Below, piece after piece: positions 1-64,000 of a DNA stretch of 64,000 nt. Origin of the DNA: Archangium gephyra (lineage in GTDB: Bacteria > Myxococcota > Myxococcia > Myxococcales > Myxococcaceae); contig NZ_CP011509.1 of the NCBI RefSeq assembly GCF_001027285.1, positions 6,906,501 to 6,970,500 of the forward strand. The letters run 5' to 3'. The notes under the pieces are model-generated. The model searched no databases, had not been told where the DNA came from, and worked only from the letters and a program-made list of their open reading frames with translations. A program made the position numbers and the translations under genes. The first letter of the stretch is position 1; each line of letters begins with the position of its first letter.

Positions 1-630
1 CTGGCGCACAAGCCGGCGCGGCTCGGCTTCGAGGAAGCCGCCGGGGCGGTGATGTCGGGCGTGACGGCGCTGGTGGCCATGCGCGATGTCGCTCGCGTCC
101 GCGCGGGCCAACAGGTGCTCGTCAACGGGGCCTCCGGTGGCCTGGGGACGTTCGCCGTGCAGATCGCCAGGGCCTTGGGTGCCACGGTCACGGGCGTGTG
201 CAGCACGAGGAACGTCGAGCTGGTGCGTTCGCTCGGTGCCTCCCACGTCATCGACTACACGCGGACGAGCTACCCGGAGCAGGACACGCGCTACGACGTG
301 GTGATGGACAACGTGATGAACCACCCTCCGGCGGTCTCGGCGCGCGTCCTCACCGAGAATGGGGTGTTGCTGCCCAACAGCATCGGCACCCACAAGTGGC
401 TGGGAACGCTGCCGAGCATGGCGTTCGGAGCGCTCTTCAAGTCCAGGCAGTGGCGCACGATTCAATTCGTCCCGTCACGCAAGAACCTCGAGGACATCGG
501 CGCGATGATTCAATCGGGCGCCGTGAAGGTCGTGATCGACAGGACCTATCCGCTCGCGCACGCCGGCCAGGCCGTGGCGCACATGGTGAGCAGGCGCGCG
601 CGCGGACAGATCGTGATCCGCGCCGTGTAG
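1..630 (+). CDS. NAD(P)H-dependent zinc-less MDR oxidoreductase (C-terminal part)
   Basis: The reading frame is open from base 1, so the N-terminal catalytic domain lies outside the window and the first visible ATG (49) is internal. The visible part starts near the nucleotide-binding domain: the segment GASGGLGTFAVQIARALGA is the Rossmann dinucleotide-binding loop of medium-chain dehydrogenases of the quinone-oxidoreductase type (AxxGxxG form). It is followed by GASHVIDY, typical of the same family, and a C-terminal region ending in AHMVSRRARGQIVIRAV, where the family has a conserved 'xxxGKIVLxV' end. No structural-zinc cysteines are visible, which fits the zinc-less quinone oxidoreductase branch. 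The substrate cannot be deduced. Family assignment is secure; the precise function is not. Confidence 0.88.
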   Translation: MAHKPARLGFEEAAGAVMSGVTALVAMRDVARVRAGQQVLVNGASGGLGTFAVQIARALGATVTGVCSTRNVELVRSLGASHVIDYTRTSYPEQDTRYDVVMDNVMNHPPAVSARVLTENGVLLPNSIGTHKWLGTLPSMAFGALFKSRQWRTIQFVPSRKNLEDIGAMIQSGAVKVVIDRTYPLAHAGQAVAHMVSRRARGQIVIRAV

Positions 631-898
631 GCAACGACGAGCAGGCGTCCCCCCTTCTGTGCACTGGGATGAAGCTCCGGTACCACGGGCGAGGGCCGAG
701 ATAGGTGGTCGTCCAGGAGGGCCGCGCGTAAGAACTCGCCGTGCCCCGTCGTGACGTGAGCCAGTCTGTCGTGAGGCCTCCTGGGGGACATACCCGGCAC
801 CGTCACGCTCCCGAACAGCTCCGACTGACCCTTCCTGCTTCGCTGCCGGGTAAGGCTCCTCGCGCTCCGTCCAGACGGGGCGCGGCGAGCGATTACGT

Positions 899-1195
899 TC
901 AGTCCGTCAGCGGATAGCGCCCGAATGTCGTGGGCTCGGGCACGCCCGAGGGCCACGTCTTGAAGGGCGCGATGCCGGGGAACCCGTTGACGAAGCGCTG
1001 ATAGCCGTCCGGCGTCAGGCGAAAGCAGAGCGCCCGGTTCGCGCCGCCGTCGCTGGCCTGCGGCGCCCCCTGGAAGACCGCCTGCTCGACGAGATCCGCC
1101 CGGCTTATCCGGCCCGAGAACTTCTCGCGCGCGGCGAGCAGCGCGAGCTCATCCCCTTCCTTGGTGACGGTAGTGACGTAAACGACGTTAGCCAT
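899..1195 (-). CDS. hypothetical protein, 98 aa
   Basis: The frame could be extended upstream, but the start at 1195 is chosen because a clear GGAGGG ribosome site lies a few bases before this ATG and the upstream extension would run through the region in front of the next gene. The product begins MANVVYVTTVTKEG and contains 'RALCFRLTPDGYQRFVN'. There is no signal peptide, membrane segment or motif that I recognise. It is divergent from the tRNA-dihydrouridine synthase, with about 265 bp between them. Composition looks like normal coding sequence for this genome. Function unknown. Confidence 0.6.
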   Translation of the reverse strand: MANVVYVTTVTKEGDELALLAAREKFSGRISRADLVEQAVFQGAPQASDGGANRALCFRLTPDGYQRFVNGFPGIAPFKTWPSGVPEPTTFGRYPLTD

Positions 1196-1460
1196 GGACA
1201 GCCCTCCGCTATGGTTGCTCGACCTTGGCCCGAAAACACGCATTCGTCGAGCGATGAATTCGAGGTTTGGCTCCGTCCGACAAAGAACGGGTGGATTCAC
1301 GTGGTCGGAGGCGGTCGAATGCTTGGCACTGCTGGCACGAACGCCAACGAAGCTTTCAAGCCGGATTAGAGGGAGGGCAGCCCCGTCGATGCTGGGCCGG
1401 TGCCCTCCGGCTGGTGCTGGAAACCCGCCCAGCCACCACTGGCGTAGACTGTCCGCTCGA

Positions 1461-2465
1461 ATGTCGTCCGACGCCTTCTCCGAGCTCTTCGCCTCGCGGC
1501 CCGTGCTGCTCGCCCCCATGGAGGACGTGAGCGATGCCATCTTCCGGCGCATCTGCCGCCGGTTGGGCGCGGACGTATGCTTCACCGAGTTCGTCAACGT
1601 GGACAACCTGCTGCAGGGGTGTTCCCGCGCCCGGCGCAAGCTCTGGCTGGCGGAGGACGACAGGCCCACCGCCATTCAAATCTACGGCGCGGACCCGGAG
1701 CGGCTGGTGGAGGTGGCGCGGCTGTCCGAGGCGGCGGGGCCGGCCTTCATCGACATCAACTGCGGGTGCTGGGTGCCGAGCATCGCCCGGCGGGGCGCGG
1801 GCGCGGGCTGGCTGCGCGAGCCGGAGGCCATGGTGGCCATGGCGGCGCGGGTGGTGCGCGCGGTATCGCTGCCGGTGACGGTGAAGACACGCATCGGCCT
1901 GGGGCCGGAGGACCGGATGCCGATCGTGGAGTTGGCCCGCCGGTTGGAGGACGTGGGGGTGCGTGCCCTCACCGTGCACTGCCGCACCGCGAAGATGGGC
2001 TACACCGGCGCGGCGGACTGGCGCTGGGCGGCCCTGGCCCAGGCGGCGGTGCGCATCCCCGTCGTCGTCAATGGGGACATCCGTACCGCGGCCGACGTGG
2101 GGCGCGTGCTGGCGGAGACAGGCTGCGCGGGCGCGATGCTGGGACGGGGCGCCATCGCCCACCCCTGGGTGTTTCGCGAGGTGAAGGCGCTGCGCGCGGG
2201 CCATTCCCCCATCCCTCCGGCACCCGCCGAGCGCCTGGGCCTGCTGCACGAGCACCTGCTCGCCCAGGTGGCCGCGCGCGGGGAGGGCCGGGCCGGGCCC
2301 TACATGCGCCGCTATCTGGCGGGCTACCTGAGCGGGGTGGAGGGCGGCGCCGAGCTGCGCGCGCACCTCAATCACTCCGAGCGGCTCGAGGATTGGCTGG
2401 AGCGCATCGCCGCGCTGGAGGCGCGGCTGTCGTCGCGCGGTGCTTGGGAACGCCCTCCTGGGTAG
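1461..2465 (+). CDS. tRNA-dihydrouridine synthase (Dus family)
   Basis: This 334-aa FMN enzyme reduces uridine to dihydrouridine in the tRNA D-loop. An N-terminal TIM barrel is visible: FMN-binding APMEDVSD at residues 18-25, the catalytic cysteine C103 in INCGCW (normally GCP in the family; here W follows), K142 in VKTRIG, H173 in LTVHCRT, and the phosphate-binding loops VNGDI (203-207) and LGRGA (227-231). The C-terminal helical domain follows. The start at 1461 is chosen because similarity begins immediately afterwards; an in-frame upstream extension to 1194 has low-quality composition. Dus subfamily (A/B/C) cannot be fixed from sight. It is followed closely by the hrpA-like helicase, also an RNA-acting enzyme. 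Confidence 0.93.
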   Translation: MSSDAFSELFASRPVLLAPMEDVSDAIFRRICRRLGADVCFTEFVNVDNLLQGCSRARRKLWLAEDDRPTAIQIYGADPERLVEVARLSEAAGPAFIDINCGCWVPSIARRGAGAGWLREPEAMVAMAARVVRAVSLPVTVKTRIGLGPEDRMPIVELARRLEDVGVRALTVHCRTAKMGYTGAADWRWAALAQAAVRIPVVVNGDIRTAADVGRVLAETGCAGAMLGRGAIAHPWVFREVKALRAGHSPIPPAPAERLGLLHEHLLAQVAARGEGRAGPYMRRYLAGYLSGVEGGAELRAHLNHSERLEDWLERIAALEARLSSRGAWERPPG

Positions 2466-2591
2466 GAGGGTTCGCCGCCCAGAGGTGTCAAAGGATTCGC
2501 GGGGAGAATTCCTCCAGGAACGCCGGGCGCGCGGGCGCCCACACACTTCGTCAGAGGCGGAGCGTGCGCTTCAGTGATAGGCCATGCCGCC

Positions 2592-5500
2592 ATGTCCGGC
2601 GACCTACCCATTCCGCCCCCCGGCGGCTTGCCCACCCTGCACTTCCCGCCCGAGCTCCCCATCTCGAGCCGGGTGGAGGACATCACCGCGGCCATCTCCG
2701 CCCATCAGGTGGTCATTGTCGCGGGGGCCACCGGCTCGGGGAAGACGACGCAGCTGCCCAAAGTCCTGCTCGCCATGGGGCGCGGCCGCCCGCGCCAGAT
2801 TGGCGTCACCCAGCCCCGGCGTATCGCCGCGACGAGCGTGGCGGCGCGCGTGGCTCGCGAGCTCGGCACGGAGCTGGGCACGGACGTCGGCTACCAGATT
2901 CGCTTCGAGGACCGCTCGTCCCGGCGGACGGCCGTGAAGTTCATGACCGACGGCGTCCTGCTCGCGCAGATTCACAGCGATCCGCTCCTGCGCCGCTACG
3001 ACACCATTGTGCTCGACGAGGCCCACGAGCGCAGCCTCACCATCGACTTCCTGCTCGGGTGGCTCAAGCGCATCCTCCCCAGGCGCCCCGACCTCAAGGT
3101 GGTGGTGAGCTCGGCCACCATCGAGACCGAGCGCTTCTCGCAGTTCTTCGGGGGGCTCCGGTCATCCAGGTGGAGGGCCGGACCTTTCCGGTGGACGTGC
3201 TCTACGAGCCGCCCCCCGAGGACGACGAGCTCGCCGACTCCGTCGCCGATGCGGTGGCGGACGTGATCTCGCTCGACCCGGACGGGGACGTCCTCGTGTT
3301 CCTCCCCGGGGAGCGGGAAATCCGCGAGGCCGAGACTGCCCTGAACGCACGCGAGCTGCGCGGCACGGTGGTGCAGCCCCTGTATGCGCGCCTGTCGGCC
3401 GCCGAGCAGTCGCGCGTCTTCTCCACCATCCCCCAGCGCCGGGTCATCCTCGCCACCAACGTCGCGGAGACGTCCGTCACCATCCCGGGAATCGTGTACG
3501 TCGTGGACACGGGGGTGGCGCGCCTGTCGCGCTACGATCCACGCTCGGGCACCACACGCCTGCACATCGAGCCGGTCTCCCAGGCCAGCGCCGACCAGCG
3601 CAAAGGGCGCTGCGGCCGCGTGCGCGAGGGCATCTGCGTGCGCCTCTACGACGAGCCGAGCTTCACCTCGCGGCCCGCCTTCACCGATCCGGAAATCAAG
3701 CGCACCGGGCTCGCGGGGGTCATCCTGCGGATGAAGTCCCTCGGCCTCGGTGACGTCGAGGACTTCCCCTTCCTCGACCCGCCCCAGCCGAGGGCCATCG
3801 CCGAGGGCTGGCGGGTGCTCGAGGAGCTCGGGGCCATCGAGGGCAAGGAGCGCACCTTGACGCCGCTCGGCGAGCAGCTCGCGCGCTTCCCGGTGGACCC
3901 GCGCATCGCGCGGATGATTCTCGCCGGCGCCGAGTACGGGTGCCTGGACGAGGTGCTCATCATCGCCGCGGCGCTCAACCTGCAGGACCCGCGTGAGCGG
4001 CCACGGGAGCTCGCGCAGAAGGCGGACGATTTGCACAGCCGCTTCCGTGACGAGCACTCGGACTTCACGGGGCTCCTCAAGCTGTGGGCGTTCGTGCGCG
4101 AGGCCGAGGGCCGGGGGACGTCCCATCTGCGGCGCGTGTGCCGGGACAACTTCCTGTCCTTCCTGCGGGTGCGCGAGTGGCGGGACGTCCAGCGCCAGCT
4201 CGAGGAGACCGTCCGCGAGCTGCGCCTGCCGCGCAAGGGCCGGGGCGCCCCGGCGCGCGGGGACGCCCTGCACCAGGCGCTCCTCACCGGGCTCCTGTCC
4301 CGCATCGGCCAGTGGAATCCGGAGCAGCGCCACTATACGGGCGCCAAGCAGACGCGCTTCATGGTCCACCCCTCGTCGGCGCTCGCGAGAAAGCCCCCCG
4401 CCTGGGTGATGGCCTTCGAGCTCGTGGAGACGTCCCAGCTGTTCGCGCGCACCGTGGCGAAGCTCGACCCGGAGTGGCTCGCGGCGGCGGCCCCCCACCT
4501 GCTCAAGCGCAGCTACTCCGAACCGCACTGGTCGGAGAAGTCCGCGCGCGCCGTGGTGAAGGAGAACGCGACCCTCTTCGGGCTTCAGGTCTTCAAGGAG
4601 CGCCCCGTGGCCCTGGCCAGCATGGACCCCGCCCGGGCCCGGCTGATGTTCATCGAGCATGCCCTGGTGCGCGGCGAGTACCGCACCCGGGGGGCGTTCC
4701 AGGAGAAGAACCGCCAGGTGCTCGAGCGCGTGGCGCGCCTGCGGGACAAGGCCCGGCGCAGCGAGCTGCTCGACAGCGAGGCGCTGCTGACGTTCTTCGA
4801 CGAGCGCCTCCCGGAGGACGTGACGGACGGAGCGGGCTTCGAGGCCTGGCGCCGCAAGGCCGAGGCGGCCGACCCCGGCGTGCTCGTCCTCTCGATGGAG
4901 GATGCCCTCTCGCATGACCCGGGCCTGTCCCCGGCGCACTACCCGGACGCCATCACCCTGCACGGCGCGTCCGTGCCGGTGACGTACACCTTCGACCCCT
5001 CGGCCGAGGACGACGGCATCACCCTGAGCGTGCCGCTGCTGCTGCTCGCCCAGGTGGTCCCGGGTGAGCTCGACTGGACCATCCCCGGGTGGCAGCGGGA
5101 GAAACTCACCGCCCTGCTCGAGCAGATCCCCCGCGCCCAGCGCAAGCAACTGGGGCCGGTGCCAGACCTGGTCGAGCGTCTCGAGAAGGAACTCGTGCCC
5201 TTCCGCGGGCCGATGATTCCAGCGCTCGCGCGTGCGGTGTTCCGGCTGTGCGGCGTGGACGTGCCCGAGGAAGCTCTCCGGACGGATGCCGTGCCGCCGT
5301 ACCTGCGCACCACGCTCCGGGTGCTCGACGAGCGGGGAAAGGAGCTCGCGCGGAGCCGCGACACCGACGCGCTGCTCGAGCAGTACGGGGGACGTGCACG
5401 GGCGGTGCTGCGCAGCGCGGCACCGGCTTCGGACTGGGAGCGCAAGGGGCTGACGGCCTGGACCTTCGGCGAGCTGCCCCCCGTGGTCACCCGGCGGGTC

Positions 5501-6300
5501 GGCGGACTCGAGCTCCGCAGCTACCCCGCGCTCGTCGACCGGGGCGCCGCCGTGGACCTGGTGCTGCTCGAGACCTCCTCCGCCGCCGAGGCGGCCACGC
5601 GCACGGGGGTCCGCCGGCTCCTGATGCTCGCCGCGCGCGGACACGTGGCCGTCAGCGCCGCACGCATGCCGCCGCCCTTCCCGTCCCTGGACGGCGCGCC
5701 GCCCGCGCGGGGCCAGGCCGACGCCTTCCGGGCGCTCGTCCTCGCACGCAGCGTCGACGATGCGTTCAAGCTCGCACCCGGTGCGCCGCTGCCCCGCACG
5801 CAGGCGGCCTTCGAGGCGCTGGTCCGTGAGGGCTCACCGCGCATCGAGCGTGTGGCCCGGGACTGGGCGGACGCCGTCGCTGACACCTCCAGGGAGCTCG
5901 CCACGACGCTCGGTGCACTCAAGGCCGCATCCAAGGGGCCGAGCGGCGCGGCGGCCGTGCGGGACATCCGCTCGCAGCTCGGGCACCTGTTCCCCGCGAA
6001 CCTCATCGAGTGGATTCCCTTGGTGCGCCTGCTGAACTACCCGCGCTACCTCCGCGCGGCCCAGGCACGGCTGTCGCGTGCGGTGGCGAACCCCGGCAAG
6101 GACGCAGGCAAGGCCGAGCCCTTCACCCCCTGTGGGAGAGCTTCCTCGCCAGGCGCGCCACCGTGCGTGACCAGGAGGCGGCGCAGGAGCTGCGGTGGGC
6201 CTTCGAGGAGCTCCGCGTGGCCATCTTCGCTCCGGAAGTGACGACGCCCGTGTCGGTGACGGTGGCGAAGGTCGGCGCGGCCCTCGCGGCGCTGCGCTAG
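2592..6300 (+). pseudogene. hrpA: HrpA-type DEAH ATP-dependent RNA helicase, disrupted by two frameshifts
   Basis: Three consecutive frames together encode one full-length HrpA (about 1236 aa; E. coli HrpA is about 1300). Frame one (2592 to about 3155) carries Walker A GATGSGKT (residues 45-52), DEAHERS and SSAT motifs. The frame then shifts by -1 at a run of six G (3150-3155). The second part (to about 6130) carries the RecA2 domain with QRKGRCGRVREG, the helicase-associated and OB-fold domains and the DUF3418-like C-terminal region. A second -1 shift occurs at a run of five C (6126-6130), after which the last 57 residues read PLWESFLARRAT to the stop at 6300. Each defect is repaired by adding one base to the homopolymer. 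Everything else in the coding sequence looks intact, so a sequencing/assembly error is as likely as a real recent pseudogene. It follows dus in the same direction. Confidence 0.9.
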
Positions 6301-6324
6301 AAGCGAGTGGCTGCTCCTGGAATC

Positions 6325-6924
6325 TCAGAGGAGCCCATGGGCTCGGAACATCCGCTCCAGGATGTCGCGGATGACCGGCTGCTTGCGCTGGTTGTAGTCC
6401 ATCACCCTGCCGCCCTCCGCGTTGATCTGCTCCGCCGACGCGAACTTCGCCGCGGCGTACCGCTCGCGATCCTCCGGGTGGGCGATGAGCCAGTCGCGCA
6501 GCATGCGGTGCCGGATGGCCTCCGGGCAATCGGGGCTCCAGATGTGGATGTTCGCGCGCGGTGAGGCGCCGCGGGCGAACCGGTGCTGGTGGAAGACCGG
6601 CTCCCGGAACAGCACGGGGAAGCCCGCGGCCTCCAGCGCCGGGCGGTAGGCGTCCTCGTCCCTCGAGTCGGGAACGGTGAGGTCGATGTCGATGATCGGC
6701 TTGGCGGGCAGGCCCGGCACCGAGGTGGAGCCGACGTGCTCGATCGAGAGGGCGACGTCGCCGAGCGCAGCGCGGATGCGCTCGGCGAGCGCCTCGAATG
6801 CATCGGGCCAGGCCGGGTCGTACGGCACCACCTCGATGTGCTCGCTCTTCGACGGGGGAACGAAGTACTCGACGCCGTTCGGGTCGTACTCATGGTGGCG
6901 GACGATCTCCGCTGCGCTGGCCAT
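6325..6924 (-). CDS. GrpB family protein (UPF0157, nucleotidyltransferase fold)
   Basis: A 199-aa cytoplasmic protein with the complete GrpB signature: HIEVVPYDPAWPDAFEAL near residues 29-46, then the nucleotidyltransferase-like core EHVGSTSVPGLPAKPIIDID (GS motif and DID acidic pair) and 'NIHIWSPDC' followed by 'RDWLIAHPEDRERYAAAK', all hallmarks of the family. The biochemical role of GrpB proteins is not well established; some members are fused to dephospho-CoA kinase. It is a stand-alone gene convergent with the hrpA-like gene (24 bp apart). Length matches the family, and the start sits just before the conserved region with no strong ribosome site. Confidence 0.9.
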   Translation of the reverse strand: MASAAEIVRHHEYDPNGVEYFVPPSKSEHIEVVPYDPAWPDAFEALAERIRAALGDVALSIEHVGSTSVPGLPAKPIIDIDLTVPDSRDEDAYRPALEAAGFPVLFREPVFHQHRFARGASPRANIHIWSPDCPEAIRHRMLRDWLIAHPEDRERYAAAKFASAEQINAEGGRVMDYNQRKQPVIRDILERMFRAHGLL

Positions 6925-7019
6925 GGCGACCGAGTGTAGACAACGCCGAGACGGACAGCTTCAACAACACTTCCGCCTCCCGGCTCACGCAGCCCGGGAG
7001 GCGGAGTGGGCTCAAGCCG

Positions 7020-10000
7020 TCACGGGCCCGCGGGCGCCGCGGGTCCGTAGAGCTCGAGCTCCGAAATGGAGTACGCGTTGTCTCCCCACACCGGGCTGAT
7101 CCTCACGTAGCGGGCGTCGACCCGGCTCGGGAGGGTGATCATGGGCCGGGTGCGCATCCCCGCGCCTCCATACGAGGGGATGTCCGCCAGCGCGCTCCAG
7201 GTGGCTCCGTCGAGGGAAGACTCGACGAGGTAGCCATCGTTGTTGTCGGCCTGCACCACGACCCGGGCGAGCGGGTGGACCTCGCCGAGATCCACGATCA
7301 AGTACGAGCCCGCTCCGAGCACCGCCACGTACCCGAGATCGCGCCAGTACTGACCCTCGGGCGCGAAGACGGTGTTGGTGATGAGGCGCGGATCTCCATC
7401 GCTCGTGCCGGAGACCGTCACCGGCCTGTTGGCCGCGAGGTTGACGAGCATGTCGTAGCTCGCGGCTGGAGGTTGGGCCGCCGCGGCGCTGTTCGCGAAG
7501 TTCTCGTTCCCGCTGAGCGCGACGTCGAGCGTGCAAGCGTCCAGGAGCGTGGCGTCGGTGATACCCCGGCTGGTGCAGACAGTCCTCGCCGCGGTGCGCT
7601 GGTCGTCCGGGAGATCCCGCGTCCCGACGAATTGGCTCGGGAACGTGCGATCCGTGAACGTGTCGGGGCTCTCGCCCGAGGCGTAGTCGAACAGGGACTC
7701 CGCCAGGGTGACGCGCCAGCTCTCGACGAAGGTGCCGTGGAACTCCTGGAACGTGGGCGAGCTGAGGACGGTGCCGGTGCGGGTGGCGACGTCATCGGAG
7801 CGCTCGCCGTTGAAGTCGCCGAACAGGCCGCGCACCTGTCCCTTGCGCGAGGCCGGGAGCGCCGGGTGGAGATCGAGGTGGTCCGCGGCCAGTTCGACGT
7901 CCAGGTGCTCGCCCGTGCTCGCGGGCCAGGTGAACGTGTACCTGCTACCGCGCAGGCTCACCTTGCCTCCTCCCGTCAGATTGAGCGTGGCCCCCTCCGC
8001 GAGGGGCGTCGCCACGCCATTCACGAGGAGAGGGGTCGTCCTGCCCACGTACAGCGCGACGCGATCGGCGCCCAGAGCGGCGGCCACGGCCGTGTTGATG
8101 GAGACCTGCCTCGACATGAAGAGCGGCTGCTGACGGGCCTGCACCAGGAGCGGCGCCCCCTCCGTGGACTCGAGAACGACGAACTCGCCCACGGCCTGGA
8201 AATCGTAGGCCAGCCCGTCGAAGGTGACGATGTGCGGATCACCCCAGCTCGAGCCGGGGGTAGTGCCACCACCACCACCGCCATCGCTGCCGCCCCCACC
8301 ACCACCACCGCCGTCGCTCCCGCCCCCACCACCACCGCCGTCGCTCCCGCCCCCACCACCACCACCGTCGCTTCCGCCCCCACCACCGCCGTCACTCCCG
8401 CCCCCACCACCACCGTCGCTTCCGCCGCCCCCACCGCCGTCGCTCCCGCCACCACCGCCGCCGTCGCTCCCGCCGCCGCCCCCGTCACTGCCACCACCGC
8501 CGTCGCCCGTACCACCATCCATGCCGCCGTCGGTGCCGCCGCCGGAGGGATCGAAACACCACTTGTAATCCAGACCCGGGCAGCGCCCTTCGGCGCAGGA
8601 GCTGTTGAGGCGCTCGGGCCACGAGTCCTTGCCGAAGACGGTCTTGGGTTGATCCATCGGCCCACCCGGGCCATCCGTGCAGATCTGACCGTAGTCATAG
8701 GCCGCGTACGCATCGGCCATCGCCTGCTTCTGCGCGCCCGTGAAGAAGTCGTAGGGGTTGAAGCCGATGTTCGTCTCCTTTTCCCGGATCTCGAAGTGCA
8801 GGTGCGGCCCGTTCATCGAGCCCGAGGTGGCGAGGAGCTGCCCGGGGACGACGGTGTCGCCGACCTTCAGCCCGGACGCGAGCTCGTTCAGGTGGCCGAA
8901 GATGACGATGTAATCCCCCGCTTGAACGGTGAGGGAAATCTCGTGCTGGTAGCCGCATACCGGGAGGTCCAGGCACGGGCCGCCGTGCCACGGGCAGGAC
9001 TTCCCGTCACCGGCGCAGATCACCGTCCCTCCGACAGGCGAGTAGATGGGGCTGTCGAACGGCAGCGTGAAGTCGATGCCGGAGTGCATGTTGCCGGTGC
9101 AGCGGTAGATGCTTTTGCTGCAGCACTCGGGTCTGATGGCGTTGCCATTGGCGTCCCTCTTGCACTCGCAACACTCGCCATAGGGCATGCCCTTCGAGAA
9201 GCACGTCCGGCCGTAGGGCTGGCCGATCTCGAAGCCCGTGCACTGGGTCCGCCCCGCGCCCAGGTTGGGTGCTCCCTCGACCATGACCGGATCGAAGGGG
9301 AACTGGCAGAAGACGATCGGGGTAGCGGAGGGCCACTCCGTCCCGCTGGTGCACGGGGGCGTGGGCGGGCGGGCACAGGTCTCGCTGAACAGCCGCTCGT
9401 TCAGATCGCAGACCGGGCGAGCACCCGAGTCGCACAGGAAGAGGCCACACCCCACGGACTGCTGGCACTGTTCGCGGCGCATCCCGCGGCAGTTCGCGCG
9501 GTCGTTGATGAAGAAGCTCGGGGTGATGAAGGCCGCGCGGGTGAGGGACGCGGCACCGCCGGACTTGCGCGGCTTCGGGAACCCGGTGGTGTCGGAGACC
9601 TTGACCGTCCGAGGTGAGTTCTCCCACTTGTCCACGGCCGCGAACCGCACGGACGACCAGTCGAGGATGTACCCGGACGAGTCGAGCTCGCTCTTGACCA
9701 GGTCGCAGAACGAGTCCGAGAGGAAGACGTAGAAGAGCTCGTTGCCGGTGAGCGCGCCAATCTCATCGCCGCGCCGCAGCAGCGAGCCGGAGACCAGGCC
9801 GCCGGCGGGCGCGAGGCCCTGGAAGGCGCTGCACAGGCGCACGTCCGAGCCCAGCGTGTGCTCGATGACGAGCGTCTGGAGGCCCTTCGTGTTGCGCTGC
9901 GCCGCCACCACCTCGCCATCGGCCACCGAGTAGATCTTCGTGCCCGGAACGGAGAGGGGCTGGCGGTTGGAGTCCAGCTTGCTGATGGTCTCGCCGAGCT

Positions 10001-10289
10001 GTCCGTCGCGGCCCATCCAGGTCATGACGCGCCAGCCATCGGCGTCCGAGGCCGAGGAGGTGACGGGGAAGCCGACACTCGGGTCGACGATGAACGAGCC
10101 GTAGTAGTCGTCGACGCCGCCGCGCTCCTGTGCCTTCGGATTGACCGGGTATTGGAAGACCATGGGCGACTCCCAATCGGGAGTCGTGCCGCAACCCGGG
10201 CAGCCGAACTCGAGGGTAGCGAGCAGGAGAAGGACGGGGCGCGCCAGTCGCGCGGCCAGCGTGCGGTGGATCGGAGCTCGAGGTGACAA
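7020..10289 (-). CDS. secreted M23 metallopeptidase with Gly/Ser/Asp linker, VWD and C-terminal discoidin-like domains
   Basis: A 1089-aa exported protein. It starts at a TTG (10289) preceded by GGAGG; a signal sequence (residues 10-32, ending near FGCPGC) follows and may be a lipoprotein signal, though the lipobox is poor. Residues ~260-395 are cysteine-rich. The M23 peptidase domain (~400-510) has both zinc motifs: HSGID (H402, D406) and HLHFE (496-500), with FGHLNEL between, so it should cleave peptidoglycan-type peptide cross-links. A low-complexity linker of repeated SDG(4-8) units (~575-685) leads to a von Willebrand type D-like domain beginning WGDPHIVTFDGLAYDFQA, and the last ~140 residues (YLIVDLGEVHPLARVVVQ) look like an F5/8 type C (discoidin) carbohydrate-binding fold. 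Possibly a surface-bound wall hydrolase used in predation or envelope remodelling (inference). Confidence 0.88.
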   Translation of the reverse strand: MSPRAPIHRTLAARLARPVLLLLATLEFGCPGCGTTPDWESPMVFQYPVNPKAQERGGVDDYYGSFIVDPSVGFPVTSSASDADGWRVMTWMGRDGQLGETISKLDSNRQPLSVPGTKIYSVADGEVVAAQRNTKGLQTLVIEHTLGSDVRLCSAFQGLAPAGGLVSGSLLRRGDEIGALTGNELFYVFLSDSFCDLVKSELDSSGYILDWSSVRFAAVDKWENSPRTVKVSDTTGFPKPRKSGGAASLTRAAFITPSFFINDRANCRGMRREQCQQSVGCGLFLCDSGARPVCDLNERLFSETCARPPTPPCTSGTEWPSATPIVFCQFPFDPVMVEGAPNLGAGRTQCTGFEIGQPYGRTCFSKGMPYGECCECKRDANGNAIRPECCSKSIYRCTGNMHSGIDFTLPFDSPIYSPVGGTVICAGDGKSCPWHGGPCLDLPVCGYQHEISLTVQAGDYIVIFGHLNELASGLKVGDTVVPGQLLATSGSMNGPHLHFEIREKETNIGFNPYDFFTGAQKQAMADAYAAYDYGQICTDGPGGPMDQPKTVFGKDSWPERLNSSCAEGRCPGLDYKWCFDPSGGGTDGGMDGGTGDGGGGSDGGGGGSDGGGGGGSDGGGGGGSDGGGGGGSDGGGGGGSDGGGGGGGSDGGGGGGGSDGGGGGGGGSDGGGGGGTTPGSSWGDPHIVTFDGLAYDFQAVGEFVVLESTEGAPLLVQARQQPLFMSRQVSINTAVAAALGADRVALYVGRTTPLLVNGVATPLAEGATLNLTGGGKVSLRGSRYTFTWPASTGEHLDVELAADHLDLHPALPASRKGQVRGLFGDFNGERSDDVATRTGTVLSSPTFQEFHGTFVESWRVTLAESLFDYASGESPDTFTDRTFPSQFVGTRDLPDDQRTAARTVCTSRGITDATLLDACTLDVALSGNENFANSAAAAQPPAASYDMLVNLAANRPVTVSGTSDGDPRLITNTVFAPEGQYWRDLGYVAVLGAGSYLIVDLGEVHPLARVVVQADNNDGYLVESSLDGATWSALADIPSYGGAGMRTRPMITLPSRVDARYVRISPVWGDNAYSISELELYGPAAPAGP
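8265..8535 (-). repeat. tandem low-complexity repeat encoding (Ser-Asp-Gly-n) linker
   Basis: About ten irregular tandem units built from gtcgct/cccgccccc-acc-type blocks (on the + strand) encode successive SDG4 to SDG8 units in the M23/VWD protein. Units vary in the number of Gly codons (proline-like CCA/CCC/CCG triplets on the opposite strand). Such triplet-based repeats expand and contract by slippage without shifting frame, so copy number is likely to vary between strains. Confidence 0.9.
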
Positions 10290-10371
10290 GGAACCTCCAG
10301 GACTGCACCCTTCCGAGAAGCTTCGGAGGGGGCGGTGCCCAGTCTATGAGGAGGGCTGGGAATGGGGCAAA

Positions 10372-11604
10372 ATGGACATTGGCACCCGGATGACCCTTCA
10401 AGATCGACTGAACGCGCTCACCGGCCTGCTCAGGCCGTGGTCCGAGCTCTGGTCACGTTCCATCCTCCAGAACTGGCCGGAATCCGGAGCCGCTTATCCC
10501 GAATCCTGGCTGTCCTACGCTGAATCACTCGACGAAGAGGGCGAACGGAGGCTGGATGCTGGGGAGCTTCCAGGTGAGCCTCCCCGGCCGCTGCATTCGC
10601 TCGTGCTCGAGCTTCGTGAACTGACGGCGCTGCCCTGGCATGAAGGCGTTCAACGTCTGACGACCGCGGACGCGCAGGGACTCAGCGCCAAGAAGGTCCA
10701 TGAGATCGAGAGGGTCCTCTCCCTGCTCGGGCCGAGGACGAAGGCGATTCGTCAGGCGGTCGATATCGGTGGCGGCATGGGACACCTCGCCCGTCTCTGT
10801 GTCCGGACTTTCGATTGGACCTTCCACAGCATCGATCGCGATGCCGCTTTGCAGGAGAAAGGCCGGGACTGGTTGCGAAGGGCCCGGGCCCTGCCGCGGG
10901 AAAAGCTGTGTTTCATCCACTCCTCCGTCGAAGACGGGCCGCAGGGCGAGCTGGATCCGCTCTTTTCCGGTCAGGACCGGGTCTCGATCGGTCTCCACAC
11001 CTGCGGGTCGCTCGCGCTGACGCAGCTTCGCAAGAGCCAGAAGGCAGGGCTCCTCCTGAACTTTGGCTGCTGCTACGACCAGATGGATGCCGCACGGGAC
11101 TACCCTGTCTCCCGCTGGGGGAAGGCCCATGCGCTTCCCCTCAACCGGCGTGCCCTGTTCCTGGCGACGCGTGGACGGCACCAGAAGACCGAGGCCGAGT
11201 TCGCGCTGATGAAACGCGTCAATGCGCAACGGTTCGCGCTCGGTCTCCTGCTGAGGCGGAAGTTTCCCGCTCTCGGCTTCGTGCGGGCGGGGGATGCACC
11301 CAAGACGCTCTATGCCGGGAGTTTCGCTGTCTATGCGCGTGATCGCCTGGAGCGCCTGCGGCTCGATGCCGGCATGACGGACGCCGAGCTGAATTCCTTC
11401 GAATCGTCCGCTCGTCCCGAGACGAGGCGCCTCTTCCTCTGTCACCTGCTGAGGGATCGCTTCGCGAGGGCGCTGGAGCTCGTGATTCTGCTCGATCGCG
11501 CGCTGCTCCTCGAGGAGCTGGGCTTTCAGGTCGAGCTGCTGCAGGTCTTCGAACCGCGCCTCTCGCCCCGCAACATCGCCCTCATCGCGTCAAGGGCGGA
11601 CTGA
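10372..11604 (+). CDS. METTL25/RRNAD1-like SAM-dependent methyltransferase
   Basis: A 410-aa soluble protein. The SAM-binding motif I is DIGGGMGHLARLCVRTF, followed by an acidic motif (SIDRDAALQEKGR) and the downstream segment LLLNFGCCYDQM. The combination of 'D(I/V)GxGxGHLAR' with '(N)xGCCY' is characteristic of the METTL25/RRNAD1 methyltransferase-domain family (Pfam Methyltransf_32), better known from eukaryotes, whose members act on rRNA or ribosome-associated targets; the substrate here is unknown. The start at 10372 is preceded at some distance by GAGGAGG; the next ATG at 10390 is an alternative. It is divergent from the M23 protein gene, sharing an ~80-bp intergenic region. Confidence 0.75.
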   Translation: MDIGTRMTLQDRLNALTGLLRPWSELWSRSILQNWPESGAAYPESWLSYAESLDEEGERRLDAGELPGEPPRPLHSLVLELRELTALPWHEGVQRLTTADAQGLSAKKVHEIERVLSLLGPRTKAIRQAVDIGGGMGHLARLCVRTFDWTFHSIDRDAALQEKGRDWLRRARALPREKLCFIHSSVEDGPQGELDPLFSGQDRVSIGLHTCGSLALTQLRKSQKAGLLLNFGCCYDQMDAARDYPVSRWGKAHALPLNRRALFLATRGRHQKTEAEFALMKRVNAQRFALGLLLRRKFPALGFVRAGDAPKTLYAGSFAVYARDRLERLRLDAGMTDAELNSFESSARPETRRLFLCHLLRDRFARALELVILLDRALLLEELGFQVELLQVFEPRLSPRNIALIASRAD

Positions 11605-11668
11605 GCCCATCCTCCCTATACTCCTCCGGACACACGGCGGCTGTCGGCCCCCGCTCGCGTGCCCGGCC

Positions 11669-13546
11669 ATGGAAACCCCTCCTTCTCCCCCGCCCCCCGC
11701 CTTTCGCTCCTGGATCCTGGAGCGGCTGGACTCCCTGCTCTCGGAGTCCCTGCGCCAGGGGTCGCCCACGGATCTCGTCCGCTACCGGCTCGTGGTGGGC
11801 ACCGCCTGCTTCTTCATCGTGTTCAACCTGATCTACACGATGGCGGCCGTCTTGTCGGGCCTGCCGCCCTACCCCAGCCTGGCCGCCAGCCTGATCTACG
11901 TCGGCGTCCTGGTGCTCACGCGCCGTTCGGCCACCATCGAGTCACCCACGGCGCTGCTGTTGACGGCCTTGTCGCTCGTGCTCATCGCCGCCGCCTTTGA
12001 TGGCAATGCCCCCTTTGTCAGCACCCACGCCATCTGCACCCTGATCCCCGTCATCGCCGTGTACCTGTCCGGCGCTCGCGTGGGGCTGTTCATCACCCTG
12101 CTGCTGATCGTGCCCCTCTGCGTGGGCTACCCGCTCTACGTCACCTTCGCCCAACCCGCCCCTCTGCCTCCCACCCCCTACCTGATGTGGTTCGGGCACG
12201 TCTTCGCCGGCCTGGCCCTGTTGGGAGCCTGGGGCGTGGGCTCGCTGCACAACGCCGCGCGGGACTCCGCCCAGGGCACGCTCGAGCGGACGATGAAGGC
12301 GCTCCAGCTGAGTGAGAACAAGCTCAGCAACCTCCTGGAGAGCACGGAGGATCCGGTGCTCTCCCTGGACAAGAAGGGCCTGCTGCTGACCGCCAACTCC
12401 GCGGCGAGGCAGCTGCACCTCCAGCGTTTCGGCCATGAGCCCGGGGTGGGCCAGCCCTTCTGGATGGAGCCGGAGCGCCGCCAGCGCTGGGCCCCCCACG
12501 TGGCCAAGGTGCACGCCGGCCAGCGCGAGCGTTTCGAGGACGAGTTCGAGGTGCGGGGCTCCCGCCGCCTCATGGACATCAGCCTCAGCCCCCTGCGGGA
12601 TGGGGACGGAAAGGTCGTGGGGCTGACGGTCTTCGCACGGGACATCACTCCCCGCAGGCAGGCCGAGGCCCGGCTGGGAGAGCTGCACCGGACGCTGCTG
12701 GATGTGTCCCGGCAGGCGGGCATGGCGGAGATCGCCACCGGCGTGCTCCACAACGTGGGCAACACCCTCAACAGCGTGAACGTCTCCACCAGTCTCGTCA
12801 TGGACCGGCTGCGCCTGTCGCGAGTCTCCAGCGTGGGCCGGGCCGCCCAGCTCCTGCACGAGCACACCGGGGATCTGCCCACCTTCTTCACCCGGGATCC
12901 GCGGGGCCAGCAGTTCCCGGCCTTCCTCCAGGCCCTGTCCGAGCAGCTCGAGCAGGAGCGCAACGCCCTGCTCAAGGAGATGCACTCCCTGAGCGAGGGG
13001 GTGGAGCACATCAAGTCCATCGTCAGCATGCAGCAGCGGCATGCGAGCTCCGCGGGCGTGAGGGAGCAGGTGGCCATGCCCGTCCTCATCGACGAGGCGC
13101 TGCGCCTGCACGCCGCGTCCTTCGAGCAGCTGGGCATCCACGTCGAGCGCGACTATGCCCCGGTGCCGCTGCTCTCCGTGGATCGGCACAAGCTGCTACA
13201 GATCCTCGTCAACCTGCTGAGCAACGCGCGCCACGCGTTGATGGACAGCCCGCGGAAGGACAAGCGGCTGAGCATCGGCATCCAGCCGGCGCCGGACGGA
13301 GAGCGGGTGCTCATCGAGGTGAAGGACAACGGCGTGGGCATCGCCCCGGAGAACCTGCCGCGCCTGTTCACGCAGGGCTTCACCACCAAGAGGACGGGCC
13401 ATGGCTTCGGCCTGCACATGAGCGCCCTGGCCGCCGAGGAGTTGCGCGGGCGGCTCACCTGCGACAGCCCCGGCCCCGGCCAGGGCGCTACCTTCACCCT
13501 GGAGCTGCCGCTGGCGGAGGAACCCGGGCCACGGCCAGTGAAATGA
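11669..13546 (+). CDS. membrane PAS sensor histidine kinase
   Basis: A 625-aa kinase with about six membrane segments (residues ~40-200), a PAS domain (~225-340, NLLESTEDPVLSLDKKGLLL ... VFARDITPRRQ), a phosphoacceptor helix pair and a C-terminal HATPase (N box LLSNARHAL, G1 DNGVGIAPENL, F box FTQGFTTK, G2 GHGFGLHMSA). The phosphoacceptor is H361 in GVLHNVGNTLNSV, the variant H-box in which HN replaces the usual HE; this form is common in myxobacterial and planctomycete kinases. The insert of about 100 residues between the two DHp helices is typical of this subclass. No partner regulator is adjacent, so it is an orphan kinase; the signal is unknown. Confidence 0.92.
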   Translation: METPPSPPPPAFRSWILERLDSLLSESLRQGSPTDLVRYRLVVGTACFFIVFNLIYTMAAVLSGLPPYPSLAASLIYVGVLVLTRRSATIESPTALLLTALSLVLIAAAFDGNAPFVSTHAICTLIPVIAVYLSGARVGLFITLLLIVPLCVGYPLYVTFAQPAPLPPTPYLMWFGHVFAGLALLGAWGVGSLHNAARDSAQGTLERTMKALQLSENKLSNLLESTEDPVLSLDKKGLLLTANSAARQLHLQRFGHEPGVGQPFWMEPERRQRWAPHVAKVHAGQRERFEDEFEVRGSRRLMDISLSPLRDGDGKVVGLTVFARDITPRRQAEARLGELHRTLLDVSRQAGMAEIATGVLHNVGNTLNSVNVSTSLVMDRLRLSRVSSVGRAAQLLHEHTGDLPTFFTRDPRGQQFPAFLQALSEQLEQERNALLKEMHSLSEGVEHIKSIVSMQQRHASSAGVREQVAMPVLIDEALRLHAASFEQLGIHVERDYAPVPLLSVDRHKLLQILVNLLSNARHALMDSPRKDKRLSIGIQPAPDGERVLIEVKDNGVGIAPENLPRLFTQGFTTKRTGHGFGLHMSALAAEELRGRLTCDSPGPGQGATFTLELPLAEEPGPRPVK

Positions 13547-13663
13547 GCTCCCTGCATCATCTCAATGACAATCTCGAAAGCGTATGAGGCAATACGTACG
13601 ACGCCCGCCCCACGCATAATGGATTTACCGCCAGACGCCGATGAGGCAGGATGCCGCGCCGTC

Positions 13664-16189
13664 ATGAGAGTCATTCGAGGGGGGAGTCCTATCTTGGAAC
13701 AGTTCCATTTGTCAGGTCGGTGGTTGTGCGCGCTCATGCTGGCGCTCGCGGTGAGTGCCTGCGGAGATAAACCGGTTTCCACCGACACGGTGGCATCCAT
13801 TGTCATCAGCGGGGTGCCGGCAGAGCCCATCCCCCCCAGCCAGACCGTGCAGCTCACGGCGACGCCCAGGGATGCGGCCGGGAACACCGTGAACCAGCCG
13901 GTGAGCTGGAGCTCCAGCAGCCCCGAGGTCGCGGAGGTGAGCGCCGAGGGTCTGGTGAAGGCCGTGCGGTTGGGCAATGTGACGATCTCCGCCACCAGCG
14001 AGCGCCACACCGTCACGGTCGTGGTGCGGGTGGGGGAACGCCCGGCTGCTGGCAACAAGGTGGCTTCCATCCTCATCGGCGGGGTGCCGGCCGAGCTCCC
14101 CCCCACTGAATCCGTGCAGCTCACGGCCACTCCCCGGGACGCGGACGGGAACGCCTTGGCCCGGCCGGTGAGCTGGAGCTCCAGCAATCCCGCGGTCGCG
14201 GAGGTGAGCGCCGAGGGACGGGTGAAGGCCGTGCTGCCGGGCGATGTGACGATCTCCGCCACCAGCGAGAGCCACACCGCCGCGGTCGTGGTGCGGGTGC
14301 GCGAGCGCATGAGCCCTGGCAACAAGGTGGCTTCCATCCTCATCAGCGGGGTGCCGTCCGCGCCCCTCCCCGCCACCGAATCCGTGCAGCTCACGGCCAC
14401 CCCCCGGGGGGCGGACGGGAACGTCCTGGACGTGCCGGTGAGCTGGATCTCCAGCAACCCGGAGATCGCTCAGGTGAGCGCCGAGGGGCGGGTCACGGGC
14501 ATGCAGCCGGGGGAGGTGACGATCGCCGCCACGAGCGAGTGCCACACCGCCACGGTCGTGGTGCGGGTGGGGATCGCACGGGTCGCGTCCGTGACGCTCG
14601 AAGGCGTCCCCTCCGGGCAGGTGAACATCGGCACCACGGTGCAGCTCAAGGCGATACCGCGCAACTCCCTGGGTGATCCCCTTCTCGACCGTGCGGTCAC
14701 CTGGAGCACGAGCGACTGGAACCGGGCGCAGGTGAGTACCACCGGATTGGTGACGGCGAAGCAGTCCGGTACGGTGACCATCACCGCCTCCAGCGAGGGG
14801 AAGAGCGCGTCCGCGACCCTCACCCTCTTCGCCCCCGTCGCCACGGTCACGGTTACGCCCTCCTCCGCGGCGCTCTATGCCACCCAGGAGGTTCAGCTCC
14901 AGGCCGTCCTGCGGGACATCAATGGTGCCGTGCTGACGGGCCGCACGGTCACGTGGACGAGCTCCGACGAGTCCCGCGCGGTGGTCCAGGCGGACGGCAA
15001 GGCCACCGGCGTGGGCGAAGGTGCGGTGACCCTCACCGCCACCAGCGAGGGGAAGTCGGCAGTGGCCAACCTGCGCGTGATCGCGCGGCCGACCCCCTCG
15101 TGGAACCAGACCGCTGAATGGGCGACGTACCAGGGCAACCCCCGGCACACCGGCGCGGTGGAGGCGACGCTGGATCCGCTGGCCTTCCACGAGCTGTGGG
15201 TGAGCCCGGTGGTCACCGGCGGCTCCGGGCTGAACCCGGTCACCGAGGGCGGAGGCGCGGTCTTCGTCTCCAACAACAGCTACTTCGGCGGCCAACAGCT
15301 GACCGTCCTCAATGCGAAGACCGGGGCTCAACTGTGGACGTATGGCTTCGGCGGCATCCACTCGGCCCACCCGGCCGCCTACCACAACGGCACGGTCTAC
15401 CTCACCACGGGTGGCCACGGAGACTCGTTCCTCTACGCCTTCGATGCCGCCGCCGGCACCCTCCGGTTCCGCAGCTCGTACGGCAACCAGTGGTCGCGCT
15501 ACTACGCCCCCGTGGTCATCGGAGACACCGTGTTCATGGCGGGTGGCTACTACGGCGGCATGTATGCCTTCAACGCCACCAGCGGCGAGCAGCGGTGGTT
15601 CCTCGGCACCAACCAGTACGACGAGTGGACGCCCGCGGTGGCCGGCGATCTGGTCTTCGCGTACACCGGTGACTACAGCCCCAAGCTGCAGGTGGTGAAC
15701 GCGGCCACGGGGACGGTGTCCTACGAAATCGCCGACCCCGCCTTCTATTGGAACGGGTGGAGCATGAACCTGGCGCCGGTGCTGGGCGACTCCAAGAACA
15801 TGCTCGCCATCCAGGGCAGCCGGCTGCTCTCCTTCGATCTGGAGAACCGGCGGATTGGATGGACGCGGACGGGCTCGTTCACGGGCAATGTCACGGTCGC
15901 GGACGGCGTGCTGTACGTGTTCAACAACCGGCAGGTGGAGGCACGTGCCGAGGCCGATGGCGCCCTGCTGTGGACCTGGGTGCCGCCGGAGGGCGATCCG
16001 CAGGGGACCATGATCGTGACGGACAACCTGCTCTTCGTCAGTACCGCGTCGAACACGTACGCCGTCGACCTCGGCGCCCGGATGCACCTGTGGAAGTACC
16101 CCGCCGGTGGACGCCTGGCCCTGGGCAAGGACGGGATCCTCTTCATCTCGCAGACCAATGGGAAGCTGGCCGCCATCGCGGTGAAGTGA
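13664..16189 (+). CDS. exported lipoprotein with five Ig-like (Big_2) domains and a PQQ-type beta-propeller
   Basis: The signal sequence WLCALMLALAVSACGD carries a lipobox (VSAC), so the product is an outer-surface or periplasmic lipoprotein. It then has five bacterial Ig-like (Big_2) repeats of ~85-90 residues, each starting VAS(I/V)-x-I-x-GVP and containing a VSWSSSNPxVAxVSAEG-type core, and a C-terminal propeller of ~340 residues with PQQ/WD-like repeats (NAKTGAQLWTYGFGG, NATSGEQRWFLG). Big_2 domains usually serve as rigid cell-surface stalks; the propeller is probably the binding head. The start is uncertain: ATG 13664 is listed, but TTG 13694 has a better-placed GGGGAG ribosome site and gives a tighter signal peptide; the frame is open to 13565. 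Confidence 0.85.
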   Translation: MRVIRGGSPILEQFHLSGRWLCALMLALAVSACGDKPVSTDTVASIVISGVPAEPIPPSQTVQLTATPRDAAGNTVNQPVSWSSSSPEVAEVSAEGLVKAVRLGNVTISATSERHTVTVVVRVGERPAAGNKVASILIGGVPAELPPTESVQLTATPRDADGNALARPVSWSSSNPAVAEVSAEGRVKAVLPGDVTISATSESHTAAVVVRVRERMSPGNKVASILISGVPSAPLPATESVQLTATPRGADGNVLDVPVSWISSNPEIAQVSAEGRVTGMQPGEVTIAATSECHTATVVVRVGIARVASVTLEGVPSGQVNIGTTVQLKAIPRNSLGDPLLDRAVTWSTSDWNRAQVSTTGLVTAKQSGTVTITASSEGKSASATLTLFAPVATVTVTPSSAALYATQEVQLQAVLRDINGAVLTGRTVTWTSSDESRAVVQADGKATGVGEGAVTLTATSEGKSAVANLRVIARPTPSWNQTAEWATYQGNPRHTGAVEATLDPLAFHELWVSPVVTGGSGLNPVTEGGGAVFVSNNSYFGGQQLTVLNAKTGAQLWTYGFGGIHSAHPAAYHNGTVYLTTGGHGDSFLYAFDAAAGTLRFRSSYGNQWSRYYAPVVIGDTVFMAGGYYGGMYAFNATSGEQRWFLGTNQYDEWTPAVAGDLVFAYTGDYSPKLQVVNAATGTVSYEIADPAFYWNGWSMNLAPVLGDSKNMLAIQGSRLLSFDLENRRIGWTRTGSFTGNVTVADGVLYVFNNRQVEARAEADGALLWTWVPPEGDPQGTMIVTDNLLFVSTASNTYAVDLGARMHLWKYPAGGRLALGKDGILFISQTNGKLAAIAVK
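13789..14575 (+). repeat. three ~270-bp intragenic direct repeats (Big_2 domains)
   Basis: The first three Ig-like domains of the lipoprotein are encoded by near-identical blocks with a period of about 270 bp (units starting near 13789, 14059 and 14326), sharing long stretches such as 'gtgcagctcacggc' and 'gtgagctggagctccagca'. The fourth and fifth domains are diverged at the DNA level. The similarity implies recent tandem duplication or gene conversion and makes the region prone to copy-number change or assembly collapse. Confidence 0.85.
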
Positions 16190-16224
16190 GGCGCCACGCA
16201 CCCCAGCAGCCTGGCTTGTTCTCA

Positions 16225-16246
16225 GGGGGGAGCCCCGGCTCCCCCC
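16225..16246. terminator. bidirectional hairpin between convergent genes
   Basis: A perfect 10-bp inverted repeat (GGGGGGAGCC, 2-nt loop, GGCTCCCCCC) lies 36 bp after the stop of the Ig/PQQ lipoprotein and 32 bp after the stop of the convergent lipoprotein gene. There is no T-tract on either side, so it would be a non-canonical terminator. Confidence 0.5.
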
Positions 16247-16277
16247 CGGATGCCGGCCCCCTACACGCGCAGCGTCT

Positions 16278-17276
16278 TCACCAGGCCCCGCAGGAGCGCC
16301 CCAGTGACTCAAGGCCGCTCACCACCTGTTGAGCGACTTCGAGGCTGCTCGTTTCCACGCCCTCGACCTTTGGGATGCTCGTGTCGGCAATGCTGAAGCC
16401 ATATACGACGCCCACGGGGATACCCACGGCCGTCATGTCAATCCATTGCACGTTCGTCAGCAACGTGTGGTCCAGGTGGCTGAGCGAAAGAATGATCGGC
16501 GGGCCACCCTTCGAGATCCCGATGCGGCAGTTCCCGAGGTATTCGAAATGGGCCCCGAACCTGAACTCACGCAGCTCGCGGTCCATGAGCTGCTCAATCC
16601 CCTTCACCACTTCAGCGCGCTGGGCTTCGTGCTCGGGGTGCGGATCCGAGCGCCTGGCCGCGCTCGCCTCCGCTTGAGCTTGTCTTGCGTCGACGGCGGC
16701 CTGGCCGCGAACCGCATGCCCTTGCTGGCGGGCTTGAGCCATCGGCTCGAGCGTGGCCACGAACGCTTCCGCCCTGGCGGTTTCGTAGAAACTCACCTCG
16801 ATGTTTTCGAGGATGACGTACCCGGCGAGAATCGACTGCTCCTTCGTCGTGCACGTCACGGCCTCGGCGCTGCAGCGGTAGCCGCCCTCCTCGCCCCGCT
16901 GCAAGGCATATTCGCGGGCAGCGGCCGCGAACCTGGCCTCGGGCGCGGCCAGAACCTGGCCTCCGTTCTCTTGGCACCAGCGCTGGAACTCCTTGTACAT
17001 GGCGCTCACCGCCTTTTGGCTGTACTCCTCCATGGTGGTGCCTTGGAGGCGGTCGATGAACGAGCGCTGCCAGGGCACGACCCTCACGGTGGTGGTCTGT
17101 CCAAGCGAATGGATTTTGGGTTCAGCCTCGTACCCTAGCGAGTCCACGAAAGCGGCGAACGGCATCTTCTCGTAGGACCGCGGCGGACGGGGCTGAAGGG
17201 TGGCGCAACCGCTGGCCATCACCGCGACCAGCAGGGCCAGAACCCCAGCGAGTGAGGGTGCCCCTGGCGGTCTCAT
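16278..17276 (-). CDS. hypothetical lipoprotein, 332 aa
   Basis: Start chosen at 17276 because it gives an excellent lipoprotein signal: MRPPGAP, hydrophobic core SLAGVLALLVAVMA, lipobox ASGC at residue ~24. An upstream in-frame ATG at 17330 would bury this signal. The mature part is mostly alpha/beta with an Ala/Gln/Arg-rich segment (QARQQGHAVRGQAAVDARQA) suggesting a helical or coiled-coil hinge, and four scattered cysteines. I do not recognise a family. It is followed upstream by another exported protein gene in the same direction (100 bp apart), so the two may be co-transcribed. Confidence 0.7.
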   Translation of the reverse strand: MRPPGAPSLAGVLALLVAVMASGCATLQPRPPRSYEKMPFAAFVDSLGYEAEPKIHSLGQTTTVRVVPWQRSFIDRLQGTTMEEYSQKAVSAMYKEFQRWCQENGGQVLAAPEARFAAAAREYALQRGEEGGYRCSAEAVTCTTKEQSILAGYVILENIEVSFYETARAEAFVATLEPMAQARQQGHAVRGQAAVDARQAQAEASAARRSDPHPEHEAQRAEVVKGIEQLMDRELREFRFGAHFEYLGNCRIGISKGGPPIILSLSHLDHTLLTNVQWIDMTAVGIPVGVVYGFSIADTSIPKVEGVETSSLEVAQQVVSGLESLGRSCGAW

Positions 17277-17377
17277 CACGGGAGATACGTCGGGGAACGG
17301 CGAGACAGGGTGGCGTGGGAGAGAGCTCATGGGGACAGCACTATGCCATACGAAGTGCTTGCTCCCGCCTGCTGCCC

Positions 17378-18121
17378 TCAGCACATGGGCGCGTACACCG
17401 GCCAGATGAGGAGCAGGCCGTTCTCGTCGGAGATGGGCAGCCAGCCCAGCGGCTCCAGGGGCTTGTCCAGGTCGATCATGGCGCCGATCTGCAGGAAGTT
17501 CCCCTGCCTCTGCAGGATGCGCGCGTCCACGAGCTCGCCGTTCCGGCGGAGAGGGTAGTCCCGCGAGACGGGATGGGAGCGGGCGTCCAGCCTCGGCGCC
17601 AGGTAGAGGCGGGACTGCCCCCGGGGCGCCAGGTGGTAGAGCTCCACGCCGCTCCACCGCCACTTCTGCGAGTCGAACGAGAAGAACCCGACGCTGGGGC
17701 CCTTGTCGGCCTCCTCTCCCTCGCGGAGCCAGGCGCGCTTGTTGGTGCGCACGTCCACCACGACGTGGAGGTACTGCCCCCGCTGCTCGACCACCGGGAA
17801 CTTCATCAGCGACTGGCGGTCATAGTCCCAGCCGCTGAGCGGGCCCAACTCCTTCAGGATCAGCTTGCTGTCCGACGCGAACGCCTCACCCTCGGGCCGG
17901 AAGCTCGGGACTTCACCCGTGGGCTGCTGGTCCGGACCGGTCATCGCGCTGATGGAGGCGATGCCGATGACGTTGCGCAGGGCCTCGTCGGAGATCTCCG
18001 CGCGGGACACGAAGATCACCTCGTGCGGCAGGTCGGCGCGGGCCGGGAGGGCGGTGAGCAGCACCAGGAAGCAGAGGACTGAGAGGAACGGGACTCGGCG
18101 GGGATGGGAGGGGTTCATCAT
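17378..18121 (-). CDS. hypothetical exported protein, 247 aa
   Basis: The start at 18121 (MMNPSHPRR) is chosen because it places a standard Sec signal peptide next: positive n-region HPRR, hydrophobic VPFLSVLCFLVLLTALP and an ARA cleavage site before DLPHEV. The frame is open to 18160. The mature protein contains 'NKRAWLREGEEADKG' and 'LARRG'-free beta-rich sequence (WRWSGVELYHLAPRG), resembling a periplasmic SH3-like or beta-barrel fold, but no family is recognised with certainty. It lies upstream of, and in the same direction as, the 332-aa lipoprotein gene. Confidence 0.68.
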   Translation of the reverse strand: MMNPSHPRRVPFLSVLCFLVLLTALPARADLPHEVIFVSRAEISDEALRNVIGIASISAMTGPDQQPTGEVPSFRPEGEAFASDSKLILKELGPLSGWDYDRQSLMKFPVVEQRGQYLHVVVDVRTNKRAWLREGEEADKGPSVGFFSFDSQKWRWSGVELYHLAPRGQSRLYLAPRLDARSHPVSRDYPLRRNGELVDARILQRQGNFLQIGAMIDLDKPLEPLGWLPISDENGLLLIWPVYAPMC

Positions 18122-18205
18122 GCCTGGAGGCACTGCACTCCCCGGGCCACTCTCCGCCACTCACGTAACTGGCGGAGATCATTGCCGTTTTATCGGCACC
18201 GTGGC

Positions 18206-19354
18206 TCAGGAGCCACGCTCCAGCGACGCGAAGCGAGCGAGTGCGAAGCGTGACAGCTCCCAGGGAATGGGGTGGTCCGTGGCCATCCACGCGGCGAGGC
18301 GGCCGAGCAGGACGGTGAACTTGAACCCGTGCCCGCTCAAGCCCCCCACCACCGTCACCCGAGGCTCTCCCGGCAGCCGGTCCACCACGAAGTCCTCGTC
18401 CGGCGTCATCGTGTAGAGACACACCTTCTCGAACACCACGCGCGGCGACAAGCCAGGCAGGTGTTGCGCGCAGGCCTGGCGCAGCGGCTCTCTATCCGCC
18501 TCGTGCACCTCCCGGTCTACCCGGTGGGGCTCCGTGGGCAGGCCCCGCTGATGCAGCGCCACCTTCACGCCGGGCTGCTGTCCGTCGTGGGGAAAGCCAT
18601 AGAAGTCCGTGCCGAAGTCGATCCACACCGGAAAGCGCTCCGCGCTGAAGTCCGCGAGTGGCGCCGAGGGCTCGAAGTGACAGTACACCTGCCGCGTCAC
18701 CGTGAACGGCAGGGAGACGTGTCCCGCCAGCAGCCGGGCCGTCCAGGGCCCCGCGCAGACCACCACCCGATCGAACTCGAGCACCTCGCCTCCCGCGAGC
18801 ACGAGGGCGATGCCTCGCGCCCGGGGCTCGAGGGCCTCCACCCGCGCTCCCGCGCGCACCCGGGCACCGTGCGCCGACGCGAGGCGGAGCTGGGCACGCA
18901 CACACGCGGAGGCCCGGAGGAAACCCGCCTCGGGCTCGAACACTCCCGACTCCCCTGCCCGCAGCCGGAACCCGGGGAATCTCCGAGCGCAGGCGGTGGA
19001 ATCCAGCTCCTCGAAGGGCACCCGGTGCTCTCCAAGTGCCCGGCGGATGGCGGCCAGCTCCGGATGCGCGCTGGGAGCGAAGAACAGGCCCCCCGTGCGC
19101 ACGAAGAGCGACTCCCCCGCCTCGCGCTCCAACGCGTCCCAGAGCGGGTAGGCCTCGCCCATCAGCGCCGTGTAGAGACCATCCGTGTACGTCTTGCGGA
19201 TGATTCGCGAGGTGCCATACGAGCTGCCCTGATCATGGTCGGGCGAGAACTGCTCCACGACGGTGACGGAGTGTCCCTCGTGGGCGAGGAACCGGGCCGT
19301 CGCGCTGCCCACTCCTCCCGCTCCCAGGATCGCGATGCGTGCCATGCCGGCCAT
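18206..19354 (-). CDS. FAD-dependent sarcosine / N-methyl-L-tryptophan oxidase-like enzyme
   Basis: A 382-aa monomeric flavoenzyme of the DAO superfamily. The N-terminal dinucleotide-binding motif is AILGAGGVGSATARFLA. The sequence QGSSYGTSRIIRKTY is the flavin-contact region conserved in monomeric sarcosine oxidase and SolA. The covalent-FAD cysteine is present (~C312) in VCLYTMTPDEDFVVD, and GGLSGHGFKF is the C-terminal FAD motif. Known members oxidatively demethylate N-methyl amino acids, producing formaldehyde and H2O2; the exact substrate here is not predictable. A start at 19345 (MARIAILG) is equally plausible. Divergent from a cytochrome P450 gene with 168 bp between. Confidence 0.88.
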   Translation of the reverse strand: MAGMARIAILGAGGVGSATARFLAHEGHSVTVVEQFSPDHDQGSSYGTSRIIRKTYTDGLYTALMGEAYPLWDALEREAGESLFVRTGGLFFAPSAHPELAAIRRALGEHRVPFEELDSTACARRFPGFRLRAGESGVFEPEAGFLRASACVRAQLRLASAHGARVRAGARVEALEPRARGIALVLAGGEVLEFDRVVVCAGPWTARLLAGHVSLPFTVTRQVYCHFEPSAPLADFSAERFPVWIDFGTDFYGFPHDGQQPGVKVALHQRGLPTEPHRVDREVHEADREPLRQACAQHLPGLSPRVVFEKVCLYTMTPDEDFVVDRLPGEPRVTVVGGLSGHGFKFTVLLGRLAAWMATDHPIPWELSRFALARFASLERGS

Positions 19355-19522
19355 CTAACCGTAGGCGCGCTCGGCCATCCAGCAACCTGACTTACGCCGC
19401 GGGGCGGACAGCTGAGCGGGCGCTCCTTCTTCACCTTCCCCTTCGTCACCGGGCTCCCGTCACAAGCGGATCGCGCGCCTTCCACAAGGACAACGTTTGA
19501 GCCGATTCCTTTGTGAGGACCC

Positions 19523-20743
19523 ATGCCCTCGTCCGCAACGCCCGCGATCCTGACGCCCGAAACCCTGAGCAATCCCTGGCCCGTGTACCGGCAACTGCAG
19601 GAGGATGATCCCGTCCACTGGTCGGAGGAGCTCCAGGCCTGGCTCGTCACCCGCCACGAGGATGTCACCGGGTGTTTCCGCGACCCGCGCCTGAGCGCCA
19701 ACCGCACCCAACTCTTCGCCGAGCACCAACTCGGGGGACTCGGGCCGGAGCTGGTGAAGGACTACCTGCGCGTGGCGGAGGGAATGATGCTCATGAAGGA
19801 CGGCACCGAGCACACCCGCCTGCGCCGGCAGGCCAACACGGGCTTCACCTCGCAGCTGCTCGACGGGTGGCGTCCCACCATCCAGCGCATCATCGACTCG
19901 CTGCTCGACCGCGTCCAGGAGCGGCGGCGGATGGACGTGGCCACGGAGCTCTCCGAGCCCCTGCCCGCGCTCGTGATGACCGAGCTGTTCGACATTCCCG
20001 CCGAGGACCACGAGCGCTTCCAACGGTGGTCCAACGACACCGCCAACTTCTTTGGCGCCGCCGTGGGGGACGTGAGGAGCGCCGCGCTCCGGGCCAATGA
20101 GGGCTCGGCCCAGCTCTCGCGCTACCTGACGGCGGCCATCGAGGCGCGCCGCGAGCGCCCGGGCGAGGATCTGCTCAGCTTGCTGTTGCGCTACGAGGAG
20201 CAGGGCCGGATGAGCACCGAGGAGCTGGTGTCCAACGCCGTCCTCATCCTCACCGCCGGGCACGTCACCACCATCGACCAGCTCAGCAACGGCGTGTACG
20301 AGCTGCTGACGCACCCCGAGCAGCTCGAGCAGCTGAAGCGGCAACCGGAGCTGTGCAAGGCGGCCGTCGAGGAGCTGCTGCGCTACACCCCCGCCGTGCC
20401 CTTCATGCACCGCGTGGTGGCGGAGGACCTCGAGCTGCGCGGGCGCACCCTGCGCAAGGGCCAACTGGTGTTCCTCGGCATCGCCGCCGCCAACCGGGAT
20501 CCGAACGTGTTCGCCGACCCCGGCCGCTTCGACATCACCCGCCAGAACAACAAGTACGTGTCGTTCGCCTTCGGGCCCCACCTGTGCCTCGGCGCCGGGC
20601 TCGCCCGCCGCGAGCTGGAGCTGGCCCTGCGGACCCTGGTGTGCCGCATGCCGGACCTCCGGCTCGACGAGCAGCGGCCGCCGCGCCTCAAGTGCAACAG
20701 CCTGCTGTTCCGGGGGTTCGACTCGCTGCCCGTCCGCTGGTGA
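19523..20743 (+). CDS. cytochrome P450
   Basis: A 406-aa soluble bacterial P450 (heme-thiolate mono-oxygenase). The ExxR motif (EELLRY), the PERF-like region and the heme loop FAFGPHLCLGAG with axial ligand C355 are all present. The I-helix reads LTAGHVTTIDQ: the acidic residue usually found in the AGx(E/D)T oxygen-activation motif is replaced by valine, while the threonine is kept. The substrate is unknown, and no ferredoxin or reductase gene is adjacent, so redox partners must come from elsewhere. A GAGGA ribosome site precedes the ATG. The divergent neighbour is a flavin N-demethylase-type oxidase, but a shared pathway is only a guess. Confidence 0.93.
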   Translation: MPSSATPAILTPETLSNPWPVYRQLQEDDPVHWSEELQAWLVTRHEDVTGCFRDPRLSANRTQLFAEHQLGGLGPELVKDYLRVAEGMMLMKDGTEHTRLRRQANTGFTSQLLDGWRPTIQRIIDSLLDRVQERRRMDVATELSEPLPALVMTELFDIPAEDHERFQRWSNDTANFFGAAVGDVRSAALRANEGSAQLSRYLTAAIEARRERPGEDLLSLLLRYEEQGRMSTEELVSNAVLILTAGHVTTIDQLSNGVYELLTHPEQLEQLKRQPELCKAAVEELLRYTPAVPFMHRVVAEDLELRGRTLRKGQLVFLGIAAANRDPNVFADPGRFDITRQNNKYVSFAFGPHLCLGAGLARRELELALRTLVCRMPDLRLDEQRPPRLKCNSLLFRGFDSLPVRW

Positions 20744-20752
20744 GCTGTCCAT

Positions 20753-20784
20753 CCCCGGCGGGTTCGAATCCCGCCGGGGACACC
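20753..20784 (+). other. orphan tRNA 3'-end-like element (T-arm plus acceptor strand)
   Basis: Ten bases after the P450 stop is CCCCGGCGGG-TTCGAAT-CCCGCCGGGG followed by ACACC. It reads as a tRNA T-arm (5-bp stem GCGGG/CCCGC, 7-nt loop TTCGAAT) followed by a 7-nt acceptor 3' strand, discriminator A and CC. The acceptor strand CGGGGAC resembles that of tRNA-Glu. No D-arm, anticodon arm or 5' acceptor strand precedes it; the upstream bases are P450 coding sequence. It could be a relic attachment site of a tRNA-targeting element, or simply a strong hairpin terminator. Confidence 0.6.
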
Positions 20785-20873
20785 GGGAGGAGGGAGCGAG
20801 CAAGCCGAGAGCCCTCCGGGGAGGGCGCTCTGTTACGGTGCGTGCTTCCCGCGGCGCACCCGGAGTCCTCACC

Positions 20874-21488
20874 TTGACACAAGCCCTCGCCACCATCTTC
20901 CTCGTGGACGACGATGAGTCCGTGCTGCGGGGGCTGGGGCGGCTGCTGCGGGCCGCCGGCCATGCCACGAAGCCCTTCGCTTCGCCCTCCGAGTTCCTCG
21001 CGCAACTGTCCGGGGACACGCCGGGCTGCGCCGTGCTGGACCTGCGGATGCCGGAGCTGAACGGGCTGGAGCTGCAGCAGGCCATGGAGTCCAGGAACTG
21101 CCACCTGCCTGTCATCTTCATCTCCGGCCACGGGGATGTGCCGGCCAGCGTCAGGGCCATGAAGGCCGGCGCCGTGGACTTCCTCCTGAAGCCCTTTGAT
21201 GAGCAACAACTGCTGGGAGCCATCTCCCAGGCCTTGCTCAAGGACGCGGCGGCCCGTACCGGCCGCGCCGAGACAGCCGCGCTGCAGGCCCGTCATGCCG
21301 TCCTCACGCCCCGCGAGCGCGAGGTCTGCGCGCTGGTGGCCCAGGGGATGACCAACCGGGAGGTCGCCCAGCGGCTGGGCACCACCGAGAAGACCATCAA
21401 GGTGCACCGCGCCCGCGTCATCCAGAAGCTGGACGTGGACTCGGTGGCGGAGTTGGTGCGGTTCGTGGATCGGCTGGGCCAGGGCTGA
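20874..21488 (+). CDS. two-component response regulator, FixJ/NarL type (receiver + LuxR HTH)
   Basis: A 204-aa protein starting at TTG 20874, chosen because GGAG lies 8 nt upstream and the receiver begins immediately after (TIFLVDDDESV). The receiver has the acidic pair D12/D13, phosphoacceptor D56 in VLDLRMPELNG, and LLKPFD with the conserved lysine. A C-terminal LuxR-type HTH follows (LTPREREVCALVAQGMTNRE ... TTEKTIKVHRARV). FixJ-family regulators activate transcription when phosphorylated. No kinase is adjacent, so its partner is unknown; the nearest kinase in the window is ~7 kb upstream. Confidence 0.93.
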   Translation: MTQALATIFLVDDDESVLRGLGRLLRAAGHATKPFASPSEFLAQLSGDTPGCAVLDLRMPELNGLELQQAMESRNCHLPVIFISGHGDVPASVRAMKAGAVDFLLKPFDEQQLLGAISQALLKDAAARTGRAETAALQARHAVLTPREREVCALVAQGMTNREVAQRLGTTEKTIKVHRARVIQKLDVDSVAELVRFVDRLGQG

Positions 21489-21551
21489 GCCCGCGCGGTG
21501 TAAGCACAAGGGCCAATATCCACTTCCCGACATTTCAGGTAGAGAGCGGGG

Positions 21552-21587
21552 CGCACGCTGGCTGTCTCCAGCGGAACCCAGCGTGCG
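21552..21587. other. long-stem hairpin in the intergenic region
   Basis: A perfect 10-bp inverted repeat (CGCACGCTGG at 21552-21561 and CCAGCGTGCG at 21578-21587) with a 16-nt loop lies between the response regulator and the YWTD lipoprotein gene. There is no T-tract. It may end the upstream transcript or fold in the leader of the downstream one. Confidence 0.45.
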
Positions 21588-21738
21588 TCACGGGGTGCCT
21601 GGCGACCGCTCGAACCCGGGCGGCGGCGCCATGTTCGGGCACGACCTCGCCCCACCCTGGAGCCATCTGCCACGCCATCGGAGAACCTGGCGTTCCGCGT
21701 TTCCAACGCCCATGCCGGGCGTATCACGAGGAGAGTTC

Positions 21739-23187
21739 ATGTCTTGTTTGCTTTCGAAGTGGCTCGCGGCGCCAGCCACCGCGGTGCGCGCCGGACTGGT
21801 GCTTGGACTGGCCATCAGCACCCTCGCCGCTTGTAACGGCAGAGGACCGCCGGCCCACGGAGGGCCGGTGGCCCAGGACGGCACCCTCGAGACGGCGGAA
21901 GACACGCCCCTCGAGGTGCACCTGCCGGCCAGCCACAACGAGGCACTCACCTTCAGTATCGTCGACGCGCCGGACCACGGCACGCTGAGTGAGCTCAGCG
22001 CCGATGGCTTCGTCACCTACACCCCCGGCGCCGACTACAACGGCGAAGATGCCCTCACCTTCCGCGCCACCAACCGCAAGGGCCAAAGCGCCCAGGCCAC
22101 GGTGACCCTCACCATCACGCCGGTGAACGACACGCCCACCCTTTCCCCGGTGGCCAACCAGAGCATCACCGCTGGCGGCTCCACCGGAGACCTGGCCTTC
22201 ACCGTGGGCGACGTGGAGACCGCCGCGGACAGCCTCACGGTCACCGCCACTTCCTCCAATACCGGCCTGGTGCCCAACAACCCCAGCCATCTCGTCCTCG
22301 GCGGCTCCGGCTCCAGCCGCACCCTCAACGTCGTCCCCGCCGCCAGCACCAGCGGCTCCACCACCATCACCCTCTCCGTGAGTGACGGCTCCGCCACCAC
22401 CTCCACCACCTTCACGGTCGACGTCACCGGTGTCGCGAGCCTCTACTGGATGACTGCCCCCGGCTCGCTGTGGAGGGTTGACGTGAACGGCACGAATGCC
22501 ATTGAGCTCAAGACCGACATCAGCGGGGCCTCTTCCGTCGCCACCGACCCGGTCACCCGTACCGTCTTCTACTCCCAAGACAGCGCCATCGTTCGCGTGG
22601 ACAGTGATGGGGCGAACCCGGTCGATATCGTGGCGAACGGAGGCTACCCCTCCGGGCTGGCGGTCGATTCGACGAACCGCAAGCTGTACTGGTCCGATTT
22701 CACCGGACAACAGATCATGCGCGCCGAGCTGGACGGCAGCAATCCAACGCAGGTCGTCGGCGGCATCGATAGCCCGTCTGCCCTCGCGCTCGATATCCCG
22801 AACGGCAAGGTGTATGTCATCACCTACAACAACACCAGTCTCGTACGCTTCAATCTCGATGGGACCAACCTGGAGACCCTCGCTTCAAAACTGGGCGGCC
22901 TGGGCGTGGGCCTGGCGGTCGACTCGAGCGGCGGGAAGGTGTACTACGCGACCCGCGGCAACAGTATCTATGTCGCCAACCTGGACGGCTCCAACGTCAC
23001 CCCCCTGGTGATCAACCAGACCACAGTGTACGGGATTGCCATCGACGTCACGGCCGGGCGGCTGTATTGGACGGATTGGCTGGCTGGAGTGCTTCGGAGC
23101 GCCAATCTGGCCGACGGCAGCGATAGCCAGAACGTGAACTCGGGCAGCAGCAGGAACTTCGGTCTGGCCTGGATGCCCGCGCCGTAG
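21739..23187 (+). CDS. exported lipoprotein with cadherin-like/Ig domains and YWTD beta-propeller
   Basis: A 482-aa lipoprotein; the start at 21739 has a GAGGAGAG ribosome site and opens a signal peptide with lipobox LAAC. Two Ig-like/cadherin-type domains follow (DGLVTYTP-like DGFVTYTPGADYNGEDALTF, then VANQSITAGGSTGDLAFTVG). The C-terminal half is a six-bladed propeller of LDL-receptor class B (YWTD) type, with SLYWMTAPG, KLYWSDFTGQQIMRAELDG and RLYWTDWLAG repeats of ~43 residues. Proteins of this kind are adhesins or ligand-binding surface proteins; the ligand is unknown. The upstream frame to 21583 is not used because it lacks a signal. Confidence 0.88.
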   Translation: MSCLLSKWLAAPATAVRAGLVLGLAISTLAACNGRGPPAHGGPVAQDGTLETAEDTPLEVHLPASHNEALTFSIVDAPDHGTLSELSADGFVTYTPGADYNGEDALTFRATNRKGQSAQATVTLTITPVNDTPTLSPVANQSITAGGSTGDLAFTVGDVETAADSLTVTATSSNTGLVPNNPSHLVLGGSGSSRTLNVVPAASTSGSTTITLSVSDGSATTSTTFTVDVTGVASLYWMTAPGSLWRVDVNGTNAIELKTDISGASSVATDPVTRTVFYSQDSAIVRVDSDGANPVDIVANGGYPSGLAVDSTNRKLYWSDFTGQQIMRAELDGSNPTQVVGGIDSPSALALDIPNGKVYVITYNNTSLVRFNLDGTNLETLASKLGGLGVGLAVDSSGGKVYYATRGNSIYVANLDGSNVTPLVINQTTVYGIAIDVTAGRLYWTDWLAGVLRSANLADGSDSQNVNSGSSRNFGLAWMPAP

Positions 23188-23212
23188 CCAGGCTGCGAAG
23201 AGCAAGTGGGGC

Positions 23213-24337
23213 CTATTCGTCCCGCAGGGCCGAGGCGAGGTCTGCCCAGAGCTCCTCGACGTTCTCGATTCCGACGCTCAATCGGAGGAGTGAGGGGGGC
23301 AGGTGCTCCTGGCCGGGGATGCCCGCACGGCGCTCAATCGTCGACTCGACGGCCCCCAAGCTGGTGGCGTGATGTATGAGCCTGACCCGCGAACACACCG
23401 CGTCGGCCGCCGCGGCGTCGCCGCGAACGTCGAACGAGATGATGGTGCCGAAGCCTTTCAGCTGAGCGCGCGCGACCGGGTGTGTCGGGTGGCTGCTCAG
23501 TCCCGGGTACCGGGTCAGGGCGACACGAGGATGTGCCTGCAGGCGCTCCGCGAGCACCATGGCGTTGGCCTGGGCTCGCTCGAGCCTGAGCGCCATCGTG
23601 CGTGCGCCACGCACCGCGAGGTATGACTCGAGTGCTCCGGGCGTGGCTCCGTTCAACTCACGCGAGCGCCGCAGGGCTGCCCGGAGGTCGTCACGCCTCA
23701 CGGTGACCACCCCCGAGAGGAGGTCCGAGTGCCCCCCGATGAACTTGGTTGCCGATTGGAAGGAGACGTCAGCGCCCAGGTCGAGCGGCCTCTGATTCAG
23801 GGAGGTCGCGAACGTATTGTCGACCGCCACGAGGGCCGTTGGCTTTCGGGCGGCCGAACAGATGGCGCGCACATCGGCCACGGCCAGCAGCGGATTCGAC
23901 GGAGACTCCAGCCAGAGGAGGTCCGCGTCCGCGCAGGCCCGTATCCACCCTTCCGTATCGTCGACCGCCAGTCTGCGGAGACTCCAGAAGCCCTTTTGCC
24001 TCCCGGACTCAGCGAGCCCAGCCACGCCCTGATAGCAATCGTCCGGGAGAACGATCTGAGACCCGGCGCGCAGTTGGTCGAAGACCGCGGCGACGCCGGC
24101 CATGCCCGAGGCGAACGCGACGGTATGACCTCCTTCCAAGAGCCCGACTATCTCCTCGAGCGCTTCCCACGTGGGCGTGCCGTCGTCTCGTGCGTAGGCG
24201 CGCTCGGTACCGAGGACGAAATTCGAGGCTGGAACGGGCGGCCGGTTCAGCGGCGCCCCAGGGCGCCGGTCGCGTCCCGCCGCGACGAGCAGTGATTCGG
24301 CTGACGAGAGCTCCGCGAGAGGTAGGTCCGTGCTCAT
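23213..24337 (-). CDS. Cys/Met-metabolism PLP-dependent enzyme (cystathionine gamma-synthase/lyase family)
   Basis: A 374-aa fold-type I PLP enzyme. The PLP lysine is in SFQSATKFIGGHSDLLSG, the family signature; YARDDGTPTWEALE corresponds to the phosphate-binding Y..R segment of the partner subunit, and ASGMAGVAAV contains the PLP-phosphate loop. Members catalyse gamma- or beta-elimination/replacement on homoserine esters, cystathionine or methionine; the reaction cannot be chosen by eye. Start at 24337 (MSTDLPLAE) is selected because the upstream 29 codons would overlap the divergent gene's promoter area. Convergent with the YWTD protein (25 bp apart). Confidence 0.88.
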   Translation of the reverse strand: MSTDLPLAELSSAESLLVAAGRDRRPGAPLNRPPVPASNFVLGTERAYARDDGTPTWEALEEIVGLLEGGHTVAFASGMAGVAAVFDQLRAGSQIVLPDDCYQGVAGLAESGRQKGFWSLRRLAVDDTEGWIRACADADLLWLESPSNPLLAVADVRAICSAARKPTALVAVDNTFATSLNQRPLDLGADVSFQSATKFIGGHSDLLSGVVTVRRDDLRAALRRSRELNGATPGALESYLAVRGARTMALRLERAQANAMVLAERLQAHPRVALTRYPGLSSHPTHPVARAQLKGFGTIISFDVRGDAAAADAVCSRVRLIHHATSLGAVESTIERRAGIPGQEHLPPSLLRLSVGIENVEELWADLASALRDE

Positions 24338-24418
24338 GCTCACGAACCTATACCGAGGTCGCCAGGCAATGCAGTAACCCGAGTGAATTCCGAGCGCGTC
24401 CGCGACGTCACGGTCCGT

Positions 24419-26236
24419 ATGCATCCTACAATTCTCAGCGTGCGAACGTGCATCGCGGCTCTCGTCCTTCTCTGGTCACAGCTCGCGGTTGCCGGCGGAC
24501 TCCGATTCGCCGCCGAGTTTCCGGAGCTACCGAACGCCAACGCGAGGAAGCTGAGCGCGCAGCGCTTCGTCCTCGTCAGCGTCGAGTGGCGCCCTGACAC
24601 CGGCAAGACGAGGATGCCGTACTACCAGTTCTTCGACTTCAAGGAGCGCAAGGCCGTCGAGGTGCCGCTGCCGTTGCACGAGTTCCCCCAGGCGCACCTC
24701 CAGGTGCTCGGGACACGGACCCCCCCGATGGCGCACGTCGTCCACTTCGACGGGCAGGTCTTCTCGCTCACCCTCAACGCCTCGAAGAACCACGAAGCGA
24801 GCGCGACCTACTTCTGCCAGTACGACACACGCACGAACCGGTTCTCCGAGCTCGTGTACCTCAGCCCGTGGGACGACACGCGCCACATCGAAGACATCGG
24901 CTTCGATTCCACCGACGAGTACTTCTACTTCGCGATCGGCGCGAATCCGGCCGGCAACGTGATCAAGAACGGCTACACCTCGCTCGAGCTGAACCGCATC
25001 CATCTGCGAAATCGCGAGCTCGACTGGAAGATGAAGGTCGACCTGCCGAAGCGCGCCAGGCCGCTCAAGCTGAACTCGGGCCCGCAGCTCTTCAGCCGTG
25101 ACGGCACGAAGCTCGCGCTCGTCGAGTACAACGACGCCGGCATCCAGCGCGACGACAAGCCGAACCCTCCGGAGCAGGTGCTCGTCGTCGACATCCCTTC
25201 GAAGACGGTGGACGCGTATCCCTCGTTGCTCACCGCGTACGGCCAGGTGTTCTCGCCAGACAACCGCTACCTCATCCTCGGCTCGAATGAGCTCGGGCGG
25301 ATGATCCGGATCGATCTCGAGAAGAAGAAGCTCGATCTCGAGGGGCCGGGCCACAAGAGGGTCGACCGCTACCTCCCCACGCCGTCCGGGAAGAGCTTTC
25401 TCGTGTTCTCGAACACGAAGCTCACCTCGCCCAAGACCGTCGAGGTGCGACGCGTCTCCGACTTGAAGCTCCAGACCTCGATTCCGGTGCGGATGGTCTT
25501 TCCCGGAACGGATGCAGTCGTGCCGTCCGGCATCTTCTCCGGGCTCGACGGGCGGATGTTGCTGATTCCGTACGTCGACAAGAAGGGTTGGTCAGACCGC
25601 AAGGGGTGGCGGCTCTACGAGGTTCCGGACGACGTGACGTCGCCGGAAGTCGACGGCGGCTCGGGCGGCGACATGAAGGTCGCGCAGGGCGTGGTCCTCG
25701 GGAAGCAGTACGCCGACGCGAACCACCTCCTCTATGAAGACCGGAAAGAGGATCCGAACGCGAGCTTCTCGCAGTTCGTCGTCAACAAGACCGGCGACAT
25801 CTTCCTCATCGGCACGCTGAGCGACAACTCGGACGACGACTACAAGGTCGGCCGCACGCGTCCCGTCGTCGCGAAACTCGGTCCGGACGGCAGGCCGAAG
25901 TGGCAGCGCATCCTCGTGAAGAAGGGCTTCCTCGACTACGAAGGCGGCCAGGTCGCGGCCTTGCCCGACGGCGGCTGCGTGGCGGACGTCGTCTCGTACG
26001 TCCACCCGGGCAGTCACCCGGTCACACGCGTGGTGAGACTCGACGCCCAGGGCAAGGTCCTCTGGGACTACCACTTCGGCGGCGGCCGCCCGCGCATCGG
26101 CGATCGCTACGAGCTCCTGCCTGATCTCTCCATCTCGATCACCGGCCGCCTGTACGAGGGCGGGGAGAAGTACCGCCCCTGGAAGGCCCTCCTGGACAAG
26201 AACGGCAAAGTGCTCTCCGACGAAGTCGCGCCGTAG
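24419..26236 (+). CDS. exported beta-propeller-like protein, 605 aa
   Basis: The ATG at 24419 starts a good signal peptide (MHPTILSVRTCIAALVLLWS, cleavage after AVAGG or nearby); an in-frame GTG at 24383 is possible but less likely. The mature protein is beta-rich with repeated segments that read like propeller blades (FSRDGTKLALVEYND, FSPDNRYLILGSNELGRM, NKTGDIFLIGTLSDNSDDD, LGPDGRPKWQRILVKKG, LDAQGKVLWDYHFGGG). Function unknown; probably periplasmic or secreted. Base composition is slightly lower in GC and codon use (many tcg/ctcg) differs mildly from neighbours. Divergent from the PLP enzyme with an 81-bp intergenic region. Confidence 0.75.
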   Translation: MHPTILSVRTCIAALVLLWSQLAVAGGLRFAAEFPELPNANARKLSAQRFVLVSVEWRPDTGKTRMPYYQFFDFKERKAVEVPLPLHEFPQAHLQVLGTRTPPMAHVVHFDGQVFSLTLNASKNHEASATYFCQYDTRTNRFSELVYLSPWDDTRHIEDIGFDSTDEYFYFAIGANPAGNVIKNGYTSLELNRIHLRNRELDWKMKVDLPKRARPLKLNSGPQLFSRDGTKLALVEYNDAGIQRDDKPNPPEQVLVVDIPSKTVDAYPSLLTAYGQVFSPDNRYLILGSNELGRMIRIDLEKKKLDLEGPGHKRVDRYLPTPSGKSFLVFSNTKLTSPKTVEVRRVSDLKLQTSIPVRMVFPGTDAVVPSGIFSGLDGRMLLIPYVDKKGWSDRKGWRLYEVPDDVTSPEVDGGSGGDMKVAQGVVLGKQYADANHLLYEDRKEDPNASFSQFVVNKTGDIFLIGTLSDNSDDDYKVGRTRPVVAKLGPDGRPKWQRILVKKGFLDYEGGQVAALPDGGCVADVVSYVHPGSHPVTRVVRLDAQGKVLWDYHFGGGRPRIGDRYELLPDLSISITGRLYEGGEKYRPWKALLDKNGKVLSDEVAP

Positions 26237-26309
26237 GGATGGCCTCCGTTGGGGACATTCACTCCGGGTGTCAGGGCGGGGCTCGACGTCATGCCAGACG
26301 TCCGGTACG

Positions 26310-26978
26310 TTGGAGCCCGTGGACGCAACGCACCGCGAGAGCGCCGAGTGGATTCACGCCCTGCTCTTGAACGCGCAGGCCCCTCCGGCCGTGTTCCGCA
26401 CGGCCCTGACGAGTGTTCCTCCCGCCGATCGGGATGCCTGGCTCGATCTGGTCTTGGGGCTCGACTCGTTTCCCGACGATGGCCCCGAGCTTCCGCTTGG
26501 CTGCGTCCCCTACCTCCCCTGTCCTGTCGAGGCCGTCCTTCGAATCGTGGAGTGCGCGGAGGTGCAGGCGTCCGACGTGTTCGTCGACGTGGGCTCGGGC
26601 GTGGGGCGGGCCGCCGCGCTGGTGCACCTCTTGACCGGGGCCTCGGCGATTGGCATCGAGATTCAGCCCGCCCTCGTCCACGCCTCGCGTGACCTCGCAA
26701 CGCGCTTGAACGCGTTGCGCTTTTCACCGGTCCAGGGCGATGCGGCGGTACTCACCGGCTCCATCACCATGGGGTCGGTCTTCTTCTTGTACTGCCCCTT
26801 CAGTGGCGAGCGCTTGGAGAAGGTGCTGGACGGCCTCGAGTCCATCGCGCGCACGAGGCCGATTCGCGTCTGCTGCGTCGATCTGCCACTGCCGCCCCGC
26901 CCGTGGCTCACGTGCGCGGAGCCCCCCTCTGGGAACCTCACGGTCTATCGCAGCACCCTGCTCGACACGGGGTGTTGA
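26310..26978 (+). CDS. class I SAM-dependent methyltransferase
   Basis: About 222 aa. SAM motif I is VFVDVGSGVGRAAALVHLL with motif II acidic residue in IGIEIQPALV, resembling the DOT1-like/small-molecule methyltransferase group. Downstream 'GSVFFLYCPFSG' and a C-terminal 'RPIRVCCVDLP' complete the Rossmann core. The start is uncertain: TTG 26310 or GTG 26319; a GTG at 26268 is also in frame. The last 34 nt overlap the convergent dienelactone hydrolase gene. Substrate unknown. Confidence 0.75.
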   Translation: MEPVDATHRESAEWIHALLLNAQAPPAVFRTALTSVPPADRDAWLDLVLGLDSFPDDGPELPLGCVPYLPCPVEAVLRIVECAEVQASDVFVDVGSGVGRAAALVHLLTGASAIGIEIQPALVHASRDLATRLNALRFSPVQGDAAVLTGSITMGSVFFLYCPFSGERLEKVLDGLESIARTRPIRVCCVDLPLPPRPWLTCAEPPSGNLTVYRSTLLDTGC

Positions 26979-27688
26979 AGATATTCGTGGAAGAACGCCG
27001 TGGTGGCACGCCACGAGCGCTCCGCGGCGTTCTTGTCGTAGCTCGAGCGGTCCTCACAGAAGAAACCGTGGGTGACCTTGGGAAACACCGTCAGGGTGTA
27101 TTGCCTGCCCGCCCTGCTCATCGCCTCGGCGATGCGGCCATGCTCTTCCGGCCGGATGAACTGATCCTCCGCGCCGTACCACAGCAGTATCGGCGCCTGC
27201 ATGTCCCCCACCCGCTCGAGCAGTGTCTCGCGGCCGAAGACGTCCTGAGCCGGGCCGATGCCGCCGCCATAGAACGCGGCGGCCGCCTTGAACCGCGCCG
27301 GCAGCGCGGCGTTCGCGAGGAACGCATACCGCCCCCCCATGCAGAACCCGATCACCGCGACCGCGCTGCCGTTGGCTTCCGCCCGGCCCGCCAGGAAGTC
27401 GAGCGTCCTCTCCGTCTGCGCCAGGACGGTGGTGTCGTCCATCCGCTTCAGGTGACCGATGGCGTTCTGCAGATCGGCGTACGCGTAGGTGGCGCCACCG
27501 TAGAGGTCGGGTGTCACCGCGGCGAAGCCCGCGTCGGCGAAGCGCTCGGTCAGCCGCTTGAAGTGATCATTGAGGCCATAGGCCTCGATGTAGATCACGA
27601 CACACGGAAACGGTCCCGCGCCGTCGGGCCGCGCGTAATAGCCTCGCAGCCCACCGCCCAGCTCCACCCACTCGCCTCTTGCGCTCAT
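26945..27688 (-). CDS. dienelactone hydrolase family protein
   Basis: A 247-aa alpha/beta hydrolase; the start at 27688 has an AGGGAG ribosome site 8 nt upstream. The family triad is visible: nucleophile C116 in GFCMGGRY, D175 in YGAEDQF and H207 in VTHGFF; E35 in the IEAYGLN loop corresponds to the glutamate that holds the resting cysteine in this family. Known members hydrolyse dienelactone in chloroaromatic degradation, but many bacterial paralogues have other ester substrates. No catabolic genes are adjacent, so the substrate is not assigned. Confidence 0.92.
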   Translation of the reverse strand: MSARGEWVELGGGLRGYYARPDGAGPFPCVVIYIEAYGLNDHFKRLTERFADAGFAAVTPDLYGGATYAYADLQNAIGHLKRMDDTTVLAQTERTLDFLAGRAEANGSAVAVIGFCMGGRYAFLANAALPARFKAAAAFYGGGIGPAQDVFGRETLLERVGDMQAPILLWYGAEDQFIRPEEHGRIAEAMSRAGRQYTLTVFPKVTHGFFCEDRSSYDKNAAERSWRATTAFFHEYLQHPVSSRVLR

Positions 27689-27742
27689 CGTCTTGCTCCC
27701 TGGCTGTCTCAATGCTCGCAAGCATGGGCAAGAATCGACCCA

Positions 27743-27994
27743 TCAACAATCATAAAACTCAGAGGGAAGCTTGAAAATTTGAAATTTCGCACCCTCTTCG
27801 ATGTGTCCCTCTTCGATTCGTTTGATGATTCCCTTTTCCTGCATGTCCCCCAGCAAAGGCTCTATTTTAGAGACATTGGCTCGTACATTCCTGGGAAAGT
27901 CATTGATCGAAAAGACACCACCAAAGTTTCTATACCATAATTCCAGATAGTAGAGAAAATCCTTTTGATGTTTGTTTTTGATTGGTGTCCTCAT
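27743..27994 (-). CDS. hypothetical small protein, 83 aa, in an AT-rich island
   Basis: The product (MRTPIKNKHQKDFLYYLE at its start) is highly charged, and the middle segment NVSKIEPLLGDMQEKGIIKR with its helix-turn-helix-like spacing suggests a winged-helix fold, but this is only a resemblance. The coding stretch is markedly AT-rich (aaa, aat, ttt codons) against a >65% GC background, so it looks acquired. No convincing ribosome site is seen before the ATG. It sits between the hydrolase and the 3' end of the Gld operon, in the same direction as both. Function unknown. Confidence 0.55.
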   Translation of the reverse strand: MRTPIKNKHQKDFLYYLELWYRNFGGVFSINDFPRNVRANVSKIEPLLGDMQEKGIIKRIEEGHIEEGAKFQIFKLPSEFYDC

Positions 27995-28047
27995 GAAACT
28001 GAATCTAGCTTCTTTAGAACCGGTGGGCCAGACCCAGGACTGCCGGC

Positions 28048-29547
28048 TCAGGGGTGCCCGGTGTTCGCGCGCAGCTGGGCCTCCAGCTGCCGCCTCACGT
28101 CGGGCGGGAGCGACTCGAGACCCTGCAGCTGTCCGCCCCCGGCGAAGCTCGGCTGCGGGTGACGCTTGAAGAGCTCGGGGCCCTGGGCCAGCCGGTTCCG
28201 CACGCCCTCCCCCACGGCGTAGGTGAGCGTGTCGAGCGTCGTCCGGGCGTACAGCTCCTTGCCGCCGTTCGCCGCCCCAGGTGCCTCCTTGCCCAGCCGC
28301 AGCGTCTGGACAGCCCCGCCGTCCACGGTCACCTCCACGAGCGCTGCCAGTGAGGCGATCCCCGCCTGCGTGTCCGTGACCTGGCCCTCGATGAGGCGGT
28401 TTCCGCGCAGGCTCCGCAGCCAGGCGAGCTGCGTGTCCACCTGCGAGGGGTCGAACTCGAAGCCGTCCGGGAGCTTCGCGGGCTCGGTGAGCTTCCAACT
28501 CGCTCCCTCCTTCACCACCACGGCCGTCTTGCCACCGGCCTGGACCTTCAGCTTCGTCACCTTCAGGGGCTCGAAACCCAAGAGGCCCATGTCCCGGAAG
28601 TCCACGAGGCGCTTGCGCAGCTGCGCGGCGGTGTACTGCGGGAGCTGGTACACCTGCGCGTCTCCCTCGACCCGGGCCGCGACGGTGGCAGAGCCCTCCT
28701 TCGCCTCGGGCTGCCGGCCCAGGTGCACCACCACCTTCTTGCCGTCCTCCAGCTGCGCCTCCACGCTGTCGTGCGCCTCGCCGAGCCCCGTGGCCGTGTC
28801 CGCCGCGGCCTCTCCCTCGAGGAAGTCCTGCGCGGTCAGGTTCGCCAGCTGCTGGGCGAACTGCTCGGCCGCCTGCGAGCTGAACCGGAAGCCCGCGGGC
28901 GCTTGCGTCCCTTCCGCGAGGCTCCACTCGCCCGAGGCCGTTCCCGACTTCTTCAGGGTCAGACTCTCCCCCTCCTTCGAGCGGAGGATGAGCTGGGAGA
29001 TCTTCTCCGCCTCGAGCGTCACGAGCTGACGCCTGCGCCAGTCCTTGAGCTCCTTGCGCACGGTCCAGTCCAGCCGGCCCCGGTGCGCGAAGACGTCGTT
29101 GCCGCCCGCCTTGCGCAGGTACACCCCGCCGTTCCGGGCTCCCTTGCCAAGCACCAACTCCACGGCTGGACTGCCGCCCTGGCTGACCTTGAGCTTCAGC
29201 CCCTTCGCGTCGTCCAGCTCGTACTCCGCGAGCCGCTCGGCGCGGTCGGTGACGAAGTCCGGGTTCTTCACCTCTCCCAGCGCCTCGATGACGGCGGTCA
29301 CCAGGCGCTCGTCCGCCGCGTACTTCGTGTCCGGCTTGCCCGGGTCCACCACGGTCCAACCTTCGCCCTCCTTGCGGAGGGTGGCATTGCGAGCCCCCGT
29401 GAGCTCGAGTGCCGTGACCTGAGACTTGTCCAGCTTCGACAGCTCCAGCTTGCGAACTCCCACGCTGACCTGCCGCTCGCGGGTGGCGAGCACCAGCACG
29501 AGCAGCACGGCGAACGCGCCAAGGGCGATGAGGGTTCCTCTCTTCAT
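28048..29547 (-). CDS. DUF4340 domain-containing protein (last gene of the Gld-type ABC operon)
   Basis: A 499-aa protein with one N-terminal membrane anchor (RGTLIALGAFAVLLVLVLAT) and a long periplasmic region made of repeated alpha/beta units (KLELSKLDKSQVTALELTG ... EGWTVVDPGKPDTKYAADER; KTAVVVKEGASWKLTEPAKL) typical of DUF4340. In many bacteria this gene follows gldG-like genes, as here (20 bp downstream of it), so it is probably an accessory subunit of the same exporter-like complex. A GAGGAAGAG ribosome site precedes the ATG. The biochemical role is unknown. Confidence 0.82.
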   Translation of the reverse strand: MKRGTLIALGAFAVLLVLVLATRERQVSVGVRKLELSKLDKSQVTALELTGARNATLRKEGEGWTVVDPGKPDTKYAADERLVTAVIEALGEVKNPDFVTDRAERLAEYELDDAKGLKLKVSQGGSPAVELVLGKGARNGGVYLRKAGGNDVFAHRGRLDWTVRKELKDWRRRQLVTLEAEKISQLILRSKEGESLTLKKSGTASGEWSLAEGTQAPAGFRFSSQAAEQFAQQLANLTAQDFLEGEAAADTATGLGEAHDSVEAQLEDGKKVVVHLGRQPEAKEGSATVAARVEGDAQVYQLPQYTAAQLRKRLVDFRDMGLLGFEPLKVTKLKVQAGGKTAVVVKEGASWKLTEPAKLPDGFEFDPSQVDTQLAWLRSLRGNRLIEGQVTDTQAGIASLAALVEVTVDGGAVQTLRLGKEAPGAANGGKELYARTTLDTLTYAVGEGVRNRLAQGPELFKRHPQPSFAGGGQLQGLESLPPDVRRQLEAQLRANTGHP

Positions 29548-29567
29548 GACTCTTCCTCAGCTCCGCT

Positions 29568-31202
29568 TCAGACGGTGACAGTGGCCCGACGCGACTCCCG
29601 CATCCGCCAGCGGACGAGCCCGAAGGCGGCGAGCGCGAGGGGAATTCCGAAGGCATTGCCAAACTTCACGGTGTTGCGCGTCGTGGCGCTCAGCTCCGGC
29701 TGAAGGGGAGCCTCGGCCATGCCGCGGGTGCGCATGGCCAGGAGCGCGGGATCCAGCAGCAGCCAGTCCGCGACGTTCAGGAGCAGCGCCTGGTTGGGCC
29801 GGCCCATGAAGTCGTCCCACAGCGCCGCCGAGCCGCCCGCCACGATGACCCGAGGCTCTCCCTTGCTCTCCGCGAGCACGGGCGTCCCGTTGGAGGTGCT
29901 CGTCTGGGCCTCCGCCGCGAAGTGGCTCTTGAGCTTCCCGCTTACCTGCACCATGAGCGGGTGCGGACCGTCCGGCGTGATGGTCTCGTCGCGCCAGTCG
30001 CGCCGCGGGTCGATGTTGTAGGGCTTGTTCTCCAGCCAGCTCTTGCGCGAGGACTTCGCGAGCACCGTGGCCTGGGCGCCCTCGGGCGCGGTGGCGGTGA
30101 CGGCCGTACTGAACGGCAGGGACACCCCCGCGAGGCCCTGGGTGACGGGGCTGTCGCCCTCGAAGCGCTCGAGCAACGGGATGAACGGATACGGCACCGG
30201 CATCGAGACGACCATGAAGCCGCGGCGCTCCTGGACGCTCAGCTGGGCCGACTCGACATCCGCCACCAGCCGGTCACCGACCTTGATGCCCCACGTCTCC
30301 AGCAGGGGCCCGAGCCCATGCGTGGCCTCGCTCGGCGCGAAGGTCTTCAGGTCCACCTGGAGGGCGTCGAGGAAGAACGCCACGCTCTTGCCCTCCATCA
30401 CGAACTGGTCGATGGCCTTCAGCTCGTTGTTCTGGAAAGCCGTCTTGGGGCCGATGACGAGCAGCGCGTCCACGTCCGCGTCCACGCGCTCCTTGCCGGA
30501 CAGGTCCACCGGGCGGACCTCGTACATCTGGCTGAGCAGCGTCTGCAGCCGGGTGAGCTTCTCGTGCAGCGAGGGCGCGTCGTGCCCCTGCACCACCCCG
30601 AGCACCGGCGTCTTGGGGCGCGTCAGCTTGCGCACCAGCGTGGTGAGATCGTACTCGAGCGTCCGGGTGTCCTGGACAACGGGGATGACCTCCTTCTTCT
30701 CCTGATGCTTGATGACGATGCCCATGTAGGCGCGCTTCGTCTGCATCTGATCATCCTCGATGACGCGGATCTCCACGGGCTGGACGCCCTCCTGCGCCAG
30801 CTCGCGCTCCACCGAGGTCGGCTCCCGGAAGACGCGGCCGAAGATGTCGCGCTTCGTCTCCCGCTTCGTCTCCTGGTCCTCGGCCGTCTCCTGGCTCATG
30901 GGGTCCAGGAACTCGAAGGAGAGCCGGCCCTTGGAGGCGGCGCGGAACTCCTCGAGCAGGTCGCGCACGTAGCGCGCGTTGCCCGAGTACGGAGGCGGCA
31001 GATCCTCGGTGAAGTACGCCGTGACGGTGACGGGATCCTCGAGCCCCGCCAGGGTGTCCTTCGAGGCCTGGGCCAGCGTGTAGAGCCCGTCACGGGTCGC
31101 ATCGAAGCGGCCGAACGTGCGCACGGCCAGGATGTTGATCAGCACCAGGCAGCCGACGATCGCCGCCAGGAAGATGTTCGCGTTGGAGGAACCGGGTTTC
31201 AT
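29568..31202 (-). CDS. GldG-like ABC transporter auxiliary protein
   Basis: A 544-aa protein with an N-terminal membrane helix (IFLAAIVGCLVLINILAV), a large periplasmic domain of the ABC_transp_aux/GldG type (TLAQASKDTLAGLEDPVTVT, IPVVQDTRTLEYDLTTLVRK, VIGPKTAFQNNELKAIDQF) and a C-terminal membrane helix (FGIPLALAAFGLVRW). It starts at 31202 with GAGG before the ATG; the permease stop lies just upstream, so translation is probably coupled. GldG pairs with the GldA ATPase and GldF permease; the trio was named from gliding Bacteroidetes, but its substrate and its role in this lineage are not established. Confidence 0.87.
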   Translation of the reverse strand: MKPGSSNANIFLAAIVGCLVLINILAVRTFGRFDATRDGLYTLAQASKDTLAGLEDPVTVTAYFTEDLPPPYSGNARYVRDLLEEFRAASKGRLSFEFLDPMSQETAEDQETKRETKRDIFGRVFREPTSVERELAQEGVQPVEIRVIEDDQMQTKRAYMGIVIKHQEKKEVIPVVQDTRTLEYDLTTLVRKLTRPKTPVLGVVQGHDAPSLHEKLTRLQTLLSQMYEVRPVDLSGKERVDADVDALLVIGPKTAFQNNELKAIDQFVMEGKSVAFFLDALQVDLKTFAPSEATHGLGPLLETWGIKVGDRLVADVESAQLSVQERRGFMVVSMPVPYPFIPLLERFEGDSPVTQGLAGVSLPFSTAVTATAPEGAQATVLAKSSRKSWLENKPYNIDPRRDWRDETITPDGPHPLMVQVSGKLKSHFAAEAQTSTSNGTPVLAESKGEPRVIVAGGSAALWDDFMGRPNQALLLNVADWLLLDPALLAMRTRGMAEAPLQPELSATTRNTVKFGNAFGIPLALAAFGLVRWRMRESRRATVTV

Positions 31203-31210
31203 CGTCAACC

Positions 31211-31930
31211 TCACTGACGGACGTTGCCCAGGGTGCGCGTGGTCAGCGCCAGCCCCACGCCCGTGAGCGACAGGTAGAAGAGGAGATCTCGCGTATCCAG
31301 GACGCCGCGCGCGATGTTCGCGAAGTGGTAGTCGGCCGAGAGGTACTGGAGCAGCTCACCGATCGACTCCGGCAGCACCATCGCGAACTTGTCGATGAAG
31401 TAGAAGGCGAAGCACAGCAACAGCCCGATGATGAAGCCGACGATCTGGTTGCGGCTGAGGGCGCTCGCCCAGAGCCCCAGCGCCAGGAAGCTGGAGGCCA
31501 TGAGCAGCAGTCCCAGGTAGCCCATCACCACGGGCCCCCAGTCGAACCGGGCGCCCTCGGCGGTGAGGCCCGCCACGGTGAGCGGATAGGGCAGCGTCCA
31601 CAGCAGGCCCACCGCGACCATGCCGAGCGCCGCGACGAACTTGCCCGCCACCAGCTCCCAGTCCCGCATGGGCATGCTGAGGAGCAGCTCCAGCGTGCCG
31701 CTCTTGCGCTCCTCGGCCAGCAGCCGCATCGTGACGGCCGGTGCGAAGACGACGAACAGCACCGGGGCGATGCTGAAGAACGCCCGCAGCGAGGCCTGTC
31801 CGGCGACGAAGACGGTACTGAAATACAACCATCCCGCCACGACCAGGAACACGCCGATGACGATGTACGCGACGGGCGAGTTGAAGAAACTCCTGAACTC
31901 ACGCCTGGCGACGGCCAGTGTCGTTCCCAT
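31211..31930 (-). CDS. ABC transporter permease (GldF-like)
   Basis: A 239-aa integral membrane protein with six predicted helices: SPVAYIVIGVFLVVAGWLYF, FFSIAPVLFVVFAPAVTMRL, FVAALGMVAVGLLWTLPYPL, GYLGLLLMASSFLALGLWAS, IVGFIIGLLLCFAFYFI and a C-terminal one. The motif RLLAEERKSGTLELLLS after helix 2 is diagnostic of ABC-2-type permeases. It follows the ATPase gene by 36 bp and precedes gldG by a few bases, in one operon. A GAGG ribosome site lies before the ATG. Confidence 0.9.
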   Translation of the reverse strand: MGTTLAVARREFRSFFNSPVAYIVIGVFLVVAGWLYFSTVFVAGQASLRAFFSIAPVLFVVFAPAVTMRLLAEERKSGTLELLLSMPMRDWELVAGKFVAALGMVAVGLLWTLPYPLTVAGLTAEGARFDWGPVVMGYLGLLLMASSFLALGLWASALSRNQIVGFIIGLLLCFAFYFIDKFAMVLPESIGELLQYLSADYHFANIARGVLDTRDLLFYLSLTGVGLALTTRTLGNVRQ

Positions 31931-31966
31931 TCTCTACCTCGTGATGTCGATTGTCTGGGATGGGGC

Positions 31967-32956
31967 TCAGGCCGCCAGCGGCGGCACGTGAGGTTCCCGA
32001 GGGCCACGCGGACCCTCGCCACCCGTGAGCTTGCGGAACGTCTCTTCCAGACTGACGTGCTGCCGCTTCACCTCGAGCAGGCAGAGCTCGTGGCGCACGG
32101 CGGCCTCGAAGAGCGAGCGGCGGATGTCCTCGGCGCCGTAGCGCAGCCGGAAGCCCAGCGTTCCGCTCCCCTCCCCCTCCGCCTGCTCCACGCCCGTGAC
32201 GCCGGCCACCTGCGCGAGCATCGAGCGGATCGCCTCCGGGTGCAGCGAGGCCCCCGTCCGCGACGTGAGCACGACGGTGACCGTGCCGCCCTCGCGCTCT
32301 CCCAGCCGCTCCGGTGCGTCGTCCGCGACCAGCCGCCCATCGTTGATGATGAGCACCCGGCTGCAGGTGCTCTGCACCTCGCTGAGGATGTGCGTGCTGA
32401 GGATGACGGTCTTTTCCTTCCCCAGCTCCTTGATGAGGCTCCGGATCTCCACGATCTGATTGGGATCCAGGCCCGTGGTCGGCTCGTCCAGGATGAGCAG
32501 ATCCGGATCGTGCACGATGGCCTGTGCGAGGCCCACGCGCTGCCGGTAGCCCTTCGAGAGCTGGTGGATGTCCTTGCCCAGCACCGCGCGAAGGCCACAG
32601 CGCTCCACCGCACTGCGGATCTTCTCGGCGCGCTTCGCCTTGGGGATGCCTCGTACCTCGGCGACGAAGTCCAGGAAGTCCCGGACCATCATCTCCTCGT
32701 AGAGGGGATTGTTCTCCGGCAGGTACCCGATCAATCGCCGGGACGCGACCGGATCGACACTGACGTCGATGCCATTGATGCTCGCTGTGCCGGAGGTCGG
32801 CGTGACGAAACCAGCGAGTATCTTCATCGTGGTGGATTTGCCGGCCCCATTGGGCCCGAGGAACCCCACCACCTGTCCTCGGGGGACTTCGAAGCTGACC
32901 CCGCGCAGCGCCTGCGCGGCTCCGTAGCTCTTGGTCAGTCCTTCGATCCGGATCAT
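31967..32956 (-). CDS. ABC transporter ATP-binding protein (GldA-like)
   Basis: A 329-aa ATPase: Walker A GPNGAGKST, Q-loop GYLPENNPLY, signature LSKGYRQR, Walker B LLILDEPTTGLD, and H-loop STHIL. A C-terminal ~90-residue extension typical of ABC-2 export ATPases follows. First gene of the four-gene Gld-type operon. Start at 32956 chosen because MIRIEGLTKSYG is the usual family N-terminus; an in-frame GTG 12 nt upstream sits closer to the GAGG and is an alternative. Confidence 0.93.
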   Translation of the reverse strand: MIRIEGLTKSYGAAQALRGVSFEVPRGQVVGFLGPNGAGKSTTMKILAGFVTPTSGTASINGIDVSVDPVASRRLIGYLPENNPLYEEMMVRDFLDFVAEVRGIPKAKRAEKIRSAVERCGLRAVLGKDIHQLSKGYRQRVGLAQAIVHDPDLLILDEPTTGLDPNQIVEIRSLIKELGKEKTVILSTHILSEVQSTCSRVLIINDGRLVADDAPERLGEREGGTVTVVLTSRTGASLHPEAIRSMLAQVAGVTGVEQAEGEGSGTLGFRLRYGAEDIRRSLFEAAVRHELCLLEVKRQHVSLEETFRKLTGGEGPRGPREPHVPPLAA

Positions 32957-33013
32957 TGGTTGAGTCACGACCTCACCCCATGAAACGAACGGTTTTGTTC
33001 CAAACGCCGTCAG

Positions 33014-33041
33014 CACTTAAAGCAGCGTTCGGCGCTGTCAA
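33014..33041 (-). promoter_or_regulatory. possible promoter of the Gld-type operon
   Basis: On the minus strand TTGACA (33036-33041) is followed after 16 nt by TAAGTG (33014-33019). The -35 is a perfect consensus but the -10 is poor. It would start transcription about 50 nt before the ATPase gene. Confidence 0.3.
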
Positions 33042-33187
33042 CGCGACCCGTGCGATTTTATTTCCGCCGCCCGGTGACCGTGGATTTCACTCAGGGTGAA
33101 CCCCCGAGACCCGCCGTCACAAACGAAGAGTTCCACTCAGCCCTCATGTGCGCCGCGAATCCTCGCGGCCCGTATCAGGGAGCATCC

Positions 33188-33514
33188 ATGAAGGTATCTC
33201 GTATCGTCGCCTCGCTCGGCCTGGTGGCCTCCGTCGTTTCGGCCCCTGCCTTCGCCGCGAACATCACCCTTCCCGGCGTCGCCAACGAGTCCTGCTCGCA
33301 AACCTGCAGCAGAAGCGGTCTCCGTGCGGTCACACACGGGAGTTTCACGGCGGATGGAAGTAACAGACCCTTCCTGGTCTGTGGGGGCCTGAGCCAGACG
33401 GATGTCCGGCCCGGCTTCCAGATCGCCGGCTTCGACAACAACTCCTGCAACATCGCGTTTGGCCAGAGCGCGGTCCGGGCCTTCTTCTACAACTGCCTGT
33501 GCACGAACGACTGA
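33188..33514 (+). CDS. small cysteine-rich exported protein, 108 aa
   Basis: Start at 33188 with AGGGAG ribosome site. A clean Sec signal peptide (MKVSRIVASLGLVASVVSAP, cleavage after AFA) precedes an ~85-residue mature domain with six cysteines (C36, C40, C65, C87, C103, C105), all in the mature part and even in number, implying three disulfides. No family recognised. It is transcribed away from the Gld operon and converges with the RND pump gene; no partner is obvious. Likely a small secreted or periplasmic effector/structural protein (inference). Confidence 0.75.
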   Translation: MKVSRIVASLGLVASVVSAPAFAANITLPGVANESCSQTCSRSGLRAVTHGSFTADGSNRPFLVCGGLSQTDVRPGFQIAGFDNNSCNIAFGQSAVRAFFYNCLCTND

Positions 33515-33552
33515 CGTCGCGGGTCATCGAGCGCGAGCGCGTGGTGCCATGC

Positions 33553-36500
33553 TCACGGTGCCCTCCGGGCCGAGAGCCGCTGGCCCACGCGCTCCTGCAC
33601 TCCGTGGACGAGCGCGTAGAAGGTGGGCAGCGCCAGCAGCGTGAACAGTGTCGAGGTCAGCAGGCCCCCCACCATCACCACGGCCAACGGACGCTCGATC
33701 TCCGTCCCGTGGAGCGGCAGCACCAACAGGGGCAGCAGGCCGAGGATGGCCGTTCCCGCCGTCATCAACTTGGGCCGCACGCGGCCGATGCTGGCCTCGC
33801 GCACGGCCTCGGGGAAGGGCTTGCCCTCCGCCATGAGCCCCTTCGTCTGCGCCACCAGCACCAGGCCATTCTGTACCGCGATGCCGAACAGGCCGATGAG
33901 TCCCACGAGGCTCGACACGTTCCATGTCTCCCCGGCCAGCAGCAACGCGAGGATGCCTCCCACGAAGGCGTCCGGCAGCGTGGCGAGGATGACGAGCGCC
34001 TCGGCCAGTGAGCCCAGCGCCAGGTACAGCAAGAGGAACACGGCGAGCAGCGCCACCGCGATGGCCACCAGCAGGGACTGCTGCGCCCGCTCCTGGCTCT
34101 CCACCCGGCCTCCCACGTCGAGGAAGTAGCCCGTGGGCAGCTTCAACTCGGCCGCCAGCCGTGCGCGCACCTCCGCTGCCGTGCTTCCCAGGTCTCGTCC
34201 CACCACGCTCGCCTCCACGGCGATGCGGCGGCTCCCCGCCTCGCGGCGCACGCTCCCCGCCCCCGTCGTCTCCTCGATGGTCGCGAGCTGGCTGAGCGGA
34301 ATCCGGGTGCCGTCATGCCCGTCCACCAGCAGCTCGCGGATGGCGTTGATGTCCCCCCGGTGGTGATCCGCCAGGCTCAACACGAGCTCGAACCGGCGCT
34401 GGCCCTGCCACACCTGGGACTGCTCCTCGCCCACGAGCCCCACGCGCACCGCCCGGATGACATCGCCCGGCGTGAGCCCCACCCGGGCCACCGCGGCACG
34501 GTTCACGTCGATGCGCAGCTGCGGCAGTCCACTGAGCTTCTCCACGCGCAGATCCTCCACCCCCTTCACCCGCGCCATGACGGCACGCGCCCGCTCCCCC
34601 AGCTCCGCGAGCCGCTCCAGATCCGGGCCGAAGATGCGCACCGAGACATCCGCGGGGCTGCCTCCCAGGCCCTCGTCGATGCGCATGCCCAGGGGCGTGG
34701 TGAAGAGCACGGACACACCGGGCACCTTGGCCACCGCCTGGCGCATGTCCGCCTCCAGGGCTTCCGGGCCGCGTCCCCGCTCCTTCTTCAACACCACCAG
34801 CACGTCCGAGACGGTGTGCGGCATGGGATCCTCCGTCCGCTCGGCCCGTCCCGTGCGGCGCACCACGTCCTCCACCTCGGGGAACTGGCGCAGCACGTCC
34901 TCCACGCGGTGGTTGAGCCGATCCACTTCTTCCAGCGACGCCTCGGGCGGCAGCATCGTCTGGAGGAGCAGCGCGCCCTCGTCCAGCCTGGGCATGAAGT
35001 CGCTGCCCACCGCGAAGGCGAGCCCCAGGGCCGGCACCGTGATGGCCAGCGCCACCACACGCACGAGTCCCGCCCTGCGCATGCAGGCATCGAGCAGCGG
35101 GGCATACACGGCCTTCACCCGGCGGATGAGCCCCACGTCTTCCTGCTGTCCCTCCTTGTGGGGCCGGAGGAAGAGCGCCGAGGCCACCGGCACCAACGTC
35201 AGGGCGAGCAGCAACGAGGCGGCGAGACACGCCACCACCGCCGCCGCGAGCGGCCGGTACATGCGCCCCTCGATGCCCGACATGGCGAAGAGCGGAATGA
35301 AGACGGAGACGACGATGAGCGTCGCGAAGGTGATGGGCCGGCCCACCTCGCGCGCCGCCTTCAGGGCCTGGGCCTTCCGGGCGGCCTTGTCGCTCCCGGC
35401 CCGGAGCCGGTGGACGATGTTCTCGGTGACGATGATGGCCGCGTCCACCAGCAGGCCCACGGCGATGGCCAGCCCGCCGAGTGTCATGGTGTTGATGCCC
35501 ACGCCGGCCGCCTTCAGCAGCAGGCCCGCCAGCGCGAGCGAGAGCGGCAGCGTGAGCGTGACGATGGCCGCGGCACGGATGTCCCCCAGCAGGCCGAAGA
35601 GGACGAGCACCACCAGGAAGGCGCCGATGAGGATGGCCCGGCTGACCCCGCCCAATGACGAGGACACCAGCTCCGACTGGTCATACACGATGCGCAGGCT
35701 GACTCCCGGTGGGAGGCTCGCCCGCACGTCCGCGAGGGCCCGCCGCACGCCCTCCGCCACCTTCATCGTGTCCGCGCCGAACTGCTTGCTGATGCGGCAG
35801 CTCACCACCTCGCCATCGAGCCGGTGGGCCATGCCGCGACGGATGGCCGGCGCCTCCCGGACATCGGCCACGTCTCCGAGCAGCACCGGCGTTCCTCCCC
35901 GCAGCGCCACCACCGTGCCGCGCAGATCCTCCAGCGTCTCGGCCCTGCCCACCGCCCGCACCGTCCACTCCAGCGGCCCCTGCACCACGAAGCCTCCCGA
36001 GGCGTTGAGGTTGGCGCCTTCCAGGGCATGGGACACCTCGTCCAGGGAGATGCCCCGGGCCACCATCTGCTCCGCGTCGAGCTGCACCTGGAACTGACGC
36101 AGGTAGCCGCCCAGCCGCTCCACGCCCGCCACCCCTGGCACCGCGAGCAGCCGGTTCTTCACCTCGAACTCGGCCAGGTCGCGCAGCGCCATCAGGTCCA
36201 CCGTTCCCGGGCTGGCCTCCAGGGTGAACTCGAATACCTCGTTGAGCCGCCCGGTGAGGCTGGAGACGAGCGGCGCGTCCGTGCCGGGAGGCAGCTCGCT
36301 GGTGGCCGCCGCCACGCGCTCGGCGACGAACTGACGGCTGCGGTAGTAGTCCGCGTCCGGCTCGAACTCCACCGTCACCTGGGTGACGCCCAGCTGCGAG
36401 GTGGAGCGGATGCGGCGCACGTCCGGCAGGCCCGCGAGCGCCACCTCCATGGGAATGGCCACGGCCGTCTCGAGCTCCTCCGCGCCCATGGCCGGGTTCT

Positions 36501-36654
36501 GCACGATGACGTTGAAGATGGGCGCCGACAGGTCCGGGAAGACGTCGCGGCGCAGGCCCTGGAAGGCCACCACGCCAAACGCGGAGAGCGCCAGCGCCAA
36601 CACCACCGTCAGGCCGGGGCGCGAGAAGGACGCCTTGAGGATTCGCGCGATCAT
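33553..36654 (-). CDS. RND efflux pump, inner-membrane permease (heavy-metal CusA/CzcA type)
   Basis: A 1033-aa RND transporter, the full family length, with two repeated halves each of six membrane helices plus a large periplasmic loop. The segment MTLGGLAIAVGLLVDAAIIV (~400) with the aspartate and following TEN is the TM4 signature of the heavy-metal-efflux (HME) subfamily rather than the drug-efflux HAE group. N-terminus FSRPGLTVVLALALSAFGVV and RRDVFPDLSAPIFNVIVQNP are typical of CusA/CzcA. Driven by proton motive force, it exports metal ions (Cu/Ag or Zn/Co/Cd) with the adaptor and TolC-type channel encoded just upstream (12 bp from the adaptor gene). Exact metal undetermined. Confidence 0.93.
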   Translation of the reverse strand: MIARILKASFSRPGLTVVLALALSAFGVVAFQGLRRDVFPDLSAPIFNVIVQNPAMGAEELETAVAIPMEVALAGLPDVRRIRSTSQLGVTQVTVEFEPDADYYRSRQFVAERVAAATSELPPGTDAPLVSSLTGRLNEVFEFTLEASPGTVDLMALRDLAEFEVKNRLLAVPGVAGVERLGGYLRQFQVQLDAEQMVARGISLDEVSHALEGANLNASGGFVVQGPLEWTVRAVGRAETLEDLRGTVVALRGGTPVLLGDVADVREAPAIRRGMAHRLDGEVVSCRISKQFGADTMKVAEGVRRALADVRASLPPGVSLRIVYDQSELVSSSLGGVSRAILIGAFLVVLVLFGLLGDIRAAAIVTLTLPLSLALAGLLLKAAGVGINTMTLGGLAIAVGLLVDAAIIVTENIVHRLRAGSDKAARKAQALKAAREVGRPITFATLIVVSVFIPLFAMSGIEGRMYRPLAAAVVACLAASLLLALTLVPVASALFLRPHKEGQQEDVGLIRRVKAVYAPLLDACMRRAGLVRVVALAITVPALGLAFAVGSDFMPRLDEGALLLQTMLPPEASLEEVDRLNHRVEDVLRQFPEVEDVVRRTGRAERTEDPMPHTVSDVLVVLKKERGRGPEALEADMRQAVAKVPGVSVLFTTPLGMRIDEGLGGSPADVSVRIFGPDLERLAELGERARAVMARVKGVEDLRVEKLSGLPQLRIDVNRAAVARVGLTPGDVIRAVRVGLVGEEQSQVWQGQRRFELVLSLADHHRGDINAIRELLVDGHDGTRIPLSQLATIEETTGAGSVRREAGSRRIAVEASVVGRDLGSTAAEVRARLAAELKLPTGYFLDVGGRVESQERAQQSLLVAIAVALLAVFLLLYLALGSLAEALVILATLPDAFVGGILALLLAGETWNVSSLVGLIGLFGIAVQNGLVLVAQTKGLMAEGKPFPEAVREASIGRVRPKLMTAGTAILGLLPLLVLPLHGTEIERPLAVVMVGGLLTSTLFTLLALPTFYALVHGVQERVGQRLSARRAP

Positions 36655-36666
36655 GCCCGGCTCCGC

Positions 36667-37857
36667 TCAGTGCTCATGGTGCTCGCCTCCGCCCCGGGAC
36701 TTCTCCACCTCGGCCCGGAGGAGGAAGGCCCCGTCCACCACCACCTGCTCGCCGGCCTCGAGGCCCGAGAGCACCTCCACGTCTCCTCCCAGCGTGCGGC
36801 CTCGCCCCACCTGCCGCCGTTCGAAGGCGCCCTCCCCCTTGGGAATGAAGGCGAACCAGCCATTCTCCAGCCGCTGCAGGGCCGCCGCCGGTACGGTGGT
36901 GACGGTGGCTCCCCGCTCGCCCAATGGAAGGAAGGCCGAGGCGGACATGCCCGGCCTCAGCACACCGTCCGGGTTGTCCAGCTCCAGCCGCACGGGGATG
37001 GTGCGCGAGGCCGCATCCACCCGCTGGCCCACGAAGCCCACCTTCGCGGTGAAGTCCTTGCCGGGAATCGCGGCGAAGGTGATGCGCGCCAGCGCCCCGG
37101 GTTGGATGCGCACCGCGTCCCGCTCGAAGGCATGGACGGTGAGCCACAGGCGCGACAGGTCTCCCACGTGGAAGAGGCTCTGGGAGGGCTCGGCCATCTG
37201 CCCCATCACCGCGTGGCGCTCGATGACCGTGCCATCCACCGGCGAGCGCAGGGTGAAGCCCGCGGTCCCTCGCGCACCGGCCGCCTCCTGCGCGTCCACT
37301 CCGAGCGCCTGGAGCTCCGAGCGCGCCGCCGCCACATCGGCCTCGGCCGTGGCCGCTTCGGCCTCGGCGGCCTGCACGTCCTTCTGGGCCACGATGCGCT
37401 CGGCCCCCAGGGTGCGCTTGCGCTCCGCCGCCTGTCGAGCGGCGTCGGCACGGGCCTGCGCCGACTGGAGGGCCGCGCGGGCCTTGCCCAGCTCGGGGCT
37501 CTGCAGCTCCACCAGCGGCTGGCCCTTCTTCACCTGCTGGCCCGCCGTGGCCCGGAGGGCGAGCACCCGCGCTGGAATGGGCGAGGCCACTTCGGCGTAG
37601 GCGTCCTCGTTCACGCCCAGCTCGCCCAGGGCCGTCACCCCTTCGCCACCGGGGCGCTGTTGCACCGGAGCCGTGGTGACGCGCAGGTCTCGCAGCATCT
37701 CCGGATCGATGTGGACGACGGTCTCGCCCTCGTCCTCCCCGTGGGCATGCGCTCCGGATTCCCGTTCGTGGGCCTGCTCCTCTTCATGCGGAGGCGCCTC
37801 CCGCTTGCAGGCGCAGAGTCCGAGGAGGAAGGCCAGAAGGACGTAGTGGGGCTTCAT
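36667..37857 (-). CDS. RND efflux periplasmic adaptor (membrane fusion protein), His-rich lipoprotein
   Basis: A 396-aa adaptor anchored as a lipoprotein (LLAFLLGLCAC). A His/Glu-rich segment follows the cysteine (PPHEEEQAHERESGAHAHG), and the C-terminus ends GGGEHHEH; both may bind metal. The lipoyl/hairpin region (VKKGQPLVELQSPELGKARA and TLRSPVDGTVIERHAVMG) and beta-barrel domain are typical of CusB/CzcB adaptors. Its start overlaps the TolC-family gene by 4 nt (ATGA), indicating coupled translation, and the pump gene follows by 12 bp. Confidence 0.92.
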   Translation of the reverse strand: MKPHYVLLAFLLGLCACKREAPPHEEEQAHERESGAHAHGEDEGETVVHIDPEMLRDLRVTTAPVQQRPGGEGVTALGELGVNEDAYAEVASPIPARVLALRATAGQQVKKGQPLVELQSPELGKARAALQSAQARADAARQAAERKRTLGAERIVAQKDVQAAEAEAATAEADVAAARSELQALGVDAQEAAGARGTAGFTLRSPVDGTVIERHAVMGQMAEPSQSLFHVGDLSRLWLTVHAFERDAVRIQPGALARITFAAIPGKDFTAKVGFVGQRVDAASRTIPVRLELDNPDGVLRPGMSASAFLPLGERGATVTTVPAAALQRLENGWFAFIPKGEGAFERRQVGRGRTLGGDVEVLSGLEAGEQVVVDGAFLLRAEVEKSRGGGEHHEH

Positions 37858-39083
37858 CGAAGGACTCCGGTCTGCACGGTGAGTTGGACCCGGGAGAGGG
37901 CTGCCTGCAGGAGACGCGCGAGGTAATCCGCGCGGGCGTCGAGGACATCCCGGCGCACGAGGAGGAACGCGGCGAGGCCCATCTCCCCGGCATCGTAGGA
38001 CTTGCGTGCCAGCTGCTCGTTGTCCGCGAGCAACGGGAGGGCCTCGCGCTCCAGCAGCTCCACCGCCTCGAGCTCCTTGCTGTACTGCACGAAGGCGGCC
38101 TGCACCTGGACGGCCTGGGCCCGGCGGGCGGCCTCCAGTGCCACCCGCAGACGCCGCACGCGGGCCTCGCCCGTCACCCGGGCGGACTGCCCCCGGGCGA
38201 AGAGGGGCAGTGACACGCCCAGGGCTCCGACGAGGGCACGCTCATCTCCCTCGTTCTCGTAGCGAATCCCCACGTTGAGGTCGGGCCACGTGGAGCCCTC
38301 GCCCAGGCGCTGCTCGGCGCGGGCCTCCTCCAGCTCCGCCACCAGGGCGGTGACGTCCGGGCGCTCGGGCGGCGGGGACGGAGGCTCCACCGGCTGGGCG
38401 GCCAGGGCACTCAAGTCACCCCGCGGTGAGAGCTGCGCGTCCGCCGGCAGGCCGAGCCATTCGCGAAGCTCGCCGAGTTGGGCCGCCTCCGCCCCCTCGG
38501 CGCCCGCCACGTCGGCACGGGCTCGCGCCAGGGCCACGCGCGCCACGTTGACGTCCACCACGGGCACGTCCCCGGCCTCGAATCTCCGCTGGGTGGACCG
38601 GGCGAAGTCCCGGGCGGTCTCTTCCGCCGCTCGCGCCAGGCGCAGCCGCTCCCGGGCATGCAGTGCCCGCAGAAAGGTAGACGCCACCGCCCCGAGCACC
38701 CGGCGCTCCGTATCCCGCTGGAGGGCCGTCTCACGGGCGAGGCCAGCCCGGGCCGCATCGAGGCGGGAGCCCCGCTTGCCGCCCAGCTCGACGGGTTGGG
38801 AGAGCCCCACGACGACATTGGGGGACTGCTCTCCGGTGGCCAGGGTGCGCGGGCCCGCTTCGAGCGCCAGCGTGGGGTTGTTGTGCAGCAAGGGGGAAGC
38901 GCCAGCCACGGGCCCATGTGCTTCGGCCACGCGGCCCGCGGCCTCGAGCAAGGCCGGGGAACGCTGGCGGGCCAGGGACAGGGCCTCTTCCAGGGTGAGT
39001 TCGGAGGGCTGGGCCGCACCGGAGCGCGGCCAGAGCAGTACGGTGACGAGCCCGAAGGCCGCCACCGCCAGATGGTGGAACAC
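37854..39083 (-). CDS. TolC-family outer-membrane efflux channel
   Basis: A 409-aa outer-membrane factor with signal peptide (HLAVAAFGLVTVLLWPRSGAAQ) and two OEP repeats dominated by long Ala/Arg/Glu-rich amphipathic helices (LTLEEALSLARQRSPALLEA; QVQAAFVQYSKELEAVELLE; AGEMGLAAFLLVRRDVLDAR). It starts at GTG 39083 with GAGGT upstream. First structural gene of the three-component efflux complex; separated by 106 bp from the Cys-rich protein gene upstream in the same direction. Confidence 0.9.
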   Translation of the reverse strand: MFHHLAVAAFGLVTVLLWPRSGAAQPSELTLEEALSLARQRSPALLEAAGRVAEAHGPVAGASPLLHNNPTLALEAGPRTLATGEQSPNVVVGLSQPVELGGKRGSRLDAARAGLARETALQRDTERRVLGAVASTFLRALHARERLRLARAAEETARDFARSTQRRFEAGDVPVVDVNVARVALARARADVAGAEGAEAAQLGELREWLGLPADAQLSPRGDLSALAAQPVEPPSPPPERPDVTALVAELEEARAEQRLGEGSTWPDLNVGIRYENEGDERALVGALGVSLPLFARGQSARVTGEARVRRLRVALEAARRAQAVQVQAAFVQYSKELEAVELLEREALPLLADNEQLARKSYDAGEMGLAAFLLVRRDVLDARADYLARLLQAALSRVQLTVQTGVLR

Positions 39084-39189
39084 GAGAGACCTCGCGGAGG
39101 TGGACGGGCGTCAGGAGCGAGGTGCCACCCGGGACGGCCCGGGGCACACCCCTCCGATGACGCTCGAGGCGGGTAGGACGAACGGGGCC

Positions 39190-39543
39190 TTACGCGAGGA
39201 CCACTATTGGGACGTGCAGGATGTCCCCCACGTCGGCCGAGGGGGGCTCGTCCTCTTCGTGCCTGGCGACCGGAGGAGGCCTCGGAGCCAGGAGAACCGT
39301 CGGGAGGGCGGGAGCCACGACCACCAGGCGCACGTGGGCGCAGCAGATGCAGTCGGTGCAGTCCGGGGCACACTGCCCATGCTCGTCATCATCCGGGCAG
39401 CTCTGCATGCACACGTCACCCGAGCTGGCAGTCGACAACAGGCCACTGCCGGCCGGGGTCAAGAGCAAGAGGCTGAGCAGGAAGAAGACGCGGAGCACCG
39501 TGGACAGTCCTAACACGCCGGAACGCGGTTTGTCCGGGGTCAT
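39190..39543 (-). CDS. small Cys-rich single-pass membrane protein upstream of the metal efflux operon
   Basis: A 117-aa protein (start ATG 39543; an in-frame GTG at 39576 is possible but lies inside the inverted repeat). One hydrophobic segment (VLRVFFLLSLLLLTP) acts as signal or anchor. The exported part has seven cysteines clustered within 24 residues (C45, C49, C58, C62, C65, C67, C68) interleaved with acidic and His residues (e.g. CTDCICC), which looks like a metal-binding module, then a Pro/Val-rich tail. It is the first gene of the RND efflux unit, suggesting a periplasmic metal-chaperone or sensor role (inference). No named family recognised. Confidence 0.65.
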   Translation of the reverse strand: MTPDKPRSGVLGLSTVLRVFFLLSLLLLTPAGSGLLSTASSGDVCMQSCPDDDEHGQCAPDCTDCICCAHVRLVVVAPALPTVLLAPRPPPVARHEEDEPPSADVGDILHVPIVVLA

Positions 39544-39549
39544 TGTCCG

Positions 39550-39580
39550 GAGAGTGTTGAGAAGGCCCGTCAACACTCTC
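39550..39580. promoter_or_regulatory. perfect 11-bp inverted repeat upstream of the metal efflux operon
   Basis: GAGAGTGTTGA (39550-39560), 9-nt spacer, TCAACACTCTC (39570-39580). It ends 7 nt before the ATG of the Cys-rich protein and begins 17 nt past the stop of the DUF1801 gene. With no T-tract it is a candidate operator for a metal-responsive repressor rather than a standard terminator. Confidence 0.55.
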
Positions 39581-39597
39581 GGAGTTCAAGAAGCAGC

Positions 39598-40173
39598 CTA
39601 CGCGCGCTTCTTCGCCACGGTCTTCTTCGCCGCCACCTTCTTCACCACGGTCTTCTTCGCCGCCGCCTTGGTCTTGGCAACCGGCTTGCCCTTCGCGGCG
39701 GCCGGCGCCTTCTTCTTGTCTGGCGGCCGGATCACGGACTCGTAGTGCTGGATATAGGCCTTGGCGGGCGCACGGCGGATGGCCTCGCCAATCACATCGA
39801 GCGCGACGTCCTCGAGCTTCTTGAAGCGCACGCACGACTTGCCCATGTCGAGCTTCTTGCCCGTCTTCGCCCACGCCTCGCGGAACCACTTCTCCTGCTG
39901 CGGCTGGCCGTAGATGCCCATCAGGTAGATGGCCATGTGGTTCTTCTGCGAGGCCAGCGAAGCGAACGGCAGCGGCTGCTTCGGATCGCAGTGGTAGCCC
40001 GAGGGGAACACCTTGTGCGGGACGTAGTAGCCGATCATCCCGTACTGGATGCCCTCCTCGTAGTCCTTGTCGAGGTTCTTCAGGATGACGTTGCGCACGG
40101 CGGAGACCGCCGCGCGGCGGTCCTCGGGAAGCGAGGCGAGGTATTGGTCGACGCTGGTGGCTTTGCTCTGCAT
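39598..40173 (-). CDS. DUF1801 domain protein with Lys/Ala-rich histone-like tail
   Basis: A 191-aa protein; ATG 40173 is chosen since the upstream extension would overlap the 3' end of the previous gene. Residues ~1-135 form the DUF1801 (YdhG/iron-chaperone-like) domain: SVDQYLASLPEDRRAAVSAV at the start, EGIQYGMIGYYVP, and KLDMGKSCVRFKKLEDV. The last ~45 residues are a basic, low-complexity tail with AAKKT-type repeats (KTKAAAKKTVVKKVAAKKT), resembling bacterial histone H1-like tails and likely to bind DNA or RNA. Function unknown; some DUF1801 members bind iron. Follows the FAD/ADC fusion gene. Confidence 0.85.
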   Translation of the reverse strand: MQSKATSVDQYLASLPEDRRAAVSAVRNVILKNLDKDYEEGIQYGMIGYYVPHKVFPSGYHCDPKQPLPFASLASQKNHMAIYLMGIYGQPQQEKWFREAWAKTGKKLDMGKSCVRFKKLEDVALDVIGEAIRRAPAKAYIQHYESVIRPPDKKKAPAAAKGKPVAKTKAAAKKTVVKKVAAKKTVAKKRA

Positions 40174-40192
40174 GGCCACGAGTGTAGCCGGT

Positions 40193-43100
40193 TCATCCGA
40201 GCGCGGCGAAGGGCCCTCGGCCATCGGCGCGGAAGAGCTCGCGCCCCGATTCCATGACGAAATCGAAGTCGACCCAGGTGGCCGCGAGCGCCTTCTGTCC
40301 TCCAGGCTCGAGGCCGAGATCGGCCGTGAAGGGATGACTGGCGTGATCGCCCCAGCTCACCTGGAACGAGCCCGGAATGGGACCGTACCCCCGCACGGTC
40401 CGCACGGCCGCCTTCGCCTCGATGATGGCCTGGTAGCAGGCGCGGTCGGTGTGGTGGACGTCACGGAACTGCTTCAGGAACGCGATCGTCACCCCGTCCG
40501 CGGTGAAGCTCCGCGCGAGCGACGAAGCCCTCTCACCCGATGGATCGAACGGACGGGCGATGTCTCCGATCATATCGCCCACGGAACGCAGCGGGCCCGG
40601 TGAGGCATTGCTCCGCGTCACCTCCAGGATGCGGGCCCGGGTGCCGCGAGTCTCGGGGGTGTTCCGCTCGAGGACCTCCCCCTCCAGCGAGAGGTAATCG
40701 ATCGCATGCTCCGACGAGCGGCGGACCTCCACGTCGACCACGCTCTTGGGAAAGCCATAGATCTCACGCCCGGCGGCCGCGGCGGCACCGGTCGAGACGA
40801 AGACATGGGGCAGGAACCAGACCAGCCGCTCGGGGATGAGCCTCCCCTTCCCCGGACGCATGGCCCAGGCCGGCACCCAGAAGGCCACATCGGTCTCGGG
40901 CATGTAGCCCAGGCGGCGGTGCTCGGGGTCACCGGAGAACGCACGCCCGGCGAAGGCGGCGGCGAGCACGACGAAGGGAGCCGCGGGCACGTAGCGGACA
41001 TGCCCTCGCGCGGGGATGTTCAAGTACCGATCGAGCAGTGCGCCCAGGGCGTCCCGCCGGGCCCGCAGCACGAGCGCGGTCATCGAGACCTCCTCCAGCA
41101 CATAGGGCGAGCGCAGTGCCATCTCACCCGGGCGATCCACATAGCGAGGCAGCGAGACCCGCGGCTCGGCGCGCTTCCGGGGAACCTCGCCGACGATGGA
41201 GACCGGCACACCGAGTGCCCTCGCCGCCATCAGTCCGGACATCGTCGCCGCCTCGATGCAGCCCAGGTCATAGCCGGTGCGGGTCCAATCGCCCGCGAGG
41301 ATGAGCCCCTCGAACCCCGAGTCATCGGGGGCGATGCGGTGCTTCTGCGAGCCTGGCAGCGACAGCACGTAGCGATCCGAGGGCTCCGCGTTGACGCGCA
41401 GGTACTGGGCGCGCAGGCGCTCGGGCCCGGTTCTCCCTTGCGGATCGAAGAGCGACTCCCACCGGAGACCTCCGCGCGAGTCCGCGCCGCCCGGCCAGAT
41501 GTGCGCCAGGTGCTCCTCGAGGAAGCCCCGCGCGACCTCCTCCAGCGCCGCGCGGTCACTGGCTCGCGGATCATTCACGGCGACAGGATCGTCGCCCTGT
41601 CCGAGCTGGCCGCAGGCATAGAGAATCCCTCGCACGCCGTCGCGAGCCTTCCAGCCCTCGATGGGAACGAGGTGCGACATGTCCGCCCAGGTCTCGAGCG
41701 GCACCTGATAGGCGGTGGTGACGGGCGCGCCCGCGTTCGAGGCGAGCTGCCCGATGGGCGTGGTCACCCAGAGCTGCATCGACACCGTCCGGACCGTCTT
41801 GACGTGCTCGACCATGCGCTGCCACCGCGGGCTCGCCGCGATGAGCTCCGAGGCGACGAACGGAAGCGCTCCGAGCGAGATCCCCAGCACGACATGATGG
41901 AAGTCGTCGCCCAGGCGCAGCGTGCGTTGCTCAACGGGGGTCCAGTCGCTCCAGAAGGAGGCGAACGTCGCGCCGTGGCGGGCGAGCGCCTCGCCCTCGA
42001 CGAGCTGCTCGTAGAGGGGCTGCTCGGGCCAGCACGGGAGTCCCTCGACCGCGATGAGCGGGAGATACTCGCCGGAGCGAGGGGTGGCCTGACGGCCGAT
42101 GACGACGCGCTCGACACGCCGCTGGTCGTCGGAGAGCTCGAGCCGCTCCACGCGGTGGAAGAACTCGAAGCGGACGCCGCGCCGCCGCAGCACCTCGTAC
42201 AAGGGCGCGATGACGGTCTCGCCCATGCCGGCGCGCATCTTGTAGAAGATGGCGCCGCGGTAGCACGTGAACATGCGGATCATCCCGAGCAGCGCGAGCC
42301 CCGCGCCCGCCCCGCCGCCGTCACAGAAGGCGAGGTGGTAGAAGGCACGGACCAGCCCGCTCGACACCGTCATCTCGGAGGCGCCGTACTTGCGCAGCCA
42401 GTCGCTGAACTCGAGCTCGTCCAGTGGCTCGAAGTCACCGGACGGCCCGTAGACGCCTTCGCGCAGGAGGCCGATCACGCAGATGGCGCTGAACTCGAGG
42501 ACGACCCACAAGCGCCGCAGCTCGGTATCGGCCTCGAGATCGCGCCGCGCCAGGGAGCGGAGCCGGTCGAGCACGGACCTGACACCATCGGCGAGGGACC
42601 GCGCCGCCCGGCCCGCGAGCAGGGGCGCCTGAAGGGAGAGAACGTGCTTGAGCAGGCCCCGGAGCTGTCCCGCCACGTCATCGGCTTCGGGCAGACGGCC
42701 GCGCCACTGCTTCCACCAGTCCATCGCATAACGGAGGACCTGGAGGGTGGCGCCACGGAGGGACTCCGCGGGGGTGGGCAGCGGGCGCCCATCACCGGGC
42801 CACTCGTCGGTCTGGGGGAAGTCGACGCTCCAGTGCTCCCAGCCGCGCGGGGTCTGCTCTCCGACGACGATGGCGCTGTGCTTGACGAAGGCATCGCGCA
42901 ACGTGCGCATCGCGGCACCGGGCGGACGGCCGAGCTCCTCGTAGCAGCGGCGCAGCAGCGTGAAGGCGTTCTCGTAATACCCGAGCCAGACGTGCAGGCC
43001 GTGCTCCTCGATGCGTCCGTGTTCTTCCCGGTTGCGGACGCTCGCGCCCTTCCCGCCGAGCAGCCATCCGTCTTGATAGACGGTGACGTCATAGCGCTCG

Positions 43101-43207
43101 CGGAGCGCTGCCGTATCGGTGAGGGCGAAGGCGGCCGAGAGGGAGGCCATGCCTCCGCCGAGGATGGCGATCTTCTCGCGAGGGGGGTAGGAGGTCGGTA
43201 AATGCAT
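40193..43207 (-). CDS. FAD-dependent oxidoreductase fused to acetoacetate decarboxylase-like domain
   Basis: A 1004-aa two-domain protein. The N-terminal ~690 residues are a flavin amine-oxidase/phytoene-desaturase-like enzyme: dinucleotide loop ILGGGMASLSAAFAL (residues 15-29), and the C-terminal FAD motif LILAGDWTRTGYDLGCIEAA near residue ~640. The C-terminal ~260 residues resemble acetoacetate decarboxylase; the Schiff-base lysine is K820 in EIYGFPKS, the family motif. Hence it could both oxidise and decarboxylate a substrate, or use the second domain as an accessory lid; the substrate is unknown. Start 43207 chosen before the dinucleotide motif; no good ribosome site, and the frame is open upstream. 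Tail-to-head with the DUF1801 gene. Confidence 0.82.
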   Translation of the reverse strand: MHLPTSYPPREKIAILGGGMASLSAAFALTDTAALRERYDVTVYQDGWLLGGKGASVRNREEHGRIEEHGLHVWLGYYENAFTLLRRCYEELGRPPGAAMRTLRDAFVKHSAIVVGEQTPRGWEHWSVDFPQTDEWPGDGRPLPTPAESLRGATLQVLRYAMDWWKQWRGRLPEADDVAGQLRGLLKHVLSLQAPLLAGRAARSLADGVRSVLDRLRSLARRDLEADTELRRLWVVLEFSAICVIGLLREGVYGPSGDFEPLDELEFSDWLRKYGASEMTVSSGLVRAFYHLAFCDGGGAGAGLALLGMIRMFTCYRGAIFYKMRAGMGETVIAPLYEVLRRRGVRFEFFHRVERLELSDDQRRVERVVIGRQATPRSGEYLPLIAVEGLPCWPEQPLYEQLVEGEALARHGATFASFWSDWTPVEQRTLRLGDDFHHVVLGISLGALPFVASELIAASPRWQRMVEHVKTVRTVSMQLWVTTPIGQLASNAGAPVTTAYQVPLETWADMSHLVPIEGWKARDGVRGILYACGQLGQGDDPVAVNDPRASDRAALEEVARGFLEEHLAHIWPGGADSRGGLRWESLFDPQGRTGPERLRAQYLRVNAEPSDRYVLSLPGSQKHRIAPDDSGFEGLILAGDWTRTGYDLGCIEAATMSGLMAARALGVPVSIVGEVPRKRAEPRVSLPRYVDRPGEMALRSPYVLEEVSMTALVLRARRDALGALLDRYLNIPARGHVRYVPAAPFVVLAAAFAGRAFSGDPEHRRLGYMPETDVAFWVPAWAMRPGKGRLIPERLVWFLPHVFVSTGAAAAAGREIYGFPKSVVDVEVRRSSEHAIDYLSLEGEVLERNTPETRGTRARILEVTRSNASPGPLRSVGDMIGDIARPFDPSGERASSLARSFTADGVTIAFLKQFRDVHHTDRACYQAIIEAKAAVRTVRGYGPIPGSFQVSWGDHASHPFTADLGLEPGGQKALAATWVDFDFVMESGRELFRADGRGPFAALG

Positions 43208-43687
43208 AGCGCGGGAGAGAGGCGGGGCCTGCGATGTGAGGGGAGCGGATTGTCCCACACACAGCCTTGCTCGGAGCACGGGCGGCGCTTCCTCGGGTGA
43301 CGTGGGCGAACGGCCCGCGCCCGCCAAGGCCATACACTTGCGGTGCGGCGCGGAGCCGTTCATATTCCGTAATGCTTTCGGCCCAAACGCTTGCGGCGCC
43401 AACCGAGAGCCCTTGGGGCAATTCATCCATGCACCCAGGGGCCTGGGGCAAAAAGGGCCGCCTCCCGCCACGGGTTGGATCTGGCGAAGATCAACCGGTT
43501 GCACGGCGCGGATGTAAAGCGCGGATACGTTCGGGGCCGTGCCGGCTATGACATCCATGCTCCACCGGGGACATGAGGGCTGTGCGGTCTCACAGGGATT
43601 TCATCGGGTTCATGAGTTGGCCCGATCCCTGCTCTAGGGGATCCACGTCCGGCGGCATCTCGTCGCCGACCCGAAGGAGTGCCCCCC
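43208..43687. other. 480-bp intergenic region between divergent genes
   Basis: The region separates the FAD/ADC fusion gene (minus) from the M4 protease gene (plus). Short ORFs in it look like shadows without ribosome sites. There is a weak plus-strand promoter candidate TTGCAC (43499-43504) with CGGATA 17 nt later, and a 14-nt palindrome (CCCAGGGGCCTGGG at 43434-43447). I see no RNA gene or repeat. Confidence 0.5.
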
Positions 43688-45574
43688 TTGCGTACGCGTT
43701 TCCTTGCTGTTGCGCTGCTCGCCCTTCCCCTCGCCGCGTGCGAGGTCGACAACACCCAGCTCCCCGAGGGTGCCCAGAAGACCGACCAGGCCGCTGACTC
43801 GCTCGGCGACGTCCAGGCGGCGCTCGCCGCCCTGCCCTCCGCCAGGGTGGTGGGCGCGGACGAGAGCAACTTCCCGTACATGCTCAGCGGCAACCTGGGC
43901 TCGGCCAGCGCGAGCCTCGCCGGTGACATGCACAGCCGCGTGAGCCAGGCGCTGCCCGCCATCGCCGCCGCGTTCCGCCTGCAGGCCACCGACCTGGTCC
44001 ACACGCGCAGCCGCGTGGACGAGCAGGGCGTCACCCACCTGCGCTATGCCCAGACGAAGAACGGCCTGCCCGTGGTGAACGAGGAGCTCGTCCTCCACGT
44101 GTCCGCCGACGGCATCATCAGCGCCGTCAACGGCACCGCGCGCGACGGGGAGCTCGTCTCCTCCAAGGCAAGCATCTCCCCCGAGGCCGCCCGGGTCGCC
44201 GCCCTGGACTCCACCTCCGGCCGCCACCTGGCCTCCGAGGGCGCGCGTCTGGTGTACGTGCGCTCCAACCAGGACGGCAAGCTGAAGCTGGCCTACGAGG
44301 TGCTGGTGACGGGCGAGGGCGCGGACCTGCCCATCCGCGAGCTCGTCTACGTGAGCGCCCGGGACGGCTCGCTGGTGCAGCGCAACACGAAGATCCACTC
44401 CGCGCTCAACCGCAAGGTGTACAGCGCCAACAACGGCACCTCCACCCCGGGCACGCTCAAGCGCTCCGAGGGCGGCGCGGCCACGGGTGACGCCCACGTC
44501 GATGGCAACTACGACAAGCTGGGTGGCACCTACAACTGCTACAAGAACAACTTCGGCCGCGACTCCATCAACAACGCGGGCGCCACGCTCATCAGCACGG
44601 TGCACTACAGCACCAACTACGTGAACGCCTACTGGGACGGCACCCAGATGGTGTACGGCGATGGCAACGGCGTGGACTCGGGCATGCTGGGCCTGTCCGC
44701 GGACGTGACCACGCACGAGCTCACCCACGCGGTGACCGAGAACGAGTCCAACCTCACCTACTCGGGTGAGTCCGGCGGCCTCAACGAGGCGATGAGCGAC
44801 ATCTTCGGCGCCTACTGCGAGAGCTACGCCTCGGGCACCTGGGCCACCACCAACGCGGTGTTCATGGTCGGCGACGACATCTGGACGCCCGGCACCGCCG
44901 GTGACGCGCTCCGCTACATGTACGATCCGGCCAGGGACGGCGTCTCGCTCGACTACTGGACGAGCACCGCCGGCAGCAAGGACGTGCACTACAGCTCGGG
45001 CATCGCCAACCTGGCCTTCACGCTGCTGTCCAAGGGTGGCACGCACCCGCGCGGCAAGAGCACCGTCTCCGTGACGGGCCTCGGCGTGCAGCAGGCCGGC
45101 GCCATCTTCTACAAGGCCAACGTGGACTACATGACGGCCTCCACCACGTTCGCCCAGGCGAAGACGTACACCGAGCAGGCCGCGACGGCGCTCGGCTACT
45201 CGGCGGCGTCCGTGACGCAGGCCTGGAACGCGGTGGGCGTGGGCGTGGCGGTTCAGCCCCCGACGTCCAGCCCGCTGACCAACGGCGTGGCCATCACCGG
45301 CCTGTCGGGTGCCACGGGCTCCTCGAAGTACTACTACCTGGATGTGCCGGCCGGCCGCGCCTCGTCCTACGTGATGAGCGGCGGCACGGGTGACGCGGAC
45401 CTGTACGTGAAGATCGGCTCCACGCCGACCACCTCCTCGTACAACTGCCGTCCGTACCTGTCCGGCAACAACGAGACGTGCAACATCGCGGCGCAGAGCA
45501 CCACCCAGCGCATCTACGTGATGCTGTACGGCTACAGTTCGTACTCCAGCACCTCCATCAAGGGCACGTACTGA
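43688..45574 (+). CDS. M4 family (thermolysin-like) secreted metallopeptidase with PPC domain
   Basis: A 628-aa zinc protease. The start is TTG 43688: AAGGAG lies 8 nt upstream and gives a lipoprotein-type signal (LAVALLALPLAAC). A propeptide with FTP/PepSY-like segments (residues ~30-230) precedes the M4 catalytic domain: zinc motif HELTH (H343, E344, H347) with third ligand E367 in GGLNEAMSD, and the NYVNAYWDGTQMVYGDG calcium/substrate region. A C-terminal ~90-residue PPC domain (YYYLDVPAGRASSYVM ... TGDADLYVKIG) follows; it is often cleaved after secretion. Broad extracellular proteolysis, fitting predation (inference). A strong terminator follows. Confidence 0.94.
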   Translation: MRTRFLAVALLALPLAACEVDNTQLPEGAQKTDQAADSLGDVQAALAALPSARVVGADESNFPYMLSGNLGSASASLAGDMHSRVSQALPAIAAAFRLQATDLVHTRSRVDEQGVTHLRYAQTKNGLPVVNEELVLHVSADGIISAVNGTARDGELVSSKASISPEAARVAALDSTSGRHLASEGARLVYVRSNQDGKLKLAYEVLVTGEGADLPIRELVYVSARDGSLVQRNTKIHSALNRKVYSANNGTSTPGTLKRSEGGAATGDAHVDGNYDKLGGTYNCYKNNFGRDSINNAGATLISTVHYSTNYVNAYWDGTQMVYGDGNGVDSGMLGLSADVTTHELTHAVTENESNLTYSGESGGLNEAMSDIFGAYCESYASGTWATTNAVFMVGDDIWTPGTAGDALRYMYDPARDGVSLDYWTSTAGSKDVHYSSGIANLAFTLLSKGGTHPRGKSTVSVTGLGVQQAGAIFYKANVDYMTASTTFAQAKTYTEQAATALGYSAASVTQAWNAVGVGVAVQPPTSSPLTNGVAITGLSGATGSSKYYYLDVPAGRASSYVMSGGTGDADLYVKIGSTPTTSSYNCRPYLSGNNETCNIAAQSTTQRIYVMLYGYSSYSSTSIKGTY

Positions 45575-45608
45575 GCCCGGGTTCGCTGAAACCAGACTGA
45601 GCTGAACG

Positions 45609-45645
45609 GCCCCTGGGAGGCATGCCTCCCGGGGGCTTCGTCTTT
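45609..45645 (+). terminator. intrinsic terminator after the M4 protease gene
   Basis: A 14-bp stem (gcccctgggaggca / tgcctcccgggggc, one T-G wobble) at 45609-45636 is followed by ttcgtcttt, 35 bp after the protease stop. Confidence 0.8.
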
Positions 45646-45771
45646 GCAGGCACCGTCAACCATGTCCGCTTGCTGACGGGACCGGCCAGCGGGCCCCGGC
45701 CTCCACATGGGAGACAAGCGGGCATGCGACTTTGCTAGTCTCGCGCGCCCCGGCTGAACGAAGAGGAGGAG

Positions 45772-47637
45772 ATGGTGCGCGGTGCGGCTGTCGCGGTGTG
45801 GCAGGTCGTCTCGGCCTGTTACGTGTTCGTCTTGCTGGAGTGGCTCTTCCTCGTCACCCAGCAGGGCTTCATGGTCTCGTTGCCGCACTCGGTGTGGTTC
45901 AGTGCCCTCGCGTGCATCCCCCTGGTGCTGGTGCTCCCGGGGCTCGCCGCGCTCCCGCCACTGCTCGGAGCCGAGGCACTGCTCGCGCGCCTTCCCGAGG
46001 GCTCCAAGGCCCGGGCGCTGACCGTGGCCTCCGCCGTCCCGGCGCTGGTGCTGACGGGCCTGTGCTTCCTGCTCATCGACAACTTCACCTACACCGTCTT
46101 CGGTTTCGGGGTGGTGAGCGTCCCGAAGTTCCTGCTGTTCCTCTATGTGCTGCTGTGGATCGCGCTCTTCGCCGTCATCGTGAGGAAGATCGCCCGCGCA
46201 CGCCAGGAGGTGCTCGCCGAGGGCGGCTGGCGCTGGCGGCTCGCGGTGGCCGGGGGGCTCGTGGCCCTCTCGCTCGGGATCCTCGCCTTCCGGCTCGGGA
46301 GCGCACGCGGCGCGGAGCCCCAGGAGGCCCCCATCGCCAGGGCCGCGGCCGGGTCCCCCAACGTCATCTTCGTCGCCACGGACGGGCTGGAGGCGCGGCG
46401 GATGTCCGCCTACGGCTACGAGCGCCCGAACACACCGTTCCTGGAGCGCTTCAAGGAGCGCACCCTCTTCTTCGAGAACGCCTTCTCCAACGCCGGGCGC
46501 ACCACGGGCTCGACCACGTCGATGCTCACCTCGCGGATGCCCACGAGCACGAAGGTCATCTTCCCACCGCACATCCTCTCCGGCGAGGCGTCGTTCCTGC
46601 ACCTGCCGGGGTTGCTGCGGAGTGCCGGCTACGAGACGCACCAGTTCACCGTCCGCTACTACGCGGACGGGCCCGACCTGAACATGCTGGGAGGCTTCGA
46701 GCACGCCAACGGCCGGGACGTGTCCGTGGAGGTGCCCACGGGGCCCTGGCGGGCCCTCATGCAGGAGCGCTACGTGGCCGAGCGCATGGCCGAGCGCCTC
46801 ACCGAGCGCGTGCTCTACGTGCTCGGCATCCGGCCGATGGTGAATCACTTCAAGCTCGTGCAGCTGCCCACGCGCATCGCCGGCTGGGACACGGATGAGG
46901 ATCGCATCCAGGGAGCGCTCACGGCGGCGGAGAAGGCCCAGCGGCCCTTCTTCCTGCACCTCCACCTGATGGGCACGCACTGCTGCAGCTACCCGAGGAG
47001 CCCCAATCCGGTCTTCACGCGCACGTCCACCTCGCGGGACAACATGCTGGACGATGCCATCCTCGACGTGGATCGCCTCCTCGAGCGCTTCATCACCCGG
47101 CTCGAGGAGCGCGGGCTGCTGGAGAACACGATGGTGGTCATCAGCTCGGACCACAATCACGAGTGGAACACGCTCGACCGGGTGCCGCTGATGATCCACT
47201 TCCCCGGCGGACGGCACCGGGGCGTGGTGAAGGAGAACGCCCAGCTGCTCGACGTGGCGCCCACGGTGCTCGAGACCGTGGGGCTGCCCATCCCGGGCTG
47301 GATGGAGGGCCGCTCGATGCTCTCGGCGCGGCGCTCTCCCACCGAGCCCATCCTGGGCACGGGCGAGGTCAACGCGAGACTCGCCCATGCGGATTGGGAG
47401 TACATCTCCCAGCTGCGCAACGCGGGGCCGCCGCTCTATGGCATGAGCACCGTCACCGCGATCGTCTGCGACCGGTGGTGGACCTTCCAACTCAAGACCG
47501 GGGAGCTCCAGACGGGCCGGGTGTCCGGGCACACGGCGCCGTGCGCGGAGGAGTCGCTCCCCAAGGCCGAGGACCTCCGGCGGCGGTTCCTCACGCACCT
47601 GCGGGAGCGAGGCTTCGAGCTCGCCCACTTGCGGTAA
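45772..47637 (+). CDS. alkaline-phosphatase-superfamily (sulfatase-like) membrane enzyme
   Basis: A 621-aa protein with four to five N-terminal membrane helices (to ~residue 175) and a periplasmic sulfatase-fold domain. Metal ligands are visible: D204 in FVATDGLEARRMSAYGYERP, and D460/H461 in ISSDHNHEW. The nucleophile region reads GRTTGSTTSML (T244-S250), with Thr/Ser where true sulfatases have the formylglycine Cys (CxPSR). This points to a phosphotransferase-like activity (phosphoethanolamine/phosphoglycerol transferase relatives) rather than sulfate ester hydrolysis. GAGGAG precedes the ATG. A GT-C-type membrane protein gene follows 17 bp downstream, so the pair probably modifies or builds a surface glycan. 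Confidence 0.82.
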   Translation: MVRGAAVAVWQVVSACYVFVLLEWLFLVTQQGFMVSLPHSVWFSALACIPLVLVLPGLAALPPLLGAEALLARLPEGSKARALTVASAVPALVLTGLCFLLIDNFTYTVFGFGVVSVPKFLLFLYVLLWIALFAVIVRKIARARQEVLAEGGWRWRLAVAGGLVALSLGILAFRLGSARGAEPQEAPIARAAAGSPNVIFVATDGLEARRMSAYGYERPNTPFLERFKERTLFFENAFSNAGRTTGSTTSMLTSRMPTSTKVIFPPHILSGEASFLHLPGLLRSAGYETHQFTVRYYADGPDLNMLGGFEHANGRDVSVEVPTGPWRALMQERYVAERMAERLTERVLYVLGIRPMVNHFKLVQLPTRIAGWDTDEDRIQGALTAAEKAQRPFFLHLHLMGTHCCSYPRSPNPVFTRTSTSRDNMLDDAILDVDRLLERFITRLEERGLLENTMVVISSDHNHEWNTLDRVPLMIHFPGGRHRGVVKENAQLLDVAPTVLETVGLPIPGWMEGRSMLSARRSPTEPILGTGEVNARLAHADWEYISQLRNAGPPLYGMSTVTAIVCDRWWTFQLKTGELQTGRVSGHTAPCAEESLPKAEDLRRRFLTHLRERGFELAHLR

Positions 47638-47654
47638 TAGAAGCAAGGACGACG

Positions 47655-49385
47655 ATGGACTCCTCTCCCTCCATGCCCCGCCCCCCGCGTGCAACCGGTC
47701 TCCTGCGCGGGGGAGTCCTGCTCCTGCTCGCCGTGGCGGCCTATGTGGGCTGGCGCGAGTTCTGGTTCCTCACCGACGACGCGTTCATCACCTTCCGGTA
47801 CATCAGCAACAGCCTGCGCGGGTACGGACACACGTGGAATCCGCCGCCCTTTCAGCCGGTGGAGGGCTACTCCAACTTCCTGTGGATGGTGTTGCTGGAG
47901 GGGGTGTGGCGGGTGTTCGGCGTGGAGCCTCCCCAGGCGGCCAATGCGGTGTCGCTCGTCTTCAGCTACGGCACGCTCGCGCTCGGCTTCTTCTGGGTGT
48001 GGCGCATGGCGCTGCCACCGGAGCTGGCCCGCTACCGCTTCGCGCTCGCCGTGGCGGTGCTGGCCGGAGTCCTCTCCAACCGCACCTTCCTCGCCTGGAT
48101 GAGCTCCGGGCTGGAGACGGCGCTCTTCATCTTCTGCACCACGCTGTGGTGCGTGGCCATGCTGGAGCAGGACCGGGAGCACAGCCCCAGAGCGGTCGCG
48201 GTGGCGTGCACGGCCGCGGCGCTCTCGGCGCTCACCCGGCCGGATGGGATGCTGCTGGTGGCCGCCTGTGGGGTGCTCGTGCTGATGAAGCTCGTGCAGG
48301 CACCCCCGCGCGGCAGATGGGTGCTCGCGGTCCTGCCACTGCTGGCCGTGCCGCTGCACCTCGGCTGGCGGCGGCTGTACTACGGGGAGTGGCTGCCCAA
48401 CACGTATTACGCCAAGCACGTGCAGTCCTGGCCGGAGAGCGGCCTGCGCTATGCGCTGTGCTTCGTCATCGAGTACGGGCTGTGGGTGTGGCTGGCGGTG
48501 GGGATGGTCGCCGCCGTCCGGTTGCTCCGGGGCATGGGGTGGCGCGAGGTGGCCGAGCGGTTGTGGAAGCAGCCGGGGCACGTGGCGGTTGTGGGGGTGC
48601 TGCTCGCCCACTTCGCCTACTACACGCTGAATATCGGCGGAGACCACTTCGAGTACCGCGTCTACGCGCACCTGGTGCTGCCGTTGATGGTGGCCTTCGT
48701 CGCCTTCCTCGGGTGGCTGCGCGTGGGGCGCACCGGCGCGTTCGCGCTGCTGGGGACGTTCCTGCTGCTGAGCCTGCCGGTGCAGTGGGTGCACTACGCG
48801 AAGACGCGGGAGCTCACCACGCGTAAGCAGACATACCGCCTCCGCCAACCCATCGCCGACGCCTTCCCGGCACCGGTGCGTCCGCTGGTGGCGCTGTTCG
48901 ACGCCCAGCAGGACTGGCTCATCTCCCACTTCGTGGGGATGCGGCACCAGGAGCACAAGGTCTTCTTCGAGACCTGGAGCCAGGAGTACCCCACGCGTGA
49001 GGAGGGTCAGAAGCTGGCCCTGCCGGAGCGGCCCTTGCTGGTGACGCGGTCGGTGGGCGTACCGGGTTGGGTGCTGCCGGATGTGATCGTCATCGACTAC
49101 CACGGCCTCAACGATCGGGTGGTGGCCCGCACGCCGGTGAAGGAGCAGAAGCTGAAGGAGCGCATCATGGCCCACGACCGGACGCCTCCTCCTGGCTACC
49201 TCGAGTGCTTCGAGCCCAACCTGCAGATCAAGCGCCGGCAGATGCGGACGGGGACGAGGAAGACACCGTTGACGGACGAGCGCATCCGCGAGTGCGAGGC
49301 CCGCTTCGACCCCAGCAAGTCCCCTCCCCCCATGGACGCTCCGGCCCCGAACGCGCCAGGTCTCACGGGAACTGGCGAGGAGTAG
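47655..49385 (+). CDS. GT-C-type membrane glycosyltransferase-like protein
   Basis: A 576-aa protein with ~10 membrane helices and a soluble C-terminal domain. The first periplasmic loop carries the GT-C acidic pair D41/D42 in FLTDDAFITFRYI, and FQPVEGYSNFLWMVLLE follows: this block resembles mycobacterial arabinofuranosyltransferase AftB-type proteins (DDAFIT...VEGYTN). Such enzymes transfer sugars from polyprenyl-phosphate donors outside the membrane. It starts at 47655 with AAGGA upstream, 17 bp after the sulfatase-like gene. Donor and acceptor unknown. Its 3' end overlaps the convergent gene by 23 bp. Confidence 0.78.
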   Translation: MDSSPSMPRPPRATGLLRGGVLLLLAVAAYVGWREFWFLTDDAFITFRYISNSLRGYGHTWNPPPFQPVEGYSNFLWMVLLEGVWRVFGVEPPQAANAVSLVFSYGTLALGFFWVWRMALPPELARYRFALAVAVLAGVLSNRTFLAWMSSGLETALFIFCTTLWCVAMLEQDREHSPRAVAVACTAAALSALTRPDGMLLVAACGVLVLMKLVQAPPRGRWVLAVLPLLAVPLHLGWRRLYYGEWLPNTYYAKHVQSWPESGLRYALCFVIEYGLWVWLAVGMVAAVRLLRGMGWREVAERLWKQPGHVAVVGVLLAHFAYYTLNIGGDHFEYRVYAHLVLPLMVAFVAFLGWLRVGRTGAFALLGTFLLLSLPVQWVHYAKTRELTTRKQTYRLRQPIADAFPAPVRPLVALFDAQQDWLISHFVGMRHQEHKVFFETWSQEYPTREEGQKLALPERPLLVTRSVGVPGWVLPDVIVIDYHGLNDRVVARTPVKEQKLKERIMAHDRTPPPGYLECFEPNLQIKRRQMRTGTRKTPLTDERIRECEARFDPSKSPPPMDAPAPNAPGLTGTGEE

Positions 49386-49953
49386 TCCGGGTGGAGCCTG
49401 GCGTCGCTTCGGAGAGCGGACCCTCGGAGTGGAGACGATCGTCCGCGCCCTCCACGCGCCAGAGGAGCTGCCACTGGTCCCCTCGCCTGCGCACGATGAG
49501 CTCGCCAGGCGCGGAGCCGTCGCCTGTCAACGCGGGGTAGTCTTCCAGAACGCGCTCGAAGCGTGCCACCGCGTGCACGAGGCGCTCGTGAGTCTCGGGG
49601 GCCAGGGCGGCTCCGCCATCGAGCAGTCCCCGCTTCGCGCTCCACTCCACTCCCTCGGGCAGCACGAGAGCGAAATCGGCGCAGGCCCGCCGGAAGGTGA
49701 GCAACCTCCGCCCGAACTCGGCCCAGAGCGAAGCCCTCCTGCCGAGATGCCGGAGCCCCACGATGACGGCCCCCAGGTAGGCGCCCATCATCAGCAGCCC
49801 CAGGCCCCACACGAGCGGCCAGTACGAGGGAGCCACGAAAGCGCGTGTGAGCATCGCGGCGGCGCCGAGCAGGAGGAAGAGAAGCAGTCCGATGACGAGC
49901 AGCTCGACGAGCGTCACTCCACGCTGATTGCCCGGGCCACGAGGTTGGGTCAA
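49363..49953 (-). CDS. membrane protein with prepilin-like N-terminus, 196 aa
   Basis: Start TTG 49953 is chosen because GAGGAG lies ~6 nt upstream. The N-terminus contains RGVTLVELLVIGLLLFLLLG, matching the type IV prepilin/pseudopilin pattern (G, then hydrophobic, T, L, V, E at +5 and a long hydrophobic stretch). A second hydrophobic segment (SYWPLVWGLGLLMMGAYLGAV) follows, which pilins do not have, so this may be a two-helix membrane protein that only resembles a pilin. The C-terminal ~100 residues are soluble and include ELIVRRRGDQWQLLWRVEGA. No pilus genes are nearby. Function unknown. Confidence 0.6.
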   Translation of the reverse strand: MTQPRGPGNQRGVTLVELLVIGLLLFLLLGAAAMLTRAFVAPSYWPLVWGLGLLMMGAYLGAVIVGLRHLGRRASLWAEFGRRLLTFRRACADFALVLPEGVEWSAKRGLLDGGAALAPETHERLVHAVARFERVLEDYPALTGDGSAPGELIVRRRGDQWQLLWRVEGADDRLHSEGPLSEATPGSTRTTPRQFP

Positions 49954-49976
49954 GGTGCGCTCCTCGGAGGAGACGG

Positions 49977-50672
49977 ATGGACAAGGCAACACGGCCGTAC
50001 ATCATCTGCCACATGGTTCCCTCGGTCGATGGCCGGATCGTGACCAAGGGCTGGAAGCTTCCCGGAAGTGGCCTGGCCGAGTACGAGAGCACGGCTCAGA
50101 CCTTCAGAGCGGATGCGTGGATCATCGGCCGGGTGTCGATGGAGCCCTACGCGGGGAAGACCCGGATCCCAGCGCGCAAGACGCGAGAGCCGATTCCTCG
50201 CACGGACTTCATCGCGAAGCACGACGCGGACTCCTACGCCATCGCCCTGGACCCGTCCGGCAAGCTCACCTGGAAGTCGGGCTCCATCGACGAGGAGCAT
50301 GTGATCACCGTCCTGACCGAGAAGGTCTCGGACGATTACCTGGCCTTTCTCCAGTCCAAGGGCGTCTCCTATCTGTTCGGAGGCAAGACGGAGCTGAACC
50401 TCGAGCGGGTGGTCCAGAAGCTCCGGAAGGACTTCGGAATCAAGAAGCTGCTCCTCGAGGGAGGCGGCAAGATCAACGGCTCCTTCCTGGCCGCTGACCT
50501 GATCGACGAGCTGAGTCTGCTGTTCGCCCCTGTCGCGGACGGGAGCATCGGGACGCCTTCTCTCTTCGATGCGAAGGAGGGCAAGGGCCCCGCTCGCCAG
50601 CTCAAGCTGTTCTCCATGGAGAAGCGCAAGGGCGACATGCTCTGGGTGCGGTACAAAGTGAAGCGCGGATGA
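49977..50672 (+). CDS. RibD C-terminal-like (dihydrofolate reductase fold) protein
   Basis: A 231-aa protein with the RibD_C signature: PYIICHMVPSVDGRIV at the N-terminus, WIIGRVSMEPY, and LLLEGGGKINGSFL, the NADPH/substrate motif near residues 160-175. Stand-alone RibD_C proteins reduce pyrimidine or unrelated carbonyl/imine substrates with NADPH; the substrate here is unknown. GGAGGAG precedes the ATG. Divergent from the prepilin-like gene with only 23 bp between starts, and followed 10 bp later by a MATE pump, with which it probably forms an operon. Confidence 0.85.
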   Translation: MDKATRPYIICHMVPSVDGRIVTKGWKLPGSGLAEYESTAQTFRADAWIIGRVSMEPYAGKTRIPARKTREPIPRTDFIAKHDADSYAIALDPSGKLTWKSGSIDEEHVITVLTEKVSDDYLAFLQSKGVSYLFGGKTELNLERVVQKLRKDFGIKKLLLEGGGKINGSFLAADLIDELSLLFAPVADGSIGTPSLFDAKEGKGPARQLKLFSMEKRKGDMLWVRYKVKRG

Positions 50673-50682
50673 CGAGCACTGC

Positions 50683-52107
50683 ATGAAACCCAATTTCGGA
50701 CGCGACCTGACGACCGGCAGCATTCCCAGGCACATGGTCGCCTTCTCCATCCCGATGCTGATCGGGAGCTTCCTCCAGACGGCCTACAGCTTCATCAACG
50801 CCATCTGGGTCGGAAAGTTCCTGGGCCACGAGGCGCTCGCGGCCGTGACGGTGAGCTTCCCCGTCATCTTCGTGCTCTTCGCCATCGGCATGGGCCTCAC
50901 GCTGGCCACCAACATCCTCGTGTCGCGCAACTACGGCGCCAGGAACATGGACGAGCTGCGCAAGGTCGTCGACAGCTCCACCGTGCTGATGTACGCGCTG
51001 GGACTCGCGCTCACCGTCCTGGGCGAGCTCTTCGCGCCCACCATCCTGCGCGCCATGGACACCCCGCCGCAGGTCTTCGACGAGTCCGTCAGCTACCTGC
51101 GCATCTTCCTGCTCTCGCTGCCCTTCAGCTTCGGCCTCTTCCTGCTGCGGAGCATGCTCCAGGGGGTGGGCGACTCCAAGACGCCGCTCTACTTCCAGTT
51201 CGGCTCGGTGCTCTTCACCACGGCGCTGGACCCCGTCCTCATCTTCGGTTGGATGGGGTTGCCGAAGCTCGGGCTGAATGGCACCGCCTGGGCCACCTTG
51301 ATCTCCCAGGCGGTGGCGCTCACCGCCCTGATCAGTTTCCTCCGCTGGAAGAAGGTCCCCATCGCGCCCTCGTGGCCGCGCCTGAGCCACCTGGGGCCCG
51401 TCACCCGGCAGACGCTGCGCATCGGATTGCCCTCGGCCGTGCAGCAGTCGCTCGTCTCCATTGGCATGGTGCTGGTGACGGGGCTCGTCAACGGCTTCGG
51501 GGAGGTCGCCACGGCCTCCTTCGGCGCGGCCTCTCGCATTGATCAGATCGCCTTCATGCCGGCCATGACCTTCGGCATGGCCATCTCGACGATCACCGCG
51601 CAGAACCTCGGGGCGGGCCATCACCACCGCGTGCGCGAGGTCTTCTTCTGGGGCTGCCTGTTCAGCGGAGGGATCACGCTGGTCATCTCCGCCCTGGCCG
51701 TGGCGTTCCCGGAGACGCTCCTGCGCATCTTCGTCTCGGATCCCGCCGTCATCGCGCCCGGCGTCTCCTACCTGCACATCGTGGGAAGCACCTACGTCCT
51801 CTTCGCCCTCATCTTCGTGAGCAACGGCATCATCAACGGGGCGGGACACACCCTGACGACGACGGTGTTCACGCTGATCAGCCTCTGGGTGGTGCGGGTT
51901 CCCGTGGCCTGGTGGCTCTCGCGGCGCATGGGGAGCGTGACGGGCGTGTGGTACGCCATCTCCCTGAGCTTCGTCGTTTCGCTCATCGTCAGCATGGCGT
52001 ACTACGCCTCCGGCCGATGGATGCGCTCGCTCGCCAAGAAGCCCGCCGGGGGGCCAGGCGCGCCGAACCCGGCCGAGATCTTCGGTCACGAAACGGGAGA
52101 AGCGTAG
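50683..52107 (+). CDS. MATE family efflux transporter
   Basis: A 474-aa protein with 12 predicted membrane helices in two MatE halves. The first half starts TGSIPRHMVAFSIPMLIGSF, with LVSRNYGARNMDELRKVVDS as the family Q/G-rich loop, and the second half FGAASRIDQIAFMPAMTFGM followed by SMITAQNLGAGHHHRV-type sequence ITAQNLGAGHHHRVREVF. It exports drugs or other cations using Na+ or H+ gradients. The gene starts 10 bp after the RibD-like gene; co-transcription is likely. Confidence 0.93.
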   Translation: MKPNFGRDLTTGSIPRHMVAFSIPMLIGSFLQTAYSFINAIWVGKFLGHEALAAVTVSFPVIFVLFAIGMGLTLATNILVSRNYGARNMDELRKVVDSSTVLMYALGLALTVLGELFAPTILRAMDTPPQVFDESVSYLRIFLLSLPFSFGLFLLRSMLQGVGDSKTPLYFQFGSVLFTTALDPVLIFGWMGLPKLGLNGTAWATLISQAVALTALISFLRWKKVPIAPSWPRLSHLGPVTRQTLRIGLPSAVQQSLVSIGMVLVTGLVNGFGEVATASFGAASRIDQIAFMPAMTFGMAISTITAQNLGAGHHHRVREVFFWGCLFSGGITLVISALAVAFPETLLRIFVSDPAVIAPGVSYLHIVGSTYVLFALIFVSNGIINGAGHTLTTTVFTLISLWVVRVPVAWWLSRRMGSVTGVWYAISLSFVVSLIVSMAYYASGRWMRSLAKKPAGGPGAPNPAEIFGHETGEA

Positions 52108-52151
52108 TCAGTGATCGCTGCCATCAAGCGTCACGGGGGTGGGAGGCCGTC

Positions 52152-52616
52152 ATGTTCCGCATCGAGACAGAGAAAGAGCTGTTGAGCGCGTTCCGTTCAC
52201 GGGATCGCAAACACGTCGAGTTGCCCAAGGGCACCCAGCTGCCCCTCTTCATCCGCGACTATCTGGCGTGGGTGGATCCCTACGGGGTTCGCGTGTTCCT
52301 CGTGTTCACCGCACCGGGCGGCAATCGGCCCACGGGCATCGCCTTCCGCCGCGATCAGCAGGGGGACAAGGCCCTGGCGCTCCGCGTGTGCGAGTGGTGC
52401 CGGGCTTCGGGCTCGTCGGATCAGATCGGGCTGCTCACCACGGACGTCGATTCCAAGCGCCGCGTGGGCGTGAACCTCTGCCTGGACCTCCGCTGCAACG
52501 AGCGGCTGGAGGCGGCGATGAACATGGCCGGCCGCAGTGTCCTGGACGAGAACAAGCAGCTCATCGAACGCATGTCGCGCTTCGCGAGCGAGGCGCTGGG
52601 CCTGGAGTTCAGCTGA
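52152..52616 (+). CDS. FBP domain (EF-G-binding-like zinc finger) protein
   Basis: A 154-aa cytoplasmic protein; GGGAGG precedes the ATG. The C-terminal treble-clef-like zinc site is VCEWC (CxxC) and NLCLDLRC (Cx4C), inside the arrangement described for the FBP/FusB C-terminal domain, with VDSKRRVGVNLCLDLRCNER typical. FusB binds elongation factor G and rescues ribosomes from fusidic acid; most FBP family members in environmental bacteria have an untested role, so resistance is only a possibility. Convergent with the TetR gene (26 bp). Confidence 0.85.
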   Translation: MFRIETEKELLSAFRSRDRKHVELPKGTQLPLFIRDYLAWVDPYGVRVFLVFTAPGGNRPTGIAFRRDQQGDKALALRVCEWCRASGSSDQIGLLTTDVDSKRRVGVNLCLDLRCNERLEAAMNMAGRSVLDENKQLIERMSRFASEALGLEFS

Positions 52617-52642
52617 AGGGCAGGAGCGAATAGCCCGGCCGC

Positions 52643-53269
52643 CTACGTCTCCGGCGCCACGAGCACCGCGCGCACCAGCTCCACCGCCGTGTCCGCCAGG
52701 TCGCGGAGCTGGCCCGCGCGTCCCTTCTCGGCCGCGACGAGCACCAGCTCGTTGATGCCTCCGACGAGCGCCGTCGCCATGGCCGGCGAGAGCGCGCGCA
52801 GCTCCGGGTTGTCCTCGCGCGCCATCCGCACCAGGCCGCGCAGCTGCTCGGCGAAGCGCTGGTGCACCTCGCGCCGCAACTGGAGCGCGCGCGCGCCGGC
52901 GGCGTGGATCTCCAACAGGTACGTCCGCGTCACCTCGGGCTTCGCCTCGAGCGCGTCCAGGTACGCGCGCGTCGCCGCCTGGAGCCGCTCCTTCCACGGC
53001 AGCCCAGGGGCCGCGGCGGCCGTGTCGATCGCCCGCAGCGTCTCCTCGCTGGCGGCCACGTACGAGGCGAGGAAGCACGCGTCCTTGTCCTCGAAATGCT
53101 CGTAGAAGGTGCGCTTGGAGACCCGGGCGTGCCGGACGATGTCCGCGATGGTGGTGGCGGCGTACCCCTTCTCGGTGATGGCGGCCGCCAGCCCCTGGAG
53201 CAGCCGGACGCGGCTCGGGGTGCCGTCACTTCCAGGGCGCGGCTCGCCAGTCTCGGGGGGCTCTTGCAT
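52643..53269 (-). CDS. TetR family transcriptional regulator
   Basis: A 208-aa repressor: N-terminal HTH (AITEKGYAATTIADIVRHAR followed by VSKRTFYEHFEDKDACFLAS) is the TetR signature, and the rest is a helical ligand-binding domain. It starts at 53269. It is divergent from a short-chain dehydrogenase gene, and a 6-6-6 inverted repeat lies between them, so it likely represses itself and the SDR until an inducer binds. The ligand is unknown. Confidence 0.93.
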   Translation of the reverse strand: MQEPPETGEPRPGSDGTPSRVRLLQGLAAAITEKGYAATTIADIVRHARVSKRTFYEHFEDKDACFLASYVAASEETLRAIDTAAAAPGLPWKERLQAATRAYLDALEAKPEVTRTYLLEIHAAGARALQLRREVHQRFAEQLRGLVRMAREDNPELRALSPAMATALVGGINELVLVAAEKGRAGQLRDLADTAVELVRAVLVAPET

Positions 53270-53270
53270 C

Positions 53271-53288
53271 TGGTACCGGACCGTACCA
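53271..53288. promoter_or_regulatory. candidate TetR operator
   Basis: TGGTAC-cggacc-GTACCA, an inverted repeat with 6-nt arms and a 6-nt spacer, occupies most of the 48-bp gap between the tetR-type gene start (53269) and the SDR start (53318), immediately next to the regulator's ATG. Confidence 0.6.
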
Positions 53289-53317
53289 CAGTCGCCCCAC
53301 CCCATCGGGAGTGAGAA

Positions 53318-54163
53318 ATGAAGACAGTGCAGGGCAAGGTCGCGGCGATCACGGGTGCGGGCTCGGGCATCGGCCGCGCGACGGCGAAGCTGCTGGCGCG
53401 GAAGGGCTGCCATGTCGCCATCTCGGATGTGAACGAGACGGGACTGGCCGAGACGGAGGCGATGTGCCGCCAGGCCGGCGTCAAGGTGCTCGCCGCCCGG
53501 GTGGACGTGGCGCAACGCGCGGAGGTCGAGGCCTGGGCGGCCCAGGTCGCGCGCGAGCTCGGCGGCGTCAACATCATCATCAACAACGCCGGGGTGGCCC
53601 TGGGCTCCACCATCGAGGACATGCGCTACGAGGACTTCGAGTGGCTCATGAACATCAACTTCTGGGGTGTGGTGCATGGCACCAAGGCCTTCCTGCCGCA
53701 CCTCAAGGCCGCCGGGGATGGGCACATCGTCAACATCTCCAGCGTCTTCGGGCTGATCGGCGTGCCCACGCAGGGCGCCTACAACGCCGCGAAGTTCGCG
53801 GTGAAGGGCTTCACCGAGGCGCTGCGCCAGGAGCTGGAGATTGAAGGGCTCCCCATCGGCGTGACGAGCGTGCACCCCGGTGGCATCAAGACCAACATCG
53901 CCCGGAACGCCCGCTTCACCGTGAGGAAGGGCTGGGTGGAGGAGGAGTCCAACAGCGACTTCGAGAAGGCCTTCTCCACTTCACCGGAGGTGGCGGCCGA
54001 GAACATCCTCCAGGCCATCCTCAAGAACCGCCGGCGCCAGCTCATCGGCGCCGACGCGGTGTTGATCGATCTGGTCCAGCGCGCGCTGCCGACGCTGTAC
54101 CAGTCGCTGCTGGTCGCGGGCGCCAGGCGGCGCCGGCAGAAGCTGCTGAACAAGGCGGGGTGA
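53318..54163 (+). CDS. short-chain dehydrogenase/reductase (SDR)
   Basis: A 281-aa classical SDR: cofactor loop TGAGSGIG (residues 12-19), NNAG, catalytic serine in NISSVFG and YxxxK in YNAAK. A C-terminal extension of ~40 residues beyond the ~245-residue core (ending RRQKLLNKAG) is typical of lipid/steroid or acetoin-type SDRs. NADP/NAD preference unknown. Under likely control of the divergent TetR regulator. Its stop abuts the amt stop (convergent). Confidence 0.93.
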   Translation: MKTVQGKVAAITGAGSGIGRATAKLLARKGCHVAISDVNETGLAETEAMCRQAGVKVLAARVDVAQRAEVEAWAAQVARELGGVNIIINNAGVALGSTIEDMRYEDFEWLMNINFWGVVHGTKAFLPHLKAAGDGHIVNISSVFGLIGVPTQGAYNAAKFAVKGFTEALRQELEIEGLPIGVTSVHPGGIKTNIARNARFTVRKGWVEEESNSDFEKAFSTSPEVAAENILQAILKNRRRQLIGADAVLIDLVQRALPTLYQSLLVAGARRRRQKLLNKAG

Positions 54164-55483
54164 TCACCCGTCCATCACGGGGCCGGCGCCGAGCGGCGCC
54201 TTCTCCGGCTCGCGGGCCTTGGGAGCCGAGGCCTCGCGCGGCGTCATGCCGTGGCCGCCCAGGGAGATGCCGGTGTGGTAGGCGCGCTCGCCGTGGACGT
54301 GGGGATCCAATCCGTCGAACTCGGCCTCGGCGTCCACGCGCAGACCCACCACCGCCTGCACCACCTTGAGCAGGACGAAGGTGAGCAGCGCGGAGAAGGC
54401 GGCCACCGCGAGGATGCTGAGCGCCTGCTTGCCCAGGAGGGCCCAGTTGCCGCCCGCGATCACGCCATCGGCCCCAGCCGGATTGACGGACACCGTGGCG
54501 AACACCCCGGTCAGCAGGGCACCGAGCGCTCCACCGACGCCATGCACGCCCACGACGTCCAGGGCATCGTCGTAGCGGAGGTGCTCCTTGAGGAGGACGC
54601 CGCCGTAGCAGACCCCACCGGCCAGGAGTCCGATGGCCAACGCGCCCATGGGCGAGACGAAGCCCGCCGCCGGGGTGATGCCCACCAGGCCGGCCACGAG
54701 CCCGCTGGCGGCGCCCAGGGCCGTCACCTTCTTCAGCCGCACCAGATCCACGAAGCCCCACGCCACCGCACCGGCCGCGGCCGCGAGGTGGGTGTTGGCC
54801 GCGGCGACGGCGGCCAGCTCGTTGGCGGCGAGCGCACTGCCCGCGTTGAAGCCGAACCAGCCGAACCAGAGGAGCCCCGCGCCCAGCAGGGTGAAGGTGA
54901 GGTTATGCGGGGGCTGACGCGCGCCCCGGCGGCGGCCCACCACGAGCGCCACCACGAGCGCCGAGACACCACTGGTGAGGTGCACCACGGCGCCACCGGC
55001 GAAGTCGAGCGCGCCCAGCTTCAACAGCCACCCGTCCGGCGCCCACACCCAGTGCGCCACGGGCGCGTACACGAAGGTGGCCCACAGCACGGTGAAGAGG
55101 AGGAAGGCGGAGAACTTGAGCCGCTCGGCGTACGCCCCGCTGATGAGCGCGGGGGTGATGGCGGCGAAGGTGCCCTGGAAGAGGAAGAAGAGGATGTGCG
55201 GCAGCGTGCCCTTGGCCTCCTGCCCTACCCCTCTCATGAACAGATGCGTGGCCCCTCCGATGAGGCCTCCGTGGCTCTCTCCGAAAGCGAGCGAGTAGCC
55301 CCACAGCGCCCACACCACCGTCACCACCGCCAGAGCGCCGAAGCTGTGCATCAGGGTGGAGAGCACGTTCTTGCCCTGCACCATGCCCCCGTAGAAGAGC
55401 GCCAACCCTGGCACCATCAACATCACCAGGGCGCTCGCCACCAACACCCACGCCACATCGGCTCCGACGATTCCGCCCGGCAT
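54164..55483 (-). CDS. amt: ammonium transporter (Amt/MEP/Rh family)
   Basis: A 439-aa protein with 11 membrane helices; the N-terminal segment DVAWVLVASALVMLMVPGLA and FYGGMVQGKNVLSTL is the Amt signature. Two pore histidines are found in ALDFAGGAVVHLTSG and VVGVHGVGGALGAL, which is the highly conserved Amt region. It takes up NH4+ across the cytoplasmic membrane, normally under nitrogen limitation and regulated by PII; no glnK gene is adjacent. GAGGTGAGG precedes the ATG at 55483. The soluble C-terminal tail (~35 residues) is Pro/Ala/Glu-rich. Confidence 0.95.
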   Translation of the reverse strand: MPGGIVGADVAWVLVASALVMLMVPGLALFYGGMVQGKNVLSTLMHSFGALAVVTVVWALWGYSLAFGESHGGLIGGATHLFMRGVGQEAKGTLPHILFFLFQGTFAAITPALISGAYAERLKFSAFLLFTVLWATFVYAPVAHWVWAPDGWLLKLGALDFAGGAVVHLTSGVSALVVALVVGRRRGARQPPHNLTFTLLGAGLLWFGWFGFNAGSALAANELAAVAAANTHLAAAAGAVAWGFVDLVRLKKVTALGAASGLVAGLVGITPAAGFVSPMGALAIGLLAGGVCYGGVLLKEHLRYDDALDVVGVHGVGGALGALLTGVFATVSVNPAGADGVIAGGNWALLGKQALSILAVAAFSALLTFVLLKVVQAVVGLRVDAEAEFDGLDPHVHGERAYHTGISLGGHGMTPREASAPKAREPEKAPLGAGPVMDG

Positions 55484-55599
55484 CCTCACCTCGCACGGTA
55501 GGGGCCCCGTGGGCCCGCGCCTCCCAATGCCAGTGCAACCGGAGGGCCAACTGGGGGAGCGGCCTATCCCCTCGAAATCAGGGAAGGGAGCCGCCTGCC

Positions 55600-55617
55600 T
55601 GGCGAAAATTTTCGCCA
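55600..55617. promoter_or_regulatory. perfect 18-bp palindrome
   Basis: TGGCGAAAATTTTCGCCA is its own reverse complement, AT-rich in the centre and GC at the ends, as many repressor operators are. It lies ~115 bp upstream of amt. Confidence 0.6.
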
Positions 55618-55623
55618 CCCTGG

Positions 55624-55793
55624 TCCCTACAAATTTGTCGGACGCGCCTCGGGAAACGACAAATTCGTAGGAACCCTCTCCAGCACCCGGAAGGACGTCC
55701 GCCGCGCCCGCCTCCCTCTTGGGAAGCCGGCAACGGGCGCTTTTTCCTACGTTTTTGTCGCTCCCCTGCCGTGTTCCTACAAATTCGTAGGAA
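55624..55793. repeat. four copies of a ~17-bp motif (consensus TTCCTACRAATTTGTCG)
   Basis: Copies: TCCCTACAAATTTGTCG (55624-55640, plus); TTCCTACGAATTTGTCG (55657-55673, minus); TTCCTACGTTTTTGTCG (55744-55760, plus); and the palindromic TTCCTACAAATTCGTAGGAA (55774-55793). The first two are opposed with a 16-nt gap, the last ends 12 bp before the -35 of the promoter. Spacing suggests cooperative protein-binding sites. Confidence 0.65.
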
Positions 55794-55805
55794 TGTACGG
55801 ATGGG

Positions 55806-55834
55806 TTGACGGCGGCGTTGCCGCGCCGCATTAT
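55806..55834 (+). promoter_or_regulatory. sigma-70-type promoter
   Basis: TTGACG (55806-55811), exactly 17 nt, CATTAT (55829-55834). Transcription would start near 55841, giving a ~183-nt leader before the aminotransferase ATG. Confidence 0.65.
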
Positions 55835-55868
55835 GACGTGGCGTTCAGTTTCCAAGCGCCAACACGCC

Positions 55869-55937
55869 ATGCTCACCACCCTGAACACCCTCCTCAAAGC
55901 CAAGCGCAACCGGCTCTTCGCGAGGGGCTCTGGTTAG
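55869..55937 (+). CDS. possible leader ORF, 22 codons
   Basis: A 22-codon ORF starts with ATG 28 nt after the likely transcription start and ends with TAG at 55935. The peptide begins MLTTLNTLLKAKRN and has 5 Leu and 3 Thr in the first 10-16 residues. No clear ribosome site precedes it, so translation is uncertain. It ends 27 nt before an intrinsic terminator, the arrangement of transcription attenuators. Confidence 0.35.
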   Translation: MLTTLNTLLKAKRNRLFARGSG

Positions 55938-55964
55938 GTGATTGCTTTGGAGGTTGTTCCTTCG

Positions 55965-55994
55965 AGCCCACCAGCCCCCGCTGGTGGGCTTTTT
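55965..55994 (+). terminator. intrinsic terminator / attenuator candidate
   Basis: A perfect 11-bp stem AGCCCACCAGC/GCTGGTGGGCT with a CCCC loop followed by five T residues ends 29 bp before the aminotransferase ATG. Because it lies between promoter and gene, it must be bypassed for expression. Confidence 0.8.
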
Positions 55995-56023
55995 CATTTC
56001 CGCACTCTGAGGAGCACACGACG

Positions 56024-57244
56024 ATGTCAACGGCCGTGACCGAGAAGCTTCCCGCCCACACCCTGGACGCCATCTCGTTCGGGAAGATCGTGCAGATCCG
56101 CGAGGGGCTGCTCCGTGCCCAGGCAACGGGCAAGCGGGTGATCCGCTTCGAGTCTGGCGACCCCAGCTTCTCGATCGCTCCGCACGTGGCGGAGGCCATC
56201 GCCGCGGCGATGCGGGCGGGCAAGACGCACTACGTGCCGAACGACGGCATCCCGGAGCTGCGCGCGGCGCTGGCCGACAAGCTGCGCCAGAAGAACGGCA
56301 TCCAGGGCGCCACGGCGGAGCAGGTGTTCCTCACCAACGGCGCCATGCACGCGCTGTACGTGACCTTCGGCGCGCTGCTCGCGCCCGGGGACGAGGTCAT
56401 CCTCCCGGATCCCATGTGGACCGAGGTGGCGGAGAACGTGAAGCTCGCTGGCGGAAAGCCGGTGGGTGTACCGGTGCGCGCCGAGGAGGGCTACGCCTAC
56501 CGCCCCGACGCCATCCAGGCGGCCATCACCCCTCGCACGCGGGCCATCTTCCTCAACACGCCGCACAATCCGACCGGCGCCGTCATGCCCCGCGAGACGC
56601 TGGAGGCCATCGTCTCCCTGGCTCGCAAGCATGATCTGTGGATCGTCTCGGACGAGGCCTACGAGGACGTCATCTACGAGCCGCACGTACACCACTCCAT
56701 CGCCTCGCTGGCCGGGGACTGGGCCGAGCGCGTCATCAGCGTCTATTCCTTCTCCAAGAGCCACGCGATGAGCGGCCTGCGCACGGGCTATCTGCACACG
56801 CCGTGGCCGCTGCTGCAAAGACGGGTGCAGAAGCTGCTGCGCTGCACCATCAACGGCGTGAACAGCCTGGCGCAGTGGGGCGCGCTGGCGGCGGTGACGG
56901 GGCCGCAGGAGCCCCTGCGGGCAATGCGCGCCGAGTACCGCCAGCGGCGGGACGTGCTGGTGAAGGCGCTGGAGGGAATCCCGGGCGTGCGCCCGTTCAC
57001 CCCGCGCGGGGCCTTCTACGTGTGGGCGGAGCTGGAGCCGTCCCTGTACTCGCGGCTGGACGTGGCCAACGCGGACGCGCTGTCGGCCCGGCTGGCGGCC
57101 CAGGGTATTGGCAGCGCGCCGGGTGATGCCTTCGGCCACTCGTGCGAGAACGCCATCCGCTTCGCCTTCAGCTGCGACACGAAGATGGTGCTCGAGGGCG
57201 CGGAATTGCTGCGCGCCGCGCTGCTGGGTGGGGCCTCGCGATGA
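56024..57244 (+). CDS. fold-type I PLP-dependent aminotransferase
   Basis: A 406-aa class I/II aminotransferase: substrate/PLP motifs YVPNDGIPELRAALA, TNGAMHAL (PLP phosphate), NTPHNPTGAVM (NPTG), the D in IVSDEAYE, the PLP lysine K245 in YSFSKSHAMSGLRTGYL, and C-terminal R in AIRFAFSC. Length matches the family. It transfers amino groups between amino and oxo acids; the donor is not predictable from sequence alone. The start at 56024 has a GAGGAG ribosome site. It overlaps the C-N hydrolase gene by 4 nt (ATGA), and a nitrilase-family omega-amidase next to a transaminase suggests the glutamine-transaminase/omega-amidase pathway (inference). Confidence 0.92.
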   Translation: MSTAVTEKLPAHTLDAISFGKIVQIREGLLRAQATGKRVIRFESGDPSFSIAPHVAEAIAAAMRAGKTHYVPNDGIPELRAALADKLRQKNGIQGATAEQVFLTNGAMHALYVTFGALLAPGDEVILPDPMWTEVAENVKLAGGKPVGVPVRAEEGYAYRPDAIQAAITPRTRAIFLNTPHNPTGAVMPRETLEAIVSLARKHDLWIVSDEAYEDVIYEPHVHHSIASLAGDWAERVISVYSFSKSHAMSGLRTGYLHTPWPLLQRRVQKLLRCTINGVNSLAQWGALAAVTGPQEPLRAMRAEYRQRRDVLVKALEGIPGVRPFTPRGAFYVWAELEPSLYSRLDVANADALSARLAAQGIGSAPGDAFGHSCENAIRFAFSCDTKMVLEGAELLRAALLGGASR

Positions 57245-58026
57245 GCGGCCGTCTGACCGTGGCCCTGGGCCAGTACGACATCGGCTGGCACTCGCCGGAG
57301 GCCTCGCTCGCCGCCGCGGAGACGTTGATCTCCCGCGCCGCGGCGGGGGGTGCACGGCTCGTCGTGCTGCCGGAGATGGCCACCACCGGCTTCACCATGG
57401 ACAAGACGCAAGCCACCCCGCTGCAGGGGCCCGTGGTGTCGCGCCTGGGCGAGCTGGCGGCGCGCTCCAAGGTCTGGCTCGTGGCCGGAGTGGCCGTGCG
57501 CGAGGACGAGGGCTCGGACACGGCCGCCCCCCGCACGGTGAACACGGCGATCGCCTTCGACCCGGAGGGACGGGTGGCGGCGGTGCACCGCAAGCAGCGG
57601 CTCTTCGCCTACGGCGGGGAGCACGAGCACTACCGCGCGGGCAACAAGCCCACCTGTCTGATCATCGACGGGGTGCGTACGGCGCTCTTCATCTGCTACG
57701 AGCTGCGCTTCCCCGAGCTCTTCGGCGCGGTGGCCCGGGACGTGGACGCCATGGTCCTCATCGCCAACTGGCCGGCGGCGCGCCGCCCGCACTGGGACGC
57801 ACTGCTCCGCGCCCGGGCCATCGAGAACCAGTGCTACTTCATCGGGGTCAACCGCATCGGGACCGGCGGCGGACTGGCGTATGACGGCGGCTCGGCGGCC
57901 TTCACCCCCTGGGGCGAGGACCTCGCGCCCGAGACGGCTTCCGGCGTCCCCCTCGTCACCCTCGACACGCGCACGGTGGCGGAGGTGCGCGAGCGCTATC
58001 CATTCCTGCGCGACCGTGTGGTGTAG
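57241..58026 (+). CDS. carbon-nitrogen hydrolase family amidase (omega-amidase-like)
   Basis: A 261-aa nitrilase-superfamily enzyme with the full E-K-C triad: E45 in VLPEMATTGF, K118 in HRKQRLF and C152 in FICYELRFPE. Size and motifs fit the ~260-residue omega-amidase (Nit2/YafV) branch, which hydrolyses 2-oxoglutaramate or 2-oxosuccinamate made by glutamine/asparagine transaminases or in methionine salvage. The ATG overlaps the aminotransferase stop (ATGA), so the two are translationally coupled. The exact substrate is not proven by sequence. Confidence 0.92.
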   Translation: MSGRLTVALGQYDIGWHSPEASLAAAETLISRAAAGGARLVVLPEMATTGFTMDKTQATPLQGPVVSRLGELAARSKVWLVAGVAVREDEGSDTAAPRTVNTAIAFDPEGRVAAVHRKQRLFAYGGEHEHYRAGNKPTCLIIDGVRTALFICYELRFPELFGAVARDVDAMVLIANWPAARRPHWDALLRARAIENQCYFIGVNRIGTGGGLAYDGGSAAFTPWGEDLAPETASGVPLVTLDTRTVAEVRERYPFLRDRVV

Positions 58027-58173
58027 GCCTCCAGGGACCCACTCGCGCCGGCGCGGGCCCCCGGCGTCAGTGGGCACCCTGATTCTCTCTTTTTCTGAGA
58101 ACCCGGCTTAACAGGAAGAGCCGGACAGGGTATGGTGCCGCCTCGTTCCCCCTTCCCTGAGACGAGGCTGGCG

Positions 58174-59592
58174 ATGAAACGCCTGGGTACCCTTTTGTCT
58201 TGTGCCGCGGTGCTGGTGGCGTGTGAGCCCCCCACGGAGGCTCCCCAAACAGACGGTGTGAGCGCCGAAGCGGCCGGAGTGACGACGCAGACGGTCCGCG
58301 ACGAGACCGTGGGGGTGTCCCTCGACGTGCCGGGTGACTGGCGCGTGCAGCCGGATCCGGTGCTGTTCAACACCTACGGCTTCGCGCTGTTCGAGCCGGG
58401 CGGCGCCAGGAGCGGCGGGCATGAGCGCTCGCCGGTGGCCCGCGTCGCGCTGGCGTACCAGGTCAAGCCGGACCAGATCGAAGGCCTGGTGCAAGATCTG
58501 ATGAGCAAGTACCAGGAGTTCTCCCCCACCCGCTCCGAGGTGGTGGTGGGCCAGGGTCTGCGAGGCACCGTGGTGAGCGGTCTGCCGGGCACGGATCCCT
58601 ACTCGCTGGTGTACGTGGCGGACGGTGACCGGGTGTACCGGATCGGCCTGTGGACGATGGAGCCGGGGCTGGACTCGCGCGCCCGGGGCGTCCTGGCCAG
58701 CCTGCGGTTCGAGCGGCCCACGCGCTCGGTGCAGTCGCTGAACCTGGTGCCCGTGGAGCAGGCGAAGTACGCGGCGCCTCCCGCGGAGCAGCTGGCCCTC
58801 AACCAGCGTGCGCATGCGGAGCGCGTCCTGATGACCGCGCTGGAGGGCGGCGAGCCCACGCAGAGCGTGCAGGCCACGGACGTCTCCGCGCAGCAGGTGG
58901 CGTGTGAGTTCGGCCAGCCGGCCGGCCTGTTCTGGCAGACGGTGTGGGACTACACGAACCAGTTCTACAGCGGCTACACGACGGTCTACTCCGGCACCTA
59001 CTACAACCTCCGCCCCGGAGATCCAGGTTGGAGCGCCATGAGCGGCAACTACGGCAGCTGGTGGGGCCAGAACTACCACATCCGCAAGTGCAACACGGGG
59101 CTGCTCAACCAGTACTACGCCAACGACTGGCCGGCGCATAAGAACGCCAACGTGTACCCGGCCACCACGGGCACGGTGGAGTGGGCGGGCTGGGACTATG
59201 CCGACAGCGAGGGCTACTACACGCTCGGCAACTACGTGGTGGTCCGCAACGGCAGCTACCGGGCCATCATGGCGCACCTGACGAGCATCGCGTCCGGCAT
59301 CACCTGGGGCACGAGCGTCGGCATGAACACGATCATCGGCTACGCCGGCAAGACGGGAGGCCCGTGGGACGAGCACGTGCACTCCCGGATCGCCTACGGC
59401 GAGTCGCTCACCTACAACGGCCAGCCCTACGGCGGCAGCACGGTGTGGCCCAACAAGCTGCGGTGCGTCTCCTGCCGGGCGACGGACCCGGGCGATGCCG
59501 CCGGCAACGGCGACGGGCAGTTCGACGTCAAGGACAGCACCGGGGCCAGGTTCTACACGCGCTTCTACCACGGCCGCTGGATGCGGGGCTGA
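58174..59592 (+). CDS. lipoprotein with degenerate M23-like domain
   Basis: A 472-aa lipoprotein (signal LLSCAAVLVAC; start 58174 MKRLG chosen because it begins the signal). Residues ~30-220 have no recognised fold beyond a beta-rich domain (VGVSLDVPGDWRVQPDP). The C-terminal ~200 residues resemble M23 lysostaphin-type peptidases: PAHKNANVYPATTGTVEWAG and DEHVHSRI match the positions of HxGxD and HxH, but the usual Asp zinc ligand after the first His is not seen, so catalytic activity is doubtful. The M23-type protein at 7020-10289 keeps all ligands. Possibly a wall-binding rather than wall-cleaving protein. Confidence 0.78.
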   Translation: MKRLGTLLSCAAVLVACEPPTEAPQTDGVSAEAAGVTTQTVRDETVGVSLDVPGDWRVQPDPVLFNTYGFALFEPGGARSGGHERSPVARVALAYQVKPDQIEGLVQDLMSKYQEFSPTRSEVVVGQGLRGTVVSGLPGTDPYSLVYVADGDRVYRIGLWTMEPGLDSRARGVLASLRFERPTRSVQSLNLVPVEQAKYAAPPAEQLALNQRAHAERVLMTALEGGEPTQSVQATDVSAQQVACEFGQPAGLFWQTVWDYTNQFYSGYTTVYSGTYYNLRPGDPGWSAMSGNYGSWWGQNYHIRKCNTGLLNQYYANDWPAHKNANVYPATTGTVEWAGWDYADSEGYYTLGNYVVVRNGSYRAIMAHLTSIASGITWGTSVGMNTIIGYAGKTGGPWDEHVHSRIAYGESLTYNGQPYGGSTVWPNKLRCVSCRATDPGDAAGNGDGQFDVKDSTGARFYTRFYHGRWMRG

Positions 59593-59619
59593 GCGCTCCC
59601 CCGTCTCGAGCGTCCCGGC

Positions 59620-60609
59620 TCAATCCTTGATGAAGTCCGGGAACGCGATGTCGATGGGACCGTCGAACCACGAGGCGTACGCGCGCTCATCCGCCACCGG
59701 ATAGACGCGCCCGTACGTCTCGCGGAAGTGGGTCCCCCAGTCCGGCTTCCGCCCGTCCACGTCGGTGAAGCCGTACTCCTTCGCGAGCTCCCAGGAGCTG
59801 AAGACGCGGCCCGCCTTGCGCCGGACCTCTGGATCCGCCGCGAGCGCCGCGACGCCGCGCGCCACGTAGTACGGCGTCTCCGAGGCGATGAAGTCGGGAA
59901 CCTTCGCCGCGCCATCGCGCCAGGTGGCCTCGGTGACGCCGAAGTGCTCGAGCATCGCCTCCGAGCGGAGGAAGCCCGGCGTCACGGCGAGGGCGGTCAT
60001 CCCGGGCTTCTTCCGGAGCTCGTTGGCCATGGCGAAGGCGAGACGGATGACGGACATCTTGGCCAGGTCGTAGAAGAGGTTGCCGCGGTAGCCGAAGTGA
60101 TCGCCATCGGTCACCTCGACGATCAGGCCGCGTTCCCCCTCGAGCATGAGGGGCACGGCATGGCGGCTCGTCACGATGTGGGTCCAGATGGCCCGCTCGA
60201 GCAGCACGTGCCCCTTCTCCAGGGAGAGCTTCCAGAAGGGCACTCCGAACTCGGTCAGCTCATCACCGCCCCAGATGTCGTTCACGAGCACCTCCAGCCG
60301 GCCCTGCTCGGCACGGATGCGTGCGCAGAGGGCCTCGACCTCGGACTCCACCGTGTGGTCCGCGCGCACGGCGATCCCCCTGCCCCCTCGCGCGGTGACC
60401 AGCTCGGCCGTCTCCTCGATCGTCTCGGGACGCCGATCCAGCTCCAGCAGCGGGCCCGGTCCCTTCCCCCGCTCCGTCTGCGCGCGCGTGCTGCGGCCCG
60501 TGCAGTAGACGGTCGCCCCGGCCTCGCCCAGCGTGCAGGCGATCGCGCGCCCCGCGCCCCGTGTGGCTCCAGCGACCAGGCAGATTCTTCCCTCCAGCGT
60601 CTTCTTCAT
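59620..60609 (-). CDS. atypical short-chain dehydrogenase/reductase
   Basis: A 329-aa SDR. The cofactor loop GATRGAGR (TGxxxGxG form) and YxxxK (FYDLAKMS) are present, but the usual NNAG is replaced by NDIWGG, and the serine position sits in IVEVTDGDHFGYRGN. This combination is typical of a distinct SDR subgroup often paired with WYL/YafY regulators. The C-terminal region (WDW-free, 'WFDGPIDIAFPDFIKD') extends beyond the core. The start at 60609 has a GGAGGGAG ribosome site. Divergent from the WYL regulator; a TGACA/TGTCA palindrome lies between. Confidence 0.87.
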   Translation of the reverse strand: MKKTLEGRICLVAGATRGAGRAIACTLGEAGATVYCTGRSTRAQTERGKGPGPLLELDRRPETIEETAELVTARGGRGIAVRADHTVESEVEALCARIRAEQGRLEVLVNDIWGGDELTEFGVPFWKLSLEKGHVLLERAIWTHIVTSRHAVPLMLEGERGLIVEVTDGDHFGYRGNLFYDLAKMSVIRLAFAMANELRKKPGMTALAVTPGFLRSEAMLEHFGVTEATWRDGAAKVPDFIASETPYYVARGVAALAADPEVRRKAGRVFSSWELAKEYGFTDVDGRKPDWGTHFRETYGRVYPVADERAYASWFDGPIDIAFPDFIKD

Positions 60610-60670
60610 GGCGGCTCCCTCCGGCGTCCACGTCTTCAAGATGAGGGCGACGACCCTAAACGGCGATTGT

Positions 60671-60685
60671 TGACACCTCCTGTCA
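60671..60685. promoter_or_regulatory. candidate WYL-regulator operator
   Basis: TGACA-cctcc-TGTCA, an inverted repeat with 5-nt arms, lies in the 100-bp gap between the SDR and WYL regulator genes, 24 bp before the regulator's ATG. The left arm is part of TTGACA, which would also serve as a -35. Confidence 0.55.
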
Positions 60686-60709
60686 GGAATGGGCGCTACG
60701 CTGTTTCCC

Positions 60710-61663
60710 ATGCGCGCGGACCGGCTGGTGAGTCTGATGCTCCTGCTCCAGGACGAACGGCGGCACACGGCCGAGGAGCTCTCCCGGCGCCTCGAGGTGT
60801 CGCCCCGCACCATCTACCGGGACCTGGATGCGCTCTCGTCCGCGGGAGTCCCCGTGTACGCCCAACCCGGCTCCACCGGTGGCATCGGGCTGCTCCCGGG
60901 CTGGCGCACCCACCTCACCGGCCTCACCGAGCCGGAGATCCAGGCGCTCGCGAGCGCCCATCCCATCGATGCCCTGGATGACCTGGGCCTGGCGGGCCCG
61001 CTGCGGACGGCGCTCGTGAAGCTCGCCGCCGCGCTCCCCAGCGTGCAGCGGACGGCCGCCGAGCACGCCCGGCAACGGCTCCACATCGATGGCTCCTCCT
61101 GGTTCGGCGAGAAGGATCCAGTGCCCCACCTGGCCGTGCTTCGCGAGGCGGTCTTCCAGGACCGGAAGGTCCGGCTGGCCTACCGCGACTTCGAGGGCGC
61201 TCGGAGCACCCGCGTGGTCGACCCCTATGGCCTGGTCATCAAGGGCGACCACTGGTACCTCGTCGCCGGCGACCAGGGCGTGACGAAGGTCTTCCGCGGT
61301 GCACGGGTGGAGGGGGTACGCATGCTCACCGACACGTTCACACGCCCCGCGCAGTTCGAGCTCCGGGCCTTCTGGAAGGACTGGTGCAAGCGCTTCGCGA
61401 CCCAGCGGGCCCGCTACGAGGTGACCCTGCGTCTCACCGCCGAGGGTGCCGAGGCGCTCGCGGCGATGCGCCCGGGCTCGGAGCGGGAACGCATCCGCCC
61501 GGGCACCGTGACGATCGACTTCGAACGCCTCTCGATTGCCCTCTCCCAGCTCGTCCTGCTCGGCCGTGGGGCCGAGGTCCTCGAACCACCGGAGCTGCGC
61601 GCCCGGCTCGGAGCGCTCGCGAGCGAACTGGGTGCGCTCTACGGAACGCGGCCCCGAGCCTGA
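60710..61663 (+). CDS. WYL-domain transcriptional regulator (YafY/DeoR-like)
   Basis: A 317-aa regulator. An N-terminal winged HTH (LVSLMLLLQDERRHTAEELS ... VSPRTIYRDLDALSSAG) of the HTH_11/DeoR type is followed by a WYL ligand-sensing domain (residues ~140-220: REAVFQDRKVRLAYRDFEGA, YGLVIKGDHWYLVAGDQGVT) and a C-terminal WCX-type extension. Start 60710 chosen as the HTH follows at once; an upstream ATG at 60689 is possible. Likely controls the divergent SDR gene. Confidence 0.92.
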   Translation: MRADRLVSLMLLLQDERRHTAEELSRRLEVSPRTIYRDLDALSSAGVPVYAQPGSTGGIGLLPGWRTHLTGLTEPEIQALASAHPIDALDDLGLAGPLRTALVKLAAALPSVQRTAAEHARQRLHIDGSSWFGEKDPVPHLAVLREAVFQDRKVRLAYRDFEGARSTRVVDPYGLVIKGDHWYLVAGDQGVTKVFRGARVEGVRMLTDTFTRPAQFELRAFWKDWCKRFATQRARYEVTLRLTAEGAEALAAMRPGSERERIRPGTVTIDFERLSIALSQLVLLGRGAEVLEPPELRARLGALASELGALYGTRPRA

Positions 61664-61694
61664 GGGCAAGCCTCTTACTGCCCTCTACCTGCAT

Positions 61695-63035
61695 TCAGCC
61701 CCTGTGGCGCTCGGCCACGCGGAAGAATTGGGTGAGGGAGTAGTCCAGCAGCGCCTGTCGCGAGCGCATGTAGTGGCGGGCCCGGGCAAACGGCAACCAC
61801 ACGCGGTTGCCCACCAGTACCTGTGCCTCCTCGAGCTTCTGGCGCGGAATCCACCTACCGCCAAGGTTGCGCACCAGCACTTCCCCCAGGTACGCGCCAA
61901 TGGCGGGCACCGCGTCCTCGTCGATGACCTCCCGTAGACGGCTGGTCGGGAATTCCTCTCGCCAGAAGTAGAAGTCGGCGTCCGTGAGGGACTCGGGCTT
62001 CGCCTCGAACACGGAGGGCACCTCCGAGTGCAGCAGCGCCACGAAGTGCTCGGCCAGGGTGCTGTAGTGCTCGCGAGCACGTTCCGGGTCCTCTACATCC
62101 GTGGGTAGGGCAGAGTCAGCAGGGCGCCACTCCTCGGGCTCAGGCGGGCACCAGGCGTTGAGCTCGGCGATTCTCCCCTGGCGCTCATGACTGGCGGCGC
62201 GGTCCACCACTCGAGAGAGGAGAGAGGCCAGGTCCGGATGGAAACGGGGCTCTACGGGGGCAAGCCTGGCGCTGCGCTCGCATAGGGTGCGAAGCACGGT
62301 GTCGAACTCGAGGTCCGGCCGAAGGTGGGCGTGGGCTCGGGCCTGCGCGAGCCGCGCCTCCTTGCTCGCGAAATCCGCAACCGTAGGCCACGTCACCAGC
62401 AGGACCGAGCCGTTGGGCAGTTCCTCCACACGGTGGGCTGGAGTGGACAGCATGCGCTCGCGGCCCACGGTCTCCACCAGCTTGGGGCCGAATACGTTGA
62501 GCCAGAACACCTCGTAGATCTTGTCGAAACCATTCTGCCGGGAGGTCTTCTCGTCGCGTCCGAAGCGAGGAGAGCCCGCCAACTCCGCGTCATCGGCGCT
62601 GTGCGCCCTGGCATGCGTGACGGGATAGCGGCAGGCCCAGGCGTGTACCATCTCCACGAAGTGGCGACAGCGCTCCTCCTTCGCGAAGAAGGAGAGCGCC
62701 TTGACCTTGAGCACGATGTCCAGCGTGGGCAGAAGAGGCGGCAGGTAGAGACCGAGCAACATGTCCGCCGCGGGCCACTGGGCATGAGAGAGCCCACAAT
62801 GCGTGTATCTTTCGCTGCCTCGCTCTTCCAGTGCCCTCAAGACGGCGGCGCGCGTGTACTTGCGTTGCCGCTTGCCTTTGACGAGCTCCGGCATCCACTC
62901 ACCGGCGTAGGCCTCAAGCGCCTGAAGAAAGGCCTCGAGCTCGCTCTCCCGTGCTGCCCGCGGGTCGAAGGAACCTTTGAAATCCAGGCGAAGGCTGTCC
63001 TCCTCCCTCGCGCCGCCACCTCCCATCACCTTCAT
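61695..63035 (-). CDS. hypothetical protein, candidate immunity protein
   Basis: A 446-aa soluble protein starting MKVMGGGGAREED. No signal peptide or membrane helix. The N-terminal third is helical (DPRAARESELEAFLQALEAY), and the C-terminal ~70 residues (GAYLGEVLVRNLGGRWIPRQ) resemble a compact DUF3806-type fold. I cannot name a family. The gene overlaps the 3' end of the preceding candidate toxin gene by 4 nt (ATGA), the classical toxin-then-immunity order, and this is the main reason to propose immunity. Confidence 0.5.
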   Translation of the reverse strand: MKVMGGGGAREEDSLRLDFKGSFDPRAARESELEAFLQALEAYAGEWMPELVKGKRQRKYTRAAVLRALEERGSERYTHCGLSHAQWPAADMLLGLYLPPLLPTLDIVLKVKALSFFAKEERCRHFVEMVHAWACRYPVTHARAHSADDAELAGSPRFGRDEKTSRQNGFDKIYEVFWLNVFGPKLVETVGRERMLSTPAHRVEELPNGSVLLVTWPTVADFASKEARLAQARAHAHLRPDLEFDTVLRTLCERSARLAPVEPRFHPDLASLLSRVVDRAASHERQGRIAELNAWCPPEPEEWRPADSALPTDVEDPERAREHYSTLAEHFVALLHSEVPSVFEAKPESLTDADFYFWREEFPTSRLREVIDEDAVPAIGAYLGEVLVRNLGGRWIPRQKLEEAQVLVGNRVWLPFARARHYMRSRQALLDYSLTQFFRVAERHRG

Positions 63036-64000
63036 TGGAACAGGACCTCCACTCCCGGAACTGCCTGCTCGGCAGCAGTCACAGCTGAATCCAGGTCATC
63101 TATCTTCGCGGGCCTGAGCTCACCGCCCTCATAGATGAGGCGAACTCTCGAAACCCGCACCTCGCTTCCGTCCGGGAAAAGTGACTGGAGAGACTCACGG
63201 CGGATGTCCAGCCTCTCTCCGTACTTCCGCAGAGCTTCCCTCGCGTCCTCAATCACCCGCGCTGTCAAGGCATCTGGGTCCAACCTCGACAGATCCCTGC
63301 TCTTGAAGCTCAACGTCTCCACGCGCCGTGGCTGCCCGCCAGTTCCCCCCTCTTCGATGACGAGCACGTCCGCGTATCGGAGGCCGGGGCCCGGCTTCCT
63401 CACGCCTACCTGCGTTTCAAGGCGGGGCCTGTCGAAGTCACCGAGGAAGCGGCGCTCGGCTCGAGGCTTCTCCGCGTCAGCTTTCAGCAGCGTCACCATG
63501 TCGCGCTCGAAGGCCAGCCCCCGGGCAAACCACTTGCGCAACCGCTCGTAGCCCTCCCATTTCAGGGGGCCTTTGCTGGCCTCGCCCTTCTTCACCTCGC
63601 TGAAGCGCTTCTCGTAGTAGTCGACGTACTCGCGCCAGCGCGGGTCGCCCCGGGCCTCGGGCGGCGGGGCGTCGAGGGCCGGGCGGTGCTGTTTCAGAAC
63701 CCTCGTGTCCGTGGGCAGGCGCGGGCCCGTGGCCTCCAGTTCCACCGCCGCCAGCTTCGACTCCACCACCTCCCGCGTGTGGCCCACCCCCTCATCCACC
63801 AGCGAGGCCAGGGTGCCCTGGTACTCCGCGGTAAGGGCCTGCTTCGGGGAGAAGTGTGCGGCGTCGTCCGCCGCGGCGGCGGCTTTCCCGGCGTTGTCCC
63901 CTTCACCGCTCTTCGCGGGTGGGGAGCCGGTGGCCCCGGACCTGACCTTGGACATGAGCGGCCGTGCCTTGGCCACATCCCCTCGCGCGCCGTACAGCGC
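63032..64000 (-). CDS. C-terminal part of a candidate polymorphic toxin (nuclease-like)
   Basis: The frame is open to the right edge of the window, so only the C-terminal ~320 residues are seen; the methionine at 63976 is internal. The end of the protein carries a restriction-endonuclease-like pattern: an aspartate in GLRYADVLVIEEGG followed by ETLSFKSRDL (E...K), spaced as in PD-(D/E)xK nucleases. Before it is an Ala/Gly/Glu-rich linker (SPPAKSGEGDNAGKAAAAAD). This layout (linker, then small toxic C-terminal domain, then overlapping small gene) is typical of contact-dependent or Rhs/T6SS effectors. The N-terminal delivery domain lies outside the window. Confidence 0.5.
   Translation of the reverse strand, partial: ALYGARGDVAKARPLMSKVRSGATGSPPAKSGEGDNAGKAAAAADDAAHFSPKQALTAEYQGTLASLVDEGVGHTREVVESKLAAVELEATGPRLPTDTRVLKQHRPALDAPPPEARGDPRWREYVDYYEKRFSEVKKGEASKGPLKWEGYERLRKWFARGLAFERDMVTLLKADAEKPRAERRFLGDFDRPRLETQVGVRKPGPGLRYADVLVIEEGGTGGQPRRVETLSFKSRDLSRLDPDALTARVIEDAREALRKYGERLDIRRESLQSLFPDGSEVRVSRVRLIYEGGELRPAKIDDLDSAVTAAEQAVPGVEVLFQ

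Follow-up and report, generated by a model that had tools for sequence, protein, structure and literature searches.

A tRNA-Glu-like T-arm palindrome where a cytochrome P450 gene meets a sensor-kinase remnant in Archangium: probably a decayed attachment core of tyrosine-recombinase elements

The window, by which we mean the whole 64-kb stretch (64,000 nucleotides) of the Archangium gephyra genome that was analysed, contains a cytochrome P450 gene followed by a perfect hairpin, by the remnant 3' end of a sensor histidine-kinase gene and by the gene of a LuxR-type response regulator. The hairpin starts 8 nt past the P450 stop codon and includes the T-arm and 3' end of a tRNA. The features are given in window coordinates, the palindrome being based on sequence, fold and a palindrome scan:

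19523-20743, + strand: cytochrome P450 gene (Pfam PF00067)
20744-20753, + strand: ten bases, GCTGTCCATC, matching the relatives' sensor-kinase gene just upstream of the part missing here
20752-20780, + strand: perfect palindrome and proposed attachment core, with 11-bp arms at 20752-20762 and 20770-20780
20753-20784, + strand: T-arm, acceptor 3' strand, discriminator and CC of a tRNA
20758-20762: T-stem, positions 49-53 in tRNA numbering, GCGGG
20763-20769: T-loop of 7 nt, TTCGAAT
20770-20774: tRNA positions 61-65, CCCGC
20775-20781: acceptor strand, CGGGGAC
20782: discriminator A
20783-20784: CC
20800-20877, + strand: remnant 3' end of the sensor histidine-kinase gene
20838-21488, + strand: LuxR-type response regulator, partner of the lost kinase

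An earlier, sequence-only reading had described the element as the 3' third of a tRNA with no 5' half, which our searches bear out: ARAGORN reported no intact tRNA and no complete cloverleaf at 20753-20784, and an Rfam scan of the entire window at gathering thresholds gave zero matches. The copy is a T-arm with the acceptor 3' strand and no tRNA around it, but its palindrome makes it more than half a tRNA. Elsewhere in the window ARAGORN called a tRNA-Ser(gct) at 49644-49733 on the minus strand, which has no Rfam tRNA match at the gathering threshold, is missing from the genome-wide tRNA list and is probably a false call. The 5' side of the hairpin is not random sequence, as TCCCCG (20752-20757) pairs with CGGGGA and adds six pairs, so that the stem comprises 11 perfect base pairs compared to the 5-bp T-stem of a tRNA. 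The 61-nt stretch around the hairpin folds with a z-score of -2.54, and only 1 of 200 shuffled sequences was as stable.

The same reading had proposed a search for the 31-bp string in an intact tRNA gene; the exact string is absent from the intact tRNAs of the window genome (G000). The closest of these is tRNA-Glu(TTC) (G000:C1:7999720-7999792), identical at 24 of 25 bases over the shared part, the single difference being a G-C pair in the window copy where tRNA-Glu has A-T. The 11-mer GGTTCGAATCC occurs 37 times in G000, many of the occurrences being tRNA genes, compared to none for the reversed control; the palindromic 21-mer class occurs 14 times, its control again zero times. Within the window itself one occurrence of the 11-mer was found at up to one mismatch where 0.76 are expected by chance, which is unremarkable, so it is the longer exact palindrome together with the genome-wide counts that raises the window signal above chance. 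Copies outside tRNA genes include one in the same orientation 22.1 kb to the left of the window copy (G000:C1:6905115), one at 7884672 and others, some of which extend up to about 100 bp into the sequence 3' of tRNA-Glu, terminator included. The terminator hairpin of tRNA-Glu is also dispersed alone, without a T-arm core (e.g., G003:C303:25777 and G000:C1:7101622).

The class of palindromes was defined by the pattern CGRCGGGTTCGAWTCCCGYCG, which does not match the tRNA-Glu gene itself, and its reverse served as control. Across G000 and five other Archangium genomes (G001-G005) it has 88 sites, namely 14, 13, 24, 14, 5 and 18 in G000 to G005, respectively, and the control has none. At least one class site is present in 16 of 58 genomes of the family and in 5 of its 26 genera; the genus of the window genome includes Archangium violaceum and A. 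lansinium. A palindrome scan of loci likewise gave no control hits, where the control was one Markov simulation and the loci had been preselected for holding cores. The cores come in two flavours, one resembling tRNA-Glu (TTCGAAT, then ..CGGGGACA) and one resembling tmRNA (TTCGATT, then ..CCGCCTCCAC); in the tmRNA-like cores the right half is identical to the 3' end of the tmRNA gene at G000:C1:9810104-9810468. Apart from its G-C pair, the window core belongs with the tRNA-Glu-like ones. A strict 27-mer, with both forms of this pair allowed, matched five stretches among 84,980 species genomes, three in A. lansinium MIWBW, one in A. violaceum Cb vi76 and one in Pyxidicoccus caerfyrddinensis; none of the five has the G-C form of the window core, in a collection from which the window genome's own records may have been left out. 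A recurring right flank (..gcccgccgccttgagtcgaacccac) follows many tmRNA-flavour cores that have no integrase gene, e.g., G000:C1:9948937 and G005:C1:2459109.

Integrase remnants beside the cores were first noticed in G001 and G005. At 14 of the 88 sites the C-terminus of a tyrosine recombinase lies 32-89 bp to the right of the core, always facing it, while none of the 88 has such a gene to the left; at the other 74 none was found within 3 kb, and the same search of 364 kb of other stretches gave zero matches. The integrase relatives have about 400-427 amino acids; two were scanned, both with a match to Pfam Phage_integrase. Viewed from the integrase side, 18 of 30 loci carry the T-arm motif when up to 6 mismatches are allowed, and among the 12 without it are several with distant integrases or short remnants. 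Relatives of the integrase are also encoded at 14 loci of viral contigs, five of which have a T-arm at the 3' end of the integrase gene; in two cases this T-arm is part of an intact tRNA-Leu gene. Among phage records the best-ranked matches are only about 29% identical. Taken with the counts from the integrase side, the T-arms in viral contigs show that this integrase family integrates in T-arms of the tRNA type, and the palindromes that lie outside RNA genes are a variant of these. The gene calls behind the integrase loci, the elements, the stop-codon counts and the gene-end comparison given below come from a simple custom ORF picker.

Comparison of the flanks of all pairs among 89 sites (the 88 and one in genome G018) revealed homology on the left side only in 10 pairs, on the right side only in 30 and on both sides in none; the count required flanks of at least 300 bp and matches of at least that length adjoining the core, and it set aside short repeats next to the core in 80 left and 77 right pairs. 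Eight loci account for the 10 left-only pairs; three of these pairs are from mmdA, and one of the three has 84 bp in common on the right too. Many of the 30 right-only pairs are copies of the ends of integrase-bearing elements, and these pairs do not count as independent. For comparison, in a region collinear between G000 and G003 both sides are kept at 19 of 27 conserved gene ends; one of the 27 is at the border of this region and another precedes the neighbouring core. At G000:C1:6905115 the left flank is 95% identical to G003 and the match stops at the last bases of the core. After mmdA (this name and ahcY were assigned by eye) the left flank and the core are common to four genomes and the right sides differ; beyond the mmdA elements, over 20-50 kb, no downstream flank is common to all four, and pieces are shared by G005 and G002 only. 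Among the other family genomes with mmdA, none of 25 has the palindrome after its stop codon.

Several elements still lie between cores. In G001 a phage-like element of 15.3 kb begins at the ahcY stop codon, continues with a core, a full-length integrase gene and the gene of a phage capsid protein, and ends at another core. A 4.8-kb element after mmdA in the same genome (L144:10337-15130), also between two cores, contains genes of low GC3 and a broken integrase, and its cargo, a Cap4-type nuclease protein and a weakly SMC-like ATPase, is defence-like. A third element of G001, 10.6 kb long, occupies the intact tRNA-Glu gene itself (L143:6690-17293); a direct repeat that starts at the anticodon and spans about 43 bp goes with it, and Pfam gave no match for the integrase-like protein that it encodes (L143:6741-8018). 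Because the tie to the integrase is one-sided and homology breaks at the core, the palindromes constitute an attachment-core (att) family of tyrosine-recombinase elements, which resembles the T-arms of tRNA-Glu and tmRNA and lies outside RNA genes. That the palindromes are instead REP-like or miniature self-moving elements found near integrases only incidentally is very unlikely. Their dispersal, often after genes, and the copies of the tRNA-Glu terminator hairpin apart from any core would agree with such elements, but a small insert should keep both flanks homologous at orthologous sites, which no pair does, and the integrase gene lies on one side only and faces the core. Filled and empty orthologues, which were compared at mmdA only, included no sites differing by the palindrome alone.

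At the window locus itself, the P450 gene is 94.6% identical to a gene elsewhere in G001 that has no hairpin after it, and the blastn similarity stops at 20745, 6 bp to the left of the palindrome. This similarity (19515-20745) covers the gene and a bit of its promoter and is sharp at both ends, as if the gene had moved alone. On the other side, homology to the sensor kinase restarts at 20800, 19 bp to the right of the palindrome rather than at its edge, and the relatives are 94-96% identical over 20800-21522. In G001, G002, G003 and G005 the kinase gene is intact (an intact reading frame being listed in one of these four) and is followed by the response regulator with no hairpin; a relative's kinase has HisKA and HATPase_c domains. 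The junction of P450 and kinase is absent from the relatives. A second copy of the sensor kinase in the window genome (L103, G000:C1:3478497-3480046) is 84% identical to the relatives' kinase and precedes a seemingly degenerate response regulator, which is the converse of the window locus with its intact regulator and lost kinase. As for the ten bases GCTGTCCATC, a match of equal length arose in 0.018 of simulations (first-order Markov sequences rather than exact shuffles), and they may just possibly be the left piece of the kinase remnant, which would place the core inside the remnant. Integration straight into the kinase with only the 7-bp overlap changed was considered and does not fit, since 46 nt separate the matching pieces here and 35 nt in the relatives.

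The position just past a stop codon also admits a hairpin that is the native 3'-end structure of the P450 gene, either a terminator or an RNA stabiliser, with its likeness to a T-arm due to convergence. This reading gains from the strong stem and from the 34 of 89 class sites at which a stop on the same strand is predicted no more than 60 nt upstream, but it is quite unlikely, given that the hairpin has no T-run and no terminator-like match, that neither the G001 homologue of the P450 gene nor the mmdA genes of the 25 other genomes are followed by a hairpin, and that a terminator needs neither the T-loop consensus nor the tRNA-Glu-like tail GGGGACAC. The scan for a stem-loop followed by a T-run covered 20600-21000 and yielded none, and the structure is absent in relatives. 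The sequence-only reading had named a conserved terminator in relatives as evidence against a scar, and no such terminator is seen, the relatives being free of the hairpin at either flank.

Its proposal of an accessory block bounded by two copies fared less evenly. A direct copy does exist 22.1 kb to the left, though the DNA between the copies is partly collinear with G003: contig C35 of that genome follows window positions 10388-13548, the intervals from -1353 to 10388 and from 13548 to 26254 are replaced there, and the whole is a patchwork. A single bounded 22-kb island between the direct copies is thus ruled out. The P450 gene could also be cargo rather than a neighbour, in which case the core would be a former terminus, right or left, of the element carrying this gene. 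The gene-limited P450 homology with sharp ends on both sides, the cargo held between cores in integrase-bearing elements elsewhere and the two intervals replaced in G003 all speak for this, but there is no further core between G000:C1:6905115 and the window copy and the interval holds the DNA collinear with G003, which leaves the cargo reading unlikely. As the sequence-only reading had remarked for the window, no integrase is nearby: none of this family was found in the window or in the 60 kb to its left. Nor did the flank test yield a partner site sharing a flank with the window copy.

We consider the best reading of the window hairpin to be a decayed attachment core of a tyrosine recombinase, of the tRNA-Glu flavour, at a probability of about 0.7. 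The suggestion of a scar of an integrative element made from the sequence alone thereby stands for the class, whose cores behave as attachment cores, and is the best reading yet unproven for this copy, where the specific checks were mixed. In the mechanism that we propose, phage-like and smaller integrative elements of the genus would carry a tyrosine recombinase with the attachment site just past the stop codon of its gene, and this site would be a copy of the T-arm and 3' end of either tRNA-Glu or tmRNA. Its two arms may serve the recombinase as an inverted-repeat binding site, with strand exchange within the 7-bp T-loop, the latter being suggested by the symmetry of the arms and by work on mycobacteriophage Ms6 (PMC1762012). 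The elements would have inserted at many sites away from RNA genes, frequently right behind the stop codon of a protein gene, and every insertion would have left a core that has new DNA on one of its sides. The core in the window would mark where the P450 gene was joined to the histidine-kinase remnant, the element itself being gone. From its form, place and junction we infer that the window copy arose in the same way as the other cores of the class, of which it would be a worn member.

The ends of tRNA genes are classic docking sites of mobile DNA, usually one or a few per genome. Integron attC sites are palindromic as well, lie after genes in short arrays of direct copies, and have boxes (GTTRRRY and RYYYAAC) whose folded bottom strand is used by IntI. 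The present cores share with them the palindromic form, the place after genes and the short direct-copy arrays, whereas the GTTCGAA of the core does not, by eye, fit the GTTRRRY consensus, and the integrase gene lies beside the core and faces it at the 14 sites described above. Genomic islands of the Islander class use tyrosine integrases in tRNA and tmRNA genes, displaced fragments marking the ends of the elements (PMC4383910). The elements studied here resemble them in their tyrosine integrases and in the use of tRNA and tmRNA 3' ends as sites, the 10.6-kb tRNA-Glu element of G001 being a classic case; they differ in that each genome has 5-24 cores, which are symmetric palindromes and for the most part are not in RNA genes. 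Ms6 is described as using tRNA-Ala genes, with strand exchange placed in the 7-base T-loop (PMC1762012), and the core shares with this and other T-loop integrases the T-arm and 3' end, while here the ends of protein genes are used repeatedly instead of tRNA-Ala. Fragments of tRNA genes (attR) are partial 3' ends left by the integration of mobile elements (PMC9897764); the window fragment differs from these in that its left arm has been rebuilt to full complementarity and that there is no intact tRNA as its partner across a single element. The literature covered, in part, contains tRNA and tmRNA islands and T-loop phages and, in those parts, no dispersed T-arm palindromes, which may nevertheless be in print. 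While tRNA fragments left by integration are well known, the present cores are unusual in how many there are, in being symmetric and in lying outside RNA genes.

A farther-reading possibility, which we hold to be speculative and rather improbable, is a chromosome-wide network of multi-site recombination in which dozens of symmetric T-arm cores located outside RNA genes would be joined in trans by the recombinases of resident elements, swapping one side of conserved gene ends (mmdA, ahcY and a gene of a molybdopterin-type dehydrogenase) and moving single genes like that of the P450, similar to an integron but built on a tRNA arm. Taken together, a docking sequence has left RNA genes, has turned symmetric and occupies 5-24 places per genome, and gene order changes there wherever relatives can be compared. 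The cores are a readable set of hot spots of gene turnover in large myxobacterial genomes, they point to a candidate recombinase family with many natural sites, and the core in the window marks the joining of a P450 gene to a broken two-component operon.
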